DNA of 64,000 nt from Rhizobium sp. ZPR4. Lineage in GTDB: Bacteria > Pseudomonadota > Alphaproteobacteria > Rhizobiales > Rhizobiaceae. Each line of letters begins with the position of its first letter. Positions within the stretch are counted from its first letter, which is position 1. The translations under genes were made by a program, and so were the position numbers. The stretch spans positions 1,178,001 through 1,242,000 of the forward strand of contig NZ_CP157967.1 in NCBI RefSeq assembly GCF_040215725.1, in the 5' to 3' direction. Of this stretch, positions 1-64,000 are shown piece after piece. The notes beneath the pieces were generated by a model. That model ran no database searches. It was given only the letters and a program-made list of their open reading frames with translations, and was not told where the DNA came from.

Positions 1-104
1 AGTGCAATCGACACGACGACCGAAAGGTAGAGATCAATATTCTCCCCTGAGCGGATATCTGTCAGAATCCGATCGATACGCGCTCTTCTTGGTGAGGGTG
101 ACAT
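1..104 (-). CDS. Partial unknown protein, N-terminus only, possible membrane protein
   Basis: An ATG at 102-104 on the minus strand lies 5 nt past the stop codon of the GTP-cyclohydrolase-II-like gene and opens a frame that leaves the window. Only 34 residues are visible. The first 24 are basic and charged (Arg-rich near residues 6-12), and then a hydrophobic run begins (LYLSVVVSIA), which looks like the start of a membrane helix. The tight spacing indicates co-translation with the two upstream genes. No family can be assigned from this fragment. A membrane effector paired with nucleotide-handling proteins is an inference only. Confidence 0.5.
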   Translation of the reverse strand, partial: MSPSPRRARIDRILTDIRSGENIDLYLSVVVSIA

Positions 105-109
105 GATGG

Positions 110-619
110 CTAGATCGCTTCACTTGAAAACGGGACGTTAAGGCTCCTTATTGCCGCGGCCTTGTTGGGATTGCTGGTGAGCAACCGGATACCTTTGGGT
201 GAATGGGAGTGAATGATTTTAACGGCCAATCCATATTCTCTAGCGTCAGCTTTATAGCCTGCTGCAAGATAGGCATCTGCTTGTGTCATGCCACGAGCCT
301 TCCACTGCTCAGAAGCAACTTTTGCCGTGTGGCCGTTGCCTCGCCCTTCCTGATCCAGCCATACGATCATTCCGCTTCCATTGGCCGCCAAGATTTCTTG
401 CGCGCGATACATCTGCTGTCGGCAGTCGCAACCAGTGTAAAAAAATACATGCGAACTTAGGCAATCGCTGTGAATTCGGAGAAGTAATGGGTCTGCTTCT
501 GATATATTGCCTAGTGATAATGCAATGGCGGTATCTTTGCCGTCAGTATAAACGGTCTCGAGAAAGGTGGTGACTTCGGTAGTAATTGGTGCTTCTGCTA
601 ACTTAACGAGCAATTTCAA
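110..619 (-). CDS. Divergent GTP cyclohydrolase II-like protein
   Basis: The 169-residue product aligns with the RibA/GTP cyclohydrolase II fold over its whole length. The three zinc-binding cysteines are kept (HSDC near residue 52, then CDC near 63-65), as are the QEGRG loop near 90 and the LLTSNP segment near 145. Two differences from E. coli RibA stand out, judged from memory of that sequence. The position of catalytic Tyr105 appears to be Glu, whereas the arginine equivalent to Arg128 (in AREYG) is kept. The protein also stops about 25 residues early. It is not next to riboflavin genes. Its start overlaps the end of the upstream Nudix-like gene by 17 nt, so the two are translationally coupled. 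It probably acts on GTP or a related nucleotide in a non-riboflavin role. Confidence 0.75.
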   Translation of the reverse strand: MKLLVKLAEAPITTEVTTFLETVYTDGKDTAIALSLGNISEADPLLLRIHSDCLSSHVFFYTGCDCRQQMYRAQEILAANGSGMIVWLDQEGRGNGHTAKVASEQWKARGMTQADAYLAAGYKADAREYGLAVKIIHSHSPKGIRLLTSNPNKAAAIRSLNVPFSSEAI

Positions 620-1442
620 GCTCCTCGCGGGATAATAGAGATATACCGTCCGAAGCGTTAACTGGTCCCAATTCCTCTAAAAGTTCATGCTGAAGAGTAT
701 CGATTGGATCAATTAGATGATCCCATTTGTGCTTGTTAATGTCATTTAGGACAAGCGTCCGCAGGCGTTCAAATTTTGTCGGCGACACATAAAACGATAC
801 GTCGCCTTCATCTTGCGGCATAGTCGAGCCCTTAACCTTGAGAGAAAGGTCGTTTATATAGCTCTTGAATCTTGATTTGTATTTTAGATGGCCGCCAATT
901 GGCTTGTAGAACGCGACGCCTTTCGTCCTAAGATTTTTTTCAGCCAGTTGAAAAATAAAGGCATCTCCATTTGGTAGCGGAACGCGAATGCGGCATAACA
1001 GGCCGGGGCTAAATAGAATGTCATGGGAAGATTGATTTACCAGCGTGGCCAGCTTTGCATTATGTGTCGGCGGCTTCTCTAAGCTTATTCCGCCAACGCT
1101 GTCACCCAGAGTGTACCAATTTTCATTTACCAATTCAGTCGGCAGCATATCCAGCTTGCGAGTATCTATTGCGAGCAGTCTTGGAGGGACCGTCGCTGGG
1201 GCATTCTCTAAATCACAATAGCTCCCAGAGGTTTTGCTAACTTCATCTCGTGACGGCGGATTTAATAAAAAGACTGATGCTCTCTCAAGTTCGCTACTAA
1301 CGAATGCCGAAATTTTACGATTTGCACTGTCCGGCAGAGAAACGTCAAAAATCAGCCACGGCTTGTACTCCAAGTCCCCATCGTCTCTCCTGACCCAAAT
1401 CTCGCGAGTAAATGGGCCTGATATATTTGCTCTATTACTCAC
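603..1442 (-). CDS. Nudix-like protein of unknown function, first gene of a three-gene operon
   Basis: The 279-residue protein is not recognised with certainty. Its C-terminal third has a segment KPIGGHLKY and, about 70 residues later near residue 255, HELLEELG. The latter matches the second half of the Nudix box (REUxEExGU) with His for Arg. This looks like a Nudix fold whose box is interrupted by an insertion, as described for the SMODS-associated Nudix family; that assignment is tentative. The N-terminal 150 residues show no motif I know. The gene is AT-rich compared with the recombinase genes further right. It starts the operon that continues into the GTP-cyclohydrolase-II-like gene by overlap and then into a cut-off third gene. 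Confidence 0.6.
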   Translation of the reverse strand: MSNRANISGPFTREIWVRRDDGDLEYKPWLIFDVSLPDSANRKISAFVSSELERASVFLLNPPSRDEVSKTSGSYCDLENAPATVPPRLLAIDTRKLDMLPTELVNENWYTLGDSVGGISLEKPPTHNAKLATLVNQSSHDILFSPGLLCRIRVPLPNGDAFIFQLAEKNLRTKGVAFYKPIGGHLKYKSRFKSYINDLSLKVKGSTMPQDEGDVSFYVSPTKFERLRTLVLNDINKHKWDHLIDPIDTLQHELLEELGPVNASDGISLLSREELEIAR

Positions 1443-1590
1443 CGTGGTAGATCCTAATTTCTCTTTATTTCAATCTCAGCGGTCTTGTTTGTCAACTATG
1501 GATTGCTACAATTTTAGATTTGGGATGGAGCCAAGGGGCTCATGCCCCCTGAAACCATTGTCGGGCCGGTCAGCATCCGCGCGGCTATCG

Positions 1591-1653
1591 AAAAATCCGC
1601 TCTCCCGGCTGGTGCCGAGCAAGGCCAACGTGCGCCGCGTTAGCGCCGCCGGC
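1591..1653 (+). pseudogene. ParB-like N-terminal domain fragment
   Basis: The plus-strand reading KNPLSRLVPSKANVRR matches the opening of the ParB/RepB nuclease-like domain found in plasmid and island ParB proteins (pattern PLxxLVPSxxNVR). The rest of the domain, normally an ALAxSIxxxGLLxxL stretch, does not follow in any frame I can read. This is most likely the stub of a parB-like gene left by rearrangement. It is short, so the match could be partly chance. Confidence 0.5.
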
Positions 1654-1675
1654 CACCGTCATAGCCAAATGAAGA

Positions 1676-1843
1676 CTATGCCCTGGTCTTAAATTCCACC
1701 TTGCCAACCCAACTTCCGGAGACTGCGTTCGAGCTAATACCGAAAGTCTTTGGTGTTATCGCAACCGTGTAGGTGTGCGAAGTGCCGTCGGGAAGCTTGA
1801 CAATACCGTTTGTCTGCCAAAGCAGTGGTAGTTTGCCACTCAC
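1676..1843 (-). pseudogene. Short minus-strand frame, possible C-terminal remnant
   Basis: A 55-codon frame beginning at a GTG codon (the frame stays open further upstream) reads a protein-like sequence with LPDGTSHTYTV in the middle and SWVGKVEFKTRA at its end. Its composition looks like a real beta-rich polypeptide rather than GC noise. There is no obvious ribosome binding site and no recognisable family. It may be the tail of a gene whose front was lost, as with the ParB relic beside it. Confidence 0.25.
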
Positions 1844-2238
1844 CAAAACCCCGCGCGGATAGGTTAGACGCCGTGAATTGCGATGGGGCGTTGCGGGCTC
1901 CCCCGCAGAAGGGGTGACGTAAAACCGCCCGCCGGGTTGCAGTCAGGGGAAGGCTTTCCCCTCCAAGCTTCCTAACCCATCAACAAAACAATGTGCCGCC
2001 GGCACTTCCGCCGACGCGGCGTGCAGGCACGAGCGGCCCGCGGTCCAAATGGGCAGGCATCGGTAGGTGGTCCCGACAAGATCCACCGACATCAGCGTTC
2101 CGCAAGTCTGTGCTCGGGAGACCGCCCCCGGCGGCGGCACACGACTTGCGGGTTGCTGACGGTGGATCACGGTGCCACCTCACACCGATTGCCCATCGCA
2201 GAACGCGGACCTATCGGCACAAAGCCAAAGGCGGAATA

Positions 2239-2261
2239 GGTCGGACATCAGATGTCCGACC
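2239..2261. repeat. 23-bp perfect palindrome
   Basis: Two 11-base arms flank a single central A; each arm reads GGTCGGACATC on its own strand. Such a compact perfect dyad is typical of an operator, or of a protein-binding site at an origin. It lies 11 bp before the larger palindrome at 2273-2318. Confidence 0.7.
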
Positions 2262-2272
2262 GTGCGGGCGGC

Positions 2273-2318
2273 GGCGGGTCCGTCACTCGCCAACGTGTTG
2301 GGGAGTGACGGACCCGCC
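2273..2318. repeat. 46-bp near-perfect palindrome
   Basis: The outer arms are 16 bp and perfectly complementary (2273-2288 with 2303-2318, arm GGCGGGTCCGTCACTC). The centre holds a second dyad, CCAAC-GT-GTTGG. Only one position in each half (2289 and 2302, G opposite G) breaks the symmetry. It could form a long hairpin or cruciform. There is no T-run after it, so it is not a usual terminator. Confidence 0.75.
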
Positions 2319-2368
2319 AAACCCCAATCACCCCATTGGTTTATTCAAATGCCCTCACATGACAGATG

Positions 2369-2706
2369 AATGATGCCCGTTCCGAACGGAACGAAGCGGC
2401 ATCATTTTACCCGACAAGGCGCTGGCATTTAGCAGGCGCCATCGTTCACTATCCCCCCAGATCAAGCCTAAGCCTGATCCATCTTCCTCACCGTTTCCCC
2501 ACTCAGAAAGGAGAGCAACATGTTTGCTCACTGCATTCGTGCGCCGCCGCGGCGGCGCAACTCCCGATACCAGCTCACCGAGCCGGTATCGGACGCCCAA
2601 CAGGGCACACCACATCGGCCAGCCATCCGGCTGGCTCAGGACGGCTCTTACCGCAAGAAAGGAGACTAACCGCATTCCGGCCCCCGCCGCGAATGTCTTT
2701 TCGCGG
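2369..2706. other. Cluster of further hairpins upstream of the first integrase
   Basis: Five more inverted repeats follow in 340 bp. 2369-2406 has outer arms AATGATGCC/GGCATCATT around an inner GTTCCG/CGGAAC. 2541-2558 is a perfect 18-bp GC palindrome. 2564-2592 has arms CCGATACC/GGTATCGG. 2618-2635 has arms GCCAGCC/GGCTGGC. 2687-2706 has arms CCGCGAA/TTCGCGG. A repeated AGAAAGGAGA motif occurs at about 2505 and 2656. No long credible gene is present. The cluster may be a structured leader RNA for the integrase gene, a replication or transfer origin, or a recombination enhancer. These are inferences; only the dyads are seen directly. Confidence 0.55.
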
Positions 2707-2775
2707 GATGTATTGATCCAAGGATCTCTTCGCATCGGCCATCAACACTCACCTTGAACAAAGGAATAGAGTCTG

Positions 2776-3648
2776 ATGGACGATCTGACCATGGACCTTG
2801 TACGCTTGTGCCGGCGGAACCGTGACGGTTCGCGCGGCACGCAAGCCAATCGCCAACGCGGACTGACCGCAATGGCCGAAGACCTCCAGGAGCTTGGTTA
2901 CAAGCTACCGGGAGCTTCCTCCCTCAAACCCAAGCATGTTGAGGCCCTTGTCGAAAAATGGCTCGAGGAGGACAAGACCGACGCGAGCGTGCGCAACCGG
3001 CTGAGCTGGCTGCGCTGGTGGGCGGAAAAGATCGACAAACCGAATGTCGTCAGCCGCGATAACGCCGCCTATGGCGTCGCCGAGCGTGGCGAGGCGACCC
3101 GCAATCGCGCGCAGGTACTCGACCCGACGAAATTCAATACCATCGAAGATCCCCACATCAAGGCGTCGATTCAGTTGCAGGTCGCGTTCGGCCTTCGCCG
3201 CGAGGAAGCCCTGAAGTTCCGGCCGCATGTGGCTATACGTGCCGACCATATCTCGCTCCAGGCGAGTTGGACGAAAGGGGGGCGAGCACGAACTGTCGCT
3301 ATTGCGACTCTGGAGCAGCGCCAGGTGCTGCAATATGTCATGACGATTGCCAAGGGCCAGGATTCTTTGATCCCCGCCGAGCTAACCTACGTCGAACACC
3401 TCAAGCGCTACGAATACCAGACCAGCAAGGCCGGCTTGCGGAACACCCACGGGTTCCGCCACGCCTACGCCCAACGGCGCTACGCCGCGCTCACCGGCAA
3501 GCCGTGCCCGCTCGCGGGCGGCAAACGCTGGAAAGACATGGACGCCAAGGAGCGCGAAGCCGATCGCGCCGCAAGGCGGCAAATCTCGGCCGAACTCGGC
3601 CATGGCCGCTTGAAAATCACCGACACCTATCTGGGGAGTGCTTTCTGA
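2776..3648 (+). CDS. Tyrosine recombinase/integrase (first of two in the island)
   Basis: The 290-residue protein catalyses site-specific DNA strand exchange. The tyrosine-recombinase residues can be followed in order: Arg in LRREEAL near residue 142, His-x-x-Arg in HGFRH near 224-228, a GH pair in ELGHGR near 273, and the nucleophile Tyr in DTYLG near 285. The N-terminal 100 residues look like the SAM-like core-binding domain of short phage-integrase-N type proteins. The architecture resembles integrases common on proteobacterial plasmids and islands rather than P4-type tRNA integrases. A second ATG lies 15 nt downstream, so the exact start is open. The gene follows the palindrome cluster and overlaps the next gene by one base. 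It may belong to an older element nested in this island. Confidence 0.85.
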   Translation: MDDLTMDLVRLCRRNRDGSRGTQANRQRGLTAMAEDLQELGYKLPGASSLKPKHVEALVEKWLEEDKTDASVRNRLSWLRWWAEKIDKPNVVSRDNAAYGVAERGEATRNRAQVLDPTKFNTIEDPHIKASIQLQVAFGLRREEALKFRPHVAIRADHISLQASWTKGGRARTVAIATLEQRQVLQYVMTIAKGQDSLIPAELTYVEHLKRYEYQTSKAGLRNTHGFRHAYAQRRYAALTGKPCPLAGGKRWKDMDAKEREADRAARRQISAELGHGRLKITDTYLGSAF

Positions 3649-3950
3649 TGAAACGTGCAGAGGGCAATTTCCTGATGGCGACCAAGGTGCGCACCAAATA
3701 CGCCAACACAATCTTCAAGCCGGAAACAGTCGCCACCGCCATCGACGAGGTGGCCTTCAAGGGTCACCGGCAGTACCGCATTGTTCAGGAACTGCCGTTC
3801 GACCTGTCCGATACTGAGGCCGCCAAGGCCTTGGAGGAATGGCTCGATCAGGAACAGTTCCATTATATGTGGCGACCGACCCTGATTAAGCCGGATGATA
3901 TGCGGCCTACGATTTCTAGCGAATATCCCGAGCTTCTAATCGTCTGGTAA
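3648..3950 (+). CDS. Hypothetical protein coupled to the integrase
   Basis: A 100-residue frame begins at an ATG that shares its A with the stop codon of the integrase (TGATG), a strong sign of translational coupling. An internal Met at residue 10 could also be used. The product is mixed alpha/beta in character, acidic in its middle, with a Trp/Tyr-rich stretch (FHYMWRP) in its second half. I do not recognise the family. Its position suggests a recombination accessory factor or a regulator of the element. Confidence 0.6.
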   Translation: MKRAEGNFLMATKVRTKYANTIFKPETVATAIDEVAFKGHRQYRIVQELPFDLSDTEAAKALEEWLDQEQFHYMWRPTLIKPDDMRPTISSEYPELLIVW

Positions 3951-4209
3951 GCACAAGAGGCGCAGCCATCCACGCGGGGCTGCGCTCATGTCTTTCCGTA
4001 TCTGGACGTCCGATTTCATGGCAATGCCCAATACCAGCCCGTTAGAAATTTCCATCAACATTCCACCGCAATGCCCCGCCTGCGCGAAAGCAGATATAGC
4101 TGTGGAAAAGCAAAGGTTGAATTGAAGTATCTATTGTTTGCGACAGTAGGACTCGCAAATATTTCTCCGAAGTGAAATGTCGTTTATTCTTGATTCCTTG
4201 GAGAATGCT

Positions 4210-5286
4210 ATGTTTCGTAGCAGTCTGAACGCTACTATTTTGCTTTTTGCAGCCGGAGTATCTTCATGCTCAAGTTTTGTTAATGCAGGGGATGCAGAAG
4301 TCGTAGCGATAGACGCATCTCGGGTGGAGTCGAATTCAAATAACGTACAGCGAGTACTCTATGCGTTGTCGAAAGACAGCGCGGATTCTACAGGAAAAAC
4401 AAACTGGTATAGAGTAACGGAGGCGGGGTTTAATTACGTTGATACCCGCTGCGACGCCTATTTCGTGACGTTATTTAAGTTGGATCGTGACCGGCTTGCG
4501 GTTCGCGATACGCTATCGGGTTTCTCACAAACAACGTCGGCGATATTGGCCGCGACGGGTGCGAGTGGTATTTCGCTGGCTGTTGTTGCGCAGGCATTTG
4601 GACTGGGCGGCAGGCTGGTGGATATTTCAGCCAATTCGTTCCTTTATCGATTGCCCCCAGACCGGACTATGAAGTTTGTTGGGTCGCTTCAAACGGCTTA
4701 TCGTGGGGGCGCTTACCGACGTCAGAATGAGATCGACTCACCATCAAAGGCGTACCACGAGATACAAAGCTATCTGAAGCTATGCATGCCGCCGATGATT
4801 GAGGCTGAAATTGCGGACTATGTTGCCGACGCTCAAGCTGCCGTTGTGACAACAGACGGCCAGGCGAGGGTCGTTGTTGGAACCGGCCAGAGCGTTGCGC
4901 AAAAGATCGAAGCCTTGCGGCCTTTGCCGGACAGCAGGCAACACTTGCCAGCTCCGCGGCCACCACAACAAACCATGGGAGCAATCACGCCGTTCGAGAG
5001 CAAGCTTCCTCCTGTTCTGCTTAAACAAATCCAATCCCTTTTGTGTGTCCCCCCTACCGGCGTCTGGAATCAAGAAACCCGCAATGCGTTCGTCGCCTTC
5101 TATCAAGGCGGAGAACATCCGAGACCCGCGATCACAAAGGACGGAGTTCAACAGAACGATGTGACGCCGAAAATATCTGAGGCATTGCAGCTCTACAAAG
5201 CCGAGCTTCCAAAAAGTTGCACCGGTACGGGTGATTCCGCACGCAAATACAAAAGTGCCACCGAGCTGGGACAACTGATGTTCTGA
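4210..5286 (+). CDS. Lipoprotein with C-terminal peptidoglycan-binding-like domain
   Basis: The start at 4210 gives a signal peptide ending in a lipobox (GVSSC); a longer start at 4177 would spoil it. The 358-residue mature protein should be anchored in the outer or inner membrane. Near residue 110-135 there is a hydrophobic, Gly/Ala-rich stretch (SAILAATGASGISL) that could be a membrane or glycine-zipper segment. Near residue 275-310 a segment with LLCVPPTGVW and TRNAFVAF resembles a peptidoglycan-binding type 1 domain. The gene is AT-richer than its surroundings. It opens a tightly spaced set of four genes that all look envelope-targeted. The precise function is unknown. Confidence 0.65.
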   Translation: MFRSSLNATILLFAAGVSSCSSFVNAGDAEVVAIDASRVESNSNNVQRVLYALSKDSADSTGKTNWYRVTEAGFNYVDTRCDAYFVTLFKLDRDRLAVRDTLSGFSQTTSAILAATGASGISLAVVAQAFGLGGRLVDISANSFLYRLPPDRTMKFVGSLQTAYRGGAYRRQNEIDSPSKAYHEIQSYLKLCMPPMIEAEIADYVADAQAAVVTTDGQARVVVGTGQSVAQKIEALRPLPDSRQHLPAPRPPQQTMGAITPFESKLPPVLLKQIQSLLCVPPTGVWNQETRNAFVAFYQGGEHPRPAITKDGVQQNDVTPKISEALQLYKAELPKSCTGTGDSARKYKSATELGQLMF

Positions 5287-5316
5287 ATAATTTCCCTCAA
5301 ATCTACGGAGCATTCG

Positions 5317-6567
5317 ATGGCAGTCATGATTTCGACGCGTACACTCAGAGATGCTCCTGGTGGCAACTCTATCGGTATCGATGCGCCGGCTCGCGCCAAA
5401 GTTTCAATCCTTGATACGAAAATCCCCTGGGTTGAGATTCAGATTCCGGGCATTGCGGACACTCCCAAAGGTTGGGTGGCGGAAGCTGCTGTCGACCTTA
5501 ACAGCGATACACCCGGTCCGTTGGACAAACTGGCCTTTGCGTCACAATGCGCGTGGCAAGCGATTATCTACGATGTCAGCGCGCATTACCTGGTCGCCGT
5601 CGCTTCCTTGCGCACTGATATTACCGACGGTCCGCATGCGAATGGCGCGGAGACCGGACCGTTCTCGTTATCTCCTCAAGTCTGGGGGGCCTATGCGCAG
5701 CGCCCCGAAGTCCTTGGCCAATTTGCGGCTGCTGATATCAACGACTGGCTTGTTCAGTGTGTTGTCTTCGCGGTCATTACACGGATCACACAAAAGACCC
5801 TCGCAACATTGCTCTCCGATCAGCCCACGGTTCGCGAGCTGTACCTTGCACAGATAGTTGGAACTGCTGCTGCTGCTGCTGCTATCGCCGACCCATCCAC
5901 CTCCCTTGCATCAAAATTGAATGCTGTTGATGCCAGCGAGTTGGGACGAGAGGGAATTGAGCCCCAGAAAATCGCGGCTAGCTTGCTGAATCTAACAGGC
6001 GCCGCCGCTCTCGATAAATTGGGAGCGGCGCTCGATACTGCTCTCAAGAACACAAGCCAGTTCATAGCGACGGTCGCAGCAGAGATCCTGTCGTCCTCGG
6101 ACGCAACGTTGTCGCCGACAACATCCCCGAGTGTGTCGATTAATTTTGACGCTGCCAAAATCCCACCCAAGCGAAAAGACATGGCACAGCTAATAGTTCA
6201 GCGATTTCAGGAGGCCGGATACGGAGCTATTCAGGAGGTTGCGGCGCTGGCAAACGCGATTGCCGAATCCGGGCTTGACCCCACGATTAAATCTGCGGGA
6301 ACCGAAAAAAGCTACGGACTATTTCAGCTCAACCAAAACGGAGTTGGGGCAGGCCATAGCGCAGATGAGCTGCGTGACCCCGAACGGAATATCGCGATTA
6401 TGTTGCAGTATATGAGCGGTGAGGAACATGCTTCTGATCTGCTGTTTCGGGCTGCGACATCGCTACAGGATGCCGTATCAATTTTCGTTAGAAAGTTCGA
6501 ACGCCCTGCCGACACCGCTGGCGCGATAACCACGCGCCTTCAGATCGCTGTCAATCTTGTTCATTAG
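5317..6567 (+). CDS. Putative murein hydrolase with SH3-like and lysozyme-like domains
   Basis: The 416-residue protein appears modular. Residues 1-65 look like a bacterial SH3 domain. Residues 75-185 contain TGPFSLSPQVWGAY and RELYLAQIVG, which resemble a transglycosylase-like fold followed by the LYLAHFLG-type motif seen in phage-associated lysozymes. Residues 290-415, with VAALANAIAESGLDPT and YGLFQLNQNG, resemble a phage tail-type lysozyme, where the Glu after IA would be catalytic. No signal peptide is evident, so export would rely on another route. It lies 30 bp after the lipoprotein gene and 11 bp before the next gene. Domain calls are by eye and only moderately certain. Confidence 0.6.
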   Translation: MAVMISTRTLRDAPGGNSIGIDAPARAKVSILDTKIPWVEIQIPGIADTPKGWVAEAAVDLNSDTPGPLDKLAFASQCAWQAIIYDVSAHYLVAVASLRTDITDGPHANGAETGPFSLSPQVWGAYAQRPEVLGQFAAADINDWLVQCVVFAVITRITQKTLATLLSDQPTVRELYLAQIVGTAAAAAAIADPSTSLASKLNAVDASELGREGIEPQKIAASLLNLTGAAALDKLGAALDTALKNTSQFIATVAAEILSSSDATLSPTTSPSVSINFDAAKIPPKRKDMAQLIVQRFQEAGYGAIQEVAALANAIAESGLDPTIKSAGTEKSYGLFQLNQNGVGAGHSADELRDPERNIAIMLQYMSGEEHASDLLFRAATSLQDAVSIFVRKFERPADTAGAITTRLQIAVNLVH

Positions 6568-6578
6568 GGGCTGCCAAC

Positions 6579-7694
6579 ATGAGCGACGGAAATGAACCCA
6601 CGCCGGCAGGTGCGCAAGCTCCGCCTCAACCGCCACCCGATCCAAACCAAGCACAATCACCGCAGGCAAACAACGAAACTAAGAGTAGGCGTTTTTCCAT
6701 GCCATCCGGGCGGACCTTGTTGACTTGGTTGCCATTGGCCGTCCTGGTAGTCTGGACAGTATTCTTTATTAAGCCTTGGAAATCACCAGCGGAAAGCAAT
6801 GCGGATGACGTTGCTCTTGCGTGGAACACGACCATGCGGCGGCTGGATATTGATCCAGTTTATCCGCCTCAAGAGGATCTGTCCGTGGGGGATATCTATC
6901 TCATCCTCGATGCCGCTCATGGTGGCGCCGCAGACACCGACGGGAATCTGAAGGGACGAAGCGTAAAAATCGCAACGCTCGATATGCGCGATAATTTTTC
7001 GAGGAGACCGTATACATTTACTTTCACGGAAAACGACCCAACAACTCCAAAAATCGAGGAAGCAAGTCAGGCTCCCGCCACGACGAATTCAACCGACGAT
7101 AAATCCGCACCTGTCGAGCTTTCGATCACAGCTTTCCCCGGGGTCGATGTTAAGACATTCGTCGGAAGCCAGGCGAGTGGATGGAACTTTTCGCTTGGCA
7201 GAAAGACCGGCCAAACTGAGGAAATTTCGATCCCGACTGCTGAAACCTATTCCGTGCCAGTGGTGGATGCAGTGTTGAGATTGGCGAAATTCTGCGGCGA
7301 GAAATCGACTGCCACATTTTGCCAAGATGACGCGGCGCGGAAAATTCTCTCATATGCGTTTGGCGATGCGGTGAACGAGCGCGTTAATGGCGCCTATACC
7401 TTCAATATCCGCATTAGTCTCATCCGACAGGTCTTCCTGACCCGGTATATCAAATCTCAACGTTTCCGCGGAGATGGAGTTACGGCTGGCTTCAAAGAGC
7501 CGGCCAACCAAGGCGCCGCCGACGAGGGCACACAAACTCCATCAAAACAGGCAGCCACTTCTGCGGACTACCAGAATAGATACTCAAATGGCGTGAAGCT
7601 GGAGCGGCCATTTTCACGACCGATAGCGTTCGGATTCCGTCAGGTGTCGTTCGCCCTAAAGCCCAACAGTACTAACCTGGGGAACGGGAAATGA
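6579..7694 (+). CDS. Single-span membrane protein with Pro-rich N-terminus
   Basis: The 371-residue product begins with a 35-residue Pro/Gln/Ala-rich cytoplasmic tail. One clear membrane helix follows near residues 45-65 (LTWLPLAVLVVWTVFFI), and then a large, probably periplasmic region. This is the topology of a bitopic type II membrane protein. I do not recognise the periplasmic domain. It overlaps the next gene by 4 nt (ATGA), so the two are co-translated. It sits directly after the putative lysozyme gene, which suggests a membrane-anchored assembly acting on the cell wall. Confidence 0.6.
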   Translation: MSDGNEPTPAGAQAPPQPPPDPNQAQSPQANNETKSRRFSMPSGRTLLTWLPLAVLVVWTVFFIKPWKSPAESNADDVALAWNTTMRRLDIDPVYPPQEDLSVGDIYLILDAAHGGAADTDGNLKGRSVKIATLDMRDNFSRRPYTFTFTENDPTTPKIEEASQAPATTNSTDDKSAPVELSITAFPGVDVKTFVGSQASGWNFSLGRKTGQTEEISIPTAETYSVPVVDAVLRLAKFCGEKSTATFCQDDAARKILSYAFGDAVNERVNGAYTFNIRISLIRQVFLTRYIKSQRFRGDGVTAGFKEPANQGAADEGTQTPSKQAATSADYQNRYSNGVKLERPFSRPIAFGFRQVSFALKPNSTNLGNGK

Positions 7695-7999
7695 GTATAA
7701 GTAGGTCCACGCTTATCTTGGGTTTACTTCTGCCACTCCAAGCTCTGGCAGACGATTTACCCAAAAACCCGGCGCCCATATGCGCCGACGGAGATGTAGG
7801 TTGCACCCTCAGCAATTTGCCCTGGGTCGCTCCGCCTATCGTAAGTAATGGGCCTGGTGTCATTGAGCAACATGTCCAAGATAAAGACTTCAAGTCGCAA
7901 ATTTCTCCAGACATGTTCAAGAAACAAGTGTCGCCTGACCTTCAGAAGGACATTTTGAAGTCGCTACAAACTAGTCCCTCCCTGCAACAGCTTAAATAA
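7691..7999 (+). CDS. Small secreted protein
   Basis: The 102-residue product has a typical Sec signal peptide (residues 1-20, cleavage likely after ALA). The mature part contains a Cys pair (CADGDVGC), a Pro-rich stretch and a C-terminal half rich in Lys/Asp/Gln with repeated SPD-like steps (QISPDMFKK, QVSPDLQK). It overlaps the membrane protein gene by the ATGA arrangement and is the last of the four-gene module. The family is not recognised. Confidence 0.55.
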   Translation: MSISRSTLILGLLLPLQALADDLPKNPAPICADGDVGCTLSNLPWVAPPIVSNGPGVIEQHVQDKDFKSQISPDMFKKQVSPDLQKDILKSLQTSPSLQQLK

Positions 8000-8124
8000 A
8001 AGCCACGGCGCACGGATAGAACAGGGAATCGACGGAAGAATACAGCAACCTATAGGGAAGTGAAATTATGTTGCAATTCTAACAACGGTTGCTACTCTGC
8101 CCCAAGTTGGACTGGGGCGACACG

Positions 8125-9858
8125 ATGACCAACAAGTTTGATCCTTTTGGTGATTTTCAACGTCAGTTTTCGATAGCGACAAAATTTGGGAATTGGGGCC
8201 TCAAAGCCGGAAGGCATTTGAGAGCCAAGTTCACGCGGGGCGATATTGAGCGGATGTATGGGCCAGAGGTGGCCGATGCCGTCGAGGCGGCCATCCGCTC
8301 CGGCCGGGATCCCGGGCCCATCATCGAGCGCGCCGAGCGGGATCTGGCCGCCCGCCAGGAGCGGGAGCGGCTCGTCGCCAACCCGCCACCCCTTTACGGG
8401 TCGGCGCGATGGCCGACATCGCAGGATCTTCGTCAGTATCTCAGGCCTCGTGAGGCGTTCGACCATCCACGCTCGCTCCTGCTGGGTGCCTTCAACGACG
8501 AAGGCGAGACCAAATCGGCCGGGTTGGTGCATTGGGATGGGGATGGGCACTTGCTGACCATCGCGCCGACGCGCTCCGGCAAAGGCAAGACCACGATCAT
8601 ACCCAATCTGTTACGCTACCAAGGCAGCTGCGTGGTCCTCGACCCGAAGGGTGAGCTGTTCGAGGCGACATCGGCGTGGCGCGGCAAGCTTGGCCCAGTC
8701 TACCGCATTGCCCCGCTGGATGGTGGTTGTGGCAAGCCGGTGCATCGCTTCGATCCCGTGAGCCGGGTTCGTCGTCCGTCGGATTCACGCTCCATCGCGC
8801 AGCAGATGTTTCCCCATGATCCCAAATCCCCGTCATTTTTCGCTGACGATGTCGTCGGCTTCATGACCGGTGTCATCGAATACGTCCGCCATAAAGCGCC
8901 ACCGCATCGACGGAGCCTTGCGACCGTCTGCCAGATGGCATCCTTGAAGGGCGCGAGCCTGCTCAAGGTCATGAAGGAACTGGAGACGTTTCCGCCATCC
9001 GCCGATGCCGCTAAGGCCGTCCTCGAAAAAGATCCGCAGCGCGGTTTGAAGGTGTTGCAGGAAACGCTTTCCAGCAAGCTTTATGAATGGAAAGACCCGG
9101 ATATTCAGCGGAGTATCAGCGGAAACGATGTGAGTTTCGAAAGCCTGAAGGATCAAACGGCGACCGTCTACATCGAAATCCCGTTCGACATGATGAAAAC
9201 CCTTTCGGGATGGTTGCGCGTCGTCCTGAAGGCTGCGCTTGACGCCATGCTCGCCAATCCACGCATTCCGGAAATCCCCGTTCTGTTCATGCTCGACGAG
9301 TTCCTGAACATCGGGCCGTTCCCGGAATACCGCGATGCCATCAACACCCATGCCGGCGCGGGCGTCCGGCTCTGGTTCTTCCTGCAAAATCTTTACGCCA
9401 TTCAGGAACATTATCCCGGCGCCAGCTGGCAGCCGTTCCTGAACTGCGCCGTGAAGCAGTTTTTCGGGGTCAACGACGAGGAAACCGCCAAGCTGATCGG
9501 CAGTTATCTCGGCCACAAGACCCATGCCTACATGAACACCAGCGGCAGTGCGAACCTATCATCCCATCTTGGCGGATGGCCGAGTGACGCTTCCACCAAC
9601 AGCGGCATCTCCATGAGCGAGAGCGTCCAGTTTCTGGGTCGCCCGCTTCTGACCAGCGATGAGGTCCGTGAACTGCTGGGCGGATGGCAAGGCGACGGCT
9701 GGCGCTACGGCATTACCGACATCGCGGGGACACGCCCGTTCAAAACGGGACTCGTCGTCCACGAGAAGAGCGAAACCTGCAGACAACGCATCGGAATGAT
9801 ATCGCTGGGGAACGATCATGAGCGACGTAAGGGTGAATCTTCACAATCTCAGAAATAG
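8125..9858 (+). CDS. VirD4/TraG-family type IV coupling protein without N-terminal membrane helices
   Basis: The protein is a DNA-pumping ATPase of the coupling-protein family that docks relaxosomes to a type IV secretion channel. Walker A is APTRSGKGKTT near residue 147, followed by VVLDPKGE. Walker B is VLFMLDEF near residue 385. The family region LWFFLQNLYAIQEHYP and a C-terminal DEVRELL segment are present. The start at 8125 was chosen because the frame upstream of it is not protein-like. VirD4 proteins normally carry two N-terminal membrane spans; here the first 140 residues are soluble, charged and partly coiled (IIERAERDLAARQERERL). The gene overlaps the following M48 protease gene by 41 nt, which implies coupled expression. 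Confidence 0.88.
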   Translation: MTNKFDPFGDFQRQFSIATKFGNWGLKAGRHLRAKFTRGDIERMYGPEVADAVEAAIRSGRDPGPIIERAERDLAARQERERLVANPPPLYGSARWPTSQDLRQYLRPREAFDHPRSLLLGAFNDEGETKSAGLVHWDGDGHLLTIAPTRSGKGKTTIIPNLLRYQGSCVVLDPKGELFEATSAWRGKLGPVYRIAPLDGGCGKPVHRFDPVSRVRRPSDSRSIAQQMFPHDPKSPSFFADDVVGFMTGVIEYVRHKAPPHRRSLATVCQMASLKGASLLKVMKELETFPPSADAAKAVLEKDPQRGLKVLQETLSSKLYEWKDPDIQRSISGNDVSFESLKDQTATVYIEIPFDMMKTLSGWLRVVLKAALDAMLANPRIPEIPVLFMLDEFLNIGPFPEYRDAINTHAGAGVRLWFFLQNLYAIQEHYPGASWQPFLNCAVKQFFGVNDEETAKLIGSYLGHKTHAYMNTSGSANLSSHLGGWPSDASTNSGISMSESVQFLGRPLLTSDEVRELLGGWQGDGWRYGITDIAGTRPFKTGLVVHEKSETCRQRIGMISLGNDHERRKGESSQSQK

Positions 9859-10741
9859 CAGTATCCCGACCTGGTTGGGCTTGGTTCTCGGAACATGGGG
9901 CGGCCTGATCTGGGGCAGCCTGATTTCCTCTCCAATCGGCGTAGGCGTTGGTGTTGCCGCCCTAAGCGGCTTTGGCGGTTTCATCGCCGTTCCCTTGTGG
10001 GGAACGTTCTGGGGCCTGATTGGTCTTGGCAGCCAGCGAGACAGGGCCGTACGACAAGGCGTGACCTTGCTCAAGGAAGATGAACCCCTGGCGCAAAGGG
10101 TTCACGCGTTGGCCGCCCAACTCGGTCTCAAAACCAAGCCCTGGGTTGGCACCATGCCGTACAACAACGCGTTCGCCATCGGCGCCAACGCCGACAATGC
10201 CATGGTGGTGATCGGACAGCCCTTGATCGACACGCTCGATGCCGCCGAAATTGACGCCATTATCGGCCATGAGCTTGGTCACATCGCCAACAATGACATG
10301 CGCCGAATGGGGCTCGCACGTTCGTTCCAGAACTCGCTGGTCTGGTATGTCCGGTTTTCGCAGACGCTCGAAACCTGGGCGCGCTGGATACTCACATGGA
10401 TGTCGGAACTCGCCATCCTACGGCTTTCCCGGAAGCGCGAGTACTGGGCCGACGCCATCGGCGCGGCGCTGACGAGCAAGGAACATATGATTTCGGCTCT
10501 GGAGAAGCTGCACAACGGCCCGGCCATTAGCGGTTTTGAACACGACAATGCGCGCATTATGGTCCGGGGGCGGGCGCTCGGTTCGATGCTCTCGACACAT
10601 CCCACGCTTGAGGAGCGGCGGATTGCCCTCCAATCGGAGAGATTCCTCAAGCGGATTCCGGTACACGCTCCCAGATCGTTGCCACCGCAAGTTCCTGGCG
10701 TCTTACCAAAGGCCGAGGATATCGCCTATGCGAAGCGATAG
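9818..10741 (+). CDS. M48-family (HtpX-like) membrane metalloprotease
   Basis: The 307-residue protein has two hydrophobic N-terminal segments (about residues 18-45 and 50-70). The zinc site is HELGH near residue 150, with the third ligand Glu in KREYWADA near 207, typical of M48 peptidases. The catalytic domain would face the cytoplasm as in HtpX. The start overlaps the coupling-protein gene by 41 nt. The last 16 nt overlap the 3' end of the convergent HNH gene. An island-borne HtpX fused in expression to a coupling protein is unusual. It may process or control a mobilization component, but that is inference. Confidence 0.85.
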   Translation: MSDVRVNLHNLRNSSIPTWLGLVLGTWGGLIWGSLISSPIGVGVGVAALSGFGGFIAVPLWGTFWGLIGLGSQRDRAVRQGVTLLKEDEPLAQRVHALAAQLGLKTKPWVGTMPYNNAFAIGANADNAMVVIGQPLIDTLDAAEIDAIIGHELGHIANNDMRRMGLARSFQNSLVWYVRFSQTLETWARWILTWMSELAILRLSRKREYWADAIGAALTSKEHMISALEKLHNGPAISGFEHDNARIMVRGRALGSMLSTHPTLEERRIALQSERFLKRIPVHAPRSLPPQVPGVLPKAEDIAYAKR

Positions 10742-11751
10742 GTGAAATTGTTGGCTAAAGCCTTTTCTGCCTCCTCCACTTCCGCTGGCACCTTAAAAAG
10801 AGTGTCGTCGTCCTCGGATAAAGCTGTTTCGGGACTGTAGTGTAACGACTGGCTGGGCCCTTCAAAGACCGTGATTCGTTTTCGCGGAGGGCAGCGATTT
10901 ACTACTTCCTGTGCTGGTTCGCGTTCACCAAAGAACCCGATAAGCCGGTGAGATCTATTCCACTCAATGGCCCATGCCCAACAGTCCGCAGATGGATGCC
11001 GTCGCGTCATGAGCTTGAAGAAACCGTCAGCCGTTACGGCATGCAGACGGTTATCCCAATCTTCGACTTCCCGCATAAACCCTCGCATGACGGGATTGCC
11101 CCAGTCTTCCCAGCGCGTCATGAGGACGGGATGAAAGCCATGCAGCCACCAGCGACCCTCGCACGTCTCGGCACTATAGGTCTGCATGAAGAAGAAGGCC
11201 ACGAGATGCAGCCGCGCTAACTCAAAAGCCCGCGCCTCATCAATTTGTGGAGGCGCCACCATGCTGAAATTCACAGTGACTCCCGGCCCAAGGCTACCAC
11301 CGATGTTCAATGTCTCGCGGCTGTCCTGAACAGGCTTCTTCGTGCGTCGGCTAATGGAGTTTGCCGCGCGTCGTCGCGCTTCTTGAATCGCAGCCATATC
11401 GTCATGCGAGTAACGTCCGGTCGGGTCGGGCGCAAGAGTAATGGCGGCAATGTCGTTTTCAAGGTCTGACTTATCGTTGTTACATGATCGGCAGGCGTTG
11501 AGGATCAGGTTCCATTGACCATTGAGCTTCCCCTTGGGGACAAACCGGCGACCAATTACATGGTCTCTAGTGCGGTTGCTGTCTGTCAATGCGATGCCAC
11601 AATAAGCGCAGCGCGCATTCTTGAGTACGACGGCGCGATTTGCAGGATAGATACGGCGGGTTGGCCTCATGAAGTAGCTATTTCCGAATTCGTGAAAGGA
11701 CCGTGTATGAATTTGAATGTCGGGAAAATCGATCGCTACGGTTTCCACCAA
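10726..11751 (-). CDS. HNH endonuclease domain protein
   Basis: The 341-residue protein has an HNH-type nuclease domain near residues 48-100. CAYCG and CRSCNND form two zinc knuckles, RDHV provides the catalytic His, and WNLILNAC completes the fold. About 240 C-terminal residues of unknown fold follow. HNH proteins of this kind occur as homing-type nucleases and as anti-phage effectors. The gene is convergent with the M48 gene (16-nt overlap), and its start overlaps the end of the upstream coiled-coil gene by the same amount, so it is probably read with the mob operon. Confidence 0.75.
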   Translation of the reverse strand: MVETVAIDFPDIQIHTRSFHEFGNSYFMRPTRRIYPANRAVVLKNARCAYCGIALTDSNRTRDHVIGRRFVPKGKLNGQWNLILNACRSCNNDKSDLENDIAAITLAPDPTGRYSHDDMAAIQEARRRAANSISRRTKKPVQDSRETLNIGGSLGPGVTVNFSMVAPPQIDEARAFELARLHLVAFFFMQTYSAETCEGRWWLHGFHPVLMTRWEDWGNPVMRGFMREVEDWDNRLHAVTADGFFKLMTRRHPSADCWAWAIEWNRSHRLIGFFGEREPAQEVVNRCPPRKRITVFEGPSQSLHYSPETALSEDDDTLFKVPAEVEEAEKALANNFTYRFA

Positions 11752-12209
11752 TCCAGATAATCCTCCGGTTCGCGATCTTCGCGATGCATCTCGTCGAGCA
11801 TCCGTTCCTCAGCCTCACGACGCGGGTGGCGCTCATCCCGCGCAATGTCCCGCCGTTCCGGTCCGGGCGCATCAAGGACAGGCCGTAACCAGTCCAGATG
11901 ATCTTCCTGTATGGCGGGCGTTTTGGCTTCCCATTGCTGAGTGACCAGCCTTTCAACACCTCTTTCGTCCTGCTCGCGGATACGGTTTTCCAGATCTTCA
12001 ATCTGCGCCGTGGCCTTACCGAGCTCGAACATAAAGCCAGCCTGGGTTTTCTGGCGCTCGGTGAGTACCATGATGGCGTGGCCGACATCATCGGTCGCGG
12101 CGGCTATCGCATGGATGGCGCGCTCGATCTGATAGTCGAGATCCTCTATCGTATCCTCAAGGGTGTGGGCATGTTCACGCAAGGCTTCCAGTTGCGCTTT
12201 CATATCCAT
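11736..12209 (-). CDS. Coiled-coil protein of the mobilization operon
   Basis: The 157-residue product is strongly helical and charged. Residues 1-75 form a likely coiled coil (LEALREHAHTLEDTIEDLDY), followed by a charged tail ending in DYLDWWKP. The DxLDW phrase recurs (DHLDWLRP here, and DHTLDWMD and NHLDWLD in the neighbouring relaxase), which hints at shared tail repeats in this operon. It overlaps the HNH gene. A relaxosome accessory role is likely from position but unproven. Confidence 0.6.
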   Translation of the reverse strand: MDMKAQLEALREHAHTLEDTIEDLDYQIERAIHAIAAATDDVGHAIMVLTERQKTQAGFMFELGKATAQIEDLENRIREQDERGVERLVTQQWEAKTPAIQEDHLDWLRPVLDAPGPERRDIARDERHPRREAEERMLDEMHREDREPEDYLDWWKP

Positions 12210-12232
12210 GGTGGCCTCCGGTCAAGGCAAGG

Positions 12233-12616
12233 TCAGTGGGCGTAATAGTAGGTGGGCTGATGATCGGGCTGGTCTTGTAGTTCGGCAATGAGAAAGGCGC
12301 GCAGGCGCTCACCTGACGCAACAAGTTCCTGAGCACGGGCGTGGAAGTAGTAGGTGCTCTGGCGCAGTTCCTCGCTGATATCTGGCAGGGTGTCCGCCTG
12401 GATCTTTCGCATCGCCCAGTAGGCGAGCCGCTTGCGGCGGCGAATGAGGTCGGTTTCCAACCATTCCAGCTCCTTCCGCGTCTTTGCGCGCTGCTCATCC
12501 GTCAACTCGCGGATGCCAAGTACCGAGCCTGTGTAAACCTGTGTCATGCAGAAATGATGGGACGACCTCCGCCATTCTGCAAGTGCTATCTGCGGCTTTG
12601 TTCCGGCTCGTGCCAT
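12233..12616 (-). CDS. Small helical protein overlapping the relaxase gene
   Basis: The start at 12616 is preceded by a good GAGGA ribosome binding site and overlaps the relaxase 3' end by 31 nt; an alternative start at 12547 would not overlap. The 127-residue protein is helix-rich with many Arg/Lys/Glu residues (RAKTRKELEWLETDLIRRRKRL) and lacks membrane segments or enzyme motifs. The arrangement resembles small accessory mob genes next to MOBQ relaxases. Function is not known. Confidence 0.55.
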   Translation of the reverse strand: MARAGTKPQIALAEWRRSSHHFCMTQVYTGSVLGIRELTDEQRAKTRKELEWLETDLIRRRKRLAYWAMRKIQADTLPDISEELRQSTYYFHARAQELVASGERLRAFLIAELQDQPDHQPTYYYAH

Positions 12617-13662
12617 TCGCCATCCTCGGATGGTTTGGGGAGAGGTTGAATCTCCACGTCCAGCCAGTCGAGATGGTTTTCCCACCGTTCCAGAACCGCT
12701 AGGTCACCCGGACTTTCAGCATGCTGCTCTGGTCGGTCCATCCAGTCCAACGTATGATCGGGAGCCAACCGATAGGCGGCGGCTTCGTCCTCGCTCAACT
12801 CGCGGCTATTCTGGCGGTCGAGGGCGGCCTGCGCATCAGCGCGGTCGCCGGCTTGCTCCACGCGTTCTGCCGGCACCGGCCAGTGCATGGCGTCAAGCAT
12901 CTTGGTTTCCGCCGCGTCCAAGTCGCGGGGATGGATCGGCGACCCGTCGGGATCGGGCACGGGAAGGTCATGGTCAGGCTCATCGGCTCGCATCTGTTCG
13001 TTCTCCTTGCGCGCATGGGCGCGGCGTGCACGCCGTTCGTCCGGGTTGGCGCCACGGTGGGTTCCGGGTATTTGCTCGGCATTGCGTTTGGCATGACTGC
13101 GGTTATCGATCGTCACGGACACGCCGGCTTTGGCCAAGGCCTCGTTCGCCACCTTCTTCCAGAGGCTGCGCGCTTCGGTGACGAACTGGCGCCCGTCAGC
13201 GCTGCGGATCTTCGGCCCAAACCCGTCCGGCGTGACCACACGTGTGGTCATCAGGAGGTGGACATGGGGATTGTGGCGAGTGCCGTCCTCGTGGATGGCG
13301 AGATCCACCACGAAGCCTTGCGTCGTGTACGCATTGGCCATGGCACGGGCCACGGTGAGCCAGGTCTCGCGCGGCAGCTCCCTCGGAATCGCGAATTCGA
13401 TCTCTTTGGCGAGACGTGCATCGACGCGCTTTTCCGCTTCCTCGACGCCATTCCAAAGCCGCGCGCGATCCGCCATCCACGATGGCGCACCCGCGGGGAG
13501 GTGGATTTCATTGGCGACGACATCGCGCCGTCCGCTGAATGCGGACTCGCGCTCCTCGGCTTCATTGGGCAGGGTCTCACCGGCACGATAGGCGGCGGCG
13601 GCCACGATGGTCCGCCCGTCGCCGCGACTGATGTTTTTCACATGCAGATGGTAGATGGCCAC
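12586..13662 (-). CDS. MobA/MobL-type (MOBQ) relaxase
   Basis: The 358-residue protein matches the N-terminal relaxase domain of MobA/MobL proteins. It opens with the typical AIYHLHVKNISRGDGRT, continues with SAFSGRRD-like and FAIPRELPRE segments, and carries the three-His metal motif in HNPHVHLLMTTR near residues 124-135. A Tyr for DNA transesterification is expected near the N-terminus (AAAYRAGE has one at about residue 25). The C-terminal 120 residues are acidic and hold DxLDW-type repeats. Unlike RSF1010 MobA there is no primase domain. The gene starts about 120-160 bp from an oriT-like hairpin and heads the minus-strand mob operon. Confidence 0.88.
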   Translation of the reverse strand: MAIYHLHVKNISRGDGRTIVAAAAYRAGETLPNEAEERESAFSGRRDVVANEIHLPAGAPSWMADRARLWNGVEEAEKRVDARLAKEIEFAIPRELPRETWLTVARAMANAYTTQGFVVDLAIHEDGTRHNPHVHLLMTTRVVTPDGFGPKIRSADGRQFVTEARSLWKKVANEALAKAGVSVTIDNRSHAKRNAEQIPGTHRGANPDERRARRAHARKENEQMRADEPDHDLPVPDPDGSPIHPRDLDAAETKMLDAMHWPVPAERVEQAGDRADAQAALDRQNSRELSEDEAAAYRLAPDHTLDWMDRPEQHAESPGDLAVLERWENHLDWLDVEIQPLPKPSEDGEWHEPEQSRR

Positions 13663-13775
13663 ACACCTCTCCTCGGCACGGACGGGGGTCCAGGGGTCTC
13701 CCCGGGCGCACTTGCCGATTTTCTCCGGACGCCGTGCGGCCGGTTAGAAAATCGTGCAACGCATCGCCTCTTTTG

Positions 13776-13821
13776 CCAATGCGTACACATTGGGGCGATG
13801 CGTAGGTGCGCTGTTACGCAT
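13776..13821 (+). other. Candidate oriT hairpins and nic-like region
   Basis: Two inverted repeats lie just upstream of the relaxase gene: CCAATG/CATTGG (13776-13793) and ATGCGTA/TACGCAT (13798-13821). The sequence TAGGTGCGC in the second loop region resembles the TAAGTGCGC core of MOBQ nic sites as in RSF1010. Location, dyads and motif fit an origin of transfer. The cleavage position cannot be fixed from sequence. Confidence 0.45.
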
Positions 13822-13952
13822 TGATACATGGTTGGTTGTTTCTTTCAAGATGGCGGCAACACTGCAGGTTGCCGAACCTCCTTGGGAAAGTCTCCCGAGC
13901 GCGCGATTATCAGTTGAGAATGGCCCGCCACTTTGCTAGCAGAGGAAACCAC

Positions 13953-14242
13953 GCGGACGTGGTGAAACTGGTAGACACAAGGGACTTAAACGCAATTTGA
14001 GTGCACCGGCGGAAACGCTGGCTGTAGAACTGCTCAAAGTCGGGGAACCCTGTCAGATGGCGATCCCGAGCCAAGCCTCGCGAGAGGAAGGTGTAGAGAC
14101 TAGACGGGCAGCACCTAAGGCAACGCTAGGGTGAAGGTATAGTCCAGACCACAAACGCCGAATGGCGGCGGCGAAAGCCGTAGCTGGTAAGAAAATCCCT
14201 CGGCCTTTGGCTATACGGGTTCGACCCCCGTCGTCCGCACCA
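13953..14242 (+). tRNA. tRNA-Leu(UAA) interrupted by a group I intron
   Basis: The 5' exon (13953-13987) and 3' exon (14192-14242) join into an 86-nt tRNA with an encoded CCA. The acceptor stem is GCGGACG/CGTCCGC, and the anticodon stem AGGGA/TCCCT encloses the loop CUUAAAA, giving anticodon UAA. A long variable arm typical of tRNA-Leu follows, and the T loop is GTTCGAC. The intron sits exactly between U34 and A35. The gene is complete and lies inside the island, about 300 bp past the relaxase start. It reads UUA (and UUG by wobble), rare codons in this GC-rich genome. It is probably the working replacement for the broken copy at 16469-16534. Confidence 0.93.
13988..14191 (+). ncRNA. Group I self-splicing intron (IC3-like) in tRNA-Leu(UAA)
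   Basis: The 204-nt intron shows the expected landmarks. P1 pairs exon ACTT with GAGT, leaving the conserved U-G pair at the 5' splice site. The R and S elements (GTAGAGACTAGACG and GGTATAGTCC) pair as P7 through GACTA/TAGTC. GCGAAAGC gives a GNRA-capped P9 hairpin, and the intron ends in G14191. Its sequence and U34/A35 position match the cyanobacterial and plastid tRNA-Leu(UAA) intron. No homing endonuclease is encoded. Splicing would need only guanosine and magnesium if it behaves like its relatives. Confidence 0.92.
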
Positions 14243-14330
14243 ATTGCATATAGTTGAATATTAGCTTGACCAAATCCCTTTCTCGGTAATTCTATTCATA
14301 CCGCTGTGCGCGTAAGAGGGAGGGGTTCTC

Positions 14331-15083
14331 ATGAGCGACTTCAGCGCAATCCCAGATGTGCATCAATCGGCGGCAGCAAGTCGCCCGCCGGGAATGTTGG
14401 CCGACGCATCGGCGCCGGCTGTTCTGCCGCCGATCGGTGCGGGTCCTATGCCCATCCTGCCGCAGTACCAGCCCTTGCTGATTGGTGAGACCAACGGCGA
14501 GTTCGGCGTATTCGATGCAAATGGGCATACATGCAGAGTTCCAAAAATCGTCAATATCTCAAAGATACGAGCATTCTTCGGAGGGTGCCCACCGGCCAAG
14601 TTTCTAAACGATCAAAATCCCGAGTGCAGCTGTAAAGCGTTCATTTCTCAAATGGATGATTTCGGTATATTAACAACAAAAATTGGCGGCCAGTACTATA
14701 CCGCTTACGGTACCGGGATTGGCTATCCGATTATGCTCGTAATATTGGCGCTAATTGTCTTTGGGACGATTGGAGCTCCAATTATTTATTTCATCTCTTA
14801 TCGCATGAGCAGATCAGAGATTCAGGCGACGAAAAACCCCGAGTTCTTTTTTCAATGGCACGCACGGCGGCTTTCCGGCCTCTTCGCACTTGTGCTCTTC
14901 TGCGCAGGTTTTGCCTTATTCTTTCTAAGCCTCGCGGGGACGAGCGAAATTGAACTCCTCGGCCTCAGACTTTCCACCAACTATCCGGGCTTAGTGATGG
15001 TCGCCTTTGGATTTCTGATCTGGTGGCGAATTCTGAGCGGTACGTTGCGCGTTGTGAAAGCAGCTCCGTCCGGGGGTGGGTAA
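14331..15083 (+). CDS. Membrane protein of unknown function
   Basis: The 250-residue product begins with an 80-residue Pro/Ala-rich, probably soluble region. A Cys-rich patch follows (CPPAKF, CSCKAF near residues 90-105), and then membrane helices: one near residues 133-158 (IMLVILALIVFGTIGAPIIY), one near 185-205 and one near 215-240. No family is recognised. It stands alone between the intron-bearing tRNA and the integrase, 90 bp after the tRNA. Codon use is AT-richer than in the chromosomal genes, in line with acquisition. Confidence 0.6.
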   Translation: MSDFSAIPDVHQSAAASRPPGMLADASAPAVLPPIGAGPMPILPQYQPLLIGETNGEFGVFDANGHTCRVPKIVNISKIRAFFGGCPPAKFLNDQNPECSCKAFISQMDDFGILTTKIGGQYYTAYGTGIGYPIMLVILALIVFGTIGAPIIYFISYRMSRSEIQATKNPEFFFQWHARRLSGLFALVLFCAGFALFFLSLAGTSEIELLGLRLSTNYPGLVMVAFGFLIWWRILSGTLRVVKAAPSGGG

Positions 15084-15110
15084 TTCACCGCGACGTTCAA
15101 AAGGCGCTAA

Positions 15111-16334
15111 CTAAGCTCGGTGTGCATTCCGCTTCTCATGCTCAACGATCTTCTTCTTCGACTTCACCTTGCGCCGGACGTTCACGGCGGCGGCGCTGAT
15201 GCTGGTCGAGATGTGTGAAGCGTAGTATTTCTCAATCATCTCGACGCTGGTCCGGCAGTTCTTGGCGACCTGGTAGATATCGGCGCCTTCCATAAGCCGC
15301 AGGCAGATATAGGTATGCCGCAGGCTGTAAGCCGTGCGGCGAGTGCCCTCGCGGTCGAACTTCAGGCCTTCCTCTTCCAGGATGTTGTTGAACATCTCCA
15401 TGTGGTTGTCTTCAAAGATCAGCGCCTCCGGCTTCGGAAGGTTCCGCTTGAGCAGCCGCTCGAACGGGAACACGGCGCTAGGCATGCTCTTGCAATAGCC
15501 CACACCACGCTTGCCACGCACCTGGATCAGCAGGATGGTTTCCTTGGTCTCTTCATCCTCGACGATTTCGACATCCCGGTACTGAAGCCTCTTGGCTTCG
15601 TCGGGCCGCAGGCCGGTATTGGCCATGAACAGCACATAGTCGTGCAACTGCTGCGCATTCCACTCGAAGCGCTTGCCCTGGTGCTCCTCGGCGCGTTTGC
15701 GGGTCGCCGTGTAAAGTTGCTTGTATTCATCGGGTGAGAACCACGCCCGGTGCGAGATCTTCTCGGCGGACTTATACGGGGTCGTAAGATCCGGCAGATG
15801 GGTCAGCCAGCCATGCCGGATGGCGGTTTTCAGAACCTGTCGCAGCACCACGATCTCCTGATGCAGGGTGTTCTTGGCGGGCAGCTTCTTGACCGGCTTG
15901 CCGTCAGGATCGTCCTTCGGCACCACCTCAGGCGCGGTGGTGTAGCGCATGACCCGGTATTCCTGCACTTTGCCCGCCGTCACCTCCGACAGCCCCAACT
16001 CGCCGAAGAAGGGGGTAAGGTAGAGCCGCAACCGGCGCTCGTTGCCATCGACGTAAGTGCGGTTGCGGGCGCCGCCGGTCACCACGTCGTATTCCTCAAG
16101 ATAACGCTTGGCGGCCTCCTTGAAGGTCTTCTCGTCCTTCAGCCCGCCGCCTTTCTCCTTGGCTTTCATCCGGAAGAACCAGTCCTCCGCGAATTCCTTC
16201 GCCTGGGCGAGGCTTTCTTCGCCGGTGCTGGTCCGCCAGTTCTTGCCGTTGATGCGGGTGGAGCACTGCCACCGTTTGCTGTTCTCACGGCGGTAGACGA
16301 GCACCTTGCCGCCTAAAATCTCGTGCGTGGCCAT
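15111..16334 (-). CDS. Tyrosine recombinase/integrase next to the tRNA-Leu junction
   Basis: The 407-residue protein (start at MATHEILGG; a longer start at 16400 is possible) has an N-terminal AP2-like/arm-binding region, a core-binding domain near residues 90-190 and a catalytic domain. Catalytic residues are Arg in GLRPDEAKR near 241, His-x-x-Arg in YSLRHTYI near 338, and the nucleophile Tyr in MIEKYYASH near 369. It lies about 135 bp from the truncated tRNA-Leu and is transcribed away from it. This is the usual layout of an integrase and its attachment site, so this enzyme, rather than the first integrase, most likely inserted the island here. Confidence 0.9.
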   Translation of the reverse strand: MATHEILGGKVLVYRRENSKRWQCSTRINGKNWRTSTGEESLAQAKEFAEDWFFRMKAKEKGGGLKDEKTFKEAAKRYLEEYDVVTGGARNRTYVDGNERRLRLYLTPFFGELGLSEVTAGKVQEYRVMRYTTAPEVVPKDDPDGKPVKKLPAKNTLHQEIVVLRQVLKTAIRHGWLTHLPDLTTPYKSAEKISHRAWFSPDEYKQLYTATRKRAEEHQGKRFEWNAQQLHDYVLFMANTGLRPDEAKRLQYRDVEIVEDEETKETILLIQVRGKRGVGYCKSMPSAVFPFERLLKRNLPKPEALIFEDNHMEMFNNILEEEGLKFDREGTRRTAYSLRHTYICLRLMEGADIYQVAKNCRTSVEMIEKYYASHISTSISAAAVNVRRKVKSKKKIVEHEKRNAHRA

Positions 16335-16468
16335 GCTTTCAATCCCATCCTTGCGTCCCGAAAACTGTGCATCAGACTGTGTATGGAATGTGTACGCCAA
16401 AATGGCGGAGATTTTATGGCGGGTGAAATATTAAATAGCTGATTTCACATAATTATTTTTGATGATGA

Positions 16469-16534
16469 GAACCCGTAGGGACAAAGGCCGAGGGATTTTA
16501 AGTCCCTTGCGTCTACCAGTTTCGCCACGTCCGC
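16469..16534 (-). pseudogene. Truncated intronless tRNA-Leu(UAA) at the island junction
   Basis: On the minus strand this reads tRNA-Leu(UAA) from its first base through the anticodon loop (CUUAAAA without intron) and variable arm to the T loop (ACGGGTTC), and then diverges into AT-rich island DNA. The last 20 or so bases, including the 3' acceptor strand and CCA, are missing, so the RNA cannot fold into a working tRNA. It is nearly identical to the exons of the intron-bearing copy but not exactly (for example GGCGAAAC versus GGTGAAAC), so it is a separate gene. It most likely marks the integration site in the resident gene. Confidence 0.88.
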
Positions 16535-16623
16535 GTGCCTTTCCCCATCAAGCACTTGAGCGATTCAGTCAAGGAAATGTTTTGTGGGAAAGGGCCGACA
16601 GGTGTCGGCGCGACGCGCGTTGC

Positions 16624-16965
16624 TCAGTGACCTTTGAGAACGCTGACAAGCGCTGGCGTCACCTTCTTTTGCTGGAACATGGCCTTGAAATCGGCATAGC
16701 TGATTTTTCCCGATGCCAAGCCGTTCGTCAGCCGCTGACAAAAGAGCCGCTTTGCTTCGCTTCTCTGGGATTTGACGTAAAAGGCGACTTCATCCAGCGT
16801 TTCCGGCGACAAGTGCTGCGACATGCACTTGGAGATGAGCTGCGCACGGGCAGTCGGGCTTTCCTTGATAATCGGAACGCCTTTCTTGAAGTTTTCTTCC
16901 TGGGACGTGCAGGAGGCCAGAACGGCTAGGGCAAAGACGAACGACGCGGATGGTATAAAGCGCAT
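16624..16965 (-). CDS. Small lipoprotein
   Basis: The start at 16965 is preceded by AAGGGAGA at good spacing and gives a 113-residue protein with a lipoprotein signal (FALAVLASC, Cys near residue 19). A longer frame upstream is less likely. The mature part is helical and contains one further Cys pair (SKC and FCQ) that could form a disulfide. No family is recognised. It is the first chromosomal gene right of the island, and its 3' end lies about 90 bp from the tRNA remnant. Confidence 0.65.
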   Translation of the reverse strand: MRFIPSASFVFALAVLASCTSQEENFKKGVPIIKESPTARAQLISKCMSQHLSPETLDEVAFYVKSQRSEAKRLFCQRLTNGLASGKISYADFKAMFQQKKVTPALVSVLKGH

Positions 16966-17323
16966 AATGATGGTCTCCCTTGGACAATGTCGGGATAGCA
17001 TCTTTCGCGCGACTTTCAATCGGGAGCGCAATTATGAAGTTAATTGCTGCTTTGTCGCTGATAAGCGAAGCCCGCCGTAGCCGACGGATCGGATTTAAGG
17101 CGGGCCTCTAACCATCGTCATGATGGCTGCTTCCTATTGGAGGGAGGGGGCGCTTGGCTGTCAACTCGCAGATTTAGGGAGCCAGTCTTTGGACGCAAAA
17201 ATAGTCAGCGTCACCTGTACAGCGGAAATCTCATTCCGACAGGACCGAAAGCGCGATAAACAGGCTTTCTTTAGTCATCTTTCCTGTGTCATAGCGGGGG
17301 GATTGAAGAAGGACGGACAAGCC

Positions 17324-18574
17324 GTGGACAAACAGACTGTTCTCGAAGCCACAGAGGCCATGCGTGGCCTCTTTCCCGCAACGCCGCTGCAGCTGAACGA
17401 GCATCTTTCCGCCCGCTATGGCGCGGAAATCTGGCTGAAGCGCGAGGATCTGACGCCGGTGCGTTCCTACAAGATCCGCGGCGCCTTCAATTTCTTCCGC
17501 AAGGTGATTGCCGAGGGCGGCACGGGAAAGACCTTCGTCTGCGCATCCGCCGGCAATCATGCCCAGGGCTTTGCCTTCGTCTGCCGCCATTTCGGCGTGC
17601 CGGGCGTGGTCTACATGCCAGTCACGACGCCGCAGCAGAAGATCGACAAAACCCGCATCTTCGGCGGCGAGTTCATCACCATCAAGCTCTTCGGCGATTT
17701 CTTCGACCAGTGCTATCAGGCCGCGCGCGAGCACGTTGAAAAGATTGATGGTGTCATGGTGCCGCCTTTTGATCATGCGGATATTATCGAGGGGCAGGCA
17801 ACTGTTGCGGCCGAGATTGCCGAGCAACTGCCCGACGGCGTTGTTCCCGACCATGTTCTTCTTCCGGTTGGTGGCGGCGGTCTTGCGGCGGGCATCACCG
17901 GCTATTTTGCAGATAAACTTCCGCCTGCTGCTTTCACCTTCGCAGAACCGGCCGGTGCGCCGAGCCTTCGCCGCAGTATAGAGGCAGGGCAGGTGGTGAC
18001 GCTTGCCAAGGTCGACAATTTCGTCGATGGCGCGGCCGTCGGCCGCATCGGCGAACTGAATTTTGCGGCCCTCGAGGGCTTTGCGGCCGAGCAGGTCAAG
18101 CTCATCGAGGAAAACGCCATCTGCGTGACCATCACCGATATGCTGAATGTCGAAGGCGTCGTGCTGGAACCGGCCGGGGCTCTGGCGATCACCGCTCTGG
18201 AAAAGCTCGATCGGGACAGCATCCGCGGCAAAACCATCGTCGCCGTCGTTTCCGGCGGCAATTTTGATTTCGAGCGCCTGCCTGACGTCAAGGAGCGCGC
18301 CATGCGCTATGCCGGGCTGAAGAAATACTTCATCTTGCGCTTGGCTCAGCGTCCCGGCGCGCTTCGCGATTTCCTCAATATGCTCGGACCGGAAGACGAT
18401 ATCGCCCGCTTCGAATATCTGAAGAAGAGCGCCCGCAATTTCGGCTCCATCCTGATCGGCATCGAGACGAAGAATCCGGATAATTTCAAGCAGCTTATCG
18501 CCAATTTTGAAAGTTCCGGCATGGGCTATGAGGACATCACCGAAAACGAGATCCTGGCCAACCTGATCATTTGA
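17324..18574 (+). CDS. ilvA: Threonine ammonia-lyase (threonine dehydratase)
   Basis: This enzyme converts threonine to 2-oxobutanoate, the first step towards isoleucine, using pyridoxal phosphate. A GTG start at 17324 preceded by AAGGACGG fits the family length (416 residues); upstream codons read poorly. The PLP lysine is in SYKIRGAF near residue 50, and the phosphate-binding loop GGGGLAAG is near residue 183. The C-terminal 80 residues (KKYFILRLAQRPGALRDFL) form an ACT-like regulatory domain. The gene is followed after 37 bp by the HlyU-family gene. About 350 bp of leader before the start show an inverted repeat GCCCGCC/GGCGGGC (17070-17105) but no recognised riboswitch. Confidence 0.92.
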   Translation: MDKQTVLEATEAMRGLFPATPLQLNEHLSARYGAEIWLKREDLTPVRSYKIRGAFNFFRKVIAEGGTGKTFVCASAGNHAQGFAFVCRHFGVPGVVYMPVTTPQQKIDKTRIFGGEFITIKLFGDFFDQCYQAAREHVEKIDGVMVPPFDHADIIEGQATVAAEIAEQLPDGVVPDHVLLPVGGGGLAAGITGYFADKLPPAAFTFAEPAGAPSLRRSIEAGQVVTLAKVDNFVDGAAVGRIGELNFAALEGFAAEQVKLIEENAICVTITDMLNVEGVVLEPAGALAITALEKLDRDSIRGKTIVAVVSGGNFDFERLPDVKERAMRYAGLKKYFILRLAQRPGALRDFLNMLGPEDDIARFEYLKKSARNFGSILIGIETKNPDNFKQLIANFESSGMGYEDITENEILANLII

Positions 18575-18611
18575 CTTTGCGACCTTGCAACCTTCATGCT
18601 AAAGGCCATTC

Positions 18612-18950
18612 ATGGCTTCGTTCTTTTCAAATATCATTTCGATCTTCACCGGTGGCGCGTCGCAGGCGGGCACTGAAAAGTCTAGTGGTTCCACGGTCAG
18701 CGTCGAGCCCCAGGTGCATGCCGGCTGCACGATCCATGCGACCCCGCAGCGCGAGGGCAATCAGTTCCGCCTCATGGGCCGGATCGAAAAGGATGTGAAC
18801 GGCGAGATCCTGGTGCGCAATTTCATCCGCGCCGATGTCTTCACCTCGTCTGATGATGCCGTGGAATCGACCTTCCGCAAGGGCCAGCAGATCATCGACC
18901 AGAACGGCGCCGGTCTTTTCGGCGACGGCGAAAAGATTCGCCAAGTCTGA
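18612..18950 (+). CDS. HlyU-family protein
   Basis: The 112-residue product fits the small HlyU family. This includes the N-terminal FSNIISIFTGG, the central HAGCTIHATPQREGNQFRL and the end KGQQIIDQNGAGLF. HlyU in Vibrio is a transcriptional activator; in rhizobia the family is widespread and not characterised to my knowledge. The gene follows ilvA closely and converges with the GNAT gene, with stops two bases apart. Confidence 0.75.
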   Translation: MASFFSNIISIFTGGASQAGTEKSSGSTVSVEPQVHAGCTIHATPQREGNQFRLMGRIEKDVNGEILVRNFIRADVFTSSDDAVESTFRKGQQIIDQNGAGLFGDGEKIRQV

Positions 18951-18952
18951 TA

Positions 18953-20080
18953 TCAGGCAGGTTTATTCGACGTCGCAATGAAGGAATTTGGATTTCCTTG
19001 CACCGCCGCCTTCAAACTCTCGATATTGGCGGACATCACCAGTGCCGAGGCTTTCACGCTATCCAAAATTTCGATCGTCTCGCCGCTCGTTTCCGTAAAG
19101 CCGTGTTTTCTATAGAAGCCGATAGCCATCGGGCTTGAAACGAGAACCCTGATTTCGACCTTTTCAGCGGTTTCGATTGTAGCCGCCACTCCACGCAGCA
19201 GCCGCGAGCCGAGGCCTTTCCTTTGTTGGCTGGGATGAACATACATCCCCCAGAGATAGGCGATGGCTCCACGTTCCGCGACGATAGCACTTCCGAGGAT
19301 TTGATGGTCCGAGGCCATGCAATGGCCGCGCTCACCTGAGCCCGGCAGCATCGATGCAGTTCCTTTGCGCTCTATATCTTCGAGCATAGCCGACAGCGCG
19401 TTTTGGCCCAGACTCGGGCCGTAGGTAGCGGTCCAGGCATCTCTCCATAAATCTTGCAGGTCTGCGGTGTCGTCCGGGGTTATTGCTCGGAAGCTTGGGA
19501 TCATACCTTCATCCAACGGGTTCCAAGCCGGTGAGAACGGCTTTTGCAAAATAGAAGGATAGCAAACGCGGCAAGCAGTCATAAAGACGTTTGCCCGACA
19601 TCGCGATATGCCGCGTAAGTTAAGACCGTCCGGCAGCCAGCTTTCCAGATAGTCTTCAATCGGCTTTCCCGACATGACTGTCGAAATCCAGGCGCGCCGT
19701 TCAAAATCAATTGCGACCAGTTCGTAAGCGCAGGCCATGAGATCGCTCTTGGTGAATGAAAATTTTGGTTGTCCTGAATAGTTCGACTGAGCGGCGTATT
19801 GCATGCAAACGCACTCGTTTACCCACCATTGGGTCAACAAGGTCTTTGCGCTGCTTCCGTGATGAAGGATAACGAAGCCGACGGAGTAATGGGGCGCCCC
19901 TTCGATACGGCCAAGATTGGCTTCGACGAAAGAGCGCGCCTCTATGATCAATTCCGGTTGCAGGAACTGTTCTTTTTCCGGGGCGTGCGCAGAGATCCCG
20001 TAAGCCTTGATGCGCCAACCGGATATGTACCAGGTGCCTAAGCGCCGGAAATGTCGCGGCGTGTACAACGGAATTAGCAT
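18953..20080 (-). CDS. Fusion of an uncharacterised domain with a GNAT N-acetyltransferase
   Basis: Residues 1-155 form a conserved-looking unit without known function (start LYTPRHFRRLGTWYISGWRIKAYG, later ACAYELVAIDFERRAW). I recall free-standing proteins of this type of about 150 residues. Residues 156-192 are low in motif content and Cys-rich. From Met193 (position 19504) a full GNAT acetyltransferase follows (FRAITPDDTADLQDLWR, then the acetyl-CoA loop HPSQQRKGLGSRLL, then FYRKHGFTETSG). The frame is continuous, so this is either a true two-domain enzyme or two adjacent genes joined by loss of a stop codon. The acceptor substrate is unknown. Confidence 0.7.
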   Translation of the reverse strand: MLIPLYTPRHFRRLGTWYISGWRIKAYGISAHAPEKEQFLQPELIIEARSFVEANLGRIEGAPHYSVGFVILHHGSSAKTLLTQWWVNECVCMQYAAQSNYSGQPKFSFTKSDLMACAYELVAIDFERRAWISTVMSGKPIEDYLESWLPDGLNLRGISRCRANVFMTACRVCYPSILQKPFSPAWNPLDEGMIPSFRAITPDDTADLQDLWRDAWTATYGPSLGQNALSAMLEDIERKGTASMLPGSGERGHCMASDHQILGSAIVAERGAIAYLWGMYVHPSQQRKGLGSRLLRGVAATIETAEKVEIRVLVSSPMAIGFYRKHGFTETSGETIEILDSVKASALVMSANIESLKAAVQGNPNSFIATSNKPA

Positions 20081-20289
20081 CTTTTTCTCTTCATCCGAGT
20101 CGTCGCCCTGTTGGTGGATTGATGTACGAAGAACGGCGCTAAAGACGAGACTTGTCCGCTTCCCGACCAGAGCATTGCAAAAGCCGCCCGTCGCGGCAAT
20201 GGGAATTGGCCGCGAAGGTCGCCCTTCGCATCTGCGTCGGGCGACCCGATATGATTGTCTCTATCAACCGTCATTCAATCTTGGCAGGC

Positions 20290-21066
20290 TCAAGCCGTGC
20301 GGAACATCTTCGCGCCCGACGGAGCGTTGGTCGCGCCACCGTCGACGGTGATTTCGATGGCCGTCACATTGGCGGAATCGTCGGAGGCGAAGTAGAGCGC
20401 GGCCCTGGCGATTTCGTCGGCTTCGCTCATGCGGCCGAGTGGGCTCAGGCCGCCGAAGCGCTGTTCCAACACATCCATGGCCTCGGGTGTCGCAGCGCGC
20501 GGGTTCCAGATCGGTGTCTTGGTCGCGCCGGGCGTGACCTGGTTGACGCGGATGCCGCGGGGCGCAAGTTCGGACGCGAGATTGCGGGTCATGGCGCGGA
20601 CGGCGCCCTTGGTGCCTGCATAGGCCGAAGCGCCGGGAATGCCGAGCACGGCGTGGACCGAGCCGTTCAGGATCACGGAGCCGCCATCGTTCAGATGTGG
20701 CAGAGCGGCCTGCACGGTGAAGAAGACGCCGGTGAAATTGATGCGCACGATGGTTTCGAACTGCTCAAGCGTGGTCTTGCCGAGTGGGGTATCGCCGCCG
20801 ATACCTGCATTGGCGAAGACGATGTCGAATTTCCCAAGCTTCTCCGCAGCCTCGGCGAACGCCTTTTCCATCGCTGGTATGTCTGTTGTGTCGGCCTGAA
20901 GCGCCAGCACGCCGCTGCCAAGTTCCTCGGCCGCCGTGGCCAACGTTTTCGCGTTGCGGCCTGTTATGGCGACCTTGGCGCCCTCGGCGAGGAAGAGGCG
21001 GGCTGTGGCAAGGCCGATACCGCTATTTCCACCAGTGATGATGGCAACCTTGTTCTTGAGACGCAT
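20290..21066 (-). CDS. Short-chain dehydrogenase/reductase
   Basis: A classical SDR of 258 residues. The cofactor motif TGGNSGIG lies near residues 11-18, NAG near 86-88 and the active-site pair YAGTK near 151-155. Arg at the end of beta-2 (TGRNAKTL) favours NADP(H). The substrate cannot be told. The gene has a clear AGGAGCTA ribosome binding site and is divergent from the TetR gene across a 105-bp region with two dyads, so TetR control is likely. Confidence 0.88.
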   Translation of the reverse strand: MRLKNKVAIITGGNSGIGLATARLFLAEGAKVAITGRNAKTLATAAEELGSGVLALQADTTDIPAMEKAFAEAAEKLGKFDIVFANAGIGGDTPLGKTTLEQFETIVRINFTGVFFTVQAALPHLNDGGSVILNGSVHAVLGIPGASAYAGTKGAVRAMTRNLASELAPRGIRVNQVTPGATKTPIWNPRAATPEAMDVLEQRFGGLSPLGRMSEADEIARAALYFASDDSANVTAIEITVDGGATNAPSGAKMFRTA

Positions 21067-21099
21067 GTTCGTAGCTCCTGTTGGCTTTTGTCACGATCT

Positions 21100-21139
21100 G
21101 GATTATGATCGTTATCTATAAGGATTATGATCGTAATCC
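21100..21139. promoter_or_regulatory. Twin operator dyads between the SDR and TetR genes
   Basis: Two copies of GGATTATGATCGTAATCC-like dyads begin at 21100 and 21122, 22 bp apart (about two helical turns). The second is close to perfect symmetry; the first shares its left half exactly. They lie in the divergent promoter region, as expected for the binding sites of the adjacent TetR regulator. Confidence 0.7.
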
Positions 21140-21171
21140 ATTTTGTCAAGCCGAGCACGAAAGGATTTTCG

Positions 21172-21753
21172 ATGGGTCGTTCGCAACTGGAAAAACAGAA
21201 GACGCACGAACGCATCGTGACCCTTGCCGCCAAGCGTCTGCGTGAAGAAGGATTGGAAGGGATCGGCGTCGCCGACCTGATGAAGGAAGCGGGGCTTACG
21301 GTCGGCGGCTTCTACAAGCACTTCGCCTCCCGCGACGAACTCGTAGCGGAAGCCGTGGAATCGGCGGTTGGATCATGGCGACGGCAGCAGGAGGAAAAGG
21401 GGATTGATCCGACGAGCATCTCGCTCGACGAGTATGTCGATACCTATCTCAGCGAACGACACCGAGATCATTGCGGCGAGGGCTGCGCCTATGCGGCACT
21501 TACGGCCGATATGGCACGTAGCAGCGATGCAGTCCGCGCCGTGGCAACGGAAGGCTTGCAAAGGAATTTCGAGGCCATGACGGCGCGTATGCCAAAGCCG
21601 GAAACCGCCGACGCCAGACGGAAGGCAATCATCGCCTCTTGTCTCATGACTGGCGCGCTCGGTCTTGCGCGCGTGGCGAACGACGAGGCGCTCTCGAACG
21701 AAATTCTGGAGACGGTGAAGCAATTCGTTAAGGCGCTGCCACAGGCAGAATAG
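21172..21753 (+). CDS. TetR/AcrR-family transcriptional regulator
   Basis: Start 21172 (MGRSQLEKQKTHERI) was preferred over 21127 because the earlier frame runs through the operator sites and AAAGGA lies just before it. The 193-residue protein has a helix-turn-helix in its first 60 residues (GVADLMKEAGLTVGGFYKHFASRDELV) and an all-helical ligand domain with two close Cys (CGEGCAYAAL near residue 103) typical of the regulators near SDR/quinone-response genes. It probably represses itself and the divergent SDR. Confidence 0.87.
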   Translation: MGRSQLEKQKTHERIVTLAAKRLREEGLEGIGVADLMKEAGLTVGGFYKHFASRDELVAEAVESAVGSWRRQQEEKGIDPTSISLDEYVDTYLSERHRDHCGEGCAYAALTADMARSSDAVRAVATEGLQRNFEAMTARMPKPETADARRKAIIASCLMTGALGLARVANDEALSNEILETVKQFVKALPQAE

Positions 21754-21806
21754 CAAAGCGGCCGGTTGGAGCCGGCCGCCTTTCGTTATCGGAATAATGC
21801 TGTCGA

Positions 21807-22421
21807 TTAAGCGGCGAGAGCCAGCTCGGAAGCGCGGGCCTGAGCGGCGCCGATTGCCTTTTCGGCAGCTTCCGGGCCGAAGGCAACGCCTTCAACATAG
21901 ACGGTCTCGACATCGGTGATGCCGATGAAGGCGAGAACCGACTTCAGGTAGGGAACGGCATGGTTCAGCGGGGCAGCCGGGCCTTCGGAGTAGACGCCGC
22001 CGGAAGCGAGCACGATATAGGCCTTCTTGCCGGTGGCCAGACCCTTCGGGCCGGTTTCGGTATAGGTGAAGGTGCGGCCGGCGCGAGCGATGTTGTCGAT
22101 CCAGGTCTTCAGCGACGAGTAGATGTTGAAGTTGATGAGGCCGGTGCCGATGACCACGGTGTCGGCTGCCAGCAGCTCGTCGACGAGCGCGTCGGAAACC
22201 TTGACCAGTTCCTGCTGTTCGGGCGTACGGGCGTCGGCCGGCGTGCGGATGGCGGCGGTGAAGGGGCCGTCGATGTGCGGCAGGTTATCGGCAGCGAGGT
22301 CGCGCTTGACAAGCGTCTTGCCCGGATTGTTGGACTTGATCTTCTCGGCCAGTTCGGTGGCGATCTTGGTGGAGAGTGAGTCCGGACGCGGGCTGGAGGT
22401 CAGAAGCAGAATGGAGGACAT
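21807..22421 (-). CDS. azoR: FMN-dependent NADH-azoreductase
   Basis: The 204-residue product is a flavodoxin-like quinone/azo reductase. It has SSPRPDSLSTKIATEL for FMN phosphate binding near residues 8-23, GTGLINFNIYSSLKTWIDNIARAG near residues 80-105 and ASGGVYSEGPAAPLNHAVPYLKS-type segments near 140. The start at 22421 is the family start; upstream codons are unlikely. It is divergent from a LysR regulator gene, a common arrangement for azoR/AcpD genes responding to quinones or thiol stress. Confidence 0.88.
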   Translation of the reverse strand: MSSILLLTSSPRPDSLSTKIATELAEKIKSNNPGKTLVKRDLAADNLPHIDGPFTAAIRTPADARTPEQQELVKVSDALVDELLAADTVVIGTGLINFNIYSSLKTWIDNIARAGRTFTYTETGPKGLATGKKAYIVLASGGVYSEGPAAPLNHAVPYLKSVLAFIGITDVETVYVEGVAFGPEAAEKAIGAAQARASELALAA

Positions 22422-22557
22422 ATCCGTTTTCCTTTTCAATGAGTTGCTAAATCGGCTGGGAGAGTCCGATCGCCTTCGCATCAATAGATAAGTCTTCAGT
22501 GCTATCGAGAAAAACTGTGATAATATGGATTGGAATTATCGATAGAATGGATGGCAG

Positions 22558-23526
22558 ATGCTCCCCAATCCCACCCTCGACCAATTGCAGGTCTTTCTGA
22601 CCGTTGCGGAGTCAGGCAGTTTTTCGGCCGCTTCGCGTATGCTCAACCGTGCGCAATCGGTCATCAGCTACACGATCGCCAATCTGGAGGCTCAGCTCGA
22701 AATGCCTTTGTTCGAGCGGTCGGGCTCGCGCCAGCCGAAGCTGACGGACGAGGGCAGGGTGATGCTGGAGGATGCGCGCCGCATCCTTTCCGATCTCCAG
22801 GTGATGCGCGCCAGAGTGAAGGGCCTGAAGACGGGGCTTGAGGCGGAAGTGGCCGTCGCCATCAGCGTCATGGTGCCGGTGCACGCCACCGTCGACGTGC
22901 TGCGCGAATTCCGTGACCGTTTTCCCTACGTGTCTTTGCGGCTCGACACCGGCGAACTCGGCTCGATGATGGAACTCGTCTCCAGTGGCAAGTCGACGAT
23001 CGGCATCGGCGGCTCTGTCGTGAAGCAGGATGATGCCCTGGTCATCGAACGCATCGGCCATTCCTTCATGATGCCGGTCGCGGCACCGACTCACCCGCTG
23101 GCGCAGATGGGAAGGCCGTTGACTTTGGCCGATGTGCGCGACGAGATCCAGCTCGTCGTTACTGACGCCTCGAGCCTGACGAATGGCAGGGATTTCAACG
23201 TCCTGTCCTACAAGGTCTGGCATGTGAGCGATATCGCTACCAAGCATCAGCTGATCCGCGGCGGTCTCGGATGGGGCGGCCTGCCGGCCTCGTTCATCAT
23301 GGAAGATCTGCAGAAGGAGCGGCTGGTGCCTTTGGCGCTCGATGCCTATGACCAAAGCGAATATCCGCTCTATGCGGTGCGCAAGGTCGACAATCCTCCG
23401 GGGCCGGCTGCGGCCTGGATGATAGAGGCTTTCCGCTCGCGTCTGGCGCGATGCCCGAATCACGAGGATTTCAAATCCGCGGTCGAGATGTTCCATCCGG
23501 GAGACAAGCGTCTCGCCGCAGAATGA
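22558..23526 (+). CDS. LysR-family transcriptional regulator
   Basis: The 322-residue protein has the standard LysR N-terminal winged helix (LDQLQVFLTVAESGSFSAASRMLNRAQSVISYTI near residues 6-40) and a periplasmic-binding-like effector domain. It is transcribed away from azoR across a 136-bp intergenic region, where the shared control sites should lie (an AT-rich ATATGGATTGGAATTAT stretch just before the start). It probably regulates azoR in response to an electrophile. Confidence 0.88.
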   Translation: MLPNPTLDQLQVFLTVAESGSFSAASRMLNRAQSVISYTIANLEAQLEMPLFERSGSRQPKLTDEGRVMLEDARRILSDLQVMRARVKGLKTGLEAEVAVAISVMVPVHATVDVLREFRDRFPYVSLRLDTGELGSMMELVSSGKSTIGIGGSVVKQDDALVIERIGHSFMMPVAAPTHPLAQMGRPLTLADVRDEIQLVVTDASSLTNGRDFNVLSYKVWHVSDIATKHQLIRGGLGWGGLPASFIMEDLQKERLVPLALDAYDQSEYPLYAVRKVDNPPGPAAAWMIEAFRSRLARCPNHEDFKSAVEMFHPGDKRLAAE

Positions 23527-23531
23527 GGAAA

Positions 23532-23556
23532 TCCTCTCCCCGAAACGGGGAGAGGA
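23532..23556. terminator. Bidirectional hairpin between lysR and cpdB
   Basis: A perfect 11-bp stem (TCCTCTCCCCG with its complement) and a three-base AAA loop separate two convergent genes. No long T-run is present, so strength is uncertain. Confidence 0.6.
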
Positions 23557-23571
23557 CAATCGCGCCGGTGA

Positions 23572-25560
<1,989 letters not shown>

Positions 25561-25698
25561 AAGACACTCCTTCAACGATGGGGCTATAAGTCCGTCGATC
25601 ATCTCTCAGGCGAGGGAGATTAGGACGATTTTTGAAGGTGTGCACCAGTAATGTGACAGGCTTATTGTGGATCGTAGCCGGCTTGCGCCAGCATGCCG

Positions 25699-26058
25699 TC
25701 AACGTTTGAGAACCGGCTTTATGTCCTTGTGGAAAAAGCGGAAATAGGATGCGACTTTTGCGGACGCATTGGAGGAGCGGTCGAACTCGATGCCGATGCG
25801 GCCGTTGTGAGCCCAGCGCACGAAACCGTCCAGCAGGCCGATATCGTCGCATTCGACGCGAACCTTGCTGCCCGCAGCGGCATAAAGCGGCGCTTGAAGA
25901 TCGAGAGCGATGCCGCTTGTGGAAATATCGACGACACGGCCGGCGACGAGCTTGGTGAAATATCGAACCTGCCCCACCAGCCGGGCGTGATGGCGCGGCG
26001 TACCTCGTGTCTTGATTTTCAGATTGCCTTGAACGACAGATTTCGAAGAGAACTGCAT
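25699..26058 (-). CDS. PilZ-domain protein
   Basis: A 119-residue single-domain protein with the PilZ pattern: an Arg-rich N-terminus (KTRGTPRHHARLVGQVRY), D-x-S-x-x-G as DISTSGIAL near residue 45, and the strand GRIGIEFD near residue 90. PilZ domains bind cyclic di-GMP. The first RxxxR element is present in a somewhat altered form, so binding is likely but not certain. The start at 26058 was preferred to 26103, which adds a non-conserved extension. Confidence 0.75.
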   Translation of the reverse strand: MQFSSKSVVQGNLKIKTRGTPRHHARLVGQVRYFTKLVAGRVVDISTSGIALDLQAPLYAAAGSKVRVECDDIGLLDGFVRWAHNGRIGIEFDRSSNASAKVASYFRFFHKDIKPVLKR

Positions 26059-26218
26059 GATGTTATCCCGGCTCGTACACCCTTTTCCGTTCCTCGATAG
26101 CATGTGTGCATTGAAAGATGTTTAGTGTAATCGTTAAAATTGTATCAGGGCGTTCCGAATCGGCACTGGAATCCGGTGGCTGATCGCGACCGGCAATATG
26201 GATATTGGGGTGCGGGAT

Positions 26219-27022
26219 ATGCGTATCGTTTCCTTGAATGCATGGGGCGGCCTGCTGCATGAGCCGCTGATGCGGTACCTGGTCGATGTTGATGCCGATG
26301 TTCTATGCTTGCAAGAGGTGGGACGCGCGCCTGGTTCGCAAGCCGATTGGCTGACCTATCGGGATCACGGCGTCGAACTTCAGCAGCGGGTCAATCTATT
26401 CGACGAGTTGCAGATTGCTTTGCCTGATCATGATGGTTTCTTTCTCCCGGTTGCCCGAGGGGATCTCTTCGATGGCGATCGACGGATTGCTTCCGAATTC
26501 GGGCTGGCAACCTTCGTCCGCAAGACTTATCCGATCATTGGCCAGGCGGCAGGCTTCGTCCACGGCGAATTCTCCGCCGATGGTTGGGGACCGCACCCGC
26601 GCTCGCGCAATGCCCATTGCATCCGCTTGTTCGACTACGAGCGTGGCTATCCCATCACCATCGCCCAAATGCATGGCCTTCGCGACATCGCGGGTAAGGG
26701 AGATACGTCGGCCCGGCGCCATCAGGCGAATGCGCTCGTCGAGATCATTCGCCAGGTTCTGCAGGAAGGCGACCGGCTGGTCGTCTGCGGCGATTTCAAC
26801 GTGCTGCCGGATAGCGAAACCTTCGAAATTCTCGGTAGCCTGGGGCTTGCCGATCTCGTCACCTCACGGGGACATGACGACACGCGCACCTCTTACTACC
26901 GAAAGCAGCCGCGCTTTGCCGACTATATGCTGGTGACGCCTGACATCGAGGTTGTCGGTTTCGATCCTGTCGCCGAGCCCGAAGTTTCGGATCATCGCGC
27001 CTTGCTGTTGGACCTATGCTGA
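26219..27022 (+). CDS. Endonuclease/exonuclease/phosphatase-family hydrolase
   Basis: The 267-residue protein belongs to the DNase I-like EEP superfamily. It opens with RIVSLNAWGG, followed by CLQEVG (metal Glu, near residue 35), GDFNVLPDS near 200, and ends with SDHRALLLDL. The start at 26219 places the first strand as in the family. The substrate (nucleic acid or phospho-compound) cannot be told. The 3' end lies 6 bp from the convergent lrp-type gene. Confidence 0.82.
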   Translation: MRIVSLNAWGGLLHEPLMRYLVDVDADVLCLQEVGRAPGSQADWLTYRDHGVELQQRVNLFDELQIALPDHDGFFLPVARGDLFDGDRRIASEFGLATFVRKTYPIIGQAAGFVHGEFSADGWGPHPRSRNAHCIRLFDYERGYPITIAQMHGLRDIAGKGDTSARRHQANALVEIIRQVLQEGDRLVVCGDFNVLPDSETFEILGSLGLADLVTSRGHDDTRTSYYRKQPRFADYMLVTPDIEVVGFDPVAEPEVSDHRALLLDLC

Positions 27023-27028
27023 ACGGCG

Positions 27029-27490
27029 TCAGAGGCCGACATTCGGCCGGTCGATGATTTCACGCAACGCAAAACTGGAATTGATCTTCACAACGTGGGG
27101 CAGGGCCGAGAGCCAGTCACGGTGGATGCGTTCGTAATCCTCGAGGTCCCGCGCCGCGACGCGCAAGATGTAATCATATTCCCCCGACATGAGGTAGCAG
27201 GAGAGTACGTTGGGGCAACGTTTCACCGCAGTCTCGAATTCGGATAGTGTCTTGGCGAACTGGCCGGATAAAGAGATGTGCACGAAGGCAATCATCTTAT
27301 AATCAAGCGCCTTGTGCGAGAGATGCGCGTGATAGCCGTCGATGACGCCGCTTTTTTCTAGGATATCGAGCCGACGCGAGCAGGCCGAGGGGGAGAGGCC
27401 GACCTTCTCGGCCAGCTCGGCATTGGTGATCCTGGCATTCTGCTGCAGCATCCGCAGAATCGAATGATCTATGGCGTCGAGGTCAGACAT
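27029..27490 (-). CDS. aldR: Lrp/AsnC-family regulator of alanine dehydrogenase
   Basis: The 153-residue protein has the AsnC helix-turn-helix (LDAIDHSILRMLQQNARITNAELAEKVGLSPSACSRRL) and the C-terminal RAM ligand domain (VLSCYLMSGEYDYILRV). It lies divergently next to the ald gene, the usual context of AldR, which activates alanine dehydrogenase in response to alanine. The 152-bp intergenic region is AT-rich and should hold the binding sites. Confidence 0.86.
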   Translation of the reverse strand: MSDLDAIDHSILRMLQQNARITNAELAEKVGLSPSACSRRLDILEKSGVIDGYHAHLSHKALDYKMIAFVHISLSGQFAKTLSEFETAVKRCPNVLSCYLMSGEYDYILRVAARDLEDYERIHRDWLSALPHVVKINSSFALREIIDRPNVGL

Positions 27491-27642
27491 TCGAAGAACT
27501 TTCGAAAAAACTCCTGTCTACGCAATAAATCACGAAAAATGACTGCAGTGCAAATCGTCTTTGCAAGGACATTGCGGGGCGGTGGTGGTCTGATTTCGGT
27601 TGGAGAAAATGAAAGACGCAAAAGCATTCGAGGAGGAATGAA

Positions 27643-28761
27643 ATGCGCGTTGGCTGCCCCAAGGAAATCAAGAACCACGAATATCGCGTCGGCCTGACGC
27701 CGGCATCCGTTCGGGAATATGTCGCCCATGGCCACGAAGTCTGGGTGGAAACGAAGGCCGGTGCCGGCATCGGCGCCGATGATCATGCCTATGCAGCTGC
27801 AGGCGCCAAGATTGCCGCAAGTGCAAAGGACATCTTCGAGAAGTGCGACATGATAGTGAAGGTCAAGGAGCCGCAGCCTTCCGAATGGGCACAGCTTCGT
27901 GAGGGCCAGCTTCTCTACACCTATCTGCATCTCGCGCCCGATCCGGAACAGACCAAGGGCCTGCTGGCTTCCGGTGTGACCGCCGTCGCCTACGAGACCG
28001 TGACGGACGAGCGTGGTGGCCTGCCGCTTCTGGCGCCGATGTCCGAAGTCGCCGGTCGCCTGTCCATCCAGGCGGGTGCGACGGCTCTGCAGAAGGCCAA
28101 TGGTGGCCTCGGCATCCTGCTTGGCGGCGTACCGGGCGTGCTGCCGGCCAAGGTGGCGATCATCGGCGGCGGTGTCGTCGGCCTGCATGCGGCCAAGATG
28201 GCAGCCGGCCTCGGCGCCGATGTCAGCATCCTCGATCGCTCGCTGCCGCGCCTGCGCCAGCTCGACGACATCTTCAACGGTCGCGTCCATACCCGCTATT
28301 CCAGCATCCAGGCGCTCGAAGAAGAAGTCTTCTCCGCCGATCTCGTCATCGGCGCCGTGCTGATCCCCGGTGCTGCCGCGCCGAAGCTGGTGACCCGCGA
28401 AATGCTCTCAGGCATGAAGACGGGCTCGGTCATTGTCGACGTCGCGATCGACCAGGGCGGCTGCTTCGAAACCTCGCACGCAACGACCCATTCCGATCCG
28501 ACCTATGTGGTCGAAGGCGTCGTGCATTATTGCGTCGCCAATATGCCGGGCGCGGTTCCCGTGACCTCGGCACATGCGCTCAACAACGCCACGATCTATC
28601 ACGGCCTCGCGCTCGCCGATCGCGGCCTGCGCGCCATCGCGGAAGACAAGCACCTCCGCAATGGCCTCAATGTCCACAAGGGCCGCATCACCAACCGGCC
28701 GGTGGCCGAAGCGCTCGGCTATGAGGCCGTTGCGCCGGAAAGCATTCTGAACGTCGCGTAA
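27643..28761 (+). CDS. ald: Alanine dehydrogenase
   Basis: NAD-dependent enzyme interconverting alanine and pyruvate plus ammonia, important in rhizobial nitrogen and carbon exchange. The 372-residue protein has the signature start RVGCPKEIKNHEYRVGLTP, catalytic Lys and His in the N-terminal half (VKVKEPQPSEW; LYTYLHLAPD) and the Rossmann loop GGGVVGLHAAKMAAGLGADV near residues 173-192. A GAGGAGGA ribosome binding site lies just before the ATG. It is divergent from aldR. Confidence 0.95.
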   Translation: MRVGCPKEIKNHEYRVGLTPASVREYVAHGHEVWVETKAGAGIGADDHAYAAAGAKIAASAKDIFEKCDMIVKVKEPQPSEWAQLREGQLLYTYLHLAPDPEQTKGLLASGVTAVAYETVTDERGGLPLLAPMSEVAGRLSIQAGATALQKANGGLGILLGGVPGVLPAKVAIIGGGVVGLHAAKMAAGLGADVSILDRSLPRLRQLDDIFNGRVHTRYSSIQALEEEVFSADLVIGAVLIPGAAAPKLVTREMLSGMKTGSVIVDVAIDQGGCFETSHATTHSDPTYVVEGVVHYCVANMPGAVPVTSAHALNNATIYHGLALADRGLRAIAEDKHLRNGLNVHKGRITNRPVAEALGYEAVAPESILNVA

Positions 28762-28778
28762 AGCCGATCGCGCGTACG

Positions 28779-29288
28779 TCAGATGGAGACGCCGGCATCC
28801 GCGTATGCCGGCGCTCCTATTTTGTCGATCCGGCATTGATAGCAGTTGTTGCGCGCCGAGCGGACATGGACATAGGCGATGTCGGGACGCTCAAGCAGCG
28901 AGGCCGCATAGACCGCAATATCGTCGGTCGGCGTTACGGCACCGGTTCCGTAGACGATGCGGTCGTTCCTGCCATAGCCACGCACGATGAAGTCCCGGCT
29001 GCTTGCCAGTACAGGCGGCAGGATCTCTTCCGCCTCGTAGCGCCGGCACGGCGTCTTGTGCAGGAAGATCGGCCCTGTTTCCGCATAGGGCTGCAATTCC
29101 GGGAAGGGCCGATAGGCAAAGACGAATAGCGCCTGGCCGGCATCGATGTTGCGCAGGCAATGGCGGCAGGGATGGCCCGGACCATCGGAAATCATGGTCT
29201 CCGGCTGGTGACCGTAGGCATCCGCACCACCGTTCCACAAAGTTTCGGCGTCGGGGGTGGGCATGGCTGCAAAGGCGATGGAAGGCAT
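28779..29288 (-). CDS. DUF1203-family protein
   Basis: The 169-residue product fits the DUF1203 family. It has a CRHC pair near residue 35 (HPCRHCLRN), then ALFVFAYRPF, GPIFLHKTPC, RDFIVRGYG and the C-terminal HVRSARNNCYQCRI. The paired Cys motifs suggest metal or disulfide chemistry, but no activity is known to me. Start 29288 (MPSIAFAAMP) chosen by family length; two earlier in-frame ATG codons exist. Confidence 0.75.
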   Translation of the reverse strand: MPSIAFAAMPTPDAETLWNGGADAYGHQPETMISDGPGHPCRHCLRNIDAGQALFVFAYRPFPELQPYAETGPIFLHKTPCRRYEAEEILPPVLASSRDFIVRGYGRNDRIVYGTGAVTPTDDIAVYAASLLERPDIAYVHVRSARNNCYQCRIDKIGAPAYADAGVSI

Positions 29289-29369
29289 GGCAAAGCTCCT
29301 TTCGAGATTTGCCATGTGATGCTCCGGAGCGAGGCGCGAAGCCACCCGATTCCTGCAGCTATGGCGCCC

Positions 29370-29927
29370 CTAGCCCTTCTTGGCGAGCTCGAGCAGTTCC
29401 TTGTCGCTCAGCGGCCTGACGATGCCTTCGCCGGTTGAGATCGGCGAAAAGCCGAACATCTGGTAGAGCTGCAACGCCCGTGGATGATCGAGATTGTTTG
29501 TCGTCGTGATGATCCGTTGCGGGTTCAGCGTCCATATGGCGTAGAGCGACTGCAGCAGGAACCATTTGCCGATGCCGAGGCCGAGCGCGTTTTCGATGAG
29601 GCCGAAATGGCTGAGCTCGATCGTCTCCTCGTCCTGGCGGAAATATTCGAAGAACCCGCCCGGCGCGCCATTGACGTAAAGCACACTGATATCGTTGCGC
29701 TGGTCGTGAAGGACTGCGGTCAATTGCTCGTCGGAGAGGCGCAGGCGCTCCACCCAGTGCCAGCGGGCACCGACCTGACGATAGAGATAGCGATAGAAGG
29801 GCAGCGGAATACCAGGCGCCCGCATGATCGCTGTCTGGATATTGACCGGCACGGGCAGGCTTGCCTTGGGTGGCGCGGTCATTTCCAGACGGGTGATGTG
29901 GACTTTGATCGACGAGGGCGTCTTCAC
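29370..29927 (-). CDS. GNAT-family N-acetyltransferase
   Basis: A 185-residue acetyltransferase starting probably at a GTG (29927), 12 nt downstream of the sulfurtransferase stop codon; ATG 29882 is an alternative. The GNAT fold is recognised from GGFFEYFR (strand 4), the acetyl-CoA segment LIENALGLGIGKWFLLQSL and the end NLDHPRALQLYQMFGFSPI. The acetyl-CoA loop is a less usual form (LGLGIGKW). It forms an operon with the upstream sseA. Substrate unknown. Confidence 0.75.
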   Translation of the reverse strand: MKTPSSIKVHITRLEMTAPPKASLPVPVNIQTAIMRAPGIPLPFYRYLYRQVGARWHWVERLRLSDEQLTAVLHDQRNDISVLYVNGAPGGFFEYFRQDEETIELSHFGLIENALGLGIGKWFLLQSLYAIWTLNPQRIITTTNNLDHPRALQLYQMFGFSPISTGEGIVRPLSDKELLELAKKG

Positions 29928-29938
29928 GGCGGCGATGC

Positions 29939-30796
29939 TCAAGCTTGACCGGTGACGATAGGCGTATCCGCCCGGCTGCCCCATTCCGACCAGGAGCCGT
30001 CATAGAGCTTGTTATTGCCATGGCCGAGGGATTCGAGCGCCAGCGTGATGATGGCGGCGGTAATGCCGGACCCGCAGGTCGTCACCACGGGCTTGTCGAG
30101 ATCGATGCCGGCCTTCTCGATCGTTTCGCGCAGTTCCGGCAGCGATTTGAACTTGCCGTTCACGGCGAAGACGCCTGATGGCAGGCTTCTGGCTCCCGGC
30201 ATGTGGCCGGAGCGCATACCTTCGCGCGGTTCCGGCTCTGTCGCTGCGAAACGACCGCCGCTGCGGGCATCGGCAATCTGCAGGGCACGGCTGTCGACGA
30301 TACCGCGCATCTCGTCGAGCGAAACGACGCGGCTGCCGTTGAAGCTGGGCTTGAAGGTTGCGGGCGCAAAGGCAGGCAGCGCCGTCTCCAGCGGCCGCCC
30401 TTCGGCCTTCCAGCCATCCAGACCACCGTCGAGCACGAAGACGTTCGGCGCGCCCATGACGATATGGAACAGCCACCAGACGCGCGGCGAGGCGAACAGG
30501 CCCGGGCCGTCATAGATGACGATGCGATCGGTCTCGCTGATGCCGAGCTTGCCGACCTCGGCCGCGAAGAATTCGGGCGAGGGGACCATATGCGGCAGGC
30601 TGGTCGAGTGATCTGATATCTTGTCCTGATCGAAGCGGATCGCGCCCGGAATATGGCCGCTGGCATATTCTGCATCGGCATCGCGCTTCTGCGCCGGCAG
30701 ATAGAAGGATGCGTCGAGGATGCGCAGGTCCTTGGCGCCCAGCTCGCCTTGCAGCCAGTCGGCGGATACGACGAAACGGCTCTTGTCCGCTGCCAT
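29939..30796 (-). CDS. sseA: 3-mercaptopyruvate sulfurtransferase
   Basis: A tandem rhodanese-domain enzyme that moves sulfur from 3-mercaptopyruvate to thiophilic acceptors. The N-terminal rhodanese domain has YASGHIPGAIRFDQD. The C-terminal domain carries the catalytic loop CGSGITA near residues 241-247, the CGSGVTA form typical of mercaptopyruvate rather than thiosulfate sulfurtransferases. 285 residues, normal length. Followed by the GNAT gene in the same operon. Confidence 0.9.
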   Translation of the reverse strand: MAADKSRFVVSADWLQGELGAKDLRILDASFYLPAQKRDADAEYASGHIPGAIRFDQDKISDHSTSLPHMVPSPEFFAAEVGKLGISETDRIVIYDGPGLFASPRVWWLFHIVMGAPNVFVLDGGLDGWKAEGRPLETALPAFAPATFKPSFNGSRVVSLDEMRGIVDSRALQIADARSGGRFAATEPEPREGMRSGHMPGARSLPSGVFAVNGKFKSLPELRETIEKAGIDLDKPVVTTCGSGITAAIITLALESLGHGNNKLYDGSWSEWGSRADTPIVTGQA

Positions 30797-30856
30797 GATG
30801 ATCACTCCCTGCTATAGTTTATTGGTCTTGATATCGAGATATAGGCGCTTGCCCGG

Positions 30857-31594
30857 TCAATTCTCGTCGGTCGGTGCGCCGAAACGAATGCGGAAGCGGC
30901 GGTTTTCCTTGCCCTTCTTCTCGATCTTGGCGATGTGGATCGCGCCGACTTCCTGCGTCTCCGACACATGCGTGCCGCCACAGGGCTGGCTGTCGATGGC
31001 CGAATCCTCGCCGATACAGACTAGGCTGACACGGCCGAGGCCCATCGGCGGGCGTACATTCTTGGATTTGACGATGCCGGGATTGGCAACCAGCTCCTCG
31101 TCGGTGATCCAGCGGAGGAAAACGGGATGGTTCTCGTTGACGAGCGCCATCATCCTCGCCGTCACCTCGTCCTTGTCGATGGTTTCGCTCATGTCGAAAT
31201 CGACGCGGCTTTCATCCTCGCCGACTGCCGCACCCGTGATCGGAAAGGGGCAGACCACCGAGAGCAGATGGCAAGCGGTATGCATGCGCATCAGTCTGTA
31301 GCGCCGCGCCCAGTCGATATGAAGCACCAGCTTCTCGCCGACGATGGGCAGTGGTTCACCCTCGAGCGGCACATGGATGATGATATCCTTGATCGGACCA
31401 TGCTTGGTCTGGCCGAGTGCAATCCTGGAGCCGTCACCGCGCTCCAGGAAACCCGTGTCGCCTGGCTGGCCGCCTGAGGTGGCGTAGAAGCAGGTCTGGT
31501 CGAGTTCTATGCCCCCGTCTTCGTGAATTGCGGTGACGACCGCTTCGGCCGTCGAGAGATAGAAATCATCACGATAGAGGGCATTGACGGTCAT
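30857..31594 (-). CDS. AlaX-type alanyl-tRNA editing protein
   Basis: A stand-alone homologue of the editing domain of alanyl-tRNA synthetase that removes Ser or Gly from mischarged tRNA-Ala. The zinc-site motifs are both present: HTACH (HxxxH) near residue 105 and CGGTHV (CxxxH) near 207. The N-terminal beta-barrel (TSGGQPGDTG) makes it AlaX of medium type. It starts 4 nt after the stop of the cysteine synthase gene, so the two are co-translated. Confidence 0.9.
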   Translation of the reverse strand: MTVNALYRDDFYLSTAEAVVTAIHEDGGIELDQTCFYATSGGQPGDTGFLERGDGSRIALGQTKHGPIKDIIIHVPLEGEPLPIVGEKLVLHIDWARRYRLMRMHTACHLLSVVCPFPITGAAVGEDESRVDFDMSETIDKDEVTARMMALVNENHPVFLRWITDEELVANPGIVKSKNVRPPMGLGRVSLVCIGEDSAIDSQPCGGTHVSETQEVGAIHIAKIEKKGKENRRFRIRFGAPTDEN

Positions 31595-31598
31595 ATGA

Positions 31599-32639
31599 TC
31601 ACGCTGTTGCTTCGTATGGGACGGCAATATCCGCCCGCTTTTCCAAATAGGCCGGCAGCGGCAGGCCCTTCGACTTCAGGAAGTCGGGATTGAAGAGCTT
31701 GGACTGATAGCGATTGCCGTAATCGCACAGGATGGTCACGATCGTATGTCCGGGACCGAGATCCCGAGCCAGGCGAACCGCGCCGGCGATGTTGATGGCT
31801 GTGGAACCACCCAGGCACAAGCCCTCATGCTCGACGAGGTCGAAGACGTAGGGAAGTGCTTCGGCATCGGTGATCTGATAGGCGAAATCGGGCGTGAAGC
31901 CTTCCAGATTGGCCGTGATGCGGCCCTGACCGATGCCCTCGGTGATTGAGGAGCCGGAGGATTTGAGCTCGCCGTTCCTGTAGAATTCATAGAGGGCGGC
32001 GCCTTCCGGATCGGCAATGCCGATCTTGATATCCTTGTTGAAGGCATGCAGGCCCATGGCAACGCCCGCCAGCGTGCCGCCGGAGCCGACCGAGCAGATG
32101 AAACCGTCAATCTTGCCATTGGTATCGGCCCAGATTTCCTTGGCTGTCGTTTCGATATGGGCCTGACGGTTGGCGACGTTGTCGAACTGGTTCGCCCAGA
32201 TCGCGCCGTTCGGCTCGGTCTTGGCCAGCTGTTCGGCAAGCCGACCCGATACCTTCACATAGTTGTTCGGGTTCTTGTAAGGGACGGCCGGAACTTCCAC
32301 CAGTTCGGCACCGAGCAGCTTCAGCGCGTCCTTCTTTTCCTGGCTCTGGGTCTCCGGAATGACGATGACGGTGCGATAGCCGAGCGCCTTGGCAACCAGC
32401 GTCAGACCGATGCCGGTATTGCCGGCCGTTCCTTCGACGATGACGCCGCCAGGTCTCAGCAGTCCCTTCTTCTCGGCATCGCGGATGATGTAGAGCGCGG
32501 CGCGATCCTTGACCGATTGGCCCGGATTCAAAAACTCGGCCTTGCCAAGAATGGTCGAGCCCGTCGCCTCGGAGGCGCCCTTGAGCTTGATCAACGGCGT
32601 ATTGCCAATTGCTTCGAGGACGGAGGGATGGACGGTCAT
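31599..32639 (-). CDS. cysK: Cysteine synthase A-type PLP enzyme
   Basis: O-acetylserine sulfhydrylase family. The PLP lysine is in NPGQSVKDRAA near residue 43, the phosphate/substrate loop GTAGNTGIG lies near residue 75, and the PLP-binding CSVGSGGTLAG near residue 195. The 346-residue length and the loop EVPAVPYKNPNNY fit the long rhizobial CysK paralogues, which are also close to cystathionine beta-synthase. The start at 32639 begins with the family start (TVHPSVLEAIGNTPL); upstream codons are not conserved-looking. Co-transcribed with the alaX gene. Confidence 0.88.
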   Translation of the reverse strand: MTVHPSVLEAIGNTPLIKLKGASEATGSTILGKAEFLNPGQSVKDRAALYIIRDAEKKGLLRPGGVIVEGTAGNTGIGLTLVAKALGYRTVIVIPETQSQEKKDALKLLGAELVEVPAVPYKNPNNYVKVSGRLAEQLAKTEPNGAIWANQFDNVANRQAHIETTAKEIWADTNGKIDGFICSVGSGGTLAGVAMGLHAFNKDIKIGIADPEGAALYEFYRNGELKSSGSSITEGIGQGRITANLEGFTPDFAYQITDAEALPYVFDLVEHEGLCLGGSTAINIAGAVRLARDLGPGHTIVTILCDYGNRYQSKLFNPDFLKSKGLPLPAYLEKRADIAVPYEATA

Positions 32640-32934
32640 GGAATCTGCCTTCTGTTCGCAACTACTGTAAGAACGGTCTTTTCCCTTCACAAGGCTGCAT
32701 AGGCAAGAAATTCTGTTCCTCGCTCCTTGTTCGCGCCGCAAAATTCGACTTGGCGGCAATCATTGACCGAGGTTTTCCAAATAGCACATCAGTCCCTAAT
32801 CGGTGACATCGATTTCCGCTTCGAGCCACCAAGCTGGCCGAAAGCGGCCACAATGATACGCTATTTCTAAAATGCCACGGGCGGTCGCGGTTTGAGCGTT
32901 TGATACAGGCGACCGCCAGCCAAGGAGAAGAGCC

Positions 32935-33765
32935 ATGAGCCCGTTCATCGCACGTCCTGAACACGGAGTCGTCTGGATTACCGGCGCGAGTTCCGGGATT
33001 GGCCGCGCGCTCGCGCTGAAGCTGGCCGAAGAAGGATACAAGGTCGCCGTTACGGCACGCAGCCACGACAAGCTTCTGGCGCTGCAGGCAGAGGCCAGCG
33101 CGCTTGCCGGCAACATCGTCGTACTCGATGGCGATGTGGCCGATACCGAGGATATGGAGCATACGGTTGCCGCAATCGAATATCAGCACGGCCCTATCGC
33201 TCTGGCGGTTCTGAACGCCGGCATCTATTTGCCGGCACGGGGCGAGGATCTCAATCACGAAGTGTTCGAGCGCAGTTTTGCCGTCAATCTTCATGGTGTT
33301 GTCAATTGTCTCGTTCCGGCGGTGCGGCATATGCGGGCGAGGGGATATGGTCAGGTTGCCCTCGTATCCTCCGTGGCCGGTTATGGCGGTTTGCCCGGCG
33401 GCGCGGCCTACGGCGCTAGCAAGGCTGCGCTGATCAACATGGCCGAAAGCCTGAATTTCGAGCTCGACCGCATGGGCATTCACATCCAGCTCGTCACCCC
33501 CGGCTATGTCGACACGCCGTTGACGGCGCAGAACAAGTTCGACATGCCTGATATCGTGTCGGCACAGCAGGCGGCGGATGCGATCGCTGCCGGATTGAAA
33601 TCTCCATCTTTCGACATCAGCTTCCCGAAGGGCCTGGTCTATCGGGCGAAGCTGTTGAAATTTCTGCCCTACAGCCTCTATTTCAAGGTGCTCAAATACT
33701 TTCTCGGGAGCGGCAATAAGCGCCGGTCGGTCGGGCCGCGTATAACCGCACATCCGGCCGAATAG
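32935..33765 (+). CDS. Short-chain dehydrogenase/reductase
   Basis: A 276-residue SDR with TGASSGIGRALAL (residues 14-26), NAGIY and catalytic Y-x-x-x-K in AAYGASKAAL near residues 160-168. The C-terminal 50 residues contain a basic, hydrophobic end (FPKGLVYRAKLLKFLPYSLYFKVLKYF) like SDRs of the membrane-associated type. It has a good AAGGAGA site. A 9-bp inverted repeat (32880-32888/32909-32917) lies just upstream. Its stop is 3 bp from that of the convergent photolyase. Confidence 0.85.
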   Translation: MSPFIARPEHGVVWITGASSGIGRALALKLAEEGYKVAVTARSHDKLLALQAEASALAGNIVVLDGDVADTEDMEHTVAAIEYQHGPIALAVLNAGIYLPARGEDLNHEVFERSFAVNLHGVVNCLVPAVRHMRARGYGQVALVSSVAGYGGLPGGAAYGASKAALINMAESLNFELDRMGIHIQLVTPGYVDTPLTAQNKFDMPDIVSAQQAADAIAAGLKSPSFDISFPKGLVYRAKLLKFLPYSLYFKVLKYFLGSGNKRRSVGPRITAHPAE

Positions 33766-33768
33766 CGC

Positions 33769-35226
33769 CTATCCATCATCTTTAAGCGATGCGTGCGCAG
33801 CGAGCGCGCGCTGCCGCGCCATGACATGATCGACGATTGGCCGTGGATAGTGCTTGCCGAGCTCTATGCCAGCGCGCATGAGCACGTCATCGGGTGAGTC
33901 GAACGGCCGATGGATATATTTGCTGTCGAGCTTGGAGAGCTCCGGCACGAAGGTCCTGACATAGCCGCCATCCGGATCGAATTTCTCGCCTTGCAGCACC
34001 GGATTGAAGATGCGGAAGAAGGGCGAGGCATCGGCGCCGGAGCCCGCAACCCACTGCCAGTTTGCCGTATTGGCGGCCGGATCGGCATCGACGAGCGTAT
34101 CGCGAAACCAGGCTTCGCCTTCGCGCCAGTCGATCAGCAGATCCTTGATCAGGAAGGAGGCGGTGATCATGCGGACGCGATTGTGCATCCAGCCATGGCG
34201 CCAAAGCTGCCGCATGCCGGCATCGACGATCGGATAGCCGGTTTGCCCGCGCTGCCAGCTTATCAGCAGCCTGGTATCGGAAAGCCACGGAAAATCGTCG
34301 TAACGGTCGTTCCAATTGGCCGTTCTGAGCTTCGGGAAATGGAAGAGCTGATGGTAGCAGAATTCACGCCAGACAAGCTCCTTGCGGAAGCGAATGGTAT
34401 CGTCCGTCGGGATCTTGCCGGCCAGTCCGCGCGTCGCATGCCAGATGCGGGCAGGTGAAATTTCTCCAAGCGCCAGATGCGGCGAGAGCAGGGAGGTTGC
34501 CGGCTTGTTTGGAAAATCGCGATCGACCGCATAGTCGTTGATCGCATAGTCGATGAAGTCCTCCAGCCTCTCAAGAGCTGCAGCTTCGCCCGGCTTCCAC
34601 ATATTCGGAAACTCGGATGCCCAGTTCGGCTTTGTGGGTAGTAGCGACCAGGCATCGAGCGTATCCGATTTCGGCCAATGGCTGGGGGCGAGAAGCTTTT
34701 CGGGCGCCTCGACTGGAAACGGCGGTTCGCCGGAATGCTCGAATGCGCGCCAGAACGGCGTGTAGGTCTTGTAGTGGTTGCCGGTGCCGGTGCGCAAGCG
34801 TGTCGGCTCATGCAGCAGCTGGCCGGCAAAGCTTTTGGCTTCGATGCCGTTGTCCCGCAGTACCTTCTTGATCTGCATGTCCACCGCTATGCCGGCCGGA
34901 TCGTAGCGCCGGTTCCAGGCGATGGCCCCGGCGCCAGTCTCCGCAATAAGTTTTTCGAGCACGGCCAGCGCATCGCCTTGTCGAAGGATGAGCCTGCTGT
35001 TCAGTGCGCCGAGAGCCTTTTGCAACGCAGCCAGCGAATGATGCAACCACCATTCTTGCGCGCCGCCCAGCGGCCCGTTACCATCCCCTTCCGGCTCGCG
35101 AACATAGATCGGAATGATCGGACGGCCCGATGTTGCGGCAGCTTGCAGGGCGTGATTGTCGTCGAGGCGCAGGTCCTTGCGAAACCACAGCAGGATGGGA
35201 TTGGGCTCTGTCTTCGATGTCGTCAT
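33769..35226 (-). CDS. phrB: Deoxyribodipyrimidine photolyase
   Basis: Light-driven DNA repair enzyme of the class I CPD photolyase family. The N-terminal antenna domain begins LLWFRKDLRLDDNHAL. The C-terminal FAD domain includes RKELVWREFCYH, GYPIVDAGMRQLWRHGWMHNRVRM near residue 360 and WREGEAWFRDTLVDAD, with the tryptophans of the electron chain in place. 485 residues from start 35226; the longer frame to 35319 adds non-conserved residues. A standard CPD-type enzyme is the best guess; a cryptochrome cannot be excluded. Confidence 0.9.
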   Translation of the reverse strand: MTTSKTEPNPILLWFRKDLRLDDNHALQAAATSGRPIIPIYVREPEGDGNGPLGGAQEWWLHHSLAALQKALGALNSRLILRQGDALAVLEKLIAETGAGAIAWNRRYDPAGIAVDMQIKKVLRDNGIEAKSFAGQLLHEPTRLRTGTGNHYKTYTPFWRAFEHSGEPPFPVEAPEKLLAPSHWPKSDTLDAWSLLPTKPNWASEFPNMWKPGEAAALERLEDFIDYAINDYAVDRDFPNKPATSLLSPHLALGEISPARIWHATRGLAGKIPTDDTIRFRKELVWREFCYHQLFHFPKLRTANWNDRYDDFPWLSDTRLLISWQRGQTGYPIVDAGMRQLWRHGWMHNRVRMITASFLIKDLLIDWREGEAWFRDTLVDADPAANTANWQWVAGSGADASPFFRIFNPVLQGEKFDPDGGYVRTFVPELSKLDSKYIHRPFDSPDDVLMRAGIELGKHYPRPIVDHVMARQRALAAHASLKDDG

Positions 35227-35474
35227 GGTCGCTGTCGATCGCCTATCCTTCGTTTCTTTCACATTCCTTGCCTCCGCCGAAACCAATATACGGCACCGGC
35301 AGCAAGATGGTTCCACCACCGCGCGTTTTATAAGGGAATCCTACACGCAACTCTCGTGAGGAAATCTGGATGCCGTTTGTGATATAAGGCGTGCTTGTCA
35401 CTGTTCTGTAATGCAAATTCGCTAGCAGTCCACCCGATTGACAGGCCCAGGATTGACAGGCGGGGAAGATTAAA

Positions 35475-36587
35475 ATGGCGGAAATCCGCATCGAACAAGT
35501 TCGCAAGGCCTATGGACGAAATCCAGTCGTTCATGGCGTCGACCTGAATTTCCGCTCAGGCGAATTTGTCGTGATCCTTGGACCTTCAGGCTGTGGCAAG
35601 TCCACGCTATTGCGCATGATTGCCGGCCTTGAGGACATCACCTCGGGTGAGATCATCATCGATGGCAAGGTGGTCAACCAGCTCGAGCCGCGCGAGCGTG
35701 GCTGTGCTATGGTTTTCCAGAACTATGCGCTCTATCCGCACATGGATGTTGCCGCCAACATGGGCTACGCGCTGAAGGTCGCCGGCGTGCCGCGCGAGGA
35801 GCGCGATCGCCGCATCAAGGAAACCGCCAAGATCGTCGGCCTTGAAGATTTCCTCGCCCGCAAGCCGGCCGAGCTTTCCGGCGGCCAGCGCCAGCGCGTC
35901 GCCATGGGCCGCGCCATCATCCGCGAGCCGAAGGTCTTCCTGTTCGACGAGCCGCTCTCCAACCTCGATGCCAAGCTGCGCGTGCAGATGCGCGTCGAAA
36001 TCCGCCGCCTGCACAAGCGCCTATCGGCCACCTCGGTCTTCGTGACCCACGATCAGGTCGAGGCCATGACTCTCGCCGACAAGCTTGTCGTCATGTACAA
36101 GGGCAATGTCGAGCAGGTCGGCACGCCGCTCGAGGTCTACAACACGCCGCGCACCCGCTTCGTCGGCTCCTTCATCGGCTCGCCGGCCATGAACTTCCTG
36201 GAAGGCACTTTTGCTGCCAATGGCGAGCAATTCATCTTCGACGGCATTCCGATTGCCATCGACGCCAATATCGGCAAGCGCCATGCCGGCCAGCCCGTTG
36301 CTCTCGGCATCCGTCCGGAACATGCACGTCTCGTTCCTGCCGGCACGCCGGGCGCAATCCCGGCAACGGTCGATTTTGTCGAAGAACTCGGTGCCGGCCG
36401 CGTCATCCATTGCGACATCAACGGCTCGAGCTTCGCAGTCGCGGTCGCCGACCACACGACCGGCCAGACCGGCCAATCTGTTGCGCTTGAGCTGCCGCAG
36501 CAGCACACGCATCTCTTTGCCCAGGATACCGGGCTGCGGCTCGACGCCGTCGCCTCCGTCACACCGCTCAAGGTGCTGGCGAGCTGA
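35475..36587 (+). CDS. ugpC: ABC transporter ATP-binding protein of sn-glycerol-3-phosphate uptake
   Basis: ATPase of a CUT1-type importer. Walker [10 protein letters not shown] near residue 37, signature [15 protein letters not shown] near 134, Walker B VFLFDEP near 154, H-loop VFVTHDQ near 190, and a C-terminal TOBE/MalK-like regulatory region (GIRPEHARL). Called UgpC because ugpBAE lies nearby, although here it is on the other strand and separated from them by a tannase gene. A strong terminator follows. Confidence 0.88.
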
Positions 36588-36615
36588 TTTCAAACATAAC
36601 TTTTCAGTAGGTGTG

Positions 36616-36648
36616 CCCGGAAGTTTTCCCGACTTCCGGGCTTTTTTT
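36616..36648 (+). terminator. Intrinsic terminator after ugpC
   Basis: A 9-bp stem CCCGGAAGT/ACTTCCGGG with a 7-base loop is followed by C and seven T, a textbook rho-independent terminator for the plus strand. Confidence 0.9.
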
Positions 36649-36701
36649 ATGCCGGGCCTGAACTGAACGCGGCAGAGGTCCGGCTTAAACCAATCGGCAG
36701 A

Positions 36702-38318
36702 TCATTTCGCGCATTCGAAATTCCCAGCCTTGCTCGGATCGGTCGCGCCGGATTTGTACTTCGGATAGGACGGATATTCGCACATGGGCCGCGTGCGACC
36801 GGCGCCATCCTTGCCGGCATCGCTGACGATTAGGTTCTCCGGTGCTTTCCCATTTTCAGCCCAGTTCTCCAACGCCGTCAGCGGATCCCAGGCGGCGATG
36901 AACTTGCCGCTGCCGTGGCCGAATCCGGGCACGAGGTAGAAGCGCATGAAGCTGTGGACGTTATCCGCCCCCATCGTTTTGACGACGCGCTCATAATAGG
37001 AAACCGTATTGTAGGGCGAGATCGCGAAATCGATGGTGCCATGCATCAGCAACATCTTGCCGCCGCGTTTCTCGAAGGCGGAGAGGTCTGCGCTGTTTGC
37101 ATCGATCAGCTTGGAAACCTGCGCAACCCGCTTGGCATATTTCGTCGGATCGAACGTTATCGAGTCGAATTTCGGATCCCGCACGACCGCATAACGGATC
37201 ATTGGATCGGCAAGGACGGCCAGGCCGAAATTGGCGAAGGGTGTCGGCGGTGTCGTCAGATCAGGCGATGAACCGAAACTCCAGAGACCGTAGAGATCGC
37301 CGCCCTGAAAAATCGGCCAGCGGGCGAAGCCATCGACGCCACCCTCCAGCCTGACCGGAGACTTGTAAGGCGTATTGATCGTCTTCAGCACGGCGATCTG
37401 CGCATCCGAAAGGCAGGCATTGCCCTCATCCTTGCCGCTTGCGCAACGAAGGTCCTCGACCTTGAAGGTCGCATCGCACGCTGCCGTATTCGAAATGAGA
37501 CCGTCTTCGACGCCGTCGAGCTTGTCGCACGCCTTGGCGACAGCCGTGTTGAGCAACTCCACTTTCGCAGGGCTCAGATAGGCGCCGCTCTTGTAGAAAG
37601 CCTTTGCAAGATAATTGCCGGAAAGCTGCAGGGCCGAGAAAGGGTTGGCGGGATGAGTGACGATGGCGCCGTCATAGTCGGCCGGCCAGCGCTGGATCGC
37701 GATCAGGGATTCATGCCCGCCTTGCGAATTGCCCTGAATATAGCTCTTCCGCGGCTTTCTGCCGTAATAGCCTTCGACCACGGCCATGGTGACGTCATGG
37801 GTCTTCTTGATCTGGAGACCACCGAAATTGGCCAGCGCCTCGTCGTTCAGAAGGAACTTACCGTCAAGCACGGAAGGAGACTGGTGGCCGCTGTCGCTGC
37901 CGAAGGTCACGTAGCCGCGCTGCAGTGGCGTCTTGACGGCGTCCGATCCGAAGGAGACGTTCTTGACCGCCTCGATCAGGGTTCCGTCATAGCCTCCGCC
38001 GCCGTACTGGATGATCTTGTCGTTCCAGGTCAGCGGCAGGTTGATTTGGAAATTGATATTGGGCGCCTTGGGGTCGATTGGCTCGATGCCGCCGAGCACC
38101 TTGCAGAAGCCGCCCCCGGCAGACTGATCACCTTTGACGAGATCGGCGGAATAGACGACGCCGCGACGGGCCGGCTCGGCGATCTTTTCGGGCGAGATCA
38201 ACATTCCGCGCAGAGCTATGCAGTGCGCTTCTTCCGGCGTCGGCATGTCTTGAGCAGCACCGATGCCCGCGCTCAGCAAAAACACTGCATTTGCTATCGT
38301 CAAATGCCACAGTTTCAT
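36702..38318 (-). CDS. Tannase/feruloyl esterase-family protein, secreted
   Basis: A 538-residue serine esterase of the tannase family that would split ester bonds of plant phenolics such as gallate or ferulate esters. The start at 38318 gives a Sec signal peptide (MKLWHLTIANAVFLLSAGIGAAQ) and is preceded by AAGGAGGAGG; the longer TTG frame is unlikely. Family segments: the nucleophile motif GNSQGGHE near residue 190, KACDKLDGVEDGLISNT, calcium-loop-like and disulfide Cys pairs, and the late HGSGKF region with the catalytic His. It lies between ugpE and ugpC in the opposite direction to ugpC. Confidence 0.85.
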   Translation of the reverse strand: MKLWHLTIANAVFLLSAGIGAAQDMPTPEEAHCIALRGMLISPEKIAEPARRGVVYSADLVKGDQSAGGGFCKVLGGIEPIDPKAPNINFQINLPLTWNDKIIQYGGGGYDGTLIEAVKNVSFGSDAVKTPLQRGYVTFGSDSGHQSPSVLDGKFLLNDEALANFGGLQIKKTHDVTMAVVEGYYGRKPRKSYIQGNSQGGHESLIAIQRWPADYDGAIVTHPANPFSALQLSGNYLAKAFYKSGAYLSPAKVELLNTAVAKACDKLDGVEDGLISNTAACDATFKVEDLRCASGKDEGNACLSDAQIAVLKTINTPYKSPVRLEGGVDGFARWPIFQGGDLYGLWSFGSSPDLTTPPTPFANFGLAVLADPMIRYAVVRDPKFDSITFDPTKYAKRVAQVSKLIDANSADLSAFEKRGGKMLLMHGTIDFAISPYNTVSYYERVVKTMGADNVHSFMRFYLVPGFGHGSGKFIAAWDPLTALENWAENGKAPENLIVSDAGKDGAGRTRPMCEYPSYPKYKSGATDPSKAGNFECAK

Positions 38319-38877
38319 TCCATCCTCCTCCTTGCAATTTTGAAATGCTCGCGCGGTTGGACTTGTCGCCCCAAAGAGTTCCTGGGTTCGCTCCCGAAAT
38401 TTGCGCATGCGGCATCGCTTCGTCACGGATGTCGGCTCCGCCTCAGCGGAGCGAAGCGAGATCACGGCGAAAAACATGCGGCTAAGGGAAGCTTGACGAC
38501 TCCTCCAATCGGCCTCTCCATCCGATTGCGTGAGTGAAAAATGCAGGGAACGACGGAGCGTCACAATGCATTTTTCAAGCAATAAATTGCACTAATCGAA
38601 CATCGGCGGATGCGCCAGATATCGCCCCTGGGCGAGAGGCCGGAGCCTTTGCGATGTTGCGGTCAGATCATTCGGTGGGAGTTCGGCCGCGGTAAAATGC
38701 TGGCGGCGGGTGTGTTCGCACGGGTGCGAGCAATCGGGCTGGCAATCGGCCAGCTCGGACCAGCGGCATTGTTTCGGGGATTGGGTGAGGGCCATAAGCC
38801 CAGCGCCAAAACGGGTCGTCGGCGGCTCCCCTGTCGGAAACTGTCGCGCCCGCAAGCGGACGCGACGGATGATCGTA
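38319..38877. other. Intergenic region upstream of the tannase gene
   Basis: About 560 bases between ugpE and the tannase gene without a convincing gene. One hairpin (GCTCCGC/GCGGAGC, 38435-38452) lies 120-135 bp before the tannase start. Open frames near 38592-38897 occur on both strands and look like GC noise. Confidence 0.5.
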
Positions 38878-39792
38878 TCACTTCTCGGTCGAGATGAGGC
38901 CGCGAACGAACCAGCGCTGCATCAGCACGACGACGAGAAGCGGCGGCAGCATGACGACAAGCGTGCCTGCCATGGCGATGTGCCATTCCGGAAGGCCGCC
39001 GACGTTCGGGATGAGCGACTTGAGCTCGTGCACGGCCGTCACGTGCGCAGGATCGGTCGTGACCAGCAGTGGCCACAGATACTGGTTCCAGGCCCATAGG
39101 AACATGATGGTGCCGAGTGCGGCCATGTTGGTGCGTGACAGCGGCAGCAGGATATCGATGAAGAAGCGCAGTGCTCCGGCGCCGTCCATGCGGGCAGCCT
39201 CGGTCAACTCGTCCGGGATCGTCAGGAAGAACTGACGATAGAGGAAGGTGCCTGTCGCCGTCGCGATCAATGGCAGGATCAAGCCGAGCGAGGAGTTGAG
39301 CAGCCCGAAACTCAGCGCGACCTCGACGCCCGTAAGCTTTTCGATAAGCCAGGTGATACCGGTAATGTCGAGAATCCCCTGGAAGGGCGACAGAACGTTT
39401 GCCGCGACCGCATAGGTCGGCACGATACGCACTTCGAGCGGCAGCATCAGCGTGATGAAAATCAGCCAGAAGATGAAGTGACGGCCGGGATAACGGAAAT
39501 AGACCAGCGAAAAGGCCGTTATCGCCGAAATGATCACCTTTCCTGCCGCCACGCCGCTGGCAAAGATCAGGCTGTTCAGCAGCTTGGGGCCGAGATTGGC
39601 GGTTGTCCAGGCCGTCTGCATGTTGACCCAGAAATCCGAGCCGGGGATCAGCGACATGGGCACCTTATTGACGTCGGCGATATTGTGGGACGCGGCGATG
39701 GCAACGATGATGATCGGTCCGACTGCGACTACGAAGCCAATAAACAGGATCAGGTGGGTGAAGAAATTGAGAATGGGTGTGCGCTCGACCAT
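38878..39792 (-). CDS. ugpE: sn-glycerol-3-phosphate ABC transporter permease
   Basis: Inner-membrane permease of 304 residues with six predicted helices (first at residues 10-33). The coupling EAA loop for the ATPase is ELTEAARMDGAGALRFFIDILLPL near residues 197-220. It is the third gene of ugpBAE, 7 bp after ugpA. The C-terminus RGLISTEK is usual for UgpE-type proteins. Confidence 0.9.
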   Translation of the reverse strand: MVERTPILNFFTHLILFIGFVVAVGPIIIVAIAASHNIADVNKVPMSLIPGSDFWVNMQTAWTTANLGPKLLNSLIFASGVAAGKVIISAITAFSLVYFRYPGRHFIFWLIFITLMLPLEVRIVPTYAVAANVLSPFQGILDITGITWLIEKLTGVEVALSFGLLNSSLGLILPLIATATGTFLYRQFFLTIPDELTEAARMDGAGALRFFIDILLPLSRTNMAALGTIMFLWAWNQYLWPLLVTTDPAHVTAVHELKSLIPNVGGLPEWHIAMAGTLVVMLPPLLVVVLMQRWFVRGLISTEK

Positions 39793-39799
39793 GTCAGCC

Positions 39800-40684
39800 T
39801 CAACGGTAATGTACGCGCTTCTCGATGAAGCGGAACTGGAAGACGGTGAGCACGATGATCAGCAGCATCAGAATGATGCTCTGCGCTGCCGCGCCGGAAA
39901 AATCGAGTCCTTTGAAGCCGTCGGAATAGATCTTGTAGACCATGAGATTGGTCGAGTTGTGCGGGCCGCCTGATGTCATGATGTCGACGATGCCGAAGGA
40001 ATCCTGAAAACTCTCGGTGATGTTGATGACGAGCAGGAAGAAGATGGTTGGCGTGATCAACGGGAACTGGACGTCCCAGAAGCGACGGAGCACGCTAGAG
40101 CCGTCCATGGCGGCCGCTTCGATCAACGAACGAGGAATTGCCTGGAAAGCCGCCAGGAAGAAGATGAAGCTGTAGGCGATATATTTCCACGAGAAGGCGG
40201 CGATGATGCAAGCCATCGCGGCGTTGCCGTCGAGGCCCGGGTCCCAGATTCCAGGCCACCATTGATTGACCACGGCGATGAGGCCGGCTTCCGGCGCCAG
40301 AATGAAGCGGAAGGCCATCGCCGCCGCGGGAGCTGCGATGCCATAGGGCCAGATCAGGACTACGCGGTAGAGTTTCGAACCGCGCAGCTGCCGATCGGTC
40401 AGCGCTGCGAGTATGAGCCCGCCCATCATGGAAATGCCGGTGCTGATCGCTGCGAAGGTGATGCTGATCGTGACCGAGTTCCAGTAGTCCGCATTGGCAA
40501 TAATGGATTTGAAATTATCGAGGCCGACCCAGATATTGCCGCCGCCCCAGGGCTGCTGCAGCGTCACCGACCAGAAGACCGCCTGACCGGCCGGCCAATA
40601 GAAAAAGGTGAAGATAAGGAGCAGCTGCGGCACTGCGAACAGGATGCCGACGCTCCACTTGTTGAAAGTTATACGCTTTTCCAT
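39800..40684 (-). CDS. ugpA: sn-glycerol-3-phosphate ABC transporter permease
   Basis: 294-residue permease with six predicted helices and the EAA loop SLIEAAAMDGSSVLRRFWDVQFPL near residues 188-211. It is the partner of UgpE. It follows ugpB by about 100 bp and precedes ugpE by 7 bp. Start FNKWSVGILFAVPQLLLIFTFFYWPA agrees with UgpA. Confidence 0.9.
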   Translation of the reverse strand: MEKRITFNKWSVGILFAVPQLLLIFTFFYWPAGQAVFWSVTLQQPWGGGNIWVGLDNFKSIIANADYWNSVTISITFAAISTGISMMGGLILAALTDRQLRGSKLYRVVLIWPYGIAAPAAAMAFRFILAPEAGLIAVVNQWWPGIWDPGLDGNAAMACIIAAFSWKYIAYSFIFFLAAFQAIPRSLIEAAAMDGSSVLRRFWDVQFPLITPTIFFLLVINITESFQDSFGIVDIMTSGGPHNSTNLMVYKIYSDGFKGLDFSGAAAQSIILMLLIIVLTVFQFRFIEKRVHYR

Positions 40685-40783
40685 TGTCTCTTCCGGCTTG
40701 GGGGCCTGATGCCACGCCTGCTCTCATAACGAACGTCCGCCGGGAAAATCTCGGCGGACGCTGTTTGCTACGAGTTCTGCCGA

Positions 40784-42136
40784 TTACGGCAGCTGCTTGC
40801 CCTTGTAGGTGGCTTCGAAACGCTCGAGGACAGCATCGCCGTTCTTGACGAGGTTGTCGATGCCTTCCTGGACGCTGACCTTGTTGGCGAAGATGGCCTG
40901 CATCTGGTTGCCGAATTCAGCGCGGATCTGCGTGAAGCTGCCAAGGCGAACGCCGCGGGTGATCGGGGTCGGCTCGGAAGCGGTCAAGCTGGCGATAGCG
41001 ACTTCGCGGCCCTTGAAGGGAGCCTTGTCATAGAAGCCGGAGGACTTCATGAATTCGAAGCCGGACTTCGTGACCGGGATGTAACCGGTGTTGGTCGACC
41101 AGAAGAGAGCGGTTTCCGGCTTGGCGATGAAGTTCAGGAACGCAGCAGCGCCCTTATACTCGTCAGCCGACTTGCCGGAGAGAACCCAGAGCGACGCGCC
41201 GCCAACGAGCGAATTCTTGCGCTCGGTGCCAGCGTATACCGGAAGTTCGGCAACATCCCAGTTCATGCCAGCCTTCTGGGTCTTGGTGACCGAACCATGG
41301 TCACCGACCGAGGTCATGATCATCTGGCAGTCGCCCGAAGCGAAGGCCTGAACCATGTCCTGACCGAGGTCCTTGGACTTGATCTTGACGAGGCCCTGGT
41401 CGTACCAGCTCTTGAGGTCCGTTACGTACTTGACGAACTTGGTCTTGTTGACCGTCAGACGAGCGTCGAGGCCATCATAACCGTTGTTCTTCGTGGCAAC
41501 CGGCTGGTCGTGGATGGCAGAAAACTGCTCCATGAGCTGCCAGCTTTCGTTGCCGGAGATGTTGATTGCCATCGGGCAATCATAGCCGGCGCCCTTGAGC
41601 GCCTTCATGTCTTCGGCAGCTTCTTCCCAGGTCTTCGGAGCGGCAGTCTTGCCGATCTTCGCGAAGGCGTCCTTGTTCCAGTAGAGCAGGGCGGTCGAAG
41701 AGTTGAAGGGGAAGGAAAGCAGTTCACCTTTGGAGGTGGCGTAATAGCGGGCGATTCCCGGGAAATAGTCGTCCCACTTAACCTTGTAGCCATTTTCGGC
41801 CATCAGCTTGTTGACCGGATAGTAGGCGCCCGAAAGCATCATGGTCGCGGTGCCGACGTCATAGACCTGAACGATTGTAGGCTGCTTGCCAGCGCGGAAG
41901 GCGGCAATCGTGTTCTGCAGAGCGGCGTCGTAGTTGCCCTGGCTGACGCAGGAAACTTCATAATCCTTCTGGGAGTCGTTGAAGTTCTTGCACATGGTCT
42001 CAACGACGCGCTGCAGGTCGCCCGACAGGCCGAACCAGAAATCGAACTTGACCGGAGCAGCGGCAGCCGGCATGGCGAGCGCTACGCTCATGACACCGGC
42101 TGTTGCAGCCGAAATGAGGTTTTTAAGTTTAGACAT
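40784..42136 (-). CDS. ugpB: sn-glycerol-3-phosphate-binding periplasmic protein
   Basis: Solute-binding protein of 450 residues. The start at 42136 gives a Sec signal peptide (KNLISAATAGVMSVALAMPAAAAP). The mature protein shows the UgpB features FWFGLSGDLQRVVETMCKNFN, YPVNKLMAENG, LLSFPFNSSTALLYWN and ASLWVLSGKS. The gene heads the ugpBAE operon, and a PHO-box-like sequence lies about 70 bp upstream, in line with the phosphate-starvation control of ugp genes. Confidence 0.92.
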   Translation of the reverse strand: MSKLKNLISAATAGVMSVALAMPAAAAPVKFDFWFGLSGDLQRVVETMCKNFNDSQKDYEVSCVSQGNYDAALQNTIAAFRAGKQPTIVQVYDVGTATMMLSGAYYPVNKLMAENGYKVKWDDYFPGIARYYATSKGELLSFPFNSSTALLYWNKDAFAKIGKTAAPKTWEEAAEDMKALKGAGYDCPMAINISGNESWQLMEQFSAIHDQPVATKNNGYDGLDARLTVNKTKFVKYVTDLKSWYDQGLVKIKSKDLGQDMVQAFASGDCQMIMTSVGDHGSVTKTQKAGMNWDVAELPVYAGTERKNSLVGGASLWVLSGKSADEYKGAAAFLNFIAKPETALFWSTNTGYIPVTKSGFEFMKSSGFYDKAPFKGREVAIASLTASEPTPITRGVRLGSFTQIRAEFGNQMQAIFANKVSVQEGIDNLVKNGDAVLERFEATYKGKQLP

Positions 42137-42463
42137 AATCCCTATTTCCTTTTTGAAAGCTCGGAACCGGTGGTCTTGCGCAAGTCCGCGGTAGCGCGGG
42201 TTATAGACAAGCTGTGTGACAGTTTGTTGAGGGCAAGAATCCCGCATTGGCGGGCTTTTTCACAGGGCCAGCGGCTTTGCAGAGAAGCGCTCCTTGCAGG
42301 ATCGTGCATTTGAGATTTTGCTAATCAAGAGATGTGGGCCGCACGCATTCGCCCATAGATTGTTGGTCGCCTAAAAAGACGCGACGGTCTTCCTTGCCTG
42401 TGCACGGAACGGTGTTGCAAGATTGCTGGCGGGAAGTTCGGATGGCATTGGAGGAATGAGAAT
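42137..42463. other. Divergent intergenic region of ugpB and the O-acetyltransferase gene
   Basis: 327 bases that must hold both promoters. A PHO-box-like repeat is listed separately; nothing else could be fixed. Confidence 0.5.
42205..42222 (-). promoter_or_regulatory. PHO-box-like sequence upstream of ugpB
   Basis: On the minus strand CTGTCAC-ACAG-CTTGTCT resembles the two 7-bp half-sites of a PhoB box (CTGTCAT, 4-bp spacer, CTGTCAT): the first half matches 6 of 7 bases, the second 5 of 7. Its position, about 70 bp before the ATG, fits an activator site. Confidence 0.45.
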
Positions 42464-43021
42464 ATGGGTCTCAGCGAGCGGCAGAAAATGGCGGCGGGAG
42501 AGTGGTACTGCTGTTTCGATCCGGAACTCGACGCCTTGCGCTGGCAGGCGCGCGAGGCTGTGCATGCGCACAACACAATGCCGCCCTCCCAACGCGGCAA
42601 TCTCGCGCCGGCCCTGTCCGCGCTCTTTGCCGACATCGGCGAGAGCGTCTTCGTAGAGGCGCCGTTTCACTGCTCCTATGGTATCAATATCTCGCTCGGC
42701 CGCCGGGTCTATATGAATGCTGGCTGTACGATCCTCGACAGCGCTAGCGTCCGCATCGGCGACGGCAGCATGCTGGGGCCGGGCGTCCATATCTATTGCG
42801 CCGAACATCACAAGGACGCCGAATTACGCGGAGCGGGTCTGGAAGTCGCACGGCCAGTAACGATCGGCAGAAGCGTCTGGATCGGCGGCGGCGTGATCCT
42901 TGTGGGCGGCGTGTCGGTGGGGGACGGCGCGATCATCGGCGCCGGTGCAGTCGTCACCAGAGATGTTGCCGCCGGTGCGACGGTCGTCGGCAATCCGGCT
43001 CGTCCCGTTCACGCAGGATAG
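42464..43021 (+). CDS. Maltose/galactoside-type O-acetyltransferase
   Basis: A 185-residue left-handed beta-helix acetyltransferase of the LacA/Maa/NodL group. The N-terminal Mac-type domain has LSERQKMAAGEWYCCFDPEL. The hexapeptide repeats include MNAGCTILDSASVRIGDGSMLGPGVHIY, the active-site His is in the CAEHHKDAELRGAGLE loop, and GRSVWIGGGVILVGGVSVGDGAIIGAGAVVT follows. NodL relatives acetylate Nod factor precursors, but no nod genes are nearby, so a general sugar acetyltransferase is the safer call. Confidence 0.88.
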   Translation: MGLSERQKMAAGEWYCCFDPELDALRWQAREAVHAHNTMPPSQRGNLAPALSALFADIGESVFVEAPFHCSYGINISLGRRVYMNAGCTILDSASVRIGDGSMLGPGVHIYCAEHHKDAELRGAGLEVARPVTIGRSVWIGGGVILVGGVSVGDGAIIGAGAVVTRDVAAGATVVGNPARPVHAG

Positions 43022-43032
43022 GGGGAGGGCTT

Positions 43033-43100
43033 AAAGCATGTCGCGTAAAATCAAAGACCAAAAGCGCGAGAAGCGAATTTGAATGATCGCGACGCGCTTC
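43033..43100. repeat. Rhizobial-type intergenic palindromic repeat
   Basis: The segment AAAGCATGTCGCG followed by AAAGCGCGAGAAGCGAAT and ending CGCGACGCGCTTC resembles the short palindromic repeats scattered in Rhizobium genomes; a related copy lies at 55074-55184. The arms AAGCGCG/CGCGCTT can form a stem. It sits at the 3' ends of two convergent genes. Confidence 0.6.
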
Positions 43101-43410
43101 AGTTTGCTGGGCGGCGCTTTCGCGTCCACCATACGGCAAAGCGTCGTCGCCAGCGGCGAACCATCGGCATGTCGTGCGAGAGCACGATGAAGCCCAATGG
43201 CAGCATCCAGAAGCCGAGCACTGGCAGAAAGCCAAGCAGTCCGCCAAATATGAGGGCTATTCCCACGCCGACGCGGGCAAGACGCGATCGGGGCAAGGGA
43301 ATTCTCACGGAGCCAAAAACCAGCTCCCGGGTCGAGGGATCAATGCCAAAACGGCGGGTTTTCCGGCCATTCCGATCGGCATTTGCTGTCGTTTCGCTTT
43401 GATCGGTCAT
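43099..43410 (-). CDS. Small membrane protein (PGPGW-like)
   Basis: A 103-residue product from the ATG at 43410. A basic N-terminal part is followed by a hydrophobic hairpin near residues 47-80 (VGVGIALIFGGLLGFLPVLGFWMLPLG) and a very basic tail (RRWRRRFAVWWTRKRR). The pattern resembles putative transmembrane PGPGW proteins, whose function is unknown. Its end overlaps the edge of the palindromic repeat. Confidence 0.65.
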   Translation of the reverse strand: MTDQSETTANADRNGRKTRRFGIDPSTRELVFGSVRIPLPRSRLARVGVGIALIFGGLLGFLPVLGFWMLPLGFIVLSHDMPMVRRWRRRFAVWWTRKRRPAN

Positions 43411-43526
43411 CCACAGGAAATGGTGGCGCGAGGAAATAATGCAAGAGAATGCGATTTTTTTGAAAAAACCGCTTGGCAAATCGGGAAAGCATTTGTATTA
43501 CCCCGCTCACACCGCGCCAAGCGCAT

Positions 43527-43601
43527 TCCCTGGTAGCTCAGCGGTAGAGCATTCGACTGTTAATCGACAGGTCGCCGGTTCGAATCCGGCCCGGGGAGCC
43601 A
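43527..43601 (+). tRNA. tRNA-Asn(GUU)
   Basis: A 75-nt cloverleaf with acceptor TCCCTGG/CCGGGGA, anticodon loop CTGTTAA (anticodon GUU), T loop GTTCGAA and encoded CCA. All four arms pair. Confidence 0.95.
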
Positions 43602-43896
43602 CTCTTCTTCTACAGAACTGTTCATATGTCGGCGCTTACGCGCCTGACGACTTGGCCCTGTATCCGCTGTTCTGAAGCTCGATGAACGCCGACGGGCTTA
43701 TACCAGCGCATTTTTGCAGTTTTATTGCACATGCCTCGGGACATTGATTCCGGCCGGAGCCCGCTCCGTTCGCCGGCCGCATCTTCGTTGACCTCGCTTT
43801 CTCATTCGTGCCAGATTGCCGCCGCTTGTCAGCCAGACGCGAAAGCCGGCTGGGCGATCGGGGGTATGAGCCAGATGCGGCGCATTGGGGGATGAA

Positions 43897-44292
43897 ATGG
43901 CTGAGAATACGAGCTTTCATCGAGGAGTGGCGCTGGGGTGGCTTCTGAGCGCAATCGTGATTCTTGCGTTGGCGGCCGATGCGGCCGTTGATCTGTTTGC
44001 ACCGTCATTGGTCGGCGCACAGATGGAGGAGACGGGCTTTCCCGCCGGTCTGGCAACACCAGTTGGCCTAATCATCCTCGTCTGCGTCGTTCTTTACGCA
44101 ATTCCGCGCACCGCAGTCCTTGGAACGATCCTCACGACCGGTTTCTTCGGCGGCGCTATTTGCGCCCATTTTCGTCTCGCGGAAATCGGGTCTCCGTCAC
44201 AACTTATAAGTTTGTTGCTCGGCGTCATCGCATGGGGCGGTCTCTATCTTCGTGACGAACGTGTAAGACGCTTGCTGCCCTTCGTTCGCTGA
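43897..44292 (+). CDS. DoxX-like small membrane protein
   Basis: A 131-residue, four-helix membrane protein (helices near residues 12-32, 50-70, 75-95 and 105-122) starting at the ATG 43897 behind GGGGGAT. The TPVGLIILVCVVLYAIPRTAVLGTILTTGFFGGAI stretch is like DoxX-like family proteins. No neighbour suggests a role; the function is unknown. Confidence 0.65.
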   Translation: MAENTSFHRGVALGWLLSAIVILALAADAAVDLFAPSLVGAQMEETGFPAGLATPVGLIILVCVVLYAIPRTAVLGTILTTGFFGGAICAHFRLAEIGSPSQLISLLLGVIAWGGLYLRDERVRRLLPFVR

Positions 44293-44610
44293 GCGGCTGA
44301 AAATCGACGCATAGCTCACTCAGACTTTTGCGATGCAATAACAATATCTTGCGCTGCACATCGCCTCGACTGTCATCGCGGTTGGTAGCGGGCTAATAAG
44401 AGTGTGCCAACGCGACACATCGATGGTTTTCGACGTTTCGTAACGGCGGTTCTCGAGCGGATATATGTGGTATTTCCGGAAAAAATAGTTCAAGGTATGG
44501 TTGCTCTCACGAATGTGAGAACATGTTCATGTGTCGTTAATGCGACGCGGCGCATGAACATATATGCGCGATCCGCGCAGCATAGTCCCCCAATGCTTTA
44601 GAGGTTCGAC
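44293..44610. other. Intergenic region upstream of the His-rich secreted peptide
   Basis: 318 bases, AT-richer than average. I see no gene. ATATATG tracts near 44461 and 44560 may be promoter elements. Confidence 0.4.
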
Positions 44611-44793
44611 ATGAAAAATCTGATTCTTGCTTCTGCAGTAGCCGTGGCATCGGTTTTTGCCGTCAGCGTGCCGTCTGAGGCCGCCCCGATGCATCATCGT
44701 CATTACCACCATCATCATCACTGCTACATGAAGAAGGTGAAGCACAGGGTTCACGGCCGCTGGGTCGTCCGCAGAGTGCGCGTCTGCCGTTAA
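44611..44793 (+). CDS. Small secreted His-rich basic protein
   Basis: 60 residues: a signal peptide (residues 1-24, cleavage after SEA), a His-rich block (about nine His in residues 27-37) and a basic Arg/Lys/Val tail (GRWVVRRVRVC). The two Cys may be oxidised in the periplasm, and the His block may bind metal. Such peptides are frequent in rhizobia and remain uncharacterised. Confidence 0.65.
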   Translation: MKNLILASAVAVASVFAVSVPSEAAPMHHRHYHHHHHCYMKKVKHRVHGRWVVRRVRVCR

Positions 44794-44963
44794 TCGGGAG
44801 ACATCCGGAACTGGCGCAAGTTCCGTTACAAGATTAGTCGGCCGCTGCCAGTCTCTCCGGCAGCGGCCTTATTGTTTCACTGGTGTTTGAAGGGCCGAAC
44901 CGGCGCATGCAATCGCCGGCGTCGACGGGCATGGCAGCGCGCCGCCATGCCACAGTGTGGGCG

Positions 44964-45281
44964 TCACGGACGAATTTCGAATATTACACCGCCATGACGC
45001 CGATGATGATAGCGACGGTCGTCCCGCCATCTGTCATCCGAATGGCGCCGCTCCCAGCGCCGCTCGCGCCAATGGCGGTGATCACGATCGCGATCACGCC
45101 AATAAGTCCGGCGGTCGTCATACGGATATCTGCGTGTTCCCTGTTCCTGCACCAGGATGATATTGGAAGCCGTCGTCGATGATGGGCTGGCGAGCGGCAC
45201 GGCCGCTGCGGGCAGGGTGGCGGACAGCACCGCGCCTACGGCCAGCGCGGCGGTCAAAGCGAACGAAGCCAGATGTTTCAA
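44964..45281 (-). CDS. Small secreted Arg/Asp-rich protein
   Basis: 105 residues with a Sec signal peptide (cleavage after LPAAAV region near 28) and a highly charged mature part with repeated RRxYWRDRDRDHRHW-like steps, rich in Arg, Asp, His and Trp. Low-complexity proteins of this type are common in Rhizobiales; function unknown. Confidence 0.65.
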   Translation of the reverse strand: MKHLASFALTAALAVGAVLSATLPAAAVPLASPSSTTASNIILVQEQGTRRYPYDDRRTYWRDRDRDHRHWRERRWERRHSDDRWRDDRRYHHRRHGGVIFEIRP

Positions 45282-45431
45282 GGTGGTAACTCCTATATTC
45301 AGTCACGTCCCTTTTCATGGCTAAACGCCACGGTAGCGACTAGGTTCCCCTTTTCGTTGATTGGAGATCCTTGCGGCTCGTGTGCTGATCGCAGGGGAAA
45401 CTGATAATTCTAGGAGCTGACGACAAAAAAA

Positions 45432-45458
45432 GGGGGCCGGCAGGGAAAGCCGGCCCCC
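45432..45458 (-). terminator. Intrinsic terminator of the porin gene
   Basis: A perfect 10-bp stem GGGGGCCGGC/GCCGGCCCCC with a 7-base loop. On the minus strand it is followed by a run of seven T, as in a strong terminator. Confidence 0.9.
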
Positions 45459-45492
45459 TTCCTTCTCTGATCGGAGGTCAAGTCTGATCAGG

Positions 45493-46599
45493 TTAGAAGT
45501 TGCGTTCGAAGCGCAGGATGCCCGAAACGGTGTCGTCGTGGGCATAGTCGTAGTGAACGTAAGTCAGTTCCGGCTCGACCAGGAGGTTCTTGACCGGGTT
45601 GAACTTGAGGTTCGTGGTGGCTTCGAAGATCTTCGAGTCGGAGTAGGCGAGCTGGAGGTTCCACTTCAGCTTGTCGTTGAACGGAACGCCAACACCGCCC
45701 CAAACTGCCCAGTCACCCCAGCCGCACTTCGATGCATTGACGGTACCGTTCGGTGCCGTGCAAGCGGAGACGTCCTGGTTGGTGCCTGCGTACTTGTTGA
45801 GCTTGTCGCCGTCGGTGTTCCAGCCGCCCATCAAGAAGGCCGTGAATGCGCCGAAGTCAGCATCGACGCGAGCCTTGATAGCGCCCTGTTCGACGATCGA
45901 GTCGTAACCGCCGACGACCTTGAAGCCCCATGCGCCGGACTTGAAGCCAGCACCGGCGACAACGTCAGGAGCGTAGTGGTTGGTCTTGTCGTCCGTCCAC
46001 CAGCTTGCACCGTAAGATGCCGAGCCGGTCGTGGCAGAGTTGGAATCTTCGAGCGAGATCACAGCCGAGAAGCCGTTGCCGCCGTCATATTCATAGGTCA
46101 ACTGGTTGAGTTCGTACGGGCCGTCATAGATCACGTCGTCGTTGATGACGTCGCCGGCGTAACCCATGTACAGGTTGTATTGCGAGTCCTTCTTACCGAC
46201 CGTGAAGCCGCCGAGGCTGATGTAGGACCACAGCAGGTTGGTGGAGGTGGAGCCGCCGTCGTTCCAGTCCCAACGAACGATGGTTTCGGTCTTCAGCGGA
46301 CCGTATTCGGTGTCGGTCGCGGTGTCGACGTTCAACTCAGCACGAGTGTGCCAGAGCGTGCCCTGATGGCTGTCGCGGTTGTAAGCGTTGTACCATTCAC
46401 CTTCCGTACGAACCTTGCCGCCGATCTTGAGGCAGGTTTCGGTGCCCGGGATGAAGAAGTAGCCAGCGCCGTATGCGTCGCAGATACGGACGTATTCCAG
46501 CGGCTCCGGCTCAGCTGCTACGATAGCGTCAGCCGCGTGAGCACCGGATACTGCTGCAAGCGCAGCAGCGGAGCCGAGAAGAAGGCTCTTGATGTTCAT
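45493..46599 (-). CDS. Major outer-membrane porin (Omp2/RopA type)
   Basis: A 368-residue general porin. The start at 46599 gives a signal peptide (NIKSLLLGSAAALAAVSGAHA). The mature start EPEPLEYVRICDAYGAGYFFIPGTETC is the signature of the Rhizobiales porin family (PF02530), with the conserved Cys pair. The end VSGILRFERNF has the terminal Phe of beta-barrel proteins. Monocistronic with a strong terminator; upstream AT-rich leader of at least 150 bp. Confidence 0.93.
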   Translation of the reverse strand: MNIKSLLLGSAAALAAVSGAHAADAIVAAEPEPLEYVRICDAYGAGYFFIPGTETCLKIGGKVRTEGEWYNAYNRDSHQGTLWHTRAELNVDTATDTEYGPLKTETIVRWDWNDGGSTSTNLLWSYISLGGFTVGKKDSQYNLYMGYAGDVINDDVIYDGPYELNQLTYEYDGGNGFSAVISLEDSNSATTGSASYGASWWTDDKTNHYAPDVVAGAGFKSGAWGFKVVGGYDSIVEQGAIKARVDADFGAFTAFLMGGWNTDGDKLNKYAGTNQDVSACTAPNGTVNASKCGWGDWAVWGGVGVPFNDKLKWNLQLAYSDSKIFEATTNLKFNPVKNLLVEPELTYVHYDYAHDDTVSGILRFERNF

Positions 46600-47435
46600 A
46601 ATAACTCCAATCTTTCTTGATTGGGCATGAGATATCGCGCCGAGAAACGACGTGCCCAACCCCATCCCGTTCATGTTCCCTATCAGTAGGTGCGAAGTAA
46701 TAAGCTTCGCGAACTATTTCCTGAACCTGCTTCGGTGATTTGGCAAGATACTAAGGGTATGGAACTATATGTGCACTACTTGAAAACCGGCGTTGTTGCA
46801 AAAATGACGCAATTCGCGGGGGTGTCTGATCCCTGCGTGTGTTCCATCGCATTTGAATAGCTTCCGTTCTACGAGCCCGGAAAGCGTTTAAGTCTCTAGG
46901 TGTTAAAGGCGGTGAGCGCGCTGGCGTAAGGCGGGTGAGGGCAGGAAGCCGCAGCCATATGATTATCGTCAATCCTGAGACCGGGCGCAGCCGATCACCG
47001 TACAATAGGCATGGCAGCCGGGTCGCGACACTTTCGAGTCGCGAGTATTGAAACGATTCTCGGGCAGAGAAACCCATAGGGGATGCGCATCACTCTATAG
47101 AAGAGAAGGGGGGAGACTGCCTGGCAATCGCGCTTCGTTGCGATGCCGCTGCCGGGCATTTGGCCACGGTGCGTCCGACGACATTACTGGGGGCGTAGTC
47201 TCGTCGGACGCGGCACTGTCCGGTCCGTGGGTGGCGTACAAACCGGTGGTGTTAATTTTAGCATCTACCATAGGTTTCTATAACCTACCTGAATGGGCTG
47301 GCAGTCCTAGCCTCCAGACGGGGTGGCTGCGCCCCGATCCGGCAATGATCTTTTGGCCCTTAATTCCCACGGGTTCGCCGAAATCCAAGATAATCGGCAC
47401 AGCATCCGAAATGGAACATCGTCGGCAGCTGTGCC
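46600..47435. other. Long intergenic region upstream of the porin
   Basis: 836 bases. The first 150-200 should be the porin promoter and leader (AT-rich). The rest has frames up to 158 codons with no protein-like composition, no conserved motif and no ribosome site. I see no gene or RNA I can support. Confidence 0.5.
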
Positions 47436-47888
47436 TCATGGCGCAGTCGGTCTTTGCCATTGCAAATGAAGGATCGGGTAGGGACGGCCCTGATCGTCGA
47501 CATCGGCACGCCCTGTCGCCATGAACCCAAGTCGCTCGTAAAAGCCGACAGCGCCGGCATTCTGCTCGTTCACGTCGACAGTGACGACATCTTTCCCAGT
47601 ACGGAATCCGTCGAAAAGCAGACGTCCCAAACCCGTGCTTCTGCTGTCGGCATGTATGAAGAGTGAATCGATATGGCTCCCGGTCGCTCCCAGGAAGCCG
47701 TGCGACAAATTATTGGCATCCACCGCTACAGTGAACTCTGCATTCGGCAGATAGTCTTCCAAAACCATCCTCGCAATCGCCTCCCAGTCTGATGCATCGA
47801 CGAAATCATGGGTTGCCTCGACGGAGGTTCGCCATATCTCATAACTGCGTGGGATGTCGTCGGGCGTTGCAGGTCGCAGCAGGAACAT
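47436..47888 (-). CDS. GNAT-family N-acetyltransferase
   Basis: A compact 150-residue acetyltransferase (MFLLRPATPDDIPRSYEIWR start). The acetyl-CoA loop is HADSRSTGLGRLLFDGF near residues 78-94, and the late strand NAGAVGFYERLGFMATGR carries the Tyr often used as general acid. The architecture resembles YjaB-type enzymes. Substrate unknown. Confidence 0.85.
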   Translation of the reverse strand: MFLLRPATPDDIPRSYEIWRTSVEATHDFVDASDWEAIARMVLEDYLPNAEFTVAVDANNLSHGFLGATGSHIDSLFIHADSRSTGLGRLLFDGFRTGKDVVTVDVNEQNAGAVGFYERLGFMATGRADVDDQGRPYPILHLQWQRPTAP

Positions 47889-48205
47889 GTCTGAATTCTC
47901 GATATGCTGTCCGAAATTTCAGCATGGCTGTTTAATGTCCTCGCGCTGCCGCGTAAAGGCTGTGCGGCCTTTAACTGCGCAACTATTCCCTGTGCTGTTT
48001 CGGTTCGCCCGATAGAACTCGCATCTGCGACACTCCTGCAGTGTTGCGTGCGATGTGTTTCATCACCCGCATTGACGGCCTCCACAAGAGCAGCAGGCAA
48101 TTATCGCCTCAGAATGAAAAAAGGACAGAATTCAGAATAAGCCTCTTGCGGTTTTCTTTGGATCATTCTAAATCCGCGCCACCACAACGCAAATTGCTTT
48201 CGGAT
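47889..48205. other. Intergenic region before tRNA-Cys
   Basis: 317 bases. No supported gene; it includes the promoter of the GNAT gene at its left and of tRNA-Cys at its right. Confidence 0.4.
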
Positions 48206-48279
48206 GGCCTCGTGGCGGAGTGGTTACGCAGAGGACTGCAAATCCTTGCACCCCGGTTCGATTCCGGGCGAGGCCTCCA
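48206..48279 (+). tRNA. tRNA-Cys(GCA)
   Basis: A 74-nt cloverleaf: acceptor GGCCTCG/CGAGGCC, anticodon loop CTGCAAA (anticodon GCA), T loop GTTCGAT and encoded CCA. Confidence 0.95.
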
Positions 48280-48552
48280 TCCTTCCCTTGTTGCCGTTAT
48301 AAGTATTTGTTTTCCCTATCGAATTTTTCTGGTGCGGCAATTTGGACCTGAACCGTTCCGCCGCACCCAAACGGGGTGTGGCAATCCGTTCCGCTTTCAG
48401 CGTTCCGTCTCATCGGCCGCCAGCAATGATTTGGCGCCTATCCATGGCTCGGAATGAGAGGTGAGACGCGGCGTTCTCGGGTCGCATTGCTGATCTGAGA
48501 TATGATTCTCCACTATGAGACGAAAGTGGTAGCGTTTGATCTTCGAAACTCT

Positions 48553-48696
48553 CTATTGGGTAAACACTATAAGCAACACGCTGCCGAGCAGCGCCAAAGC
48601 GCCAAGGATTGGCAGCAGCAGAATCATAATCTGGCGAGCAAGCTTCTTGCGCTCGCCCATTGTCAGCGCAAGCCACCGTGACTTCGGTAACGACAT
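48553..48696 (-). CDS. 47-residue single-span membrane protein
   Basis: A short frame preceded by GGGAG at good spacing. The product has a basic N-terminus (SLPKSRWLALTMGERKKLARQ) and then one strong membrane helix (IMILLLPILGALALLGSVLLIVF). The positive-inside pattern and ribosome site make it likely to be real despite its size. No family is known to me. Confidence 0.55.
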   Translation of the reverse strand: MSLPKSRWLALTMGERKKLARQIMILLLPILGALALLGSVLLIVFTQ

Positions 48697-48963
48697 TGAT
48701 ACTCCCTATCCCCGTCTCAGCGTCGCATTCGAAACTGAACTGACGCTTAAGGTATTGGGGAGTTGCAGGAGTTGAGGGCCGTAGGTGCCGGCGCTTCAGT
48801 TTCGGCATTGCGGCTGAGTAGCAAATCCAATCGGATGCCGATCCGACATCCGTCATATTTTTCAATTGCATATTGAACGCAGCAGCAGCTGCGGAGGTCG
48901 GCGCAAGGGTACAGGTGTCCTCGTGGGTCCAAAGTACCTGGTTGCTAGGGCATCGAGGGTTCG

Positions 48964-49167
48964 GTGGCTGAGCGGATGAGGCATCAGGAAAAATACCGCG
49001 CCAAGATTGCGAACCGGGTGCTTGTCATCCAGGTGGCGACATCCATTGCCCGATCGGGTCTATCTGCGCCAGACATGTGGAAGCAAATGGACAGGAAAGT
49101 TGACGCTCTACAAAAGCAAAAGCGGTCCAGTCTAGGGAAAAAACTGGGCCGCCTTTTGCTGGACTAG
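48964..49167 (+). CDS. Possible small helical protein
   Basis: A 67-codon frame from GTG (or ATG at 48976). The product is basic and helical (YRAKIANRVLVIQVATSIARSG, later KKLGRLLLD). There is no clear ribosome site. Coding status is uncertain. Confidence 0.35.
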   Translation: MAERMRHQEKYRAKIANRVLVIQVATSIARSGLSAPDMWKQMDRKVDALQKQKRSSLGKKLGRLLLD

Positions 49168-49423
49168 AGGTCAATCAAATTCAGCATCCTAATTATAAGG
49201 TGGACTTAGTAATTGTCAACGCAAATGCGATATGACGTCTTCGCGCATCAAGCGCTGCGCTCTTTGGCTTGTTTGCGATCGTCGTTCGAACCGCCGGTTT
49301 CCGCTGGGCATTTGGTCCGCAATATCGGCGGGCAGAGGCCTCGTCGCTTTGGATGATTCTCAATCTTCCGCGAAAGCTTTAACTGTCTCACGCCGCCGCT
49401 CGACCGCCATTGCGGGAGAATGA

Positions 49424-49864
49424 CTATTCCTCAAGGCAAGGGAAGGCGAATTTGTAGGCGCGTGCGATCAGCGAGCTGGCAGGCCGCTCGAGCTGCCATG
49501 AGTGCTCCGCCATCCATTTGCAGGCGGTTGCTGTCGCCTTTGCATTACTGAGATCTGGCGGCAGACAGAAAGCGCCGACGAACTGTTGAAGATAGCGCTC
49601 GTAGCGCGACGAGTTTTTCGGCGTCTGTTTGGTGGCTCGGATCGTGAGGTTCTTCGTTCGCTGGGCCTCATCGAGAATGCCCTGGATATAGACGGACGCG
49701 AGCGTTCGATCCTCTTCGCACCATTCGTCGAGCTGTTTTCCGGTAACGACGTGTCCGATGATCGGGGCTGTCTCTTTCGGCTCGTCCTCGCTTGACGTTT
49801 CCTCGCTCAACGCGACCTGGGGTAAGAGAAGGAGAAGCGCTGCGACGAAGAGCGAAAGCCTCAT
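49424..49864 (-). CDS. Rap1a/Tai-family secreted protein
   Basis: 146 residues with a signal peptide (cleavage after ALS near residue 20). The mature part has the Rap1a/Tai layout: a helical core with CEEDRTLASVYIQGILDEAQ near residue 50, and FCLPPDLSN and ACKWMAEH later, with Cys for disulfides. Family members block type VI amidase toxins, but orphan copies without a nearby toxin, as here, are common. The role is open. Confidence 0.65.
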   Translation of the reverse strand: MRLSLFVAALLLLLPQVALSEETSSEDEPKETAPIIGHVVTGKQLDEWCEEDRTLASVYIQGILDEAQRTKNLTIRATKQTPKNSSRYERYLQQFVGAFCLPPDLSNAKATATACKWMAEHSWQLERPASSLIARAYKFAFPCLEE

Positions 49865-49873
49865 TCGGAAAAC

Positions 49874-49957
49874 CTACATCATCGAGGAAAGACTCGCGGC
49901 CAGAAAAACCACCAGCGGCAGCGACGTTACGACGAAAAGAACAAGAGAAACAGGCAT
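49874..49957 (-). CDS. Possible 27-residue hydrophobic peptide
   Basis: A tiny frame behind an AGGTGG site encodes almost one membrane helix (PVSLVLFVVTSLPLVVFLAA). It ends 9 bp before the Rap1a-like gene, in the same direction, so it could be a leader or small membrane peptide of that gene. Too short to be sure. Confidence 0.35.
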   Translation of the reverse strand: MPVSLVLFVVTSLPLVVFLAASLSSMM

Positions 49958-50316
49958 CCCAGCCACCTTCTATTCAAATTTAATGTTTCGGCCGAATAGC
50001 TTCGGGCCGGAAGGTTGATTGGTCACCACACCCGGGCGGGTCCAATGCCCTGAAGCGTGGTCGTGTGAAGTTAACATTTTGCTAACGAGCGTCCCGGTCT
50101 GGAACATGGCGGATTTGCAAGGCGTCGCAGATCCCGGATGCCGGAAACCGCCAGCTGGCATTTAAGGGCATCGATTGTTGTTCGTCGGCGACGCTTGGTC
50201 ATGAATCTCGGCGCCTGTTACCGCAATGCCTTGAAAGCGTAGCGTCAGGCGATTAAGACACGCGTAACAGAAAGTAGAGCCAGCCCGTTCGGGCACCAAG
50301 GGCGCAAGAGGATAAG
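49958..50316. other. Intergenic region upstream of pcm
   Basis: 359 bases without a supported gene; should contain divergent promoters for pcm and the small peptide/Rap1a-like unit. Confidence 0.4.
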
Positions 50317-50967
50317 ATGGATTTCGAAGCAGCGCGCGTGAAGATGGTCGAGAACCAGATCCGGACGACGGATGTCACCTCCCATTCCGTGTTGAATGCG
50401 TTTTTCGCCGTACCGCGCGAAAATTTCGTGCCGGAGAAGTCGAAGCTCCTGGCCTATGTCGATTGCGATATCGAGGTTGCTCCCGGGCGTTTCCTCATGG
50501 AAGCCTCGCCGCTCGCAAAGTTGCTGCAGCTCGGCGCTATCACCAAGGACGACAAGGTTCTCGATGTCGGCTGTGGCACGGGTTATGTCTCCGCCGTCCT
50601 GTCGCTGGTTGCCGGCAAGGTTATCGCACTTGAATCCAACGAGGAGCTTGCGGCTCAGGCAAAGGCCAATCTTGCCGCGTTTGGCTACGACAACGTGACC
50701 GTTGTTGGCGGCGACCTTGAAAAGGGTCATGCCGGCAACGCACCCTATGATGTGATTTTCCTCAATGGCTCGATCGAGCAGTTGCCACAGGGCCTGCTTG
50801 ACCAGCTCGGCGAAGATGGCCGCCTGATCACCGTCATCGGCTATGGCCATGCCGCCCGCGCGACCGTTTTCATGCGTGAACGTGGCGCCTTCTCGGAAAA
50901 CGTCTTCTTCAACGCATCGATCAAGCCGCTTCCGGGCTTTGCCAAGGCCAAGGAATTCGTATTCTGA
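50317..50967 (+). CDS. pcm: Protein-L-isoaspartate O-methyltransferase
   Basis: A 216-residue SAM-dependent methyltransferase that repairs isoaspartyl damage. It has ENQIRTTDVTSHSVLNAF at the N-terminus, the SAM loop VLDVGCGTGYVSAVLS near residues 85-100, and VVGGDLEKG later. The Rhizobiales form starts with DFEAARVKMVENQI as here. An AGAGGATAAG site precedes the ATG. A terminator follows, so it is separately transcribed from popZ. Confidence 0.92.
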   Translation: MDFEAARVKMVENQIRTTDVTSHSVLNAFFAVPRENFVPEKSKLLAYVDCDIEVAPGRFLMEASPLAKLLQLGAITKDDKVLDVGCGTGYVSAVLSLVAGKVIALESNEELAAQAKANLAAFGYDNVTVVGGDLEKGHAGNAPYDVIFLNGSIEQLPQGLLDQLGEDGRLITVIGYGHAARATVFMRERGAFSENVFFNASIKPLPGFAKAKEFVF

Positions 50968-50998
50968 TTTCCTGAACGACCTGCTTTTTGAGCTTGCG

Positions 50999-51027
50999 AC
51001 AGGCGCCTTTGTGCGCCTGTTTTTTAT
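50999..51027 (+). terminator. Intrinsic terminator after pcm
   Basis: 8-bp stem ACAGGCGC/GCGCCTGT, 6-base loop, followed by a run of T (seven counting the last stem base). Confidence 0.9.
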
Positions 51028-51207
51028 TGTCGCCGCCTGTGGCAGAATCGTGCTTAGCAGAGCGATTCGTCGTGATCGTAACAAAACTGTGCATCACCGG
51101 GTTTAGTGCTTTCCAGGTGATTTTTTTCCCGAAGACAGTCATCTAGGGTGGCCCTGATTCGGGTGCCGCCTGGCGAGTTTCCGGTCGCTGAATATGGGAA
51201 AACGGGG

Positions 51208-52107
51208 ATGAATATGGCTCAGCCAAATGTAGTGCGTGAACCGTCCATGGAAGAGATCCTGGCGTCGATCCGCAGGATCATCGAAAGCAACGACCCCGTA
51301 GGCGCCAAGCCGATCCCCGCGACGCATTTTGCCGGCTCCGGCATGCGCGCCGACGATATTCAACTGACCGTTGACGAAGAGTTTGCTGCCGCTGATCGCG
51401 CCCGTGCCGCCGAACAGGATCCTCGTTTCGTTGCGGCAAACTCGCAGATGCCGGTTGCCGAGCCGGAAGGTGCCGGTCGCGGCCTGTCACTGGCTGATGT
51501 CGCCGCCCGCGTCCGCGCCGCTTCAGAGCGCAATACCGCCGCCTTGCTGAATGCCGGCCGCGAACCGCCGCAGCCGCGCGAGCTGCCGCCGGCCATGGCC
51601 GCGCGCCTTGCCGAAGTTGATGTCACTGAAGCCCGTGTCGAGCCGGTTGCCGACGTTGCGCTGCGACATGCCGTTGCCGATATCCCGGCGCCGGCCGCTT
51701 CGCCCGCTATGCAGGCCGTCGCCGAAGTCCGGATTGAGCCTGAAATGGAAGAGTCGAGGCCGATGGCTGTTGCTCCCGCACCTCAGTTGGTCGCACCGGT
51801 CGAGGCCCCGATTTTCCAGGCGCCGGAACCGTCAGTCGTTGCCGCGGAAACGGAAGCGTCCGTGCTGCAGGGCCAGGCCGTATCGGTATCGCCGCTGATG
51901 TCCGAGGCAGCCGGTGCGCAGGTTAGCCGTTCGTTCGAAGAGCTCGCAGCGATCGTCGATGGTGGCCCGCGCCGCTCTCTTGATGAGCTTGCCCAGGAGA
52001 TGCTGCGCCCCATGCTGCAGGAATGGCTCGACGACAACTTGCCGACGCTTGTCGAGCGCCTCGTGCGCGAGGAAATCGAGCGAGTGGCCCGCGGCCCGCG
52101 CCGCTGA
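51208..52107 (+). CDS. popZ: Polar organizing protein PopZ (DUF2497)
   Basis: A 299-residue scaffold protein that forms a polar matrix and anchors chromosome and division factors; in Rhizobiales it marks the growing pole. The N-terminal helix REPSMEEILASIRRIIES (residues 9-26) and the C-terminal helices RSLDELAQEMLRPMLQEW and LPTLVERLVREEIERVARG are the conserved ends. The middle is a long Pro/Ala/Glu/Val-rich disordered linker, as expected. The start at 51208 (MNMAQPNVV) was chosen over 51148. Followed by a terminator and valS. Confidence 0.9.
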   Translation: MNMAQPNVVREPSMEEILASIRRIIESNDPVGAKPIPATHFAGSGMRADDIQLTVDEEFAAADRARAAEQDPRFVAANSQMPVAEPEGAGRGLSLADVAARVRAASERNTAALLNAGREPPQPRELPPAMAARLAEVDVTEARVEPVADVALRHAVADIPAPAASPAMQAVAEVRIEPEMEESRPMAVAPAPQLVAPVEAPIFQAPEPSVVAAETEASVLQGQAVSVSPLMSEAAGAQVSRSFEELAAIVDGGPRRSLDELAQEMLRPMLQEWLDDNLPTLVERLVREEIERVARGPRR

Positions 52108-52134
52108 CAAGCCTGAGCTTCGGGTAGACGATCC

Positions 52135-52164
52135 GCCGCTCCGGGCTCCGGGGCGGCTTTTTTA
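52135..52164 (+). terminator. Intrinsic terminator after popZ
   Basis: 10-bp stem GCCGCTCCGG/CCGGGGCGGC (one T-G pair) with a 3-base loop, followed by six T. Confidence 0.85.
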
Positions 52165-52229
52165 TTGACTTGCCCACGGCCATCCTATTTACAACCCGCA
52201 TCACCCAATCCTCTAGATCCGGTCATAAA

Positions 52230-55073
52230 ATGCTCGACAAAACATATGATTCCGCCACCGTCGAACCGAAGATCGCCCAAAAATGGGATGAGGCCGACGC
52301 CTTTCGCGCCGGCGCGAACGCTAAGCCAGGCGCGGAAACCTTCACCATCGTCATCCCGCCGCCGAACGTGACCGGTTCGCTGCACATGGGTCATGCACTG
52401 AACAACACGCTGCAGGACATCATGGTGCGTTTCGAGCGCATGCGCGGCAAGGACGTTCTCTGGCAGCCGGGCATGGACCATGCCGGCATCGCCACGCAGA
52501 TGGTCGTCGAGCGTCGTCTCGCCGAACGCCAGCAGCCGGATCGCCGCAAGATGGGCCGCGAGGCCTTCATCGAGAAGATCTGGGAATGGAAGGCTGAATC
52601 GGGTGGCTTGATCTTCAACCAGCTGAAACGCCTCGGCGCGTCCTGCGATTGGTCGCGCGAGCGCTTCACCATGGACGAGGGCCTGTCAAAGGCCGTTCTC
52701 GAAGTCTTCGTCACGCTCTACAAGGAAGGCCTGATCTACAAGGACAAGCGCCTCGTCAATTGGGACCCGAAACTGCTGACGGCAATCTCCGATATGGAGG
52801 TCGAGCAGCATGAGGTGAAGGGCAATCTCTGGCACCTGCGCTATCCGCTGGAGCCCGGCGTTACCTATCAATATCCGATTGCCTTCGATGAGGAAGGCAA
52901 GCCGACCGAATTCGAAACTCGGGACTATATTGTCGTCGCGACGACGCGCCCGGAAACGATGCTTGGCGATACCGGTATTGCGGTAAATCCGGAAGACGAG
53001 CGTTATCGCGGCATCGTCGGCAAGCATGTCATTCTGCCGATCGTCGGTCGTCGCATTCCGATCGTCGCCGATTCCTACGCCGATCCGACCGCCGGCACCG
53101 GCGCGGTGAAAATCACGCCTGCGCATGATTTCAACGACTTCGAAGTCGGCAAGCGAACGGGACTGCGTGCCATCAACGTCATGAACGTCGATGCCTCCAT
53201 CAACATCAAGGAGAACGAGGATTTCCTCGAGGGCCTCGATAATCCCGCAGCGCTGCATGGCGCCTGGGACGAGCTGGAAGGCAAGGACCGCTTGGAGGCG
53301 CGCAAGATCATCGTCCGCATCTTCGAAGAGGCGGGTCTGCTCGACAAGATCGAGCCGCATACGCATGCCGTGCCGCATGGCGATCGTGGCGGCGTGCCGA
53401 TCGAGCCGCGCCTGACGGAACAGTGGTTCGTCGACAACAAGACGTTGGGACAGCCGGCGCTGGAATCCGTCCGCGAGGGCAGAACCAAGTTCGTGCCCAG
53501 GAACTGGGAAAACACCTATTTCAACTGGCTTGAAAACATCGAGCCGTGGTGCATCTCCCGTCAGCTCTGGTGGGGTCATCAGATCCCGGCATGGTATGGT
53601 CCGGATGGGCAGGTCTTTGTCGAAAAATCCGAAGAGGAAGCGCTGCAGGCGGCGATCCAGCACTATCTTTCGCATGAAGGCCCGATGAAGGCCTATGTCG
53701 AGGACCTGCTGGAGAACTTCAAGCCCGGCGAAATCCTGACGCGCGATGAAGACGTGCTCGATACCTGGTTCTCATCCGCACTCTGGCCGTTCTCGACGCT
53801 CGGCTGGCCGGACGAGACGCCGGAACTGGCGCGCTACTATCCGACGAATCTCCTCGTTACCGGCTTCGATATCATCCCGTTCTGGGTCGTTCGCATGATG
53901 CAGATGGGCCTGCACTTCATGAAGGATGAGAACGGCAATTCCGTCGAGCCGTTCAGCACGGTCTATATTCATGCCCTGGTGCGCGACAAGAACGGGCAGA
54001 AGATGTCGAAGTCCAAGGGCAACGTCATCGATCCGCTTGAACTGATCGACCAATACGGTGCCGATTCGCTGCGTTTCACGCTGGCGATCATGGCCGCGCA
54101 GGGTCGCGACGTGAAGCTCGATCCCGCCCGCATCGCCGGCTATCGCAACTTCGGCACCAAGCTCTGGAACGCCACGCGCTTTGCCGAAATGAACGGCGCC
54201 AAGAGCGACCCGCATTTCGTGCCGGAAGCCGCCGAGCTTACCGTCAACCGCTGGATCCTGACGGAGCTGGCGCGTGCGGAGCGTGACGTCACCGAGGCGC
54301 TGGAAAGCTTCCGCTTCAACGATGCCGCCGGCGCTCTCTACCGCTTCATCTGGAACCAGTTCTGCGACTGGTATCTCGAATTGCTGAAGCCGATCTTCAG
54401 CGGCGAAGACGAGAATGCCAAGGCGGAGGCTCAATCCTGCGCCGCTTATGTTCTCGAAGAGACCTACAAGCTGCTGCATCCGTTCATGCCCTTCATGACG
54501 GAAGAGCTCTGGGCGCACACGGCGGGCGATGGTCAGGAGCGCGAAGGCCTGATCTGCCATGCGGATTGGCCGGCACCGTCCTATGCCGATAACGTCGCCG
54601 CCGATGAAATCAACTGGCTGATCGATCTGGTCTCCGGCATTCGCTCCGTTCGTTCGGAAATGAACGTGCCGCCGGCTGCAACGGCGCCATTGGTCGTTGT
54701 CGATGCCAATAGCCTGACGCGCGAGCGCCTCTTCCGTCATGATGCCGCCATCAAGCGGCTGGCGCGTGTGGAGGCGATTTCGCTTGCCGATACAGCACCG
54801 AAGGGTGCCGCTCAGATCGTCGTAGGCGAGGCGACCGTTTGCCTGCCGCTCGGCAGCCTCATCGATCTCTCTGCCGAGACGGCGCGTCTCGAAAAGGCGA
54901 TCGCCAAGAACGATCAGGAGATCGCCCGCATTGCCGGCAAGCTCTCGAACGAGAAGTTCGTTGCCAATGCCAATCCGGACGTGGTCGCCGCCGAGCGCGA
55001 GCGCCTCGGCGAGCTCGAGGGGCAGCAGTCGAGCCTCAAGGTGGCGCTGGCCCGGGTGAGCGAAGCCGGCTAA
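52230..55073 (+). CDS. valS: Valyl-tRNA synthetase
   Basis: Class I synthetase of 947 residues. The HIGH motif reads HMGH near residue 52, the KMSKS motif is KMSKSKGN near 590, and the editing domain (TTRPETMLGDTGIAVNPED) lies near 235-255. The C-terminal coiled coil (ETARLEKAIAKNDQEIARIAGKL) is complete. Start at 52230 (MLDKTYDSATVEPKIAQKW) is the family start. Single gene; a repeat and a terminator lie downstream. Confidence 0.97.
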   Translation: MLDKTYDSATVEPKIAQKWDEADAFRAGANAKPGAETFTIVIPPPNVTGSLHMGHALNNTLQDIMVRFERMRGKDVLWQPGMDHAGIATQMVVERRLAERQQPDRRKMGREAFIEKIWEWKAESGGLIFNQLKRLGASCDWSRERFTMDEGLSKAVLEVFVTLYKEGLIYKDKRLVNWDPKLLTAISDMEVEQHEVKGNLWHLRYPLEPGVTYQYPIAFDEEGKPTEFETRDYIVVATTRPETMLGDTGIAVNPEDERYRGIVGKHVILPIVGRRIPIVADSYADPTAGTGAVKITPAHDFNDFEVGKRTGLRAINVMNVDASINIKENEDFLEGLDNPAALHGAWDELEGKDRLEARKIIVRIFEEAGLLDKIEPHTHAVPHGDRGGVPIEPRLTEQWFVDNKTLGQPALESVREGRTKFVPRNWENTYFNWLENIEPWCISRQLWWGHQIPAWYGPDGQVFVEKSEEEALQAAIQHYLSHEGPMKAYVEDLLENFKPGEILTRDEDVLDTWFSSALWPFSTLGWPDETPELARYYPTNLLVTGFDIIPFWVVRMMQMGLHFMKDENGNSVEPFSTVYIHALVRDKNGQKMSKSKGNVIDPLELIDQYGADSLRFTLAIMAAQGRDVKLDPARIAGYRNFGTKLWNATRFAEMNGAKSDPHFVPEAAELTVNRWILTELARAERDVTEALESFRFNDAAGALYRFIWNQFCDWYLELLKPIFSGEDENAKAEAQSCAAYVLEETYKLLHPFMPFMTEELWAHTAGDGQEREGLICHADWPAPSYADNVAADEINWLIDLVSGIRSVRSEMNVPPAATAPLVVVDANSLTRERLFRHDAAIKRLARVEAISLADTAPKGAAQIVVGEATVCLPLGSLIDLSAETARLEKAIAKNDQEIARIAGKLSNEKFVANANPDVVAAERERLGELEGQQSSLKVALARVSEAG

Positions 55074-55184
55074 GGCATACCGCGCAAAACCATGCCGTGG
55101 TCTGCGACAACGGCATGTGCCCGATCGAGGGTGAAAAGCGCAAGAAGCGAAGCCGAGAAATCGTGATTCGCTTGAGGAAGTAGA
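55074..55184. repeat. Rhizobial-type intergenic palindromic repeat
   Basis: Starts directly after valS. It contains CATGCCG/CGGCATG arms (55091-55117) around a TGCGACAA spacer, and then AAAAGCGCAAGAAGCGAA and a TCGTGATTCGCTT end. The second half resembles the repeat at 43033-43100. Several in-frame readings exist but none is protein-like. Confidence 0.6.
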
Positions 55185-55196
55185 TATCTGGGATCG

Positions 55197-55231
55197 AAAA
55201 AAGGCACGCGGTGTTCTCCGCGTGCCTTTTT
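55197..55231 (+). terminator. Intrinsic terminator downstream of valS
   Basis: A 14-bp stem including AGGCACGCGG/CCGCGTGCCT, 6-base loop, T-run on the plus strand and A-run before the stem, so it may act in both directions. Confidence 0.9.
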
Positions 55232-55583
55232 GTTTATTCCCTCGATTCGATGGGGATTGACTGGATCGAAAGCCCCAGATCCGCCGCCAGTTTCGCACAG
55301 GCGAAACAGATTACCCCTAAAGTTGTCGGACACGCTCGAAAAGCAAAACTGTTGTCATATTGTAACAGAATTGTTGCTGCGAAGAATGAGAATCTATCAG
55401 GGGCCTAAAATGCTATTTCGAAAGAAAAAATTACCTACAGCGGTGGATTTTCCAAGGCGGCGTTCGTTTTCTTACGTAAATAAATTGCTCTCTTTCATAG
55501 TTGGTGCTCCCGAGCGGCACATTGCCAATTCACGCGATCATCGCAACAATCAAACAAATGAATGCACCTGTGGGGGAGATACA
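55232..55583. other. Leader region of the FadL-like gene
   Basis: 352 bases, AT-rich from 55310 on (GTCATATTGTAACAG near 55353), which should hold the promoter. The upstream in-frame extension of the outer-membrane protein is not protein-like. No separate gene seen. Confidence 0.45.
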
Positions 55584-56843
55584 ATGGCATTTTCTATTGC
55601 GCTGAGGGGCGCAGTCACACTCGTCATCAGCTCATCTTTCGCGAGCGCTGCCTTTGCGGGCGGCCTTGATCGCGGCGGCTACGACATCGATCTGCTTTTC
55701 GATAAGGGCCGTTATGTTTTCGACTCGGGTGTTACTTATGTGATGCCGGACCGCAAATTGAAGAATGCCAAGGACATCAATCCAGCTGACGGCAATCTCA
55801 ATAACCGCAGCCGTTCGACGGACGCGTCGGAAAATTACGCCATTCCTTATGCCGCCTTCAAGATCGGTATCACCGATGATCTTGACTGCATGGCCGACTA
55901 TTCGCAGCCGTTCGGCGGCCACCTCAACGAAGGTGTAAACTGGGCCGGCGCCAACAACGAAACTGAAGTCAAGGTTCGCACGAACAACTATTCGGCCACT
56001 TGCTCGTACAAGTTCGATGCGGGTCCGGGCCAGTTGCGCCTGATCGGCGGCGGCTTCTACCAGGAAGTCAGCGGTTACAAGTCGCGCCTGGTCTACGACA
56101 CGCCGGCCCCGATTTCCGCCGTTTACAATGGCATGGGTTCGCTTGACATCGACGGTCATGGCTGGGGCTGGCGCGCCGGTATCGCCTACGAAATCCCGGA
56201 ATATGCGTTCCGCACGAGCCTCGTCTACAACAGCCGGGTCAAATACGACAACCTGAAGGGTAGCGTCGACTTGACCGAAGTACCGCCGCCTGTTGTCCCT
56301 GGCTTCGGTGGCAAGGTGACGTCCGTTTTCGGCTCGGCCGATGCTCCTGATTCTCTGGAGTGGAAAGTACAGACCGGTATCGCGCCGGACTGGCTCGCCT
56401 TCGGTTCGGTCAAGTGGACAAACTGGAGCATCCTGCAAAGCATCGCGCTCTGCCCGAGCTCCACTCGCAGCATATCCTGCCGCGCCAATGGCCCCACCGA
56501 GCTCACCTCGCTTGACCTGCTGTACAAGGACGGTTGGACGATCACTGGCGGTGTCGGACACAAGTTCAACGATAAGTGGAGCGGCGCCGTCAGCCTGACC
56601 TGGGATCGCGGTACGAGCGACGGCTATGGTATGAATTCCGACACGTGGACCCTCGGTGCGGGCGTCGCCTACAAGGCGACAGAGCATGTTCAGTTCAATT
56701 TCGGCGGTGCTCTCGGCCTCATGACATCAGGAAAATCCGGACCGGTCACACGCGGTGGTGTCGTCTACGGCAATGATGCGACCTATAGCTTCGGCAATGA
56801 CTTGGTCGCTGCTCTTCAGACATCGGTGAAAGTCAGCTTCTGA
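55584..56843 (+). CDS. OmpP1/FadL-family outer-membrane transport protein
   Basis: A 419-residue beta-barrel protein starting at 55584 behind GGGGGAG, with a signal peptide ending SAAFA. The mature start GGLDRGGYDIDLLFDKGRYVF and the many alternating aromatic strands fit the FadL/OmpP1 family, whose members carry hydrophobic compounds such as long-chain fatty acids across the outer membrane. It ends with VAALQTSVKVSF, a C-terminal Phe typical of barrel insertion. Monocistronic. Confidence 0.82.
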   Translation: MAFSIALRGAVTLVISSSFASAAFAGGLDRGGYDIDLLFDKGRYVFDSGVTYVMPDRKLKNAKDINPADGNLNNRSRSTDASENYAIPYAAFKIGITDDLDCMADYSQPFGGHLNEGVNWAGANNETEVKVRTNNYSATCSYKFDAGPGQLRLIGGGFYQEVSGYKSRLVYDTPAPISAVYNGMGSLDIDGHGWGWRAGIAYEIPEYAFRTSLVYNSRVKYDNLKGSVDLTEVPPPVVPGFGGKVTSVFGSADAPDSLEWKVQTGIAPDWLAFGSVKWTNWSILQSIALCPSSTRSISCRANGPTELTSLDLLYKDGWTITGGVGHKFNDKWSGAVSLTWDRGTSDGYGMNSDTWTLGAGVAYKATEHVQFNFGGALGLMTSGKSGPVTRGGVVYGNDATYSFGNDLVAALQTSVKVSF

Positions 56844-56896
56844 CGATAAACCATTGAATTGAAGGAGCTTATTGACTGATCCTTCACCTTATCATC

Positions 56897-56935
56897 AACG
56901 TCGCGAGCTCTTCCAAGTCTCGCGACGTTTCTTTG
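56897..56935 (+). terminator. Hairpin terminator after the FadL-like gene
   Basis: 11-bp perfect stem AACGTCGCGAG/CTCGCGACGTT with a 11-base loop, followed by a short T-rich stretch. Confidence 0.7.
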
Positions 56936-56939
56936 TCTG

Positions 56940-57526
56940 ATCGGCAAAAAGCGGAGTGCAAACCGCATCTTTTGCCCGATTTATGGTTAAAGAAATCTCA
57001 AGTCCGATAAAATCTTTGTGACGAATTAGCAACACTCTATTTCAAGACATTGCAGCCACGTGATCAGATTACAATTTGTCCATTTCCCGCCACAAATGGG
57101 GAGCAGCGATTACGTGGGCACAGGGGCAAGCCTTGTAGAAAGTGCGTAAGCGGTCGATGGGTGAACTTCCACTTTGGCATAAGCAACAATCCGGGATCGG
57201 AGCAGTGATGTTTCCGACGCAGCCGAAAACTCGCTGTCTGCCAAGGGAAATCGTTAGACGGCCGATCTTTGGACTCCGTCATCGGAAAGCGAATGAGAGC
57301 GTGCCTTTGATGGTGGGAAGCGATAGCGGCCGCACAAATGCTGGTTTGGACATAATTGCAAGCTATGCTCGCAATTGTGGCAAACAGCATCGGTTGGATG
57401 TCACAGGAACTGCCTTCTCGAAGGACGATCCAGTCTCGTGCGCCATCAGGGAAAACATTCGTGAAGCTGACGGCGTTTATGCAAGTGCCGCGACAGGTCC
57501 GAATGGAGCGAAAGAAATCGACTGTT
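56940..57526. other. Long region upstream of exoR
   Basis: About 590 bases. AT-rich near 56960-57060 (promoter-like). A plus-strand frame at 57142-57534 is open but has no protein-like or family features and overlaps the exoR start. The region probably holds the exoR promoter and a long untranslated leader. Confidence 0.45.
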
Positions 57527-58330
57527 ATGTTTAAGTCCGAGTTCATATCAGCGAGAGTCATGATGCTCAGCCTGTCCCTTGCCACCGCGGTGGTGCTGGC
57601 GGGTCAAGCCAAGGCATTCGATATCAATGCCGGCGTCACCAAGGAATCAGGTCCGTTCGATCTCTTCAAGTTCGGTTTCAAGGCCTACAAGAACGGACAG
57701 AAGGAAGAGGCGGTTGAAGCCTATCGCTACGCCGCCGAGAAAGGCCATACCGGCTCACGCTGGGCCTTGGCCAATATGTATGCCGATGGCGACGGCGTGG
57801 CACAGAACGATTTCGAAGCCTTCAAGATTTACAGCGAGATCGCCCAGCAGGGAGTGGAACCGGGCTCGGAAGACACCGGCTTCTTCATCAATGCACTGTT
57901 GGCGCTCGCGAGCTACTACAAGAGCGGCATCCCCAACAGCCCGGTGAAGATCGACCTCAACCAGGCCCGGCAGCTCTATTTCCAGGTCGCATCGACCTTC
58001 GGCGTTCCAGAGGCGCAGTTCCAGCTGGCGCAGATGATGCTGTCAGGCGAGGGCGGCGCCACCAATGTTCAGCAGGCCAAGAAATGGCTGAACCAGGCGC
58101 GCAAGAGCGGCCATCCGGGCGCCATGGCCGTATTCGGCAATATCCTGTTCCAGGAAGGTCAATCGATCCGCGGCCTGGCATTCATGACCGCAGCGCTCGA
58201 CAAGTGCAAGCCGAAGGACTGCAGCTGGATGGAAGACATGCAGGAGCAGGCCTTCTCCATCGCCAACGAGAACGACCGCCGTGTGGCGGTCTCCATGGCG
58301 CATCAGCTTGACGTTGCCGGCTCCGACTGA
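57527..58330 (+). CDS. exoR: Exopolysaccharide regulator ExoR (Sel1-repeat periplasmic protein)
   Basis: A 267-residue protein with a signal peptide (cleavage near AKA-FD) and Sel1-like repeats (for example AAEKGHTGSRWALANMYADGDGV near residue 75, AQFQLAQMMLSGEGG near 165 and GHPGAMAVFGNILFQEG near 195). It agrees with S. meliloti ExoR along its length as I recall it. ExoR binds the ExoS sensor in the periplasm and holds the ExoS/ChvI system off, controlling succinoglycan, motility and symbiosis. Start 57527 chosen; 57503 and 57560 are possible. Confidence 0.92.
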   Translation: MFKSEFISARVMMLSLSLATAVVLAGQAKAFDINAGVTKESGPFDLFKFGFKAYKNGQKEEAVEAYRYAAEKGHTGSRWALANMYADGDGVAQNDFEAFKIYSEIAQQGVEPGSEDTGFFINALLALASYYKSGIPNSPVKIDLNQARQLYFQVASTFGVPEAQFQLAQMMLSGEGGATNVQQAKKWLNQARKSGHPGAMAVFGNILFQEGQSIRGLAFMTAALDKCKPKDCSWMEDMQEQAFSIANENDRRVAVSMAHQLDVAGSD

Positions 58331-58398
58331 TTGGCTTTGATCGCAGCGCCGCCATGGCGGCGCCGGTGCCTGGATCCCGGTGTGTTAAGCACCCGGTC

Positions 58399-59190
58399 TT
58401 AATGGCTGAAATCAAGATGCGCGATTACAGGCACATGGTCCGAGGGCTTTTCCCAAGCGCGCACATGCTTTTCGATCGCCGTCGAGGTGAGCCGGTCTGC
58501 AGCCTCCGGCGACAGCATCAGGTGGTCGATGCGGATGCCGTTGTTTTTAGGCCATGCGCCAGCCTGATAATCCCAGAATGAGTAAAGCTTGATTGCATCG
58601 GTCGTCGCGCGCACCGCATCGGTAAAGCCTAGATGCTCGAGCTGACGGAAGGACTGGCGCGTCTGCGGCAGGAAGAGGGCATCGTTCTCCCAAACCTTCG
58701 GGTCGAAGCAGTCATACGGCTCCGGGATGACGTTGTAGTCGCCAGCGAGGATCAGCGGTTCTTCCAATGCCAGGCGGGTCGATGCGAACTTACGCAGGCG
58801 CTCCATCCAGGCAAGCTTGTACGGATATTTCTCCGTATCGACCGGATTGCCATTCGGCAGATAGAGGCAGCAGACACGTAGCGCGCCGTGCCCTTCGATC
58901 GAAAACACCGCTTCGATGAAGCGGGCCTGCTCATCGCTATCGTCGCCGGGCAGGCCACGGGTCACTTCGTCGGGCTTGGTCTTGGAGAGAATCGCAACAC
59001 CGTTGAAGCCTTTCTGCCCGTGCGTCTCGACGTGGTAGCCGAGCGCCTCGATCTCCAGCCTGGGAAAGCCTTCGTCGACCGTTTTGATCTCTTGCAGGCA
59101 GACGATATCCGGGTTCGAATCCTTCAGCCACTGGCAGAGGTTCTCGATACGCGCTTTGACACCGTTGATGTTCCAGGTGGCGATTTTCAT
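58399..59190 (-). CDS. xthA: Exodeoxyribonuclease III
   Basis: A 263-residue AP endonuclease/3'-exonuclease of DNA base-excision repair. ATWNINGVKARIENL at the N-terminus, CLQEIKT with metal Glu near 34, the GDYNVIPEP loop near 150, and RIDHLMLSPE and KPSDHVPVIAHL at the end are all present. Convergent with exoR, 68 bp apart. Confidence 0.94.
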   Translation of the reverse strand: MKIATWNINGVKARIENLCQWLKDSNPDIVCLQEIKTVDEGFPRLEIEALGYHVETHGQKGFNGVAILSKTKPDEVTRGLPGDDSDEQARFIEAVFSIEGHGALRVCCLYLPNGNPVDTEKYPYKLAWMERLRKFASTRLALEEPLILAGDYNVIPEPYDCFDPKVWENDALFLPQTRQSFRQLEHLGFTDAVRATTDAIKLYSFWDYQAGAWPKNNGIRIDHLMLSPEAADRLTSTAIEKHVRAWEKPSDHVPVIAHLDFSH

Positions 59191-59319
59191 GGGCGGCTCA
59201 TTCCTTTGCTTCGGCTTGTTGTATCCGCAGCCGTCCGGCTTGACTACAGCCCAAATGAGAACCGGCCCGGAGCATGGGCTCCGAGCCGGTCATCAAGCTG
59301 TGGAAAAAGCGGGTAGGGA

Positions 59320-59652
59320 TCAGATGGCAAAACTCGTGCCGCAGCCACAGCTTGCGACCGCATTCGGATTCTTGATCTGAAAGGATTGTCCAAGCAGGTT
59401 ATCGACGAAATCGATCTCGGAGCCTGCCATGTAGACCAGCGACAACTGATCGATCAGCACGGTGGCATTATCCTTTTCGACGACGATATCGTCATCTTCG
59501 GGACCTTCGACGAGGTCGAATTTATAGGAAAAACCCGAGCAGCCGCCGCCTTCGACAGCGACGCGCAATGCGCGCTTTCCGGCGTCCGCGCCGACGATGG
59601 CGGCGATTCGCTTGGCTGCGGCGTCCGATAGGGTAACACTTGTCTCAGTCAT
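59320..59652 (-). CDS. erpA: Iron-sulfur cluster insertion protein ErpA/IscA family
   Basis: A 110-residue A-type carrier that holds and passes on Fe-S clusters. The three cluster cysteines are in GGGCSGFSY near residue 34 and in SCGCGTSF near 102-104. ErpA is preferred over IscA because there is no isc operon nearby and the gene stands alone between xthA and dgt. Confidence 0.9.
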   Translation of the reverse strand: MTETSVTLSDAAAKRIAAIVGADAGKRALRVAVEGGGCSGFSYKFDLVEGPEDDDIVVEKDNATVLIDQLSLVYMAGSEIDFVDNLLGQSFQIKNPNAVASCGCGTSFAI

Positions 59653-59957
59653 ATCTTCCTCCTGCCGGGGTCAAGATCCGGAGAGAACCAATAAGCCGTC
59701 AAACTTTCAAACGGCTGATATCCGTAGCCTTTATCATGAAAGTCAGGCCGGTGACAGCATGGTTTCGTAGTTGAGCCACACACCGTTTTGCTGTTTCTTG
59801 TCTATAGGTATGAAGGCCGCAAAGCGACGTCAATGGGCTGGTATATACGAAGAGCGGACAGCAGTCCGCATCGCCGGGCAAGGCGAGGGACCGATTGCAG
59901 GGAAGCGGCTGTCGCGCTGATGGCGGTGCGGGAGTCAAATGCTGGAATGGATTGATA

Positions 59958-61175
59958 ATGACGATTGATACGCATGCATTGGGTTTCGGGTATGGGGAAA
60001 AGGCAGCCTATGCAACAAATCCCTCGGAATCGCGTGGAAGGCTCTACGAAGAAGGATCGAGCCCGACACGCTCTGAATTCCAGCGCGACCGCGACCGGAT
60101 CGTCCACACGACCGCCTTCCGGCGATTGAAGCATAAGACGCAGGTCTTCATCGCCCAGGATGGCGATCACTATCGCACCCGACTGACGCATACGATCGAG
60201 GTGGCGCAGATTGCCCGCGCATTGGCACGTGCCCTTAAACTCGACGAGGACTTGGCGGAAGGCGTAGCGCTGGTTCACGATTTCGGCCACACGCCTTTCG
60301 GTCATACGGGCGAGGATGCGCTGCATGAGGTGCTGCTGCCCTATGGTGGCTTCGACCACAACGCCCAATCCTTGCGCATCGTCACGAAGCTCGAGCGTCG
60401 CTATGCCGATTTCGATGGCCTCAATCTGACCTGGGAGACGCTGGAAGGTCTGGTCAAGCATAATGGCCCGCTGATGACGCCGGACGGCAAGGGCATTCGC
60501 GGGCCTGTGCCACAGCCGATCCTCGATTATTGCGAGATCCACGATCTCGAAATCGCTTCCTATGCCAGCCTGGAGGCCCAGGTCGCGGCGATCGCCGATG
60601 ATATCGCCTACAACACGCACGATATCGACGATGGTCTGCGCTCCGGCTATCTGACGTTCGACATGCTGGAGGAGGTGCCCTTCCTCGCGGGTTTGATGGC
60701 CGAGGTGAGGGCGCGCTACCCGCATCTGGAGGCGAGCCGCTTCACGCACGAGATCATGCGCCGGCAGATTACCCGCATGGTGGAGGATGTCATCGCCGTT
60801 TCGCAGCAGGCGCTCGCCGAAATCAAGCCGGGCAACGTCGCCGATATCCGTGGAGCTGGCCGCATCGTCGCGACATTCTCGCCTGAAATGGCCGAGACCG
60901 ACAAGCTGATCAAACAGATGCTGTTCAGGCGCATCTACCGTCACCCCGACATCATGCGCATCCGTGCCGGTGCCGCAAAGATCGTCACGGACCTCTTCCA
61001 TGCCTATATGGAAAATCCCAAGGAGATGCAGAGCCACTATTGGGTGGATCATATCGCCGGGCTCGCAATCGCTCCCAAAGCGAGGCATGTCGGCGACTAT
61101 CTGGCCGGCATGACGGACACCTATGCCATCAGTGCCCACAAGCGCCTGTTTGACCAGACTCCCGATTTGCGGTAG
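59958..61175 (+). CDS. dgt: Deoxyguanosinetriphosphate triphosphohydrolase-like protein
   Basis: A 405-residue HD-domain dNTP hydrolase. The start at 59958 begins the family sequence ([18 protein letters not shown]). [37 protein letters not shown] and the HD motif [17 protein letters not shown] near residue 105 are complete. It is divergent from erpA and followed by argS after 56 bp, the usual alpha-proteobacterial order. Confidence 0.93.
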
Positions 61176-61231
61176 GCAGCGGCGGCGTCGGGCTGATAGC
61201 GGCTCGCCGAAGCTAATGCATGGACGATATC

Positions 61232-62992
61232 ATGAACCTTTTCACCGACTTCGAAGTAAGAATTAAGAACGCTCTCGAACAAATTGATATTGTAAGAGAA
61301 AAGCGATCGGAAGTCGACTTCGGACGTGTGGGAGTGGAGCCGCCGCGAGATGCCAGCCATGGCGATGTCGCCACCAATGCGGCCATGGTACTGTCCAAGC
61401 CGCTGGGCACCAATCCGCGCGCGCTTGCCGAAATCATCGTCGCGAAGTTGAAGGAAGATGCCGACGTCGCCGAAGTTTCGGTTGCCGGCCCTGGTTTCAT
61501 CAATATCCGTCTTTCGGTCGGCTACTGGCAGCGCCTGCTGTCGACGATGATTTCCGAGGGCGAGAAGTTTGGCCGCTCCAAGCTTGGTGAGGGGCAGAAG
61601 GTCAACGTCGAGTATGTCTCGGCCAACCCGACCGGGCCGATGCATGTCGGCCATTGCCGCGGCGCCGTCGTCGGCGATGCGCTGGCGAACCTGCTGGCCT
61701 TCTCCGGCTACGAGGTTACCAAGGAATATTACATCAACGACGCTGGCTCGCAGATCGACGTGCTGGCGCGCTCGGTCTTCATCCGTTACCGCGAAGCGCT
61801 GGGCGAACAGGTCGGCGAGATACCGCCAGGCCTCTATCCCGGTGACTATCTCGTTCCCGTCGGCGAAGCACTCGCCAAGGAGTTCGGCACCAAGCTGCGC
61901 GGCATGCCGGAAGATCAGTGGCTTCCGATCATCAAGGATCGGGCTATCGACGCGATGATGGCGATGATCAAGGAAGATCTGGAGGCGCTCAACGTTCATC
62001 ACGACGTGTTCTTCTCCGAGCGTACCCTGCATGCCAACGGCGCGGCGCTGATCCGCACCGCGATCAATGATCTGACCTTCAAGGGCTATGTCTACAAGGG
62101 CGCGCTGCCGCCACCGAAGGGACAGCTGCCGGAAGACTGGGAGGATCGCGAGCAGACGCTTTTCCGTTCGACGGAAGTGGGTGACGATATCGATCGCCCG
62201 CTGATCAAGTCCGACGGTTCCTATACTTATTTCGCCGCCGACGTTGCTTACTTCAAGAACAAGTTCGACCGCGGTTTCAACGAGATGATCTACATTCTCG
62301 GTGCCGACCATGGCGGCTACGTCAAGCGGCTCGAGGCGGTCGCGCGTGGCGTTTCGGACGGAGCGGCGAAGCTGACCGTGCTCCTGTGCCAGCTCGTCAA
62401 GCTGTATCGAAATGGCGAACCGGTGAAGATGTCGAAGCGCTCGGGTGATTTCGTCACCTTGCGCGAAGTCGTCGATGAAGTCGGCCGCGATTCGGTGCGC
62501 TTCATGATGCTTTACCGGAAGAATTCCGAGCCTTTGGACTTCGATTTCGCCAAGGTCACCGAGCAGTCGAAGGACAACCCGGTCTTTTACGTGCAGTATG
62601 CGCATGCCCGCTGCATGTCGGTCTTCCGTCAGGCTAAGGAAGCCTTCCCGGATCTCGATATCGCCTCGCTCGATCTGTCGAAGGCTGTGCTTGGCGCGAT
62701 CTCCGATCCGGCCGAATTGCAGCTGGTTGCAAAGATTGCGGAATTCCCGCGAATCATCGAAGCTGCAGCACAGTCTCAAGAGCCGCATCGCATCGCTTTT
62801 TATCTTTACGATTTGGCCAGTTCCTTCCATGGACACTGGAATAAAGGTAAAGATTTACCGGAATTACGTTTTGTTAACGATAAGAACCGAGAATTGAGCA
62901 TTGCCAGACTTGGGCTGGTGTACGCTGTCGCGTCGGTTTTGAAGTCGGGTCTTGGTATAACCGGGACCGCAGCACCGGACGAAATGCGATAA
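61232..62992 (+). CDS. argS: Arginyl-tRNA synthetase
   Basis: Class I synthetase of 586 residues. Motifs: HIGH variant [12 protein letters not shown] near residue 139, the KMSK variant KMSKRSGDF near 405 and the N-terminal Add1 domain. The start at 61232 (MNLFTDFE) was preferred to 61220. The C-terminal anticodon-binding domain is intact. Followed after 61 bp by the Pro/Ala-rich protein gene, as in other rhizobia. Confidence 0.96.
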
Positions 62993-63053
62993 ACGTCACC
63001 ATTTACCCACATTGCGCTGGCATTAACTGTAGTGTTTGCGAGTGGAACGGGTG

Positions 63054-64000
63054 ATGGCAGAAAAACAGTTGGCGTATCGCGCAAGCGGAAACGACGAGTT
63101 CTTTGCGGATGATGATCCGCTCGCAGAACTTGCTCGTATCGTGGGTTTCGAGCCGCGCCCCGCTGCTCAGGCAACTCCTGCGGCTCAGCGGCAGGAGCCG
63201 GCCTTCAATCTGGAAGACGAGCTTCTTCGCGAATTCGAACGCTACGATACGCCGCGAATGAGTCCGGCAAATGACATCACCGCTCCCGCGGAACAGGTGT
63301 CGCCGCCGAGCCATGACGAGGCTGCGCATCCCGCCGAGCCTGTGCGGGCCGAGCCTAAGTTTGAAGAGCCGAAGTTCGAAGAGCCTGCGCCGCAGCCTGT
63401 GGCTCCGGTCAAGCCGACGATCGGCGCTCGCGATCTGATCGACGAGCTGGAAATGTCGATCGCGCCGGTTTTGCAGCCGGCGCCGAGGGCCGCACCTGTC
63501 GAGCCGCAGCTGGCTGCTCCGGTGCTGAAGCCGACGCCGCAATCCGCTGCCGCTACCATACGGCTGCCGCTTGCCAACTTTACCCTGGCAACGCCCGCTG
63601 CCTCGCGTGAGCAGTTCACGCCGGCTGCAGCGCCTGCTGTTGCCCAGCCGGCGCCGAAAGCCGCTTCTGATGAAGTGCTGTTCGATGGTGCCCTTGATTT
63701 TGAGGCGTTTGCTCCTGTTGAACCTCCGCATGCTCCCGAGGCGATAGCTCAACCTGTCGCACCTCAGCCTGCTCCGACAGTCTTCCAGGCGCCTGAGCCG
63801 CCCAAGGTTGCCAAGGCTGATCCGGCTGCACTTTCCGCCGAGATCGACGCCCTGCTGGCCGACGTCAATCGCTACCCGGTTCCATCGAGAACCGACGCGC
63901 CCGCCGCGAAGGACGAGCCGGATTTCGGCAATTTCGGTGCTTCCTTCTCCGAGCTCGCAGAGTTGCCGGTTGCGCCGGCGGCTGTCGCCCGGCATGAAGA
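63054..64000 (+). CDS. Pro/Ala-rich SPOR-type envelope protein, 5' part
   Basis: The frame opens at ATG 63054 and continues out of the window. The visible 315 residues are acidic and Pro/Ala/Val-rich, with repeated EPKFEEP-like steps and a conserved opening (AEKQLAYRASGNDEFFADDDPLAELARIVGFEPR). In rhizobia the gene after argS encodes a protein with such a disordered front, a membrane helix and a C-terminal SPOR domain that binds denuded peptidoglycan at the division site. The SPOR domain itself is not in view. Confidence 0.75.
   Translation, partial: MAEKQLAYRASGNDEFFADDDPLAELARIVGFEPRPAAQATPAAQRQEPAFNLEDELLREFERYDTPRMSPANDITAPAEQVSPPSHDEAAHPAEPVRAEPKFEEPKFEEPAPQPVAPVKPTIGARDLIDELEMSIAPVLQPAPRAAPVEPQLAAPVLKPTPQSAAATIRLPLANFTLATPAASREQFTPAAAPAVAQPAPKAASDEVLFDGALDFEAFAPVEPPHAPEAIAQPVAPQPAPTVFQAPEPPKVAKADPAALSAEIDALLADVNRYPVPSRTDAPAAKDEPDFGNFGASFSELAELPVAPAAVARHE

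Follow-up and report, generated by a model that had tools for sequence, protein, structure and literature searches.

An integrative mobilizable element of Rhizobium breaks tRNA-Leu(UAA) and carries an intron-bearing replacement that may be hidden from its integrase

Introduction

Why should a genomic island that destroys a tRNA gene of its host bring along a complete second copy of that gene, and why should this copy be interrupted by an intron in the anticodon loop? The question is raised by a stretch of 64,000 nucleotides from Rhizobium sp. ZPR4, here called the window (G000:C1:1178001-1242000 of a 7.74 Mb genome). A first-pass annotation had proposed that the element complements the damage it causes and thereby makes its host dependent on it, and that the intron breaks an att-like sequence such that the integrase cannot attack the element's own tRNA. 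Here, we describe the anatomy of the locus, follow the arrangement through the genus and among related integrases, and weigh the possible roles of the intron.

Results

The resident gene is cut in two within the anticodon loop

The following features define the ends of the island:

16534->16469, minus strand: broken tRNA-Leu(UAA), equivalent to attL; consists of the host 5' half including the anticodon arm, followed by an island-derived tRNA-like stretch that ends in the T loop
16489..16505, minus strand: 17-bp att core common to attB, attL and attR
1..16505, no strand: right part of the island; the left part starts at C1:1143034, outside the window
G000:C1:1142994-1143044: host tRNA 3' half at the far island end, 51 kb left of the broken copy

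The resident tRNA-Leu(UAA) gene is destroyed, as the island cuts it in two. ARAGORN does not call a tRNA at the broken copy and finds no intact tRNA at either junction, attL ending in the T loop and attR lacking the 5' half. The first-pass annotation had correctly recognized a truncated intronless tRNA-Leu(UAA) on the integrase side but had set the break in the T loop. The crossover site is instead the anticodon loop; what lies between the variable loop and the T loop on this side is island DNA resembling the tRNA, not the 3' half of the host gene. That half resides with a second copy of the core at the left island end, which could thus be located as the first-pass annotation had called for. 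With 51,455 bp from one core copy to the other, the island is 51.5 kb long. The core, GGACTTAAAATCCCTCG, covers the anticodon arm, the region in which an att sequence had been surmised.

An empty site is present in G479, a genome labelled as the same species. It contains an intact, intronless tRNA-Leu(UAA) gene, which agrees with the assumption that the truncation stems from the island, and its flanks match those of the island with 98.63% identity over 6342 bp on the right and 98.75% over 5051 bp on the left. The island has its integrase at a junction, an att repeat at each end and an empty counterpart in a relative. A related element in G549 allows the exchange to be narrowed down further. 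In its attL, AGAGACTTAAAATCCCT, the loop is preceded by AGAGA and followed by TCCCT, in its attR, AGGGACTTAAAATCTCT, by AGGGA and TCTCT, respectively. Since these stem markers differ between attL and attR, the exchange would fall within the 11-bp sequence GACTTAAAATC, if the host stem is, as assumed here, the paired AGAGA/TCTCT.

The island is an integrative mobilizable element

Three island genes are relevant for its movement:

15111..16334, minus strand: tyrosine recombinase (integrase) of 407 aa (PF00589, E 0.0021, 18.3 bits, under the curated cut-off of 27.1; family alignment)
12586..13662, minus strand: MobA/MobL relaxase (PF03389, 1.1e-53; NF041496 MobQ, 197.8 bits, just under the cut-off of 200)
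8125..9858, plus strand: VirD4/TraG-type coupling protein (PF02534, 2e-52)

With these genes, of which relaxase and coupling protein were found among 13 different island proteins scanned, the island is an integrative mobilizable element residing at a tRNA gene. The Pfam matches of the integrase are sub-threshold, but the family alignment is well conserved and is better suited by an ATG start at 16334 than by the TTG at 16400. Phage records contained no match to the integrase, and viral contigs provided a single integrase locus (L265). A further gene close to the left end of the island putatively codes for another tyrosine integrase (G000:C1:1146724-1148106, translation judged by eye). The part of the island to the left of the window furthermore contains a four-gene CBASS-like defence cassette (L046:983-5523) comprising SMODS cyclase, E1-E2/ThiF, JAB and SAVED endonuclease genes.

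The replacement gene is split by a probable group I intron

13953..13987, plus strand: 5' exon of the island-borne tRNA-Leu(UAA), ending at U34
13988..14191, plus strand: probable group I intron of 204 nt between U34 and A35, ending in G (RF00028, ARAGORN)
14192..14242, plus strand: 3' exon of the island-borne tRNA-Leu(UAA), CCA encoded

ARAGORN recognizes 13953-14242 (+) as a complete tRNA-Leu(taa) with the intron i(36,204) and exons of 35 and 51 nt, so that a full island copy in opposite orientation to the broken gene, with an intron in its anticodon loop, is present just as first described. The intron scores 47.8 bits against RF00028 (E 2e-10) and is missing from a default Rfam scan because the gathering score is 50; of the introns of six relatives, three lie above this value (58.2, 57.4 and 51.9) and three below it (44.3, 44.1 and 36.3). 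An endonuclease ORF is not apparent in the intron, whose 204 nt correspond to a maximum of 68 codons, nor does any ORF of at least 90 aa overlap it. Its insertion point, U34|A35, is the middle of the 11-bp exchange region. We infer that the intron splices itself out of the replacement tRNA because 25 genomes yielded no intact UAA gene besides the intron-bearing copy.

No other intact UAA gene was detected, and the replacement may outlive the element

The replacement is the only tRNA-Leu(UAA) gene detected in the genome. A 79-nt query did not detect any other complete copy; its 11 matches comprise the two exons of the replacement, the broken copy, the 3' half 51 kb away and seven others with E values of at least 0.28. 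Likewise, taa is absent from 45 tRNA-model matches, among which the leucine anticodons are caa, cag, gag and tag (44 anticodons read, the 45th being tRNA-Cys). A second intact gene, which would have spoken against the first-pass reading, was thus detected by neither search. UUA codons are rare but present: among 25 host ORFs with a length of 250 aa or more to the right of the island, seven contain such codons, 11 in total.

Among 148 genomes of the same genus, 25 carry a full-length intron-bearing tRNA-Leu, and an intact intronless tRNA-Leu(UAA) was not detected in any of these carriers. A contiguous UAA arm (at most 3 mismatches) occurs in 119 of the 123 non-carriers, is absent from 20 carriers and stems from the broken copy only in the other five (G000, G406, G466, G476 and G549), whereby an arm does not equal a gene and the pattern can miss diverged genes such as the intact UAA gene of non-carrier G445. 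Exactly these five genomes contain integrase homologs with at least 84% identity. Eight further genomes, including the intron carriers G009, G438 and G485, have integrase relatives or fragments of 57-64%, which brings the genomes with an integrase-family match to 13 in the genus. All of the 20 carriers without an integrase of at least 84% identity exhibit host-flank matches on both sides of the intron-bearing tRNA within 8 kb, and an integrase remnant is recognizable in one of them (L242). This suggests that these loci are decayed elements of which the tRNA was kept, such that the replacement would outlive the element.

Two candidate proofs of such a descent were rejected. A stretch of about 2.4 kb from the R. 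pisi element recurs in 17 of the 20 carriers and corresponds to a 679-codon ORF, which is also found in G437 without an intron-bearing tRNA and may be an old gene of the locus. The ycaO-tfuA pair is present in just one of the 20. In the R. pisi element the TfuA and YcaO genes are located at L230:8441-10356, and they also occur in the relic locus L242.

Other tRNA loci of the genus deserve mention. At L272, L273, L274, L275 and L276, the 5' half of a tRNA-Leu(UAA) is broken at the same core in Rhizobium-genus genomes, with another contiguous arm present. A further Rhizobium-genus genome encodes an intron-bearing tRNA-Arg(CCT) (L282:6241-6540), and weaker intron-only matches in the genus may be of a similar kind.

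As proposed in the first-pass annotation, the element supplies the function that it destroys. The idea of an addicted host does not hold in the same way: precise excision should restore function by rebuilding the intact host gene, because the empty site holds an intact tRNA. The system would rather act as a ratchet once the element decays than as a plasmid-style post-segregational addiction, and dependence would become permanent only upon loss of the att site or the integrase. If the element were deleted while integrated, or lost imprecisely, the cell would be left without the one UAA gene detected.

Loci of this kind occur with related integrases in at least two phyla

A scan for related integrases yielded 226 loci, of which the best 80 were used. 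They originate from Alphaproteobacteria, Gammaproteobacteria, Acidobacteriota, Planctomycetota, Verrucomicrobiota, Binatota, Nitrospinota and others. In 61 of these 80 loci, a motif search located the 5' half of a tRNA-Leu no more than 420 bp upstream of the integrase gene; at four of the remaining loci, the contig offers less than 420 bp on this side. A complete intron-bearing tRNA-Leu is present in 30 of the 80 (ARAGORN; one of 31 rows was dropped as a spurious tRNA-Met, and five of the 30, named Ser or Phe by ARAGORN owing to wrong intron ends, as for the L146 anticodon, were counted as Leu on sequence). According to their record titles, these 30 loci belong to Pseudomonadota, nearly all of them Alphaproteobacteria, and to Acidobacteriota. 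The combination of an intron-bearing replacement and a related integrase hence recurs in at least two bacterial phyla. At 28 of the 30 loci, the intron-bearing tRNA lies downstream of the integrase gene and shares its strand; in L107 and L109, the closest kin of the window among the 80 loci listed, it is further away and inverted. Partial intron-bearing copies occur at six more loci (L117, L121, L122, L143, L149 from Binatota, and L182), where a contig end cuts the gene or, in L143, unknown bases interrupt it, and at L108 the intron-bearing copy is more than 5 kb away from the integrase gene.

Other loci have intronless genes. A tRNA-Leu(CAA) without an intron is situated downstream of the integrase gene at 13 loci, ten of which exhibit a broken 5' half by motif. 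An intronless UAG gene is found at two Planctomycetota/Verrucomicrobiota loci without a clear broken target, and an intronless UAA gene at one Phycisphaerae locus. The fetched DNA did not contain a replacement at 12 CAA-target loci, all from Acidobacteriota, and at the UAA-target loci L110, L160, L167 and L169, of which L160 ends shortly after the integrase gene. Seven relatives (L112, L133, L134, L135, L145, L152 and L158), which fall into two separate clades of the integrase tree, have an intact tRNA gene (Met, Thr, Phe or Arg) immediately upstream of the integrase gene.

Co-divergence of intron and integrase was considered and discarded: rho is 0.19 for 31 rows (reached by 54 of 2000 permutations) and -0.009 after removal of near-duplicates (n=19), when the nearest neighbours of intron and integrase agree in 2 of 19 cases.

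Matches to the intron-bearing tRNA of the window were also found in 1,288 plasmid records (1,260 over at least 80% of the length, 1,279 at 60-80% identity). Two plasmid records were viewed. In plasmid pCTX-M3, a gene resembling an intron-bearing tRNA-Leu lies without annotation in the vicinity of aac(3)-IId (L266:4001-4299, pCTX-M3 61823-62121); ARAGORN gives it a wrong anticodon.

Intronless replacements often have a recoded anticodon stem

Among the best 80 of 226 loci, positions 30-31 are GA in all 30 intron-bearing replacements. Of 14 intronless CAA or UAA replacements, 8 have other bases there (8 of 16 when the two UAG genes are included), as against none of 29 resident CAA genes and one of 29 UAA genes fetched (AGGCA), which, judged by its sequence, is probably the replacement of G014 described below. 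The comparison of 8/14 intronless replacements with 0/29 resident CAA genes gives a Fisher p of 2e-5, on rows that are phylogenetically non-independent and with a resident sample (30 loci fetched, one per genome, as best matches to the CAA gene of this genome) that may favour GA. The stem stays paired where the pair 30-40 is changed from G-C to C-G (L115, L176 and L129) and where the pair 31-39 is changed from A-U to U-A (L130 and L142). A third stem change is common to L119, L123 and L126, which are close mutual relatives. Resident CAA genes are freely variable at position 29, which is why the test was moved to positions 30-31; a version over positions 29-31, with the stem identical to that of the target in 21 of 29 intron rows and 1 of 15 intronless rows (two intronless rows had mis-parsed targets), overstates the effect and was rejected.

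Within the genus, a broken tRNA-Leu(UAA) is found in G014, and no more than 250 bp further on lies an intronless replacement with a swapped 30-40 pair (L268:6843-7111). The locus adjoins ORFs that, judged by eye, resemble Vsr endonuclease and C5 methyltransferase genes, and a related integrase is not apparent in its fetched 14 kb. G436, G437 and G233 show only an intronless gene with the swapped 30-40 pair; neither these genomes nor G014 are among the 13 of the genus with an integrase-family match.

On the other hand, 6 of the 14 intronless replacements keep GA at positions 30-31. The replacement of L131 equals its own target at all of positions 29-34, and five more differ at position 29 only or at 29 and 32. 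In G441, an intronless UAA gene with the unaltered GGACTTAAAATCC resides 2.5 kb away from a broken-up integrase of about 55-60% identity; this genome keeps another UAA arm elsewhere. Hiding the replacement thus looks like a tendency with two common devices and with exceptions.

Discussion

The account that we consider likely is that a mobilizable element swaps the tRNA-Leu(UAA) gene of its host and that the intron keeps the replacement from being an att site. Elements of this kind usually carry the lacking portion of the tRNA and thereby reconstitute the gene. Here, the tyrosine integrase would recombine within the anticodon loop, leaving the host gene cut in two while the island supplies a complete second gene. 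This replacement must not itself be an att site, as it could otherwise serve the integrase as a recombination partner for attL, attR or an incoming attP. An intron at U34|A35 would part the half-sites of the integrase by 204 bp in the DNA and be spliced out in the RNA. Recoding of the stem at pair 30-40 or 31-39 may be a second device with the same expected effect in intronless replacements. The first-pass annotation was right about the anatomy, the intron lying in the middle of the exchange region, and its view of the intron as immunity is favoured by the comparative stem data. Judged from sequences, the comparison lends good support to the idea that the intron shields the replacement gene from the integrase; that the integrase cannot use the split site, and that this is the selective reason for the intron, we infer.

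The intron could instead be a passenger: the replacement makes integration harmless, and the allele brought in happens to bear an intron without any role in att immunity. An intron of the same kind interrupts tRNA-Leu(UAA) in most cyanobacteria and plastids (PMC4476775), the six intronless replacements with an unaltered 30-31 stem manage without either device, and intron and integrase distances disagree at depth. We nevertheless regard a mere passenger as rather unlikely, since the placement within the 11-bp exchange region is exact and stem changes unseen in resident genes occur only where the intron is lacking; of the two intronless UAA replacements near a family integrase, that of L129 is recoded, although that of G441 is not. 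Even less probable, to a degree that we would hardly count on it, is that intron or stem change mainly block homologous recombination of the replacement with the resident fragments: the exons of the copies are indeed similar (95% over 41 nt, 90% over 31 nt) and the intron interrupts this homology, but the exon homology per side is equally short with or without it, and changing one stem pair barely lowers homology yet alters bases flanking the exchanged loop.

If the intron acts as a shield, the idea that tRNA introns hide integration sites, hitherto advanced for archaea, could be put to the test in a bacterial system amenable to genetics. The system would also illustrate how a mobile element can appropriate an essential function of its host and thereafter be safe from loss through deletion, and it might explain why tRNA-Leu(UAA) introns are scattered so unevenly among bacteria. 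Much more tentatively, and with some doubt of our own, integrase pressure might be a main reason for group I introns in bacterial tRNA-Leu(UAA): the intron would be the att shield of a phylum-crossing family of tRNA-swapping elements with stem recoding as an alternative shield, many resident intron-bearing genes would be domesticated remnants, and the trnL introns of cyanobacteria and plastids could share this origin. The insertion point of the latter is presumably identical to that of the island intron.

Among open-licence PMC papers, we found no published bacterial element that breaks a tRNA-Leu gene and brings an intron-bearing replacement; a paper on Sulfitobacter turned out to concern something else. 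Related principles have been described. The 7-bp anticodon loop and its stem fit the core sites of integrases, and in classical tRNA-restoring elements the loop is likewise the overlap region and the flanking stem the core site (PMC8371274). As presented there, such elements restore an uninterrupted tRNA (PMC8371274), whereas here the gene stays broken. The cyanobacterial and plastid trnL(UAA) genes share with the island a group I intron in tRNA-Leu(UAA), which is located in the resident gene in their case (PMC4476775) and in the replacement in ours. IStrons, combinations of a group I intron and an insertion sequence, are similar in that splicing renders the presence of a mobile element harmless (PMC4227781); the island intron differs by interrupting a replacement tRNA and by having no tie to a transposase. 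A similar idea exists for archaea: a tRNA intron at an att site would block integration and may benefit the integrated element, a proposal of intron gain that builds on Randau and Soll (Sugahara et al., 2012, PMC3293823, and as cited therein). As far as that account goes, the archaeal intron is located at position 24/25 of one locus and entered via attP-attB recombination (PMC3293823), whereas the present case involves bacteria of at least two phyla, a group I intron and a separate, complete replacement gene.
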